From an uncultured Porphyromonadaceae bacterium (GTDB lineage Bacteria; Bacteroidota; Bacteroidia; Bacteroidales; Muribaculaceae), in contig CAMWLX010000003.1 of the NCBI GenBank assembly GCA_947175225.1, forward strand, positions 1 through 33,719: a stretch of DNA of 33,719 nucleotides, in the 5' to 3' direction. Position 1 is the first letter of the stretch; the number at the start of each line of letters is the position of its first letter. The translations under genes and the position numbers were made by a program. Under the pieces are notes generated by a model, which was not told where the DNA came from, did no database searches, and worked only from the letters and a program-made list of their open reading frames with translations. Below are positions 1-33,719 of the stretch, piece by piece.

Positions 1-57
1 GTTTAACTCTTCATTGTAAATTTTTTAATTCGTAAATAAGTTTAAACAACTTCATTA
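1..57. repeat. Right end of dispersed TIR element, 57 bp identical to window 3' end (33663-33719)
   Basis: gtttaactcttcattgtaaattttttaattcgtaaataagtttaaacaacttcatta present at both window ends; read directly. Confidence 0.95.
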
Positions 58-67
58 ACTAACATTT

Positions 68-2194
68 ATGGCACGTAAATCAATCATTGCGCTTATGGCT
101 CTATCAATGGCCAGCTGCTCAAAGCAAAATCCTATCACTTATCCGGAAGCTCCTGCCGATGGCACAGTAGACGTATATTTCGGTAAAGAAGTAAATGACC
201 CCTACCGTCCGCTGGAAAATGATACCGCTGCAGAGACACTCGCATGGGTGGAAGCTGAAAATGCTGTCACTGAAGAATATCTTTCAAAAATCCCTTTCCG
301 TGAGATAATACGCGAACGCCTCAAGCAACTCAACGACTACCCTAAGACCGGAATGCCCTCTAAAGAGAACGACGGCAAATACTATTTTTACAAGAACGAT
401 GGACTGCAAAACCAATCTGTCCTCTACCGGTCGGACACCCCGGGAGGAGAGGCTGAAGTATTCCTTGACCCGAACAAACTTTCTGACGACGGCACAGCGT
501 CGCTAAAAGGCGTATATCAGTCGCACGACGGCAAATATACTGCCTACACCGTATCACGCAAAGGAAGTGACTGGACAGAGATCTATGTCATGGACACAGC
601 TACCCGCAAATTGCTCCCCGATCATATAGAATGGACCAAATTCACCGGAGCAGCATGGCATGGAGACGGCTTCTACTACAGTGCCTACGATAAACCGACA
701 CCCGGAAAGGAATACTCTAACACTAATGAATACCACCGTATATACTATCATAAGCTCGGTACTCCTCAAAGCGAAGACAAAGTGATCTTCGACAACTGCA
801 AACAGCCACAGCACTTCCACAGTCTTGAGATCACCGACGACGAATCGGTATTGATGGTCATGGGAGGCGGAGCCGGAAAAGGAAACTCCCTCTACATAAA
901 AGACCTCAAGGATCCGAATCCGAAGTGGGTCACAGTAGAAGACTCGCAAGAACACGATATCAGCGTAATCGGTGAAAAGGACGGAAAGCTCTATATCTTC
1001 ACCTCGGCAGACGCCCCGAAATACAAGCTCGTGACAGTCGACGTAAAGGCTCCTCAGAGAAAGAACTGGATCGACCTCGTGCCTGAAGATAAAGATGCAG
1101 TGCTTGTGGATGCCACATTCGCAGGCGATAAACTGATCCTGACCTACGACAAAGACGCTTCCCACCGCGCATACGTCTACAGCAAGGATGGTGTGAAGGA
1201 ACGCGAAATCACATTGCCCGGCTACGGAACATTATCCTTCTCTACCAATTCCAAGAATCCTGAGACGTTCTATGCCTTCTCCTCTTTCACGTCTCCCTCT
1301 ACAATCATGGAATATAATGCCGAGACCGGCGACAGCAAGCTTTTCCTCGCAACGGAGCTTTCAGGATTCAATCCTGATGATTACGTTACGGAACAAGTGT
1401 TCTATCCTTCTGCCGACGGAACGGAGATACCTATGTTCATCACCTACAAGAAGGGACTTAAGCGCAACGGCAAGAATCCGGTCTACCTTTACGGCTACGG
1501 AGGCTTCAACGTCACTCTAAATCCGGGATTCTCTGCCAACCGCCTCTTATGGCTTGAAAACGGTGGTATCTACGCTCAGGCAAACCTCCGTGGCGGCGGT
1601 GAATATGGTGAAGAATGGTATGCAGCAGGTACAAAACAGCAGAAGAAAAACGTCTTTGACGACTTCATCGCTGCGGCCGAATATATGATCAACGAGGGTT
1701 GGACCAACAAAGATCTCCTGACCATAGAGGGAGGCAGCAACGGCGGTCTGCTCGTTGGTGCAGTGACCAATATGCGTCCCGACCTCTTCAAGGTGGCTAT
1801 CCCACGTGTAGGCGTGATGGACATGATGCGCTACCATCTCTTCACAATCGGCTGGAACTGGGCACATGACTATGGAAAGTCTTCAGATTCTCCGGAAATG
1901 GCAAACTACCTTTTATCCTACTCTCCGATCCACAATATCAAGAACGACGGCACCCCCTATCCGGCTATTCTGGTGACAACTGCCGACCATGACGACCGCG
2001 TAGTTCCGGCCCACTCTTTCAAGTATGCCGCTACACTTCAAGCTTCAGATACTGGAGATGCTCCGAAACTAATCCGCATCGACAGCAACGTGGGCCACGG
2101 AGCCGGCAAGCCAATCGAAAAGATCATCGATGAATACACCGACATCTACTCCTTCATCTTCGAAAACATAGGCATAACTCCTAATGAACAGTGA
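68..2194 (+). CDS. Prolyl oligopeptidase family (S9A) serine peptidase, lipoprotein
   Basis: 708 aa; signal peptide with MASCS lipobox; VNDPYRPLEN N-terminus, propeller, GGSNGGLL nucleophile motif, DHDDRV and GHGAG near C-terminus. Confidence 0.93.
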   Translation: MARKSIIALMALSMASCSKQNPITYPEAPADGTVDVYFGKEVNDPYRPLENDTAAETLAWVEAENAVTEEYLSKIPFREIIRERLKQLNDYPKTGMPSKENDGKYYFYKNDGLQNQSVLYRSDTPGGEAEVFLDPNKLSDDGTASLKGVYQSHDGKYTAYTVSRKGSDWTEIYVMDTATRKLLPDHIEWTKFTGAAWHGDGFYYSAYDKPTPGKEYSNTNEYHRIYYHKLGTPQSEDKVIFDNCKQPQHFHSLEITDDESVLMVMGGGAGKGNSLYIKDLKDPNPKWVTVEDSQEHDISVIGEKDGKLYIFTSADAPKYKLVTVDVKAPQRKNWIDLVPEDKDAVLVDATFAGDKLILTYDKDASHRAYVYSKDGVKEREITLPGYGTLSFSTNSKNPETFYAFSSFTSPSTIMEYNAETGDSKLFLATELSGFNPDDYVTEQVFYPSADGTEIPMFITYKKGLKRNGKNPVYLYGYGGFNVTLNPGFSANRLLWLENGGIYAQANLRGGGEYGEEWYAAGTKQQKKNVFDDFIAAAEYMINEGWTNKDLLTIEGGSNGGLLVGAVTNMRPDLFKVAIPRVGVMDMMRYHLFTIGWNWAHDYGKSSDSPEMANYLLSYSPIHNIKNDGTPYPAILVTTADHDDRVVPAHSFKYAATLQASDTGDAPKLIRIDSNVGHGAGKPIEKIIDEYTDIYSFIFENIGITPNEQ

Positions 2195-2203
2195 ACACTG
2201 AAT

Positions 2204-2238
2204 AAAAAACGGAAGACCAACTCTGGCCTTCCGTTTTT
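2204..2238. terminator. Bidirectional intrinsic terminator between convergent genes
   Basis: AAAACGGAAGaCCAactcTGGcCTTCCGTTTTT stem-loop with A/T tracts on both sides. Confidence 0.85.
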
Positions 2239-2290
2239 ATTACTCATCTTCCCTCCAAGTACCAGTCACAACAAGAAACTGACATCACTG

Positions 2291-3727
2291 TCAATTACTA
2301 ATGCCAAGTGCAGAAGCTACATCTCCGGGAAGGAAAGATACGGGCGCATGCCCCAAATCAGGAACATTGTAGGATTTGAGCGTATTGTCGTAGAAAGATG
2401 GGTGTTCCTGTGGCAGAACGAAGGGTTTAGTGACCTGCCCATCCTCCGATACATGGACAAAATATGGCTTCCCATAAAGTCCATCATCCCGCTTGCTGGC
2501 AAAGACAAACCATCGTCCGTCTGCCGACCAACTATGGTACGTGTCGCTCATGGGGCTATTCACGTGTTTCAGAGTGTCAATTTCGCCACTTTTAAGGTCG
2601 AGCATACGAAGGTCTGCCTCGCGATGCCAAATAGGGAAAGTGCCGAAATCCGAGACCGTATAGAGGAGTCGCTTTCCATCCGGCGATACCTGCGGATGAC
2701 TCACACTACTTCCCCATTTCCCGCTGATAATCGTATCTGTAGCCGTCCCGAATCTCCCTTGCGCAGGATCAAAATCTATGCGGCAAAGGCTATAGAAAAG
2801 ACTGTCAAGCCGTGATGGACGTGCCTGTCCTTCTGCCACACAATAGTAAATGCTTTTGCCGTCGGCAGAGAATGTAGGGAATGTCTCAAGGCGAGTGGAA
2901 TCGGCAAGCAATGGGCTGCGAAGCTCCTCTCCCCTCTCAAGATCATAGACATATATATCCGACTTCGTATCGAAAACCTCAAGCCGTTTGTCGGGCCGGG
3001 AATGAAATGCCGGAATGATGGCATTTGAAGAGAATACGATATAGCGTCCCGATGGGTCAAACTGAGCATAGATCGGACCTGACACCATATCGGGTGTCTT
3101 GGCATCAATCTTGCGCAACTTGCCTCCCTCATTAAGAATCATTCCTCCTCCTTCGCCACGCACATAGAAAAATGAAAGGTCGTCGCGTCCCGGGGCATGC
3201 GTATGGCAGTTCATGCAACGGTTGCCAACTGCATTATAATCGCATACCACACGCTCTGAGAAATTCTCCACATTCCTTTCCATTATCTGCAGACGAGAAA
3301 AGACCTCATAATCGGGTTCGATGAGCCGATAAGTCAAATATGAGTCGAGTTTATCGCCGGAAACAGAGATGTCAAATGGGCGATATTGTATCCATTTTCC
3401 GTCCTTAAGTGCGGTGACAGTGACCGAAATATTCTTTCCTGTAGCCTTTTCTGTCAGTTTTTTCCAATCCTTGATATTGAATATTGCCTCATTACCTTTC
3501 CTATGAGATTTTATCTCGAAATCTCCTGCCGAGGCTGTTACATACAGAGCCTCGCAACTGTCGCGCAGCAAGAAATTCAGAGGTGCAATGTTCGACGGAA
3601 TTGTCACACCGACATAATCAGGATATATATTCGGGACATTATCACTTTCCTGCACATTCACAGGAGAAGGAGCACACCCTACTAATAAGCAAACCAACAA
3701 TAAAATTAAATTCAAATATCTCATCAT
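2291..3727 (-). CDS. Heme-c (CxxCH) TolB/PD40-like propeller lipoprotein, module 3
   Basis: 478 aa; lipobox LLVGC; FPDY-type VTIPxxIAPLNF domain; CMNCH at 3203-3217; SxDGKxxxY propeller repeats; paralogous to 5286-6758 and 8609-10120. Confidence 0.85.
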   Translation of the reverse strand: MMRYLNLILLLVCLLVGCAPSPVNVQESDNVPNIYPDYVGVTIPSNIAPLNFLLRDSCEALYVTASAGDFEIKSHRKGNEAIFNIKDWKKLTEKATGKNISVTVTALKDGKWIQYRPFDISVSGDKLDSYLTYRLIEPDYEVFSRLQIMERNVENFSERVVCDYNAVGNRCMNCHTHAPGRDDLSFFYVRGEGGGMILNEGGKLRKIDAKTPDMVSGPIYAQFDPSGRYIVFSSNAIIPAFHSRPDKRLEVFDTKSDIYVYDLERGEELRSPLLADSTRLETFPTFSADGKSIYYCVAEGQARPSRLDSLFYSLCRIDFDPAQGRFGTATDTIISGKWGSSVSHPQVSPDGKRLLYTVSDFGTFPIWHREADLRMLDLKSGEIDTLKHVNSPMSDTYHSWSADGRWFVFASKRDDGLYGKPYFVHVSEDGQVTKPFVLPQEHPSFYDNTLKSYNVPDLGHAPVSFLPGDVASALGISN

Positions 3728-5289
3728 TCCTTGTCAAAATAATACCAATAAGTGCCGCGGAAAGTAGGATCTCCTCTCCGGTTGCTGTATTGATTGAATA
3801 ATTGCAATTGGCTCTCAGTCTTTATATACCGTTCCCATTCACCTTGCGGCGCATCAGTGCCGGCAAGATATATCATCAAGGCTTGCTGATATAAATCTTT
3901 GTATCGAGGTTTCACCCGCTCCATGCAATATGTGTCATAATCCATCTTAAAGGTATCCATATCCTTCAGCAAAAGATCGGTGCAAAGCAAATAGTCAAGA
4001 GCCACTGTGTTACGTGGATTAGACTCAAGAAGCTCGAGAATAATGTTGCGGCAATTGTCGCCAAGGCGAATATTGTCCTTATCGTTTGAACAGGCACGTC
4101 TACGCAAAATATCCCTCTCAACGTCAGAAGTAATTGATCCTGGAGTGTGACGTTTGCTCCAGTCAGAATATGCATGAGTGCGGTCGAGTATACGCAGATA
4201 TTTTAGAGCCGCCGCCGTGTCGCCACTCACAAGATTGATCTCAGCAAGACGTTGCATCATACGCACATTACGGTTGCGCGGCGAAAATACGTTGCGCATC
4301 ATAGCTGCACGTTCGGCATAAGTCATATCCCCCAGTTCATAGTATAGATCATTCATCATGTTGATAATCGTAGGATGAGATTTCTCCCCTATTGTTGTCA
4401 GCGTGCCGAGGCTCTTTACGGGGTATTTAAGCAAATTATCAGCCAGCGAATCTTGCACCGCGCTGGAGAGATAATAATAGAAAGCTGTGACATCATCGGG
4501 ATTATCATCGTCTTTAGCAAGCTGCTTCACAAGATCAAAATCTTGATTATAGAATGCATCAGAAATGGCAAGTCGACGCTCATATTTCATCTGCGGAAGT
4601 TCCGGCTTCGCCAAACCCGGATAAAGAACAGCATCTGCATACGGCAACGCATATGCTTTGCAAAGAATAGCCGGGAGACCCAAACCTATGAGAAGAGCCA
4701 ACACTGCGGCGATCCAAGCCTTACGATCTTGCTTTGATACACATCGTTTGATAGCAAAAAGAATTATTATCAACGCTGTCAACAAAGCTCCCAACCCGAA
4801 TGCCCAATATGAGAGAGCCACTAATATAGGGGAAAGGTCAATCTGGACACGCTCCATCCAACTCAACTTAAACTCCGACAATCCCAACACTATTCCCCCG
4901 GCCACACAAAGGAAGAATGACAACCGGGTGGAAGCTGCCATGGAGCATCCAATCAGAACGACTGCAACAAGGAAAGTCAGCACCCGGCCGATAAGCTTAG
5001 GGAGCAGATGCAAAGACACTTTAGCAAATCCTGCCACACAAAAAGCAATGGAGAGCGTAAGGATGATAGCTCCTATCCACGGATTATGATAAAACTGGGT
5101 GAGCCAGTCGCCGGCAAGGCAACCAAGCCATCCAGGCTTGTCAAAGTATATAGAAATCCAATCCGGACTATTCAGAAATATCTGATTTTGCTCTTGCCAT
5201 AGGATGTGCCCGGAATAGCAAAGGGCATACCATATTGTAAGGCCTATGCAGCAAATGAGCGAAATGGATATGAGTACGTATTTTTTCAT
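3724..5289 (-). CDS. Polytopic inner-membrane protein with C-terminal helical/TPR-like domain (DUF6057-like), module 3
   Basis: 521 aa; multiple hydrophobic segments then soluble helical region; 4-nt overlap with downstream lipoprotein start; similar to 6825-8612 and 10113-11885. Confidence 0.75.
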   Translation of the reverse strand: MKKYVLISISLICCIGLTIWYALCYSGHILWQEQNQIFLNSPDWISIYFDKPGWLGCLAGDWLTQFYHNPWIGAIILTLSIAFCVAGFAKVSLHLLPKLIGRVLTFLVAVVLIGCSMAASTRLSFFLCVAGGIVLGLSEFKLSWMERVQIDLSPILVALSYWAFGLGALLTALIIILFAIKRCVSKQDRKAWIAAVLALLIGLGLPAILCKAYALPYADAVLYPGLAKPELPQMKYERRLAISDAFYNQDFDLVKQLAKDDDNPDDVTAFYYYLSSAVQDSLADNLLKYPVKSLGTLTTIGEKSHPTIINMMNDLYYELGDMTYAERAAMMRNVFSPRNRNVRMMQRLAEINLVSGDTAAALKYLRILDRTHAYSDWSKRHTPGSITSDVERDILRRRACSNDKDNIRLGDNCRNIILELLESNPRNTVALDYLLCTDLLLKDMDTFKMDYDTYCMERVKPRYKDLYQQALMIYLAGTDAPQGEWERYIKTESQLQLFNQYSNRRGDPTFRGTYWYYFDKE

Positions 5290-6758
5290 TTTCTTACTGA
5301 CACGTTGGTGAGTTCACCTTTTCTTACCATTGAACGGACGCGATGCATATCAAGGCTGATCTTTTCTGCTATGAAATCCGGGGCATTGAAGGAATGCAAT
5401 GCCTCATCATAGTATTTCCGAGGGTTGCGCTGAGGAAGTAGAAATGGCTTCGTAGCCTTTCCGTCATTCCCTATGCAAGAAAGATACAGATTCCCATACA
5501 TTCCGTCGCGTCGCTTACTGTTGAAGAGAAACCATCCTCCTCCCGGACTCCAATTATGGTAGGCGTCGCTCCACTCGCTATTTGCCTCGTCAAGAGGGCG
5601 CGATTCCCCCGTAGACAAATCCATGATCCATAGGTCGGCATCAGCATGATGGATTGGCGACGTTCCATGCTCGGTAAGATTATACATCAGATACCTGCCA
5701 TCATAAGAGGGTCTTGGAAGACTCACGCTCCTGTCTATATCGGAAGCACAGACGAGTGTGTCAATTTTAGATCCAAGTTTGCCTTCCTTAGCATCAAAAT
5801 CTATACAGCAAAGGCTATATTTAAGCCTGTTGTAGCCTCCCGGCATATCTACAGAATCAGCCAAGCAGAAGTAAATTTTCTTCCCGTCGGGAGAGAAAGC
5901 CGGAGTAGTCTCGCAGCGCGGAGTAGCCACGATAGGCGACGTAATGAGTTGGTCAGTCTCAGTATCGAGCACAATGAGGTCGGAAAAGACATCCCATGGT
6001 TCGATATTATGCTCTTTGTCGAGATAAAAGTTCTGGACAATCTTGTTGACGGAGTAAGCCACGTATCTTCCATCCGGATGCCAATAGCCGTAAGTTGCAT
6101 TTCCCTGGGTCTCAGGAGCCTTAGTGTTCAGATATTCGATTTTATCACCCCACTTGAGCAGCGTGCCGCCGTTTTTGCCACGTATATGTATTGAGAATTG
6201 GTCGGCACGTCCACGGTTGGCATAATGGCAGTTCATACATTTTCCTTCTATGGCTGTCTCTTCAAGCACCGGAGTCTCTTCAAAAGATGACAAATCTCTC
6301 TGATAAATGCCAATCTTGCTGAAAGTCTGATAACCGGGTGCTATCTTGCGGTATACCACTCCATAATCCTCCAAAGGCTTATCACTTACATGCATCACAA
6401 AGGGGGCGTAACGATGCCATTTCCCATCCTTATCTTTGACACTTACCTCAAACGTAAGGATTCCCCCCACGTTTCTTCCAGTGAGCTCGTGCCACTTCTT
6501 TTCATCAAATTCCGCAGTTTTGCCTGAAGTCTCCATCCCACCCTCTTTAGAGCCTTTCACTTTGACATAAACTTGCTCAGCATCAGAATAAGTGACATCG
6601 AAATTCATAGGGGCGATCTGCGCAGGTATTGTCACATCTGTATAGTCAGGAAATATATCCGGAAGTTCTGAAGATGGAGCCATTTCCGGAGGTCTACCAC
6701 CGGAGCAAGCAGCAAGCATCACGCATGCAAATATCAATAAATATTTATAATATTTCAT
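5286..6758 (-). CDS. Heme-c (CxxCH) TolB/PD40-like propeller lipoprotein, module 2
   Basis: 490 aa; lipobox MLAACS; IFPDYTDVTIPAQIAPMNF; CMNCH at 6225-6239; FSPDGKKIYF repeats. Confidence 0.85.
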   Translation of the reverse strand: MKYYKYLLIFACVMLAACSGGRPPEMAPSSELPDIFPDYTDVTIPAQIAPMNFDVTYSDAEQVYVKVKGSKEGGMETSGKTAEFDEKKWHELTGRNVGGILTFEVSVKDKDGKWHRYAPFVMHVSDKPLEDYGVVYRKIAPGYQTFSKIGIYQRDLSSFEETPVLEETAIEGKCMNCHYANRGRADQFSIHIRGKNGGTLLKWGDKIEYLNTKAPETQGNATYGYWHPDGRYVAYSVNKIVQNFYLDKEHNIEPWDVFSDLIVLDTETDQLITSPIVATPRCETTPAFSPDGKKIYFCLADSVDMPGGYNRLKYSLCCIDFDAKEGKLGSKIDTLVCASDIDRSVSLPRPSYDGRYLMYNLTEHGTSPIHHADADLWIMDLSTGESRPLDEANSEWSDAYHNWSPGGGWFLFNSKRRDGMYGNLYLSCIGNDGKATKPFLLPQRNPRKYYDEALHSFNAPDFIAEKISLDMHRVRSMVRKGELTNVSVRK

Positions 6759-6798
6759 ATTTCAATTTATAAATTCAATTCATTCTTCCCATAAACCT

Positions 6799-6821
6799 CA
6801 ACTTTCGCGTTGCGAAAGTTG
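6799..6821. other. Perfect intercistronic hairpin without U-tract
   Basis: CAACTTTCGC-gtt-GCGAAAGTTG, 10-bp stem, in the only sizeable gap of the six-gene array. Confidence 0.8.
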
Positions 6822-6824
6822 AAT

Positions 6825-8612
6825 TTATTCATGAGTGGATTGGTATTCGGGTGAGCCGGATTTTTGTTGTTGACTATTGGAATAGCGCAGGAAATATACT
6901 CCATACGAGCCCGGAGCGGCATTCTGCCATGCTCGGGGATTATTTTTATTTGTCATCGCAGCTTTGGCAAGGGCAGCAGTTGCTTGCTTAACCTCCGGAC
7001 TTATCGGGAACTGCAGTCCATCAAAAGAGGGATGGCTGAAAGTCCAATACATGGCAATAGCCTCTTGCACATGGCGAGGTAAAGTGGGCAGCCCGAAAGT
7101 GTCTGCATAGTAATTGCAGACGCCGGCAAGTGTGGCAAGGTCTCCTTTCAGCATAGTAGTGGCACAAAAATAGTCCCACGCAAGCTTATTGTTACCGCTC
7201 CCATCAAGCACAAGCATGGCGAGTATCTTATCAAGCTGTGAATGGTAATAAAAACCATCTTTCGTAAAACTGTTGCGACGCAGCGGACCATATATAGGGT
7301 GCGCGTCAACAGCATTATCGTTGCCAAGAAGTGTTTCCGCCTGCCGAACCCAATCCTTGTAGAAAAGAGTGTTGCGGAGGAATCCTATATATTTGGCTGC
7401 CACTTCATAATTCCCATTTATTATCATGCATTCAGCTAATCGCTTCATAAAGCGTCCGCTCTTGCGGTCGTTCATTATAGCCTCCTGCAAGTCGAATGTC
7501 GTGGAGAAGGCTATGTTGGTAAGACCTAAGCGGAAAAGTGCCTCGGCTGTAATTAGCTGGGATGTATTGTCGAGTTTATAGTCTCCTATCAATCCCTCTA
7601 CCCCATTCTGATCAAACTGAAACATAGACTCAGTCAGTTGCCCGGTCATCCCCAATGCAAGATTCAGTGCTTGAAGTGAGAAGGTATCAGTTGGTCGTTC
7701 TTTCTTTGCCCTTTCAATTATTTCCTGCCAGCGACCTTGCCTGACGAGCGATTCATAAGCAAGCATACGGCTTTTATCGGCATTGAAAGAAGCCGGCACA
7801 TATATCACCACAAAAACCGTCACTCCTGCTGCTATTGCATAAGAAATTATTGGCTTCACATTTTTCTTTATCAGAGTGACAAGTGGCACTGCTGCCATCA
7901 CTCCCCAGATAATAAAGTAGATTGTCGGATAAGTTTCAGGAATCCTGTAATAATTCATGCCTAATGTGAAGCTGCCCAAAGGATACTGCTCAAAAAACAA
8001 TCTATGGATTGTCCACACGAAAAGCAAAGAAACCAACAAGAGGAAGATTACCGACCTATGGCGTAATATACCCCATGCTGATATAAAGAGTATTGCAAAT
8101 GGTCCGGCAAGCCAATACAGCAGTATAAATCCGGCTATCAATAGAACTGAATCAGCGGTCGTCGATCCTGTATTGATGAAGGTGAATCCAAAAGTAAACA
8201 CTGAGGTCAACATCATGGCTACCGCAAAGGATAAAAGAGTGTTCTCATCTCCCAAGGCTCCAATGAAAAGCACTGATGGAAGAGCAGCCAAGATATACGC
8301 TACATCCGGTGTGGCACACCGACGGCACGCCAGTCCTAAAAATATCTGTGACAATGTCAGCACAAGGGAGGCAAGCAGAGAGCCGTAAAGAGGTATGTAG
8401 TAGAACTGTACTACAAATTCAGAAATATAGTCGGCCAATCCTCCCGGCAATGATATGGCGTGAGTGAAATAGCCACTCGTAAACTGAAACAGCTGATACT
8501 GTTCATGATATAGAAGATACTGTGGAACTTTTAGCCACAGGAACAAGAACATACCTATAAACAAGATGGCCGACCATATGCAACCGAATAAGATTTTCCG
8601 TATCATTTTCAT
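6825..8612 (-). CDS. Polytopic inner-membrane protein with C-terminal helical/TPR-like domain (DUF6057-like), module 2
   Basis: 595 aa; many TM segments; NLALGMTGQLTESMFQFDQNGVEGLI shared with the module 1 paralog. Confidence 0.77.
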   Translation of the reverse strand: MKMIRKILFGCIWSAILFIGMFLFLWLKVPQYLLYHEQYQLFQFTSGYFTHAISLPGGLADYISEFVVQFYYIPLYGSLLASLVLTLSQIFLGLACRRCATPDVAYILAALPSVLFIGALGDENTLLSFAVAMMLTSVFTFGFTFINTGSTTADSVLLIAGFILLYWLAGPFAILFISAWGILRHRSVIFLLLVSLLFVWTIHRLFFEQYPLGSFTLGMNYYRIPETYPTIYFIIWGVMAAVPLVTLIKKNVKPIISYAIAAGVTVFVVIYVPASFNADKSRMLAYESLVRQGRWQEIIERAKKERPTDTFSLQALNLALGMTGQLTESMFQFDQNGVEGLIGDYKLDNTSQLITAEALFRLGLTNIAFSTTFDLQEAIMNDRKSGRFMKRLAECMIINGNYEVAAKYIGFLRNTLFYKDWVRQAETLLGNDNAVDAHPIYGPLRRNSFTKDGFYYHSQLDKILAMLVLDGSGNNKLAWDYFCATTMLKGDLATLAGVCNYYADTFGLPTLPRHVQEAIAMYWTFSHPSFDGLQFPISPEVKQATAALAKAAMTNKNNPRAWQNAAPGSYGVYFLRYSNSQQQKSGSPEYQSTHE

Positions 8613-10120
8613 CTAACTTTTGTGGGTATGCGCTCGTCGGAGAGGATTGCGTCTACAGCAGCCCGCGTGTCAAATTCGACTTTTTCTTTTGTGAAGTCGG
8701 GAGTATTGAAAGAGAAAAGAGATTGCGTATAATACTCTTCCGGATTCTTCTGTGGCAAGAGGAAAGGTTTTGAGAATCTGCCCTTATCGTCAATGCTCGT
8801 TAGATAGAGATTGGAATATAGTCCATCTCCTCGGCGTGAGGTGAAGACTACCCAACGGCTATTGTCGCTCCAATTGTGGAAACTGTCGGCTTCATCACTG
8901 TTGATTTCTTCCACAGGGCGCGCCTCTCCCGTTGCAAGGTCGAGAAGCCACTGGTCAGATTCCTTATGCCAGATGCTGAAATAGCCATAGTCGCTGAGCG
9001 TAAAAAGCATATATTTCCCATCATATGATGGGCGCGGCCAAGTGACACTTTTGTCCATAGCTACAGCATTGAAAAGAGTATCTACCTGCGATCCGAATCG
9101 TCCGGTGTTTGGATCGAAAGCAATTCGGCAAAGGTTGTATTTCTCATCTTTATGTTCCAATGGGTAATTCTTTTGAAGGCATGTGGTGAAGTAGAGCCAT
9201 TTGCCGTCGGGGGAGAATGACGGGGTGTTTTCCGACCATGCCTTAGTATTCAGAAGAGTATCACGCAATATTTCATTCTTCTCGGTGTCATAGACTATCA
9301 CGTCTGACGACAGGTCGAACACTTCCAATCGCTTGTGTCCTGAGATATGGAATCCTTGACGGGTTTGGTTGGTTGAGAATGTGCAGTAGCGTCCTTCCGG
9401 ATGCCAGTATGGATAGACCATCGCGCCTCCGAGAGTATCATTTGAAGCCTTTAGCCACGTGCACTCCCCTTTCTTTGAGATCATCGTAGCCCCATGTTCA
9501 CCTCGCACATGGAATACGAAGTCTTTCGGATTTGTTCGGTTCGGGGTATGGCAATTATAGCACTGTCCATCGGTCATAGTGTTTTCGATAATTGCATCTT
9601 CAGCGAAATTGCTAAGATTTCGCTGATAGATTCCCATTTTGCTATACACTTCATAACCGGGAGCAATACGGCGATAAGTCAATCCATATTCATCCAAAGG
9701 GTATTGGCTCACATTGACAGGGAAATCTTCATATTGAATCCATTTGCCCTCAATTTTAGCGCATACTGATACTGTCAAAGTCTTTCCCTTGTTTTCTTCA
9801 ATAAGATTATGCCATTTGTCTATGTCGAAGTCAGCATATTTGCCATTGGAATGTAATTCCCCCCCATTTTCGCCCTTGACAGTCACATCTACACGCTCCG
9901 CACCTTCGACAGAGAAGTTGAGTGGAGCTATCTCAGCAGGGATCGTCACTCCAACATAATCAGGAAATATCGTGGGCAGGAAATTGACTTTCTTTACATC
10001 AGTTGGCTTTTCAACACAGCCCGTTAAAACAAACAACAGACAACATACAAAGCACTGCAAAGCATTGATTATCCTCTGTGTGCTCTCTGTGTGAGACTTA
10101 TATTTCATAGGATTATTCAT
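8609..10120 (-). CDS. Heme-c (CxxCH) TolB/PD40-like propeller lipoprotein, module 1
   Basis: 503 aa; lipobox VLTGC; IFPDYVGVTIPAEIAPLNF; CYNCH at 9548-9562; propeller repeats; 4-nt overlap with the downstream membrane gene. Confidence 0.85.
   Translation of the reverse strand: MNNPMKYKSHTESTQRIINALQCFVCCLLFVLTGCVEKPTDVKKVNFLPTIFPDYVGVTIPAEIAPLNFSVEGAERVDVTVKGENGGELHSNGKYADFDIDKWHNLIEENKGKTLTVSVCAKIEGKWIQYEDFPVNVSQYPLDEYGLTYRRIAPGYEVYSKMGIYQRNLSNFAEDAIIENTMTDGQCYNCHTPNRTNPKDFVFHVRGEHGATMISKKGECTWLKASNDTLGGAMVYPYWHPEGRYCTFSTNQTRQGFHISGHKRLEVFDLSSDVIVYDTEKNEILRDTLLNTKAWSENTPSFSPDGKWLYFTTCLQKNYPLEHKDEKYNLCRIAFDPNTGRFGSQVDTLFNAVAMDKSVTWPRPSYDGKYMLFTLSDYGYFSIWHKESDQWLLDLATGEARPVEEINSDEADSFHNWSDNSRWVVFTSRRGDGLYSNLYLTSIDDKGRFSKPFLLPQKNPEEYYTQSLFSFNTPDFTKEKVEFDTRAAVDAILSDERIPTKVR
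10073..10095. repeat. CCTCTGTGTGC-TCTCTGTGTGAG repeat inside signal-peptide coding region
   Basis: 22/23 identical to 33484-33506. Confidence 0.85.
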
Positions 10121-11885
10121 TGGAAATCAAATAATGGAAAAGAGTATGGCGGTGGGGCTCTATCAGCTCAGGATTTTTTGAGGTCCAGGCTTGTGCAAAG
10201 CCACGTAGCGATTGCTCCACCATCGGCGAGACCATATTTTTAGGGATTGGTTGCCCATTTTTCATAGAAATGAATGCCAGTGCCTGCTGTGCCAAAAGAG
10301 GATTATATTGCGGAAGCGATTCAGCTACAACACCCATATACTGCACAAACTTATCAAGATCACGCTGAAGAAGAGGATACAGAATCAGATATTGCCGGGC
10401 AAGATCATTGCCCGGGTCTTTGATGAAGAGCTGCCCCAATGTCTTGTCGAGTTCTGCTTCGCTGAAGAGATAGTCTTCGTCTATCATCCTTTGGCGAAGC
10501 TGACAATATATCGGGGGCGCTATTGCAGTGAGATCTTTTATCTGTTCAAGATTACGCTGCGCCCATTTCCTATAGAAGATAGTGTTTTCAAGCATCCGAA
10601 GGTATTTTTCCGCGAGCTTGTATTCTCCGCGGATCATCGCGATCTCGGCAAGTCGCTTTACTGCACGGCTGCTCTTATTATAGTTAGGAATTGCCTCCAT
10701 CCCTTCATAATAGAAGCGTTGGGCACTATTGATCATACCGAGTTGGAAGAATATTTCTGCGGTGGTCCAAGATGAGATAGCCTCTTTAGAAAAGGGAGGG
10801 ATTAATCCTTCAGTGCCGTTCTGATAATAGTCAAAGGCACGGGAGTCGAGCTGTCCGGTCATTCCTAATGCAAGGTTGGTCGCGCTGACGCTCAGAGGGA
10901 GATCCGGATTGTGGGCATCTGAGTATCTGAGTATTCCTTCCCAATCGTTGGCGCGGACCATATAGTCATAGTCGATCAAGCGGTAGGTAGTCTTGTCGTA
11001 AGATTTGGAATAACGAATTACTGCAGGAACCACCACAAATAAAACAAGGATAGGGAGGATTCTTTTCGTAGAAGCATTGCCACGCGCCATAAGATGCGCT
11101 GCGATTGGGACTATTACGCATAATGCCTCGAATATCAATTGGTAGCTATTTAAGACATCCGGAGTCAGTAGATACCCTATGCCAATCAATTGATATGAGA
11201 ATGGATAAGTGATAAAAATTGACCAAAGGTAGATATTAGCTATAATAGCCAATATAGCAACAGTAGCTACAATAGCTTTTTTACCGACAGATATTTGTCG
11301 GCTAGAGCACGTGAATGCGATGATGAGAAGGGTGAAGACTATCGTGATAGGACCTGCCACCCAATATAGCAGCGAGGTAGCCACTATCACCCGAAGGCAT
11401 TTTTCTGCACTCGGATAGTCATAATCTGTAGAGACATAGAGATATGTACCGAAAGTGACTATCAGAAGGGCTGTGATAAAACCGAGCGTCACATCCTGAT
11501 TGCCAAAAAATCGCCAAAGGAATGTGAGAGGAATGAGAGAGAGCAAGAGATTGTTTGTCTTCGAGTGTCCTGAAGTAAATTTATTGCAAATCACGTAGCA
11601 AGACAATCCAAACATGACCATCAGCAGACTCATCACAGCCCCCCCTATCCAATAATTATTGAAAAATTGAGTCAGGAATTCCCCTATGTATATAGCAATT
11701 CCGGCAGGACGCAAGGCGAATCCGGCAAAGTATGTGCCGGTGGTCTGAAACAGCTGCATTTCCTCCCGGTAGCCGAGAGCTGCCCGATACGGGAATGCCC
11801 AGAATAAGTATAGGGCGGCGGCAATCACCGCAAAGGCTACCGCGACAATATATTTTAAAGATGACTTTTGTATTTCTTTCGTCAT
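10113..11885 (-). CDS. Polytopic inner-membrane protein with C-terminal helical/TPR-like domain (DUF6057-like), module 1
   Basis: 590 aa; multiple TM segments; NLALGMTGQLDSRAFDYYQNGTEGLI; 8-nt overlap with downstream lipoprotein start. Confidence 0.77.
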   Translation of the reverse strand: MTKEIQKSSLKYIVAVAFAVIAAALYLFWAFPYRAALGYREEMQLFQTTGTYFAGFALRPAGIAIYIGEFLTQFFNNYWIGGAVMSLLMVMFGLSCYVICNKFTSGHSKTNNLLLSLIPLTFLWRFFGNQDVTLGFITALLIVTFGTYLYVSTDYDYPSAEKCLRVIVATSLLYWVAGPITIVFTLLIIAFTCSSRQISVGKKAIVATVAILAIIANIYLWSIFITYPFSYQLIGIGYLLTPDVLNSYQLIFEALCVIVPIAAHLMARGNASTKRILPILVLFVVVPAVIRYSKSYDKTTYRLIDYDYMVRANDWEGILRYSDAHNPDLPLSVSATNLALGMTGQLDSRAFDYYQNGTEGLIPPFSKEAISSWTTAEIFFQLGMINSAQRFYYEGMEAIPNYNKSSRAVKRLAEIAMIRGEYKLAEKYLRMLENTIFYRKWAQRNLEQIKDLTAIAPPIYCQLRQRMIDEDYLFSEAELDKTLGQLFIKDPGNDLARQYLILYPLLQRDLDKFVQYMGVVAESLPQYNPLLAQQALAFISMKNGQPIPKNMVSPMVEQSLRGFAQAWTSKNPELIEPHRHTLFHYLISNE

Positions 11886-11910
11886 GATGTCTGAATGGTC
11901 AATTGGATAG

Positions 11911-11941
11911 CAAAGATAATGATAATCCGCGACCTATGCAA
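11911..11941 (-). promoter_or_regulatory. Bacteroides-type promoter for the six-gene array
   Basis: Minus strand CTTG (TTG at 11939-11941), N20, TATCTTTG (11911-11918), about 26 nt before the 11885 start. Confidence 0.75.
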
Positions 11942-11952
11942 GAATTTGCATA
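11935..11952. promoter_or_regulatory. Inverted repeat overlapping the -33 element, possible operator
   Basis: TATGCAA-gaat-TTGCATA. Confidence 0.5.
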
Positions 11953-11980
11953 AAAAATCAGCCTCGCATAGAACGCTGAT
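11952..11980 (-). terminator. Intrinsic terminator after the DUF4369-like gene
   Basis: Minus strand ATCAGC-12 nt-GCTGAT followed by TTTTTTA. Confidence 0.6.
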
Positions 11981-11984
11981 AAAT

Positions 11985-12578
11985 TTATTCCGGATCGCCG
12001 TAGCGCTGGCGAAGGAGGTCGTAGGCTGTGCCGGGGCCTGTGGTGCGCATCAGGTCGTGGATAAGCTTGAGGTAGCTTTCGTTGAAGGTGCGGAGAGAGT
12101 CGGTGAGGGCGTTGGCATATACCGTGTCCCCTTGCTCTCGGAGATACTTGATGTGCTGTGATTGGTTCCACTGCACTTTGTCATGGTCCTGCTTTAAGAC
12201 TTTCCACGCCTGGAGAAGATCATTTTGAGGCGTCCCTTTGCCACTTGACATGCTATCGATCACTACAGTTATCTCCCCCGGCTCAGTCACTATAAGTAGA
12301 TCCTGAGTGCCATAACGGACACGCTTGTCGACAGTCACTCGCGCAAGAAACTCCCCCTTGTGTCCACGAAACTCGAATTTCCCATTTTTGATGACAGTTG
12401 AGTCCACTCCAATGCTATCCTCATAAGCCTTTGTGCCATACGGCACCAAAAAGACCCTCTCCCCATCGAGGCGAGACTGAGAAGTGGAGCCCTTGATTAT
12501 GTATTCATCCTTATGATCAGTGCAGCAGACCACTCCCGCACAGACAACTACCAATAATAAATAAACTAATTTTCTCAT
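11985..12578 (-). CDS. DUF4369-like lipoprotein without thioredoxin domain
   Basis: 197 aa; lipobox-like VVCC; YIIKGSTS...DGERVFL...VIKNGKFEFRG resembles the DUF4369 domain usually N-terminal to TlpA/AhpC-type thioredoxins. Confidence 0.65.
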   Translation of the reverse strand: MRKLVYLLLVVVCAGVVCCTDHKDEYIIKGSTSQSRLDGERVFLVPYGTKAYEDSIGVDSTVIKNGKFEFRGHKGEFLARVTVDKRVRYGTQDLLIVTEPGEITVVIDSMSSGKGTPQNDLLQAWKVLKQDHDKVQWNQSQHIKYLREQGDTVYANALTDSLRTFNESYLKLIHDLMRTTGPGTAYDLLRQRYGDPE

Positions 12579-12597
12579 GTTGTATTAAGTTATAAAA

Positions 12598-12622
12598 GAT
12601 GCGTGCCGTGAAGACACGCATC
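12598..12622 (-). terminator. Intra-operon hairpin, possible attenuator
   Basis: Minus strand GATGCGTG-9 nt-CACGCATC followed by TTTTATAA. Confidence 0.6.
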
Positions 12623-12646
12623 CTTTATAATGTTACGGATTTGGAA

Positions 12647-14143
12647 TTACTTACCAAACGACCACCATGTGCATTCGCTCCAACCGCCTGTGCCGGGAGC
12701 AGCATAGATTAGAACCATTGCATCTGTTCCAAGATAGCCGATTTCAAAGCTTGTTGGCATCTCTCCACCAGTATTGATGGCGAACGGCCAAAGGATAGCA
12801 CCTGCAGAAGTATTGAGTGTTCCTACACTGAAATTATCCGGATTTGGAGTCATGTCAAACGAGAATGAACCTGAACGAAGTTGGTTGCCATCCTTGCCAA
12901 ATACTGTAACGGATGCTTCGTCTTCGTTGAAGACCATCTTAGACGCCATATATTCCTCACCTGCTACATAAGCATCGCCGGCATGCTGCATCTGGCCTTC
13001 AAATTTGTCTGCGCATTCGCCATCATTCGGACCGCAACCCCACCAAGCGCCGTTGATGGCTCCTGTACCGTCTTGAGCTCCTGCCAGGTAGCCGCCGTTG
13101 CCCCATACAGCACCGCCGTTTACTTCTGTCGGTCTCCAGTGCCAGTCATGGGATGCAAGGATACCGCCGGCATCCTCATCGCTCATGAACGACCACCATG
13201 TGCACTCGCTCCAGCCTCCTGTGCCGGGTGCCGCATAGATGAGCACCATACGGGTTACATCAAGATACCCAATTTCAAATGCTGTAGGTTGCTCGCCCCC
13301 TGTATTGATGGCGAATGGCCATAGAATTGCACCTTCTGAAGTTTCGAGAGTTCCTCTTGAGAATGTATCAGCATTTGTAATCTCGTTATTGTTGTAGTCC
13401 TTGATAGCGAAAGAGCCTTCGTTGATCTTAACGCCTTCATTGCTGTAGGCTGTCAACGAACCATCCTCGTTGAACTCCATGTATGAGAGAGCGTAGCATT
13501 CACCTTTGATATCAGGCCAGCGAGAGCCTGCATGTTGAGTCTGGCCTTCGAATGTGTCGCCACAGTCACCGTCAATCGGACCGCAACCCCACCAAGCTCC
13601 GCTGATATTGTCACTGCCGTCTTGCTCGCCTGCGAGATAACCTCCGTTACCCCAAACAGCACCGCCGTTGGCACTTGTAGGCATCCATTTCCATTTCTTG
13701 ACACCGCTGTTTGACACAAGAACTTTTACAGCCGGGTCAAGAGCCTGAGCTACATTAAGTGTGAACTGCTTCTCAGCCACTACCTCTGTGCCGTCGGCAT
13801 TAAGATAGGAGAAGTATACCGACTGCAATGGATCGCTACCGCGAGATGGCATGTAGTAAACGATGCCACCTGCTCTACCATAAGAGAGAGTCTTCTTATC
13901 GCCATTCTTCATGTAGTAGACATTGACAGCAGAAACTCCGGGGAAGTTATACTGAATATAGTTGCCGGTCTCAGACGGAACATATTTCCCATCGACCAAA
14001 TCAAACTGACTGAAAGTAGCGCCATTCATAAGGGATTCCGAAGTCATGGTAGCAGACACGAAATCGCCTTCTGCCTTCTGGGGATCGCAAGAAGTAAGGA
14101 AAACCCCACCGGTCAAGGCTAATATAATTAGAGTCTTTTTCAT
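12647..14143 (-). CDS. PUL-type surface lipoprotein (SusE/F position) with tandem Trp/Gly/Cys-rich domain
   Basis: 498 aa; lipobox FLTSC; two copies of NGGAVWGNGGYLAGxQDG...GAWWGCGPxDGxCxDxFEGQxQHAG...GTGGWSECTWWSF. Confidence 0.8.
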   Translation of the reverse strand: MKKTLIILALTGGVFLTSCDPQKAEGDFVSATMTSESLMNGATFSQFDLVDGKYVPSETGNYIQYNFPGVSAVNVYYMKNGDKKTLSYGRAGGIVYYMPSRGSDPLQSVYFSYLNADGTEVVAEKQFTLNVAQALDPAVKVLVSNSGVKKWKWMPTSANGGAVWGNGGYLAGEQDGSDNISGAWWGCGPIDGDCGDTFEGQTQHAGSRWPDIKGECYALSYMEFNEDGSLTAYSNEGVKINEGSFAIKDYNNNEITNADTFSRGTLETSEGAILWPFAINTGGEQPTAFEIGYLDVTRMVLIYAAPGTGGWSECTWWSFMSDEDAGGILASHDWHWRPTEVNGGAVWGNGGYLAGAQDGTGAINGAWWGCGPNDGECADKFEGQMQHAGDAYVAGEEYMASKMVFNEDEASVTVFGKDGNQLRSGSFSFDMTPNPDNFSVGTLNTSAGAILWPFAINTGGEMPTSFEIGYLGTDAMVLIYAAPGTGGWSECTWWSFGK

Positions 14144-14163
14144 TTCTTTTCGTTTTTAAGGAA

Positions 14164-16005
14164 TTAGTAAACCGGTGTTCCTGACATGTTCCAATTCTGT
14201 GAATCGGAACCCCAACCCGGATTTTGCTTCAGCACCTCAGGATCAGCAATGATGTTGATCTGTGAGGTTGGTATCTGCAGGAAGCCGTTGGTCTCTGCAT
14301 AACGCTGAGCCCATGAGGAGGATGCGTGCTTCATGACTGTCCATCGACCTGTATAGTTGACAGCCGAACCGTTCTGCTTTTCAAGAGCTATCGCAGCAAG
14401 ACAGTTAGTGCCCCCGTCAATGCCCGACCAACGACGCAAGTCGTTGAAACGGATACCCTCGCCGTAGAGCTCCCAGCGACGTTCGTTCTTGATGTTATCC
14501 CATGAATAACCGGTTTTAGCCACGCCGGCACGCTCCTGAACTCGATTCATCATTGCAGGATCTCCAGACAACTCAGTGTGCATAAGCATCACGTCAGAAA
14601 GACGAAGAAGAATTATGTCTGTATAATGGTCACCCTGCATGGAGTTTCCATTCTGGTTGGTTGCCGTGCTGTACTTGGAACGGTAAACACCCCACCATGT
14701 GTAAGCATCTGCCTGTGCGTCAAATGTTGATTCCGCACATGTGACAGACATCCACTTTTTATTGTATTTACCGGTTTCTTCAGAGCAAGAGGTAGTGTAG
14801 GCAAAGTATTGAAGTTCGGTATCGCAATCAAGCACAGTCGCTTTCTTACGAGGATCGCTTGCCGGCCATTCGTTGACAGAATTCATATTGAAAACGCCCT
14901 GTCCCCAACCTTGACCGAAAGGCAAGGTCTCCATTGTGCCATTGGCCTTTCCGGCAGCGTCTTCGTCACAACGCAATCCGTTATAAAGAGCTGTCTGATT
15001 GACGAAGCCCATCTGGATAGTACCCTGATAAGAAGCCGCATTTGTAAACTGCACTTGGAAAAGCTGTTCTTTATTGCCGTTACCTGCCCAGAACTTTCCT
15101 TCTGCTGCAAGATCCTTCGTATATTCGTAGTCCGGAGCACTGAGTTCGTTGGTGTATTGCCAAAGCAGACGGAAGTCAGGGATAAGTTCAGCACCGGAAT
15201 TATTGATACAGTCGGCAAGATAATCGATCACCTGCTGTTTGCTCAGCGGACCATTGACACCTTCCTGCTCGGGAAGCTCTACGTCAGCGAGATTTGCTGT
15301 TGCAAGCTCACCGGCCTTATTGTAGAAGCCCTGATAGAACATATAGGCACGTGCGAGATATCCTTCTGCTGAGCCCTTCATGGCATGGCCGTCGCCCCAT
15401 GCGGTTGCGCCATGGCTCATAAGATTGGATGCAGAAACAAAGTCGGCTAAAATGTGGGGATAAATAATATCCTTTGCACTGACTTGCGGACACGGATCGG
15501 GAGCCGCAGATGCCCAGTAAGCCGGAATATCGCCCCAGAATTGGCAACCCCATAGATAGAAGAGACCACGCATAAAGTAGGCTTCGCCAAGGAGCTGGTT
15601 GCGTGTGGTTTCATTGCCGGTCCAGTCAAAAGCATCTACAGAGTAGATAATAGCGTTTGCTCGTGCTATCGCTACATATACGGCGTGCCATGCTTTATCA
15701 TAAAGTGATTCGCTATTTGTCATTAAGTGACCGATAGCATGACATTCGACGTCGCCGGTACCTCCGGCGCCGTTAGCATCATCAGACATAATGTCCCAAA
15801 CAAGCCATGGGGTCTGCAATGGAGCCTGATTTAGCTGATTCATCACTCCATAGAGTGCAGCCAATTCCTTATTTAGGTCTGAAGGCTGAGCCGGATAGTT
15901 GCTCGAATTGGCCTGTGTATAGTTGGTCGAGTCAAGGAAGTCCTCGCATGATGTCATTGTGAGTATCCCGACTGCGGCTAATGCAATCAAAAGATATTTT
16001 TTCAT
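14164..16005 (-). CDS. susD-like: SusD-family (RagB/SusD) outer-membrane lipoprotein
   Basis: 613 aa; lipobox TMTSC; LGEAYFMRGLFYLWGCQFWGDIP; RRWELYGEGIRFNDLRRW. Confidence 0.93.
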   Translation of the reverse strand: MKKYLLIALAAVGILTMTSCEDFLDSTNYTQANSSNYPAQPSDLNKELAALYGVMNQLNQAPLQTPWLVWDIMSDDANGAGGTGDVECHAIGHLMTNSESLYDKAWHAVYVAIARANAIIYSVDAFDWTGNETTRNQLLGEAYFMRGLFYLWGCQFWGDIPAYWASAAPDPCPQVSAKDIIYPHILADFVSASNLMSHGATAWGDGHAMKGSAEGYLARAYMFYQGFYNKAGELATANLADVELPEQEGVNGPLSKQQVIDYLADCINNSGAELIPDFRLLWQYTNELSAPDYEYTKDLAAEGKFWAGNGNKEQLFQVQFTNAASYQGTIQMGFVNQTALYNGLRCDEDAAGKANGTMETLPFGQGWGQGVFNMNSVNEWPASDPRKKATVLDCDTELQYFAYTTSCSEETGKYNKKWMSVTCAESTFDAQADAYTWWGVYRSKYSTATNQNGNSMQGDHYTDIILLRLSDVMLMHTELSGDPAMMNRVQERAGVAKTGYSWDNIKNERRWELYGEGIRFNDLRRWSGIDGGTNCLAAIALEKQNGSAVNYTGRWTVMKHASSSWAQRYAETNGFLQIPTSQINIIADPEVLKQNPGWGSDSQNWNMSGTPVY

Positions 16006-16035
16006 AATTTATATTGTTTCTCTTGATATTTAGAA

Positions 16036-19000
16036 TTAAAATTTAACGGTTACACCCAACACGAATGAACGAGCTGAAGGATAAAGACCGGTGTCGATGC
16101 CACGTGCCCAATCATTTCCGGTGCCACCATTAGAACCGATTTCAGGGTCAACACCTGTATACTTGGTGATGGTGAAGAGATTCTGAAGCTGAGCGTAGAG
16201 ACGAAGCTGCTGGAACGGAGTCTTGAACTGGCTTGCGAAGTCATAGCCGACAGTGATGTTCTGTAGCTTGAAATAGTCAGCGTTCTGCATATAGTACGTA
16301 GATACCCACTGATTGTTTTCGCTGCCGACTACAAGACGAGGAACACTATTGCTTGTCCCTTCGCCATGCCAGCGGTTAAGGATTTCTGCTGTATAATTTA
16401 CGTATGGGTTAGCAAGAAGGGCGGTGCGGTAGCACTGCATGGCCTGCATGCCGAAAGCTCCTGACCCGGCTGCGCTGAAGTCGAAGCCTTTGTAGGAGAA
16501 GCCAAGGTTGATACCGAGTGTCCAGTCCGGATTCGGATCGCCGATCTCATGGCGGTCTTCGTCGAGAGAAATCATACCGTCGCCATTGTAGTCATCCCAG
16601 ATAAAGTCACCTGGCTGTGCTGTTGCAAGAACTGCCTGACCTGCAGCACGTGCGGCTTCAATCTGTTCCTGTGTCTGCCAGATACCGCTGTGGCTCATAC
16701 CGCTGAAATAACCGATAGGATGTCCTACCTCTACGAGAGATACGTAAGAAGAGTTCTGGAAGAGTGCACTGCCTACGTTGTCGCCGATCTTGCCGGAAGC
16801 AGTAGCAAGGCGAGTAACCTTATTCTTATTGTAAGCAGCGTTGACATTGACATGATACAGAAAATCTCCACCTATATTGTCGCTCCAAGAAAGCGCAAGT
16901 TCGATACCTTCGTTCTTCACGTCACCGCCATTGATCATGGCAGGTTTTTCATAACCGAGGATATCATTGAGAGGTGCCTCAACAAGCCAGTCTTTAGTAG
17001 TCTTGCGATACCAGTCGAAAGTGACTGCCAGACGGCTCTGGAGGAAGCGGGCATCGAAGCCAAGGTCAAGCTGCTCGGAAGTTTCCCAAGTGACATCTTC
17101 ATTAGGAACATTTATTGCGTATGCACCTTCCGTGTAATAACCTTCCACTGTAGGAAGCATTCCGCTGTTGAACTTGTAACCATAGTCTTTGTAGTCTGTC
17201 GGAGAGAAACCTATATTGGAAAGATATTTGAAGTTTTCAATATCGCAGTTACCGTTCTGGCCCCAGCTTGCACGGATCTTGAAGAAGTCCATTACATTGT
17301 AGGCACTTTCCATAAACTTCTCGTTGGTAAGCACCCAACCGACAGATACAGAAGGATAAGTATGCCAACGATGTCCACGCGCGAAGTTGTTGGAGCCGTC
17401 ACGGCGCACATTTACAGTAAGAAGATACTTCTCGTCATAGTTGTAGTTGAGTCGTCCGAAGAATGAAGCGATTCTGCCTTGCATCGGATTGTCATAACCA
17501 CTAAAGCCCGTCATATTATCCTTATTCATGTTAGACGGAATAGTGAAATCCCAACCGTTGAGGACAAGAGAATTAAGATTTTCGAGAGAAGAACTGAACG
17601 CCATCCCCAATCCTGTCGACCAATTTGTCTTCTCAATTGACTGGCCGATCATCACATCAATATTGTTTTTGCCGAAAGTCGGGAGCACATAAGAGAGTGT
17701 ATTATCAAATAATATGCTCGAGCTTTGGTATGCATTTTGGCTAAGTCCATAGTTTGCACTTGAACCGGTAGAGCTTGCAGAATATGGCTTTGATGTGCTT
17801 CTATAGTTGCTTCCGCTATAACCCGTATTGATCTGTCCGCGATATTTGAGGTTCTTGATTGGCTCAATAATCCAGTAGAATGTAGCTCCAACTCCGAAAT
17901 CGCGATTGCGGTTAAGCGAATTATACATACCATTTAAAAATCCTTCATAAGGATTATTAAAGATCATAGTACTCCAACCTTTACCATCACGCTCATAATT
18001 AGTAGGGGTTCCATCCTCATTAAATGCGGGCACAAGAGGCGAGTTGGCATAGACCGGCTGCATGATGTTCCAGTAGCCGTTGCCCTCAGCGAGATCATGG
18101 CTTGAGTGATACCAATATGACAAGTTTTCACCAAGAGTAATGATGTTATGGTCGTTGCCTTTTAGAAGGACATGTTCTGAATTGATGCGACCACCATAAC
18201 GCTTGTAGTCGGAAGCATTGTCACCGCCAAGGATACCTTCCTGATCGCTGTAGTTGACTGAGATAGAGAATTTGCTGCGATCGGTGCCCCCTGTAAGTGT
18301 TACGGCGTGGCTCTGTTGGAATGCATTCTTATTGCGGTATAGACCAAACCAATCTTCACCCTGCCAGCCATTGTTGACTTTGTCAAGTATTGCTTGAGGT
18401 ACAAGTGTGTTCCAGTTAGTGGCTGTTCCATAAGTGTTGTAGTTGGTCTCATTGACTATCTGCATATACTGCTGAGCGTTGAGTGAGCCCGGCTGACGGT
18501 AAGGGTTAGCCCATCCCACGAAACCGTCGTATGTAACAGATACTTTTCCTTCCTTACCCTGCTTTGTGGTGACGAGGATTACACCGTTGGCTGCACGCGA
18601 ACCGAAGATAGCTGCCGAAGCGGCATCCTTCAATACGTCGATGCTTTCGATGTCGTTAGGATTAATACCATTCAGGCCATCGTTGGCAGTGCCGGAGACG
18701 ATTCCGTCAATGACGAGAAGAGGAGAAGACTGCCCGATGGTACCCATACCACGGATATTCACCTTAAAGCCCTTGCCCGGCTGGGCAGAAGACTGAGTGA
18801 TCTGTACGCCCGGGGCGGTAGACTGCAAAGCTGTGAGGGCATTGGAAGTATTCATGGAGGCTATCTGGTCTCCACTTACCTGCAATGTAGCACCTGTCAC
18901 GAGTTTCTTCTTCTGAGTACCATAACCTACTACGACGAGTTCGTCAAGATTGCTGTTGTTTTCTTGAAGCTCTACATCAAGTATCCAGCTCCTTCCGACC

Positions 19001-19296
19001 TTCACTTCTGAAGGTATATACCCTACGTAGCTAACTACGAGGATATCGCCTGGTTTGGCACTAATAGAATAGTTACCGTCGAGGTCGGTAGCTGTACCAG
19101 TCTGAGACCCTTTGATCATTACGGTTGCACCGATGAGTGGCTCGCCGTTCGGGTCAGTGACTGTTCCTCGAATCTTTCCGTCAGCCGGTGCTTGCGCCTG
19201 AGGGGCAGGAGCAGCATACGTCTGAGGCACACTACATGCAAGCGCAGATAAGACTGCGCCTGTCAAGAGTACTGCATGTTTCTTTTTTAGGTTCAT
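16036..19296 (-). CDS. susC-like: SusC-family TonB-dependent transporter with N-terminal CarboxypepD_reg-like domain
   Basis: 1086 aa; GTVTDPNGEPLIGATVMIKG; DELVVVGYGTQKKKLVTGA; SIDVLKDAASAAIFGSRAANGVILVTTKQG; C-terminal beta strand ending in F. Confidence 0.97.
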   Translation of the reverse strand: MNLKKKHAVLLTGAVLSALACSVPQTYAAPAPQAQAPADGKIRGTVTDPNGEPLIGATVMIKGSQTGTATDLDGNYSISAKPGDILVVSYVGYIPSEVKVGRSWILDVELQENNSNLDELVVVGYGTQKKKLVTGATLQVSGDQIASMNTSNALTALQSTAPGVQITQSSAQPGKGFKVNIRGMGTIGQSSPLLVIDGIVSGTANDGLNGINPNDIESIDVLKDAASAAIFGSRAANGVILVTTKQGKEGKVSVTYDGFVGWANPYRQPGSLNAQQYMQIVNETNYNTYGTATNWNTLVPQAILDKVNNGWQGEDWFGLYRNKNAFQQSHAVTLTGGTDRSKFSISVNYSDQEGILGGDNASDYKRYGGRINSEHVLLKGNDHNIITLGENLSYWYHSSHDLAEGNGYWNIMQPVYANSPLVPAFNEDGTPTNYERDGKGWSTMIFNNPYEGFLNGMYNSLNRNRDFGVGATFYWIIEPIKNLKYRGQINTGYSGSNYRSTSKPYSASSTGSSANYGLSQNAYQSSSILFDNTLSYVLPTFGKNNIDVMIGQSIEKTNWSTGLGMAFSSSLENLNSLVLNGWDFTIPSNMNKDNMTGFSGYDNPMQGRIASFFGRLNYNYDEKYLLTVNVRRDGSNNFARGHRWHTYPSVSVGWVLTNEKFMESAYNVMDFFKIRASWGQNGNCDIENFKYLSNIGFSPTDYKDYGYKFNSGMLPTVEGYYTEGAYAINVPNEDVTWETSEQLDLGFDARFLQSRLAVTFDWYRKTTKDWLVEAPLNDILGYEKPAMINGGDVKNEGIELALSWSDNIGGDFLYHVNVNAAYNKNKVTRLATASGKIGDNVGSALFQNSSYVSLVEVGHPIGYFSGMSHSGIWQTQEQIEAARAAGQAVLATAQPGDFIWDDYNGDGMISLDEDRHEIGDPNPDWTLGINLGFSYKGFDFSAAGSGAFGMQAMQCYRTALLANPYVNYTAEILNRWHGEGTSNSVPRLVVGSENNQWVSTYYMQNADYFKLQNITVGYDFASQFKTPFQQLRLYAQLQNLFTITKYTGVDPEIGSNGGTGNDWARGIDTGLYPSARSFVLGVTVKF

Positions 19297-19444
19297 AGAT
19301 GTCTATTATGGTTATACATTAATGAATTCTATGTTGGTTAGGTATGATTTAAGTAATTGAACCATAGCAGTTGAAAAGCAAAAATCCAATAAAAAGCAGT
19401 CAAGGACGACGAGAGTTTCCCTCTTCTCTTAAAATATTAAATTG

Positions 19445-19472
19445 TTTGTTAACAAATGCAAACACAAAATTA
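19445..19472 (-). promoter_or_regulatory. Candidate susC promoter -7 and adjacent palindrome
   Basis: Minus strand TAATTTTG (19465-19472); perfect 12-bp palindrome TTTGTTAACAAA (19445-19456); no clear -33. Confidence 0.4.
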
Positions 19473-19611
19473 GTGGTAAAATTATATACATACTAATACC
19501 ATTTTACCTTTTGATGATACTTTTTTGACATAGCTTTGAAACATCACATTTCTTTATCATTTTCCTCAACCAAATTACTAAAGGCTCTACTATTAAGTCA
19601 AATATCCCCAT

Positions 19612-19646
19612 AAAATAAGGAAGAGAAGCTTTTCGGCTTCCCTTCC
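19612..19646 (-). terminator. Terminator of the BACON-like lipoprotein gene
   Basis: Minus strand GGAAGgGAAGC-CGAAAA-GCTTCtCTTCC followed by TTATTTTA. Confidence 0.7.
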
Positions 19647-19686
19647 CTTTTCATGCACACTCCAAGGTGTGGATATTTATAAGGTG

Positions 19687-20310
19687 TTAACGTGCTTCTT
19701 GACGTACTATGACATTGGCAACGCTCTTGCCTACAGCAAGCACTATAAGACCCTCTCGATCATTGCCGGTATCATTCGGCAAATAAATCAACGACAAGAT
19801 ACCCTCATCTATAGAGCGGGTGTTATCAATCTTTATCCAATCAGGTATATTAGTGGCAGGAGGAGCTGTCGAGACATACTTGATGGTGAATGTTCCTCCG
19901 TTAGCATCCAAATTTCCGTCGGGCGACACATTTGTTACCTTGACAAGGTCGCTAAATACCTGAGTCACCTTTATAGTTGACTTTTCCTTGCCGGTGGTGA
20001 CATATACTTCAGCAGTGCGTGTTTCACCTGTGTCATTGAGATCGACACGTAGCTCGACGGTATAGATGCCTGTTGTCAGATTCTTCACCTCCCCTATATG
20101 TAGCCATGCAGCATCAGTGGTCAATACAGGTTTTGTGGATGCCTTGATGTTGATGGAGAAAGATGTGTTGTCCGTAAACAAGACTTCATCATTGACCGAC
20201 ATTCCCCCATCGCCTCCCGATGGCAAAGAGGGTCCATCATTCTCTCCGCATGAACTCAACAATCCAACTGCAATTAAAACTACTATTGAAAACAGATTCC
20301 TCAATTTCAT
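19687..20310 (-). CDS. BACON-like domain lipoprotein
   Basis: 207 aa; lipobox LLSSC; TDAAWLHIGEVKNLTTGIYTVELRVDLNDTGETRTAEVYVTTGKEKSTIKVTQ. Confidence 0.65.
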   Translation of the reverse strand: MKLRNLFSIVVLIAVGLLSSCGENDGPSLPSGGDGGMSVNDEVLFTDNTSFSINIKASTKPVLTTDAAWLHIGEVKNLTTGIYTVELRVDLNDTGETRTAEVYVTTGKEKSTIKVTQVFSDLVKVTNVSPDGNLDANGGTFTIKYVSTAPPATNIPDWIKIDNTRSIDEGILSLIYLPNDTGNDREGLIVLAVGKSVANVIVRQEAR

Positions 20311-20426
20311 ACTCTTTGATTATGATTAGTTATAAACATTAAACATCACACCCTACAAAAAGTTCCAACTCCACCACCCCCCAAACCCACAAATTGGACC
20401 CAATATAAATTCAATCCTCCCCATGA

Positions 20427-20458
20427 TTTGTATATATGGAGGTTTTTGAGTACTTTTG
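20427..20458 (+). promoter_or_regulatory. Bacteroides-type promoter of cobUTS
   Basis: TTTG (20427-20430), N20, TACTTTTG (20451-20458). Confidence 0.8.
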
Positions 20459-20474
20459 CAAAAATTTGAAAATT

Positions 20475-21029
20475 ATGGAGACAAGAAAAGCAATTATGCA
20501 AAACGATGACATAAAGGGGCGGCTAATAATGGTCACTGGTGGCCAGCGTAGTGGCAAGAGTGTCTTTGCAGAAAATCTTGCTTTGCAGATGTCTCCCCAT
20601 CCTACTTATTTGGCTACTGCCCGTGTGATGGATGAAGAGATGGAGCGTCGAGTGGCACTCCATAAGGAACGGCGAAAAGACGTATGGCGAAATATCGAGT
20701 CTCCATTATATGTTGAAGACATTGATTTCTCGGAAAATGAAACCGTCCTTATCGACTGCCTGACACTATGGGCTACAAACTGGTTTTTTGAAAAAAATGA
20801 GAATACTGAAAAAGCTCTTGTCTCCCTTAAAAGTCAGATTGAGCTGCTGCTCAAAAACAACTGCAATTTCATCATTGTGACCAACGAGGTAGGGCTCGGA
20901 GGTGTGAGTCCTAACAAAATGCAGCGGCAATTTGCAGATATGCAAGGGGCAATCAACCAGTATGTAGCTTCATTAGCGCAAGAAGTATATCTAATCATAT
21001 CCGGTATTCCGGTAAAAATCAAAGGATGA
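20475..21029 (+). CDS. cobU: Adenosylcobinamide kinase / adenosylcobinamide-phosphate guanylyltransferase
   Basis: [16 protein letters not shown]-loop, [24 protein letters not shown]; start moved from 20436 because the promoter overlaps the longer ORF. Confidence 0.93.
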
Positions 21030-21033
21030 ATAT

Positions 21034-22071
21034 ATGAAAAAATTTAATATACAGCCGCTTGACCGGTCAATTGAATCAGAAATAGTCAATAAAATCGACA
21101 ATCTCACAAAGCCGAAAGGTGCTTTGGGACGTCTGGAAGATTTAGCTTTGCAGATAAGCCTTATACAACATACTTTAAGCCCTGCACTTCACAATCCTCA
21201 CAATGTATTGTTTGCAGCAGACCATGGCATTCTTGACGAAGGAGTGAGCGTGTCGCCTAAAGAAGTGACATGGCAACAACTTAGCCACTTCTCTAAAGGT
21301 GGTGCCGGGATAAACTTCCTGTGTGAACAGCATGGTTTCAAACTTGTGCTTGTGGATGCCGGAGTCGACTATGACATTCCCTCCGGACATGGCATCATCG
21401 ATATGAAAATACGAAAAGCAACCCGTAATTTCCTTTACAGACCGGCTATGACAGCAGATGAACTTGACCTTTGTATAGATCGAGGAGCAAAGATTGTAAG
21501 GCGCATTCATGCAGAAGGTTGCAACGTGATAAGCTTCGGAGAAATGGGCAGTGGAAACACTTCTCCATCTGCCGTTTGGATGCACTTGTTCACCGGCATC
21601 GACCTGAAAAAATGTATCGGGGCGGGAGCAGGACTCGACAATGAGGGTATCCGACATAAATATGAGGTCCTGTATAAAGCAGTTGCAAACTATCAAGGTG
21701 ATGACACTCCCGAATCAAAGATTGCATGGTTTGGAGGTTACGAAATGGCTATGGCTCTCGGCGGAATGTTGCAGGCTGCTGAATTAGGCATGATTATTAT
21801 TGTGGATGGTTTTATCATGACCAGTGTCATTCTCGCTGCTTCGCAACTTTACCCGGATGTATTGCAATATGCTGTATTTGGACATCAAGGCGATGAATCC
21901 GGACATAAGCTCATGCTTGAGGCTATGGGAACAAAGCCAATCCTTCACCTTAGCCTTAGGCTTGGAGAGGGATCTGGAGCAGTATGTGCCTATCCCATAT
22001 TGGAATCTGCCGTAAGGATGATCAATCGCATGGATAGTTTCCAATCAGTAAACGTCACAAAATACTTCTGA
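21034..22071 (+). CDS. cobT: Nicotinate-nucleotide--dimethylbenzimidazole phosphoribosyltransferase
   Basis: 345 aa; [60 protein letters not shown]. Confidence 0.96.
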
Positions 22072-22823
22072 TGAAACGCATAGCGGCTGCCTTCACATTA
22101 TTCACGCGGCTCCCTTTGTGGAAACTCGTCGACATTCCACAGGATGCCTACTCTACTACTGTAGTTTTCTGGCCTCTGACCGGATGGCTTACGGGAGGGT
22201 GTACTGCCCTCGTGCTATATATTCTATCGATGGCGATGCCTATGTTTCCAGCCGTTGTGATTGCTTTGATTTTAAAGCTTATTCTTACCGGGGCTCTTCA
22301 TGAAGACGGACTTGCCGACTTTTGCGATGGTTTTGGAGGAGGACACGATAAGGAGGGAATCCTCCGCATCATGAAAGACTCTCATATAGGCACATACGGA
22401 GTAATCGGACTGATATGCCATTATCTTCTGTCTGTTAGCCTCCTGACTTCCTTGCCTCCACTATTTGCGGCTACAGCTATTCTCGCAGCTGATCCCTTCG
22501 CTAAGTCTTGTGCTTCACAACTGACCAATGTCTTGCCTTATGCACGTCCCGAAGGGGCAAAAAACCGTATTTCATATTCAAGGATGGATCCTTGGCAGCT
22601 CACACTTAACTTCTTTTTCGGAGTAATCCCTCTGTTGCCATTGGGATTTTTGTCTTATCCCTCTCTCATAAGCATCATATTTCCCGGTCTCTGCTTGCTC
22701 TTTATGATTTTGATGATGAAGCATCGCATAGGAGGCTACACAGGCGATTGTTGCGGAGCAACTTATCTTATTTGTGAAGACTCAATGATATTTGGCATCG
22801 TAATATTATCCCACATTAGATGA
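22071..22823 (+). CDS. cobS: Adenosylcobinamide-GDP ribazoletransferase
   Basis: 250 aa membrane protein; AFTLFTRLPLW, ALHEDGLADFCDGFGGG, RIMKDSHIGTYG; 1-nt overlap with cobT. Confidence 0.95.
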   Translation: MKRIAAAFTLFTRLPLWKLVDIPQDAYSTTVVFWPLTGWLTGGCTALVLYILSMAMPMFPAVVIALILKLILTGALHEDGLADFCDGFGGGHDKEGILRIMKDSHIGTYGVIGLICHYLLSVSLLTSLPPLFAATAILAADPFAKSCASQLTNVLPYARPEGAKNRISYSRMDPWQLTLNFFFGVIPLLPLGFLSYPSLISIIFPGLCLLFMILMMKHRIGGYTGDCCGATYLICEDSMIFGIVILSHIR

Positions 22824-22824
22824 T

Positions 22825-22907
22825 ATTGAAGTTGTTTCGACTTATTTTTTTATTTTAATATTTTTTAGTTAATTTTGTATTCGTAAATAAGTTTAAACTA
22901 CTTCATT
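22825..22907. repeat. Short TIR element (internal region absent) upstream of GH43
   Basis: Left tgaagttgtttcgacttattt (22827-22847), right aaataagtttaaactacttca (22885-22905); same ends as the 33509-33719 element. Confidence 0.8.
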
Positions 22908-22934
22908 CTTTATTAATTTTATTTCTAACCTTAA

Positions 22935-24524
22935 ATGACGATGAGAAAGACGATTTTGGGAATGATGGTGGCTATCGCTGCAGGTGCATGCGCCATGAAC
23001 CCCTATTTGCCTCTTTGGGAGCATATACCCGACGGGGAGCCATATCTATTTGAAGATCCTGACAATCCGGGGCAACAACGTGTCTATATCTATGGCAGCC
23101 ACGACATGCTCCGCACTATGTATTGTGGCACTGACCTCGTAGTCTGGTCAGCTAATCCTGACTCCCTGAACAACTGGCGCTACGATGGCACAATCTTCAA
23201 AAGCGACAAGGACGGAAATGGCAACTCACAACAACCCGACGTGCTCTTTGCTCCGGATATTGCAGTGAAGACTCTTCCCGACGGATCCAAAGAATACTAC
23301 CTCTACCCAAACAACCAGCGAGGTGGACGCAATGGTCAAGTTGCTAAGTCAAAACGTCCGGATGGTCCTTTTGAAGTAATAAATTGGGATAGCAAAAATC
23401 TTGATGTATGCGACGGTGTGTTAAGATTTGACCCTGCCGTTTTCGTAGATGATGATGGGCGTGTCTATGGATACTGGGGATTCGGAACAAGCTTCGGTGC
23501 AGAACTCGACCCCAAGACTATGGCTACTGTCAAACCCGGAACTGAGCCGATAGAAAGGATGATCGGAGGGTTTGAAGATGGAGACGGCAATGTCTTCCGA
23601 TTCTTTGAAGCATCTTCCATACGCAAGATCGACGACAAGTATGTTCTGATTTATTCAAGAATGACAAAAGATGGGGAGTGGGATCTGCCTCAGACCAACT
23701 TCACCCTTGCATATGCATATAGCGACAATCCCCTCGGTCCTTGGACCTACGGAGGCACTATAATCGACGGGCGCGGACGTGACACCGATGCAAATGGAAA
23801 AACTATATATACGGCCACTCCCAACGGAAACACTCACGGCTCAATTTTAAAGATTGGCGACCAATGGTGGGTATTCTATCATCGCCAGACAGGTACTGAC
23901 GAATACTCCCGTCAAGCCATGGTAGCTCCTATTGAAGTAAACGTAGAGAAAGGGAAAGGAGGAAAAGTGACGATCTCTGAAGGGGAATATACATCTGAAG
24001 GATTTGAAACCGAAGGCCTTGACCCCCTAAAATTATACCCGGCAGCAATCGCCTCACATTTTACAGGAAAAGATGGGGCATATCAGACATATCCACGTCT
24101 GCACTACAGTGGATCACACTTCTTGCCGGTATATTACGACGATCACAATATATCTGATCCCTATCATCCTGACATCAACATCAATCCCGTTGTCAACAAT
24201 ACCGACGGAAGCATCGTGGGTTACAAATACTTCAACTTCGACAAGCTGAACGGTGCTGACAAAGTGGAACTTGCCCTCGATCTGATTCCGGCTGGAGTGG
24301 AAGGGACAATCACCGTCTACACTGAAGCTCCCTGGAAAGGGAACCCGGCTCCCGTAGGTAAGTTTGAGATAAAGGATTCAGACCCGATAAAGCCCCTGAA
24401 GATCAAAGCTGACGTGTCGCCTGTGGCTAAGCTAAAAGGGAAACATCCGCTCTATCTGGTGTTCAATACTCCCGGTAGCGAGTCTCTTTGCACATTGGAG
24501 AGAATTCAATTCCTCAAAAAATAA
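22935..24524 (+). CDS. Glycoside hydrolase family 43-like secreted enzyme
   Basis: 529 aa; YLFEDPDNPGQQRVYIYGSHD, QPDVLFAPDIAVK, GPFEVINW, FDPAVFVDDDGRVYGYWGFGTS, GNTHGSILKIGDQWWVFYHRQTG. Confidence 0.88.
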   Translation: MTMRKTILGMMVAIAAGACAMNPYLPLWEHIPDGEPYLFEDPDNPGQQRVYIYGSHDMLRTMYCGTDLVVWSANPDSLNNWRYDGTIFKSDKDGNGNSQQPDVLFAPDIAVKTLPDGSKEYYLYPNNQRGGRNGQVAKSKRPDGPFEVINWDSKNLDVCDGVLRFDPAVFVDDDGRVYGYWGFGTSFGAELDPKTMATVKPGTEPIERMIGGFEDGDGNVFRFFEASSIRKIDDKYVLIYSRMTKDGEWDLPQTNFTLAYAYSDNPLGPWTYGGTIIDGRGRDTDANGKTIYTATPNGNTHGSILKIGDQWWVFYHRQTGTDEYSRQAMVAPIEVNVEKGKGGKVTISEGEYTSEGFETEGLDPLKLYPAAIASHFTGKDGAYQTYPRLHYSGSHFLPVYYDDHNISDPYHPDININPVVNNTDGSIVGYKYFNFDKLNGADKVELALDLIPAGVEGTITVYTEAPWKGNPAPVGKFEIKDSDPIKPLKIKADVSPVAKLKGKHPLYLVFNTPGSESLCTLERIQFLKK

Positions 24525-24542
24525 CCTAAAATGTTTATACCA

Positions 24543-27419
24543 ATGAAAATATCTTATATTTTCGGATTTCTGATTGCTGCAGCAATCCTTGGATCATGCG
24601 GATCTCAGCACTACAAAAAAGATTCTGGCGGTGTGATCGTCAACGTAAGCAACCCAAACGAAACCGACGTCCACAAGGTGCGTCTTCAAGTTTATGGCGA
24701 CAAGATCATTCGCGTTTCAGCTACTCCCGACAGCAAATTCGCGCCCGATGCAAGCCTTTCCGTCCTTGACCGTCCAAAAGATGTCAAATATGATATCGAA
24801 GAGACCGACTCCACAGTGTCTGTGGTGACTTCTGCCATTAAGGCGACGGTGTCGTTGACTTCGGGAGATGTGAAATTCTATGATAAGGAGTGTAAACTGA
24901 TCCTTGCTGAAGCCGACGGAGGAAGGGAGTTCTCTCCTATAGAAGTGGAAGGCACAAAAGGATATACCGTGCGCCAGACTTTTGAATCCCTTTCCGACGA
25001 TGAAGGCATCTACGGTCTCGGCCAGCACCAAAGCGATGAGTTCAACTACAAAGGGAAAAACGAAGAGCTTTATCAATACAACACCAAAGTATCTGTGCCA
25101 TTCATTGTCTCAACAGACAACTACGGCATTCTTTGGGATAGCTACTCGCTCTGCCGATGGGGTAATCCTGATGGATACAAACAACTTGGAGGTGTCTTCA
25201 AGCTTTTCGACAAGGATGGAAAAGAAGGTGCTTTGACTGGCACTTATGTCCCTGCAGAAGGCGAGACATTGGTGCAACGTGAGGATTCTATCTATTTCGA
25301 ACATCTGATCAGAGGCGATCTCTCCCATGTAGTCAATCTTCCACGCGACTTCAATTTCTATGGAAGCCATGTGACTTACGAAGGAGAAATTGAAGCGTCG
25401 GAAACAGGTGAATACAAGTTTATACTCTACTATTCAGGCTATCAGAAAGTCTTCATCGATGGCAAGGAAGTGGTGGAAGAACGCTGGCGCACTGCCTGGA
25501 ATCCAAATAGCTTTAAATTCTCCGTAAATCTTGAGGCTGGCAAGCGTGTCCCTATCAAGATCGAATGGGAGCCTAACGGAAGCGTGGCTTATTGCAGCCT
25601 ACGAGCCTATAATCCGCGCGACCCGAAGGAACAAATGCAGATGAGCTGGTGGGGTGAGATGCAAGATGGCATTGACTATTACTTCGTATATGGCGACAAC
25701 ATGGATGAAGTGATCTCAGGCTACCGCACACTCACGGGCAAGGCTCCTATCATGCCTAAATGGGCTATGGGCTATTGGCAAAGCCGTGAGAAATATAACA
25801 CTCAGGAAGAAGTGCTCTCTACGTTGGCAGAATTCCGCCGTCGTGGTATTCCAATCGATAATATAGTGATCGACTGGCTGCACTGGAAGGAAGATTCTTG
25901 GGGTAGCCATGAGTTTGACCGTGCCCGTTTCCCGGATCCGAAGGGTATGGTAGATACTATACACGATATGAATGCTCGTGTGATGATATCTGTATGGCCA
26001 AAATTCTATGTGACTACCGACCACTATAAGGAGTTTGACGAGAAGGGTTGGATGTATAAGCTCCCTGTGCAAGACAGTATCCGCGACTGGGTCGGACTCG
26101 GCTATCTCGGCTCATTCTACGACGCTTACGACCCCGAAGCACGCAAGCTTTTCTGGAGCCAGATCAACGATCACTATATGCCACTTGGCATCGATGCCTG
26201 GTGGATGGACGCATCAGAGCCCAATATCCGCGACTGTACTGATATTCAGTATCGTAAAGATCTTATAACTCCTACTGCCCTCGGACCTTCTGCCAAATAT
26301 TTCAATGCTTATGCTCTCGTAAATGCCGACGCTATCTACAATGGGCAACGCGGTGTGGATCCGGATAAGCGAGTATTCCTCTTGACACGTTCCGGTTTTG
26401 CCGGTCTTCAGAGATATTCCACTGCAACTTGGAGCGGCGACATAGCAACACGCTGGGAAGACATGAAGGCTCAGATTTCAGCTGGACTTAACTTTGCAAT
26501 GAGCGGAATTCCTTGGTGGACAATGGACATTGGCGGATTCTGCGTAGAGGATCGCTACGTGAAGGCTCAGAATGAATTCTACCGAACTGGAAAGGAAAAT
26601 CCTGATCTGAAAGAATGGCGTGAGCTAAACACACGTTGGTATCAGTTTGGTGCTTTCGCACCCCTCTTCCGTGCTCACGGTCAGTGGCCATACCGCGAGA
26701 TTTTCAATATAGCCCCTGAAGACCATCCGGCATACAAGTCAGTGGTCTACTATACAAACCTTCGCTATGACTTGATGCCTTATATCTACTCACTTGCCGG
26801 CAAGACTCATTTCGACGACTATACAGTGATGCGTCCGATGGTGATGGAGTTTACTGCTGATGCAGCTACTCGCAATATCGGCGATCAGTATATGTTTGGC
26901 AACGCTTTCCTCGTGGCTCCTGTATATGAATACGGTGCCCGTCAGCGTGAGATTTATTTCCCCACTGGTGCCACTTGGTATAATTTCTATACCGGAATGG
27001 TTGCCTCTAATGGAGGAGAGACTGTGGTGGCGGGAGCTCCTTACGAGCAGCTGCCTCTATATGTCCGCTCTGGTGCTATCGTTCCGTTTGGACCCGAAAT
27101 GCAGTATTCTGATCAGAAACCTGCCGACATAATCAATCTTTATGTCTACACAGGCGACAACGGAGAGTTCACTCTCTACGAGGATGAAAATCTTAACTAC
27201 AATTACGAGAAGGGTGCATACTCAATGATCCCGATGAATTATGACAATGCCACAGGAACTCTGACCATAGGCAACCGCAAGGGTGAATTCCCCGGCATGC
27301 TGAAGGAGCGCACTTTCAATGTCATAAAGGTATCTCCCGAGACTCCGGTAGGTTATTCGCGCGATGCCAAGGGGCAGAGTGTCAAGTATTCCGGTAGCGA
27401 AGTGAAAGTGAAAATCTGA
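24543..27419 (+). CDS. GH31 alpha-xylosidase-like lipoprotein with PA14 insert
   Basis: Lipobox ILGSCG; PA14-like GEIEASETGEYKFILYYSGYQKVFIDGKEV; AWWMDASEPN nucleophile motif; start adjusted from 24531 to 24543. Confidence 0.92.
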   Translation: MKISYIFGFLIAAAILGSCGSQHYKKDSGGVIVNVSNPNETDVHKVRLQVYGDKIIRVSATPDSKFAPDASLSVLDRPKDVKYDIEETDSTVSVVTSAIKATVSLTSGDVKFYDKECKLILAEADGGREFSPIEVEGTKGYTVRQTFESLSDDEGIYGLGQHQSDEFNYKGKNEELYQYNTKVSVPFIVSTDNYGILWDSYSLCRWGNPDGYKQLGGVFKLFDKDGKEGALTGTYVPAEGETLVQREDSIYFEHLIRGDLSHVVNLPRDFNFYGSHVTYEGEIEASETGEYKFILYYSGYQKVFIDGKEVVEERWRTAWNPNSFKFSVNLEAGKRVPIKIEWEPNGSVAYCSLRAYNPRDPKEQMQMSWWGEMQDGIDYYFVYGDNMDEVISGYRTLTGKAPIMPKWAMGYWQSREKYNTQEEVLSTLAEFRRRGIPIDNIVIDWLHWKEDSWGSHEFDRARFPDPKGMVDTIHDMNARVMISVWPKFYVTTDHYKEFDEKGWMYKLPVQDSIRDWVGLGYLGSFYDAYDPEARKLFWSQINDHYMPLGIDAWWMDASEPNIRDCTDIQYRKDLITPTALGPSAKYFNAYALVNADAIYNGQRGVDPDKRVFLLTRSGFAGLQRYSTATWSGDIATRWEDMKAQISAGLNFAMSGIPWWTMDIGGFCVEDRYVKAQNEFYRTGKENPDLKEWRELNTRWYQFGAFAPLFRAHGQWPYREIFNIAPEDHPAYKSVVYYTNLRYDLMPYIYSLAGKTHFDDYTVMRPMVMEFTADAATRNIGDQYMFGNAFLVAPVYEYGARQREIYFPTGATWYNFYTGMVASNGGETVVAGAPYEQLPLYVRSGAIVPFGPEMQYSDQKPADIINLYVYTGDNGEFTLYEDENLNYNYEKGAYSMIPMNYDNATGTLTIGNRKGEFPGMLKERTFNVIKVSPETPVGYSRDAKGQSVKYSGSEVKVKI

Positions 27420-27438
27420 AGCTTAACTCAAACAATAT

Positions 27439-27482
27439 CGAGATTAATCATGATTAAAGATGATTAATCTCGATTAATCTCG
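27439..27482 (+). promoter_or_regulatory. Intercistronic hairpin with duplicated 3' arm before the GH2 start codon
   Basis: CGAGATTAATCAT-gattaaag-ATGATTAATCTCG followed by a second ATTAATCTCG. Confidence 0.7.
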
Positions 27483-27488
27483 ACAAAA

Positions 27489-29990
27489 ATGAAGATTAAG
27501 AGCATATTGACAGGGTTGCTGATTCTCGTTGGGATACAATGCGTTTATGCAGCCCGCGACAATAGGGCAATGTCGTTCGATAAAGGATGGAAGTTCTCGC
27601 TGGAGAATCCGGCAGGAGCTTCCGATCCAAACTACGACGACATGTCGTGGAGAAGCCTTAACCTGCCACACGACTGGGCTATTGAAGGGGAATTCAGTCA
27701 GGATAATCCGTCCGGCACAGGAGGTGGTGCCCTCCCTGGTGGAATTGGATGGTACAGAAAGACATTCTCCTTTACTCCCTCCATGAAAGGGAAAGAAGTC
27801 TATATTGACTTCGATGGTGCCTATATGAATGCCACTGTCTATATCAATGGGCATGAACTTGGCACCCGGCCCTATGGTTATGCCTCTTTCAGCTATGACC
27901 TTACTCCTTGGCTTCGCCCTGGAAAGAACGTGATTGCTGTAAGAGTCGACAACTCGGAGCAGCCAAATTCAAGATGGTATAGCGGATGTGGCATCTATCG
28001 CCACGTTTGGCTTCGGATTCTTAATCCGGTGCATGTGAAGAAATGGGGTACTTTCGTAAGGCAAGACAAGGTGACAAGAAATTCAGCAAATCTTTCTGTA
28101 ATCACTGACATAGAAAATAATGGAAAGAAAAAAGTAAATGCCATTCTTGAGACCATCATCTATTCTCCGGAAAATGAGATCGTATCTTCATCTTCTATCC
28201 CTCTGCAGCTCCAACCGGGTGTGATAAATAGAGTGACTGACAAAACTACTGTGGCAGATCCCCAATTGTGGTCGGTAGAATCGCCTTCCCTCTACACTGT
28301 CGTCAACGAAATAAAAGTGAAAGATCAGGTAATCGACAGATTTGAGACAAAGACCGGCTTCCGATTTATGGAATTCGACGCGGAGAAAGGGTTTTCTCTC
28401 AATGGCGAACGCATGAAGATCAACGGCGTATGCCTTCACCACGATGCCGGAACACTTGGCGCAGTTGTCAACAAAGCCGCAATCGAACGCCAACTTAAGA
28501 TTATGAAGGAGATGGGGGCTAATGCTATCCGCTCATCGCACAATCCTCCTGCGCCGGAACTCCTTGAACTTTGCGACTCAATGGGATTTATGGTGATGGA
28601 TGAGACTTTTGATATGTGGCGTAAGAAGAAGACTTCTCACGACTATTCCCGCTATTTCCCGGAATGGCATGAAAGGGATCTGACCGACCTTGTAGTACGC
28701 GACCGTAACCACCCCAGCATTATAATGTGGAGCATCGGCAATGAAGTTCTTGAGCAGTGGAGCGATGCAAGTGCTGATACTCTATCTCTTGAGGAAGCCA
28801 ATCTAATACTCAATTTTGGACATAGCGACGAAATGCTGGCTAAGGATGGAGAGCCACTGAGTGTAAATTCACTCCTGGCAATAAAGCTTGCGGATATGAC
28901 CCGCGAACTTGACTCGACTCGTCCGGTGACAGCAGGTTGCAACGAGCCGAATCCGGGCAACCACCTGTTCCGCTCCGGAGCTCTCGACATTATCGGCTTT
29001 AATTACCATGACGACTGGTTTAAGGATGTGCCCAAGAATTTCCCTGGAAAGCCTTTCATCGTGACTGAAAGTGTATCTGCACTGCAGACTCGAGGATATT
29101 ATCTGATGCCCTCTGACAGCATCCGTCTTTGGCCGGAACGCTGGGATAAGCCTTTCTACGATGAGTCGTTCTCATGCTCTGCCTATGATAATTGCCACGC
29201 TCCATGGGGCAATACCCACGAAGGCACTATGCGCCATGTAGAAGACAATGATTTCATCATGGGTCAGTTTGTATGGACCGGTTTTGACTATATAGGCGAG
29301 CCTACTCCTTATGGATGGCCTGCGAGAAGCTCTTATTTCGGACTTGTTGACCTTGCAGGAAATCCGAAAGATTCTTACTATATGTATCAGAGCCGCTGGC
29401 GTCCTGATATTGATGTTCTTCATCTTTTCCCTCATTGGAATTGGAAAGAGGGAGAGGATGTGGATATATGGGCATATTACAACAATGCTGATGAAGTGGA
29501 GCTTTTCCTCAATGGGGAATCTCTCGGCACAAAGACTCCGGAAGGAGATGCCTACCATGTTATGTGGCGAGTTCCCTTCAGTCCCGGCACTTTGGAGGCA
29601 GTAAGCCGTAAGGCTGGAAAGGATGTGAAGCGAACTTCTATATCAACGGCTTCTGAACCGTATGCACTTCGCCTTTTACCGGATCGCACTGCAATCAATG
29701 CCGATGGTACGGATCTCAGTTATGTGGCAGTGGAAGTAGTCGACAAGGATGGCAATCTGTGTCCATGGGCAGAAAATGAGATTTTCTTCTCGGTTGAGGG
29801 AAGCGGATTTAACGCCGGCACTGACAATGGCTCCCCAATTTCTTTGGAACCCTTCAAATCCGACCGTAAGAAGGCATTCTACGGCCGAGCTTTGGTAATA
29901 GTTCAGAATAACGGAGAGGATGGCCAAATCAAAGTTAAAGCCGCCTCCCCGGGCCTAAAGGAATCTACCATATCCATCAACTCAAAATAG
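27489..29990 (+). CDS. GH2 beta-galactosidase-like secreted enzyme
   Basis: 833 aa; LPHDWAIEGEF, GGIGWYRKTF, NGVCLHHDAGTLGA, RSSHNPPAPELLELCDSMGFMVMDETFDMW, SIGNEV. Confidence 0.93.
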   Translation: MKIKSILTGLLILVGIQCVYAARDNRAMSFDKGWKFSLENPAGASDPNYDDMSWRSLNLPHDWAIEGEFSQDNPSGTGGGALPGGIGWYRKTFSFTPSMKGKEVYIDFDGAYMNATVYINGHELGTRPYGYASFSYDLTPWLRPGKNVIAVRVDNSEQPNSRWYSGCGIYRHVWLRILNPVHVKKWGTFVRQDKVTRNSANLSVITDIENNGKKKVNAILETIIYSPENEIVSSSSIPLQLQPGVINRVTDKTTVADPQLWSVESPSLYTVVNEIKVKDQVIDRFETKTGFRFMEFDAEKGFSLNGERMKINGVCLHHDAGTLGAVVNKAAIERQLKIMKEMGANAIRSSHNPPAPELLELCDSMGFMVMDETFDMWRKKKTSHDYSRYFPEWHERDLTDLVVRDRNHPSIIMWSIGNEVLEQWSDASADTLSLEEANLILNFGHSDEMLAKDGEPLSVNSLLAIKLADMTRELDSTRPVTAGCNEPNPGNHLFRSGALDIIGFNYHDDWFKDVPKNFPGKPFIVTESVSALQTRGYYLMPSDSIRLWPERWDKPFYDESFSCSAYDNCHAPWGNTHEGTMRHVEDNDFIMGQFVWTGFDYIGEPTPYGWPARSSYFGLVDLAGNPKDSYYMYQSRWRPDIDVLHLFPHWNWKEGEDVDIWAYYNNADEVELFLNGESLGTKTPEGDAYHVMWRVPFSPGTLEAVSRKAGKDVKRTSISTASEPYALRLLPDRTAINADGTDLSYVAVEVVDKDGNLCPWAENEIFFSVEGSGFNAGTDNGSPISLEPFKSDRKKAFYGRALVIVQNNGEDGQIKVKAASPGLKESTISINSK

Positions 29991-30009
29991 TTTTTCTTGG
30001 CGACTTACA

Positions 30010-30037
30010 AAAAAGAGGATCAATTGATCCTCTTTTT
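30010..30037. terminator. Perfect palindromic bidirectional terminator
   Basis: AAAAAGAGGATCAATTGATCCTCTTTTT between convergent genes, overlapping the stop of the minus CDS. Confidence 0.85.
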
Positions 30038-30737
30038 ATTTACTCATCACTGCTGAAACTTGATCAGCAATCTGCTTCATGCCGTGAATGTTCGGATGTC
30101 CCGCAGTCTTGTCAATATCCTGCAGTTGGATGTAGGGGACTCCGTAATGGTCGCAAGCTTCCACTATTGAAGTAGTTATCTCAGGTTTCAGACCGTCATT
30201 GATGATATACAGCAACTCAGTATTCGGATAGCGGTCTACTATGTGCGAAAGCATGTAAGTGAGAGCCGGACGGAAAGTCTTCAACTGTTCCGTAGTCCAG
30301 TCGCTCCATACGAATTCTCCTATAGGCGAATTTGCCCATGAGTCATTGGTGGCTCCGAAGATAAGTAAGATATCAGGAGATCCAAGATTGTCCATACGGG
30401 TGATAAAAGCCCTGTCTGTGTAATCTTCCTTGCGGTAACCTGTAGTGCAGACAGTAGACCCGGAGTATGAATTGTTCTGCTCCAACTTATATCCACCATC
30501 CTTGATAAGCTGATGCCACCAAGTCTGTTTCACATCTGTCACGTCAGTACGCTTCGGATCCGGATGAACGAAATACCACATTTCATTGCTCTTTGGCTCA
30601 ATGTAGTTCTCAAAAGTAGAATATGAGTCGCCAAGGATAGAAACACTTTTCTTTGACTGAGCCGACACGAAAGAGCCGGCAGAAATGACGATGGCTGCTG
30701 CAATGGCGCCAATCTTTCTGATGAAGGTCTTATTCAT
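30036..30737 (-). CDS. Secreted SGNH/GDSL-type hydrolase
   Basis: SVSILGDSYSTFE block I, LLIFGATNDSW block III, HPNIHGMKQIAD block V; start moved from 30815 because the promoter overlaps the longer ORF. Confidence 0.83.
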   Translation of the reverse strand: MNKTFIRKIGAIAAAIVISAGSFVSAQSKKSVSILGDSYSTFENYIEPKSNEMWYFVHPDPKRTDVTDVKQTWWHQLIKDGGYKLEQNNSYSGSTVCTTGYRKEDYTDRAFITRMDNLGSPDILLIFGATNDSWANSPIGEFVWSDWTTEQLKTFRPALTYMLSHIVDRYPNTELLYIINDGLKPEITTSIVEACDHYGVPYIQLQDIDKTAGHPNIHGMKQIADQVSAVMSK

Positions 30738-30757
30738 AGTTATATCTGATTTTAATG

Positions 30758-30789
30758 CAAATTTAGCAATTTTTATCTTAGCAACCAAA
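30758..30789 (-). promoter_or_regulatory. Bacteroides-type promoter of the SGNH hydrolase gene
   Basis: Minus strand TTTG (30786-30789), N20, TAAATTTG (30758-30765). Confidence 0.8.
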
Positions 30790-30823
30790 TAAACTATGCA
30801 CGACCATCTCCACAATATTATTT

Positions 30824-31777
30824 TTACAGGTGCGGATCAATATCGTTTATGTCAACAAGACGATGCAATATTGCAAAGACTGTCAGTCCGGCCGCCGAAT
30901 GGATGTTGAGTTTGGCAGATATATTTCGTCGATAGGTAGTGACTGTGTTAATGGAAATGAAAAGTTTGTCAGCAATCTCCTTATTCTGCATTCCTCGGGC
31001 TACACATCGGAGTATATCCTTCTCCCTCTCTGTCATACAATCGAGAAGAGAATCATGATTGTCATCCTTGTCTTCTTCAGGAACGGCATCACGCTCCTTG
31101 AGCTTAAGCGACCTTTCCAAACGAGATACAGCTGGCAAGAACATACGGTCTTCTATCTCGCAATGAGAGCAAAGGTCAGAGTTACAGTCTATAATATCAT
31201 TAAGCGCTGAGACAAGCAACAGATTATTCATGACATGATAATGGCGTATGAATATATCCTTTAACTCATCAAGTTTCTCGGTCATACTCGTATGCCCTAC
31301 GGAATAGTCGGCTATACGGAACTCCCCGGCATCTTCCCCCCGGAGAAGACAATCTACGTAACTGAATATACTGTCGTTCTCATGCTCCATATGGCGGCGT
31401 ACCTCAGTGCAGTAATCATCAAAGAATTTAAGCAACTGAAGCAGAACGTCATCAATTGGAAGGGCACTGACGGCGAGAAGAAGCTTGCGGCGTATGGAAG
31501 GCAAAAGGAATTCTAAGAAATAAGAATGAGCACTTCTAAGATAACTCATTAGAGAAGTCAACGACACGTCGATCGTATAAAGACGATTGTCGATAAGGTT
31601 ACACACTGCAAGAAAGGTACGCTCATCAACTCCATCTTCGGCACAGACCTCTTTCACCGTCTTATCACCGAATCCGAGTGATATTCCGAATCTGGCAGCG
31701 ACCATCATCAGGTCGCTATTCTCTTCTATTAGGTCGCGTAGCCTGTCCGAACCTGTATATGACTTGAATTTATCCAT
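30824..31777 (-). CDS. LuxR-type HTH regulator with N-terminal ScdA_N/hemerythrin-like (RIC-like) domain
   Basis: 317 aa; FGISLGFGDKTVKEVCAEDGVD (ScdA_N-like), SAHSYFLE, HMEHENDSIFSYVD, GHTSMTEKL, HCEIEDRMFLPAV; C-terminal LTEREKDILRCVARGMQNKEIADKLFISINTVTTYRRNISAKLNI. Confidence 0.82.
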   Translation of the reverse strand: MDKFKSYTGSDRLRDLIEENSDLMMVAARFGISLGFGDKTVKEVCAEDGVDERTFLAVCNLIDNRLYTIDVSLTSLMSYLRSAHSYFLEFLLPSIRRKLLLAVSALPIDDVLLQLLKFFDDYCTEVRRHMEHENDSIFSYVDCLLRGEDAGEFRIADYSVGHTSMTEKLDELKDIFIRHYHVMNNLLLVSALNDIIDCNSDLCSHCEIEDRMFLPAVSRLERSLKLKERDAVPEEDKDDNHDSLLDCMTEREKDILRCVARGMQNKEIADKLFISINTVTTYRRNISAKLNIHSAAGLTVFAILHRLVDINDIDPHL

Positions 31778-31796
31778 TAATATAACTTTTACAGTG

Positions 31797-31804
31797 CAAA
31801 AGTA
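31797..31804 (-). promoter_or_regulatory. -7 element of the hemerythrin-LuxR gene
   Basis: Minus strand TACTTTTG about 20 nt upstream of the start; no clear -33. Confidence 0.5.
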
Positions 31805-31901
31805 CGAAAAATTTTTTTACCTTACTATACTCATTTTTGAGTATTTTAGAGTTGGGTATCCTATTTTGATCTTTTTTTATAATAAAAAATCAGCACCAAA
31901 A

Positions 31902-31932
31902 TTGCAAGATTCAGATAAAAATATTACTTTTG
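31902..31932 (+). promoter_or_regulatory. Bacteroides-type promoter of the 31961 gene
   Basis: TTG (31902-31904), N20, TACTTTTG (31925-31932). Confidence 0.75.
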
Positions 31933-31960
31933 CGCATGAAATAACAAATCTAATATCAAT

Positions 31961-33304
31961 ATGAATGTAAAAAAATACGCAATCATTGCAATTATTATGA
32001 TGCTTGCAGGCTCAATGTATACTGCTACGTATGCCTCGTCGACATATCCAGATAATGTAACAGCTATCTATCCGCAGCCTGACAGTAGGGTAGACCTCGC
32101 CCCATCAGCATTTCCAATGGGGCTTCAGCAGATATCAATATTGTTTACTGAGAATGTAAGCGTCAATCCAAATTGTAAGGGAGAAGCACATCTCTACTTA
32201 GATGGAGAAGAAACGCCGATTCAGACAGTTGGGGTTTCAGGAGCATCTGTTGACTTTGAGCAGCAAAAGATGGGATGTGTATTATTTCCATATTCATGCA
32301 AGTCTAATGGCAATTATCGCGTGACTATTCCTGATGGTTTCTGGGTTCTTGAAGGAAAGACCGGGGGATATAGCCAAGCCTTTGAGTTGTATTACAGTAT
32401 ATATAATCCGCAAAGGATCACTCCTGCGCCAACAGTAATGAAAGAACTTTCAGAGTTTCGGCTTGAATTTCCGGACTATGACGATGTTAAATTGTTAAAT
32501 CCCAATAATATTGAATTGTTCAAGCTTTCGTCTGACTACAATTATCCCTTATCGGTCAGTGTAGGAAAGAACGAGGATGGAACGCCTGCAAACTATATCC
32601 AGATAAATCTCATTACTCCGATAACTCAACCCGGAGAATATTGCCTCTATGTGAAGAAAGAAGCTGCTGAAGCAATTTATTATGGAGGGTCGCACGAAAA
32701 GCCGGAGCCTGCCGTAATAAGAAAGACGCAAAACATAGAAGCCTTGTACAAATATACTGTATCACAAATCGACGCACCCGCCATCTCACCCGCGGAGGGA
32801 ATCCTTGAAGGCTTCAGCACATTTGAACTTACAGTGCCCCAAGGTGCGGATTTTTGGTTTGCCAACGATAAGGCTGTCAGCATGATCTACAAAGTGAACG
32901 ACGACGGCACACTCTCTCCGGATGCATCCTATCGCGTGAAGGGTCAACGCATTGAAGATACCGACAAAATACTTCTGAATATCATTGAAAATGGTGAAAT
33001 TGTAGAAAACGTCACTCCGGCAGCCGGCAAGTATGCACTCCAGCTTGCTTATGGACTCTTCTCCGGCTCATGGAATGGGGAATTTATCAATAGCGCACCG
33101 TTTATATATTACTACTATGTCGTTGGAGACCCAAGCAGCATAAAGCTTCCTTCCGATGCAGACAAAGCAAAGAGTGTCAAAGGCATATACTCCATCGACG
33201 GAAAAATGATCTCCGAAAAATCAGGAACTATTCAAATCAATACCCTTCCTGAAGGCATCTACATAATCGACGGAAAAAAGACATTCGTCGGAGGTCGTAA
33301 ATAG
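31961..33304 (+). CDS. Secreted protein, Ig-like repeats, C-terminal sorting-like tail
   Basis: 447 aa; signal peptide; C-terminal GIYSIDGKMISE...LPEGIYIIDGKKTFVGGRK typical of Bacteroidetes C-terminal sorting/anchoring-like domains. Confidence 0.6.
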   Translation: MNVKKYAIIAIIMMLAGSMYTATYASSTYPDNVTAIYPQPDSRVDLAPSAFPMGLQQISILFTENVSVNPNCKGEAHLYLDGEETPIQTVGVSGASVDFEQQKMGCVLFPYSCKSNGNYRVTIPDGFWVLEGKTGGYSQAFELYYSIYNPQRITPAPTVMKELSEFRLEFPDYDDVKLLNPNNIELFKLSSDYNYPLSVSVGKNEDGTPANYIQINLITPITQPGEYCLYVKKEAAEAIYYGGSHEKPEPAVIRKTQNIEALYKYTVSQIDAPAISPAEGILEGFSTFELTVPQGADFWFANDKAVSMIYKVNDDGTLSPDASYRVKGQRIEDTDKILLNIIENGEIVENVTPAAGKYALQLAYGLFSGSWNGEFINSAPFIYYYYVVGDPSSIKLPSDADKAKSVKGIYSIDGKMISEKSGTIQINTLPEGIYIIDGKKTFVGGRK

Positions 33305-33320
33305 ACTACTTCAATATCAT

Positions 33321-33359
33321 AAATAGCCGATTGGTAATTGCCAACCGGCTATTTTTTTT
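33321..33359 (+). terminator. Intrinsic terminator
   Basis: AAATAGCCGaTTGGtaattgCCAAcCGGCTATTTTTTTT. Confidence 0.9.
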
Positions 33360-33382
33360 ACCACAACCATTCCAGCTATCTT

Positions 33383-33506
33383 CCTCTGTGGGCTCCCGGA
33401 ATAGCGAAGCTAAGTTCCTCTGTGGAAGTTACAGAGTCTTTATCTCATATTATCATGGACATCAGAAGATTTTTTAAGATTTCCCTCTGTGTGCCCTCTG
33501 TGTGAG
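33383..33506. repeat. Cluster of CCTCTGTG-type short repeats
   Basis: cctctgtg at 33383, 33417, 33484 and 33495, plus an inverted acagag near 33431. Confidence 0.7.
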
Positions 33507-33508
33507 CT

Positions 33509-33719
33509 ATTGAAGTTGTTTAAACTTATTTTTTTATTAATATTTCGTCAGGTTTTCGAGCGGATTTTTCTTCATGAAGAAGGAGCGATGCGGGCATCGT
33601 GACTGATGAATGAAGGAAAATACGCCGAAAAGATGGCGGAAGATTAATAAAAAGAATTTTTGGTTTAACTCTTCATTGTAAATTTTTTAATTCGTAAATA
33701 AGTTTAAACAACTTCATTA
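33509..33719. mobile_element. MITE-like element with perfect 21-bp terminal inverted repeats, no ORF
   Basis: TGAAGTTGTTTAAACTTATTT (33511-33531) and AAATAAGTTTAAACAACTTCA (33696-33716); related copies at 22825-22907 and 1-57. Confidence 0.7.

Follow-up and report, generated by a model that had tools for sequence, protein, structure and literature searches.

A membrane protein of the DUF6057 family (M) and a putative heme-c lipoprotein (L) are encoded by a real, ancient and so far undescribed two-gene module of gut and rumen bacteria. In the window, by which we mean the whole stretch of 33,719 nucleotides analysed here, the module is present three times in succession. Our analysis supports the obligate pairing of M and L, their co-duplication, a dependence on heme c, a defined topology and a characteristic locus context. 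The obligate L partner, the topology and the link to heme c are new beyond the Pfam entry PF19529, which gives DUF6057 no function. No function for DUF6057 was found in the open-access literature searched either, where no paper mentions the family, in keeping with the initial annotation, which knew of none for the pair.

Gene order and neighbours of the M-L pairs

The window belongs to an assembly of 3.77 Mb that is 80% complete. Its open reading frames include six co-directional genes on the minus strand, which form three M-L pairs. In the order of transcription these are M1 (11885-10113, 590 aa), L1 (10120-8609, 503 aa), M2 (8612-6825, 595 aa), L2 (6758-5286, 490 aa), M3 (5289-3724, 521 aa) and L3 (3727-2291, 478 aa). 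The genes overlap by 8 nt at M1-L1 and by 4 nt at L1-M2, L2-M3 and M3-L3, and M2-L2 is the sole junction with a gap (66 nt). The open reading frames thus agree with the initial annotation, which described six alternating minus-strand genes with four overlaps of 4-8 nt and a lone 66-nt gap.

M1, M2 and M3 all match the full-length DUF6057 profile, with scores of 349, 429 and 439 bits against a cut-off of 29.8 (PF19529 E-values for M1, M2 and M3 of 4.4e-131, 5e-128 and 6.2e-104, respectively). The lipoproteins match PD40 with E-values of 2.4e-10 (L1), 4.1e-14 (L2) and 6.4e-17 (L3). Each has exactly one C-x-N-C-H, bearing out the earlier count of one CxxCH per lipoprotein: CYNCH at residues 187-191 of L1 (9548..9562), CMNCH at residues 174-178 of L2 (6225..6239) and CMNCH at residues 171-175 of L3 (3203..3217), all on the minus strand and all putative heme-c attachment sites. 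Two motifs that had been described as shared hold in part. LALGMTGQL is found in M1 and M2 and is absent from M3, and the N-terminal FPDY..IAPLNF of the lipoproteins is mostly kept, except that L3 has YPDY and L2 has IAPMNF.

The paralogues are well diverged, with about 40-44% identity to L1 among the L proteins and 19-28% among the M proteins. Each of the three paralogue classes has orthologues in related genomes (loci L005, L006, L007, L034 and L154), so the copy number of three is not due to chance. The nearest relatives by M2 are Porphyromonadaceae/Muribaculaceae MAGs, which makes Muribaculaceae the probable family of the window. A fourth, diverged pair is found in L-M order elsewhere in the same genome (contig C132). 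A thioredoxin-like neighbour of this pair was considered as a ResA-type thiol reductase and rejected, as its sequence has no CxxC active site.

Upstream of the six genes and on the same strand are four further genes. The first encodes a DUF4369 lipoprotein (11985..12578, PF14289 E = 4.3e-11), a type often found directly upstream of M-L units (neighbour cluster 2, 22 loci); a role for it as a ResA-type thiol reductase was also considered and rejected. It is followed by an unclassified lipoprotein with two similar halves (12647..14143, Pfam giving no match above cut-off; neighbour cluster 3, 18 loci), whose family mostly has the acidic +2..+6 region typical of surface lipoproteins and which many related loci also have at this position, flanked by their SusD and DUF4369 genes. 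Beyond these lie a SusD/RagB-type lipoprotein (14164..16005, PF07980 E = 9.8e-23) and a SusC/RagA-type TonB-dependent transporter (16036..19296, TIGR04056 E = 4.5e-260). Downstream, on the opposite strand, is a prolyl oligopeptidase gene. The window also holds cobU-cobT-cobS cobalamin assembly genes (20436-22823), which adjoin the SusCD/M-L locus, and a hemerythrin-like domain fused to a LuxR-type HTH (30824-31777), a possible iron- or oxygen-responsive regulator.

Across genomes, the neighbours of M-L include SusC, SusD, glycoside hydrolases (GH2, GH3, GH5, GH10, GH20, GH28, GH43, GH67 and GH97), sialate esterases and HTCS regulators. This association with glycan utilization was unforeseen in the initial annotation, as were the periplasm-facing L and the weak GT-C resemblance of M described below. 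A gene of cluster 0 or 1 (SusD and SusC) or of cluster 10 or 11 (GH43-lectin and CBM-like proteins) is present in 44 of 94 M-carrying stretches, a raw tally of glycan-locus markers rather than of SusCD pairs and not a measure of enrichment. B. theta BT2259/BT2260 were considered as relatives and dropped, being TonB-receptor genes, and the published MAFF locus has no bearing on M or L. In four genomes of one genus, L is followed by a protein of about 1000 aa that combines a response-regulator-like part with a PPDK ATP-binding domain (for example L140:1850-4849).

In several loci (L138, L157 and L167), HTCS regulators are direct neighbours of M-L. Such proximity would fit a sensor, in which the L propeller and its heme detect a ligand, a gas or the redox state of the periplasm, and the signal is relayed by M or by the neighbouring HTCS to regulate the glycan locus. 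The unit in the window has no adjacent HTCS, however, and M has no cytoplasmic signalling domain and a C-terminus that is predicted to be periplasmic. We regard sensing as very unlikely.

Co-occurrence and co-divergence of M and L

A DUF6057 profile search over 148 Bacteroidales genomes identified M, with scores over the cut-off, in 16. The same genomes carry L, which is full-length or matches the L profile strongly, the weakest of these matches being a fragment in G134 (E = 1e-90); a handful of other propeller proteins also match the L profile weakly (E about 1e-30). The culturable isolate Prevotella lacticifex JCM 34664 is among the carriers of M-L (locus L012). Within the family of the window, M is found in 29 of 197 genomes and L in all 29 of those. 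When split matches are merged by hand, the copy numbers of M and L are equal in 41 of the 44 distinct M-carrying genomes, the exceptions being G262 (two M, one L), G094 (an extra M fragment) and G134 (fragments).

The genes are also physically close. M is directly followed by L on the same strand in 117 pairs; the median distance is -4 nt, and the genes of 108 pairs lie within 60 nt of each other. Another 11 adjacent pairs are arranged differently. No genome in the order-level sample has a full-length L without M, and single L genes that are not next to M do exist.

We then compared the M and L trees. For 66 pairs from 27 multi-pair loci, the tree distances of M and L correlate with r = 0.944, while swapping partners inside each locus reduces the correlation to 0.167 +/- 0.085 (maximum 0.52 in 2000 swaps). 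Nonetheless, physical linkage or co-inheritance alone could yield congruent trees. The six genomes with non-adjacent M and L bear on this point. In five of them (G048, G026, G168, G246 and G315), the unlinked M and L have the same nearest neighbours. This match is expected from common descent alone in the one-copy genomes G168, G246 and G315, and it is informative in G048, with three copies, and G026, with two. In the sixth genome, G097, the classes mismatch and the unlinked L has lost CxNCH.

The strict pairing and the three paralogous units proposed in the initial annotation are therefore borne out by co-occurrence (16 of 16 and 29 of 29 genomes), by the mirror tree and by the class-matched unlinked partners. 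The M-L unit is ancient and obligate and, because the two genes almost never occur apart, M and L probably form one working complex. Since the unit duplicates as a whole, one locus could carry several specialised complexes beside a single SusCD pair.

Predicted location of L and probable attachment of heme c

The AF2 model of L1 (pLDDT 91) consists of a signal helix, a compact beta domain (about 69-152), which we read as Ig-like, and a PD40 propeller with CxNCH at its start. Its PDB matches have low TM-scores and are propellers, including those of S9 peptidases and of cd1 nitrite reductase. L has the PD40 repeats and propeller fold of the TolB/PD40 and DPP-IV/S9 propellers but differs from them by the additional Ig-like N-domain, the lipid anchor and CxNCH. 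Two named propeller proteins were rejected as identities for L: TolB, for which the scores reach at most 42 bits against an equivalog cut-off of 343, and PorE, for which they lie far below the cut-offs.

A lipobox is present in L. At least two acids at positions +2..+6 after the lipid cysteine are found in 4% of L proteins compared to 84% of SusD. Because L does not have this acidic stretch, it is predicted to face the periplasm. A role as a surface glycan-binding protein was rejected, as L shows no surface-export signal.

The CxNCH motif is kept in 128 of the 129 L proteins longer than 400 aa and is fully invariant in L alignment A3. It is lost in the L of locus L029 (7679-8971), the exception among the 129, and in the unlinked L of G097. 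Since two L copies have lost the motif, heme is not always needed. The copies without CxNCH at L029:7679-8971 and L179:7065-8459 are possible natural heme-less variants.

A gene for a CcsA-type heme-c synthase is found in all 44 M-carrying genomes, which belong to many families. At the order level, CcsA is present in 16 of 16 genomes with M compared to 19 of 24 (p = 0.065). In the family of the window, it is present in 29 of 29 genomes with M and in 62 of 168 without M (Fisher p = 1e-11, which overstates the evidence since related genomes are treated as independent). The M-positive genomes of this family span nine genera; inside the window's own genus alone, the association has a p value of 0.057. 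NrfA nitrite reductase is found in 2 and MauG-type peroxidase in 1 of the 29 M-carrying genomes of the family, too rarely for these two families to explain CcsA. M-L and CcsA share a stretch in three genomes (G156, G187 and G276). CcsA is paired in many genomes with a RidA/chorismatase-like protein (PF01042), which in others adjoins M-L units (for example L137:6412-7560, L138:5159-6289, L139:16091-17236 and L007:16381-17457).

Based on the conserved CxNCH and on CcsA in every M-carrying genome, L very probably carries covalent heme c, which supports the earlier description of L as a heme-c lipoprotein; this conclusion comes from genomes rather than from chemistry. CxNCH might instead be a zinc or disulfide site, with CcsA co-occurring through shared lineage or lifestyle. 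The sequence-based nature of the heme assignment, the p value in the window's genus and the treatment of related genomes as independent in Fisher's test leave some room for this explanation. The presence of CcsA in 44 of 44 genomes from many families, including nine genera of a single one, and its linkage to M-L in three loci nevertheless make a heme-less reading of the motif highly improbable.

The genome of the window has two CcsA-type genes. One encodes a ResB-CcsA protein in a locus whose gene content resembles that of B. theta BT2473-2482, and the other is next to NrfHA. The former locus (L085:2871-9642, contig C20) encodes a diheme protein, a porin-like protein, a monoheme lipoprotein, a RidA-like protein and ResB-CcsA. 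In B. theta, BT2473-2482 is reported to be induced 63-324-fold at low iron (PMC10434189). Such CcsBA-linked cytochrome loci of Bacteroidales, of the BT2473-2482 or the NrfHA type, place CcsA-type heme-c maturation in the same genome as M-L. They differ from M-L, which forms a separate and usually unlinked operon, and L is unlike their di-, mono- and tetraheme cytochromes.

Architecture of M and possible roles of the pair

In the AF2 model of M2 (pLDDT 94, pTM 0.91), nine hydrophobic helices are followed by a C-terminal half that is TPR-like. Lysine and arginine amount to 21-25 per 100 residues in the predicted cytoplasmic loops compared to 0-8 in the periplasmic loops between TM helices, a bias that places the TPR half in the periplasm. 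For M, including M1, we therefore predict a cytoplasmic N-terminus, nine TM helices, and a TPR half and C-terminus in the periplasm. The membrane half matches no Pfam family besides DUF6057 and no PDB structure. A Foldseek search of the M model against the PDB and viral models returned only TPR-like or non-significant matches.

The invariant residues in M alignment A4 are E37, Q40, F42, G170, G363, R387, N475 and Y573. E37, in the loop after TM1 (EL1), is invariant in all 57 aligned M proteins and provides the acidic residue expected at this place in GT-C proteins. In the window it corresponds to E41 of M1 (codon 11763-11765), E37 of M2 (codon 8502-8504) and E33 of M3 (codon 5191-5193). The acidic residue at position 122 is conserved in only 70%, which speaks against a GT-C relationship.

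No His or Cys is highly conserved in the M alignment (best column 53%), and M as a redox protein was rejected on this ground. The same result bears on the electron-transfer machine suggested in the initial annotation, in which the heme of L would shuttle electrons to support a redox reaction of glycan use, either in the periplasm or at the surface. The heme c that L very probably carries speaks for this idea, as does the remote similarity of its propeller to two redox enzymes, cd1 nitrite reductase and thiocyanate dehydrogenase. Nevertheless, the analysis found neither a redox partner in the membrane nor a recurrent quinol or redox enzyme among the scanned neighbours, and NrfA and MauG are rare in the M-carrying genomes of the family. 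The electron-transfer idea is thus weakened, and we consider it quite unlikely.

Next, we compared M with GT-C proteins by profile alignments, using reversed-profile nulls and 42 control membrane proteins. Against 30 Bacteroidales PMT_2 proteins, the M profile scores 33, compared to 13-19 for reversed or CcsA controls involving M and GT-C and 25-26 for self-versus-reversed controls. In subsampling, forward scores are mostly above reversed ones, although one reversed run reached 31. The alignments of subset profiles end in register in 31 of 40 cases, and the best displayed alignment puts E37 of M on the Asp-Glu motif of GT-C EL1. The hhalign probability is at most about 52% in the alignments shown, and the profile-sequence tests, taken together, do not reach significance (p = 0.11 and 0.72). 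No significant sequence homology of M to a GT-C family was found, with none in Pfam at a meaningful E-value and none in the PDB; M has no PMT_2 match, and its own genome has no PMT_2. What M and bacterial PMT_2/GT-C proteins (PF13231) share is a weak in-register alignment of the EL1 acid, a second-loop acid and a G-P after TM5, a similarity that is no more than suggestive of GT-C kinship of the M membrane part.

A further resemblance lies in the overall architecture. The ER O-mannosyltransferases TMTC1-4 combine a GT-C TM part with TPRs and have a cytoplasmic N-terminus, an odd number of TM helices, an acidic motif in EL1, a conserved TM7-TM8 loop and an extracytoplasmic C-terminal TPR region (PMC7801869). 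M is predicted to be like them in each of these features, with its acidic motif in the TM1-TM2 loop. It differs in having 9 rather than 11 TM helices, an E-Q-x-Q rather than a D-D motif in EL1 and no detectable sequence homology in Pfam. TMTC proteins also have no known heme partner.

Alternatively, M-L could be a non-catalytic scaffold, in which M anchors a periplasmic TPR platform and the heme of L is structural or stabilising, and which helps to assemble or position SusCD-type complexes or the envelope. Most near-invariant residues of M lie in the TPR half (G363, R387, N475 and Y573), its TM part has no sequence match to any known enzyme family, and the strong pairing, the proximity to SusCD and the persistence of two heme-less L copies would all fit. 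On the other hand, the loop after TM1 has three invariant polar residues (E37, Q40 and Q69), which suggest that M does more than anchor, and M-L is also found in loci without recognised SusCD. A scaffold is, in our view, somewhat unlikely.

The reading that we favour, tentatively, is that M-L is a periplasmic accessory complex of glycan-utilization loci, in which M has GT-C-like activity and L is a heme-dependent subunit. Each pair would give one obligate envelope complex. M would sit in the inner membrane with its TPR domain in the periplasm, and CcsBA would attach one c-type heme at the CxNCH of L, at the start of the propeller and after the Ig-like domain. We infer that L docks on its own M, most likely via the TPR domain, and likewise a catalytic role of M and a role of the heme. 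M would most likely handle a polyprenyl-linked sugar in the periplasm, in a GT-C-like manner and with a TMTC-like architecture, and its targets may be envelope proteins or glycans of its locus. L may then act as a heme-dependent specificity or redox subunit of M. A more specific version, which we think unlikely as it stands, is a GT-C-like membrane system with a TPR receptor and an obligate heme-c partner, in which sugar transfer in the periplasm is controlled or made possible by covalent heme for individual loci and several cognate pairs work in parallel in one cell.

The glycan-utilization loci of gut and rumen Bacteroidales have been much studied, and an obligate heme-dependent M-L pair attached to them is undescribed in the open-access literature searched. 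For DUF6057, a family of unknown function, the pair provides a testable role. Gut Bacteroidales are commonly considered to require an external supply of heme. A part for heme c in glycan use would tie the supply of iron and heme to the use of diet.
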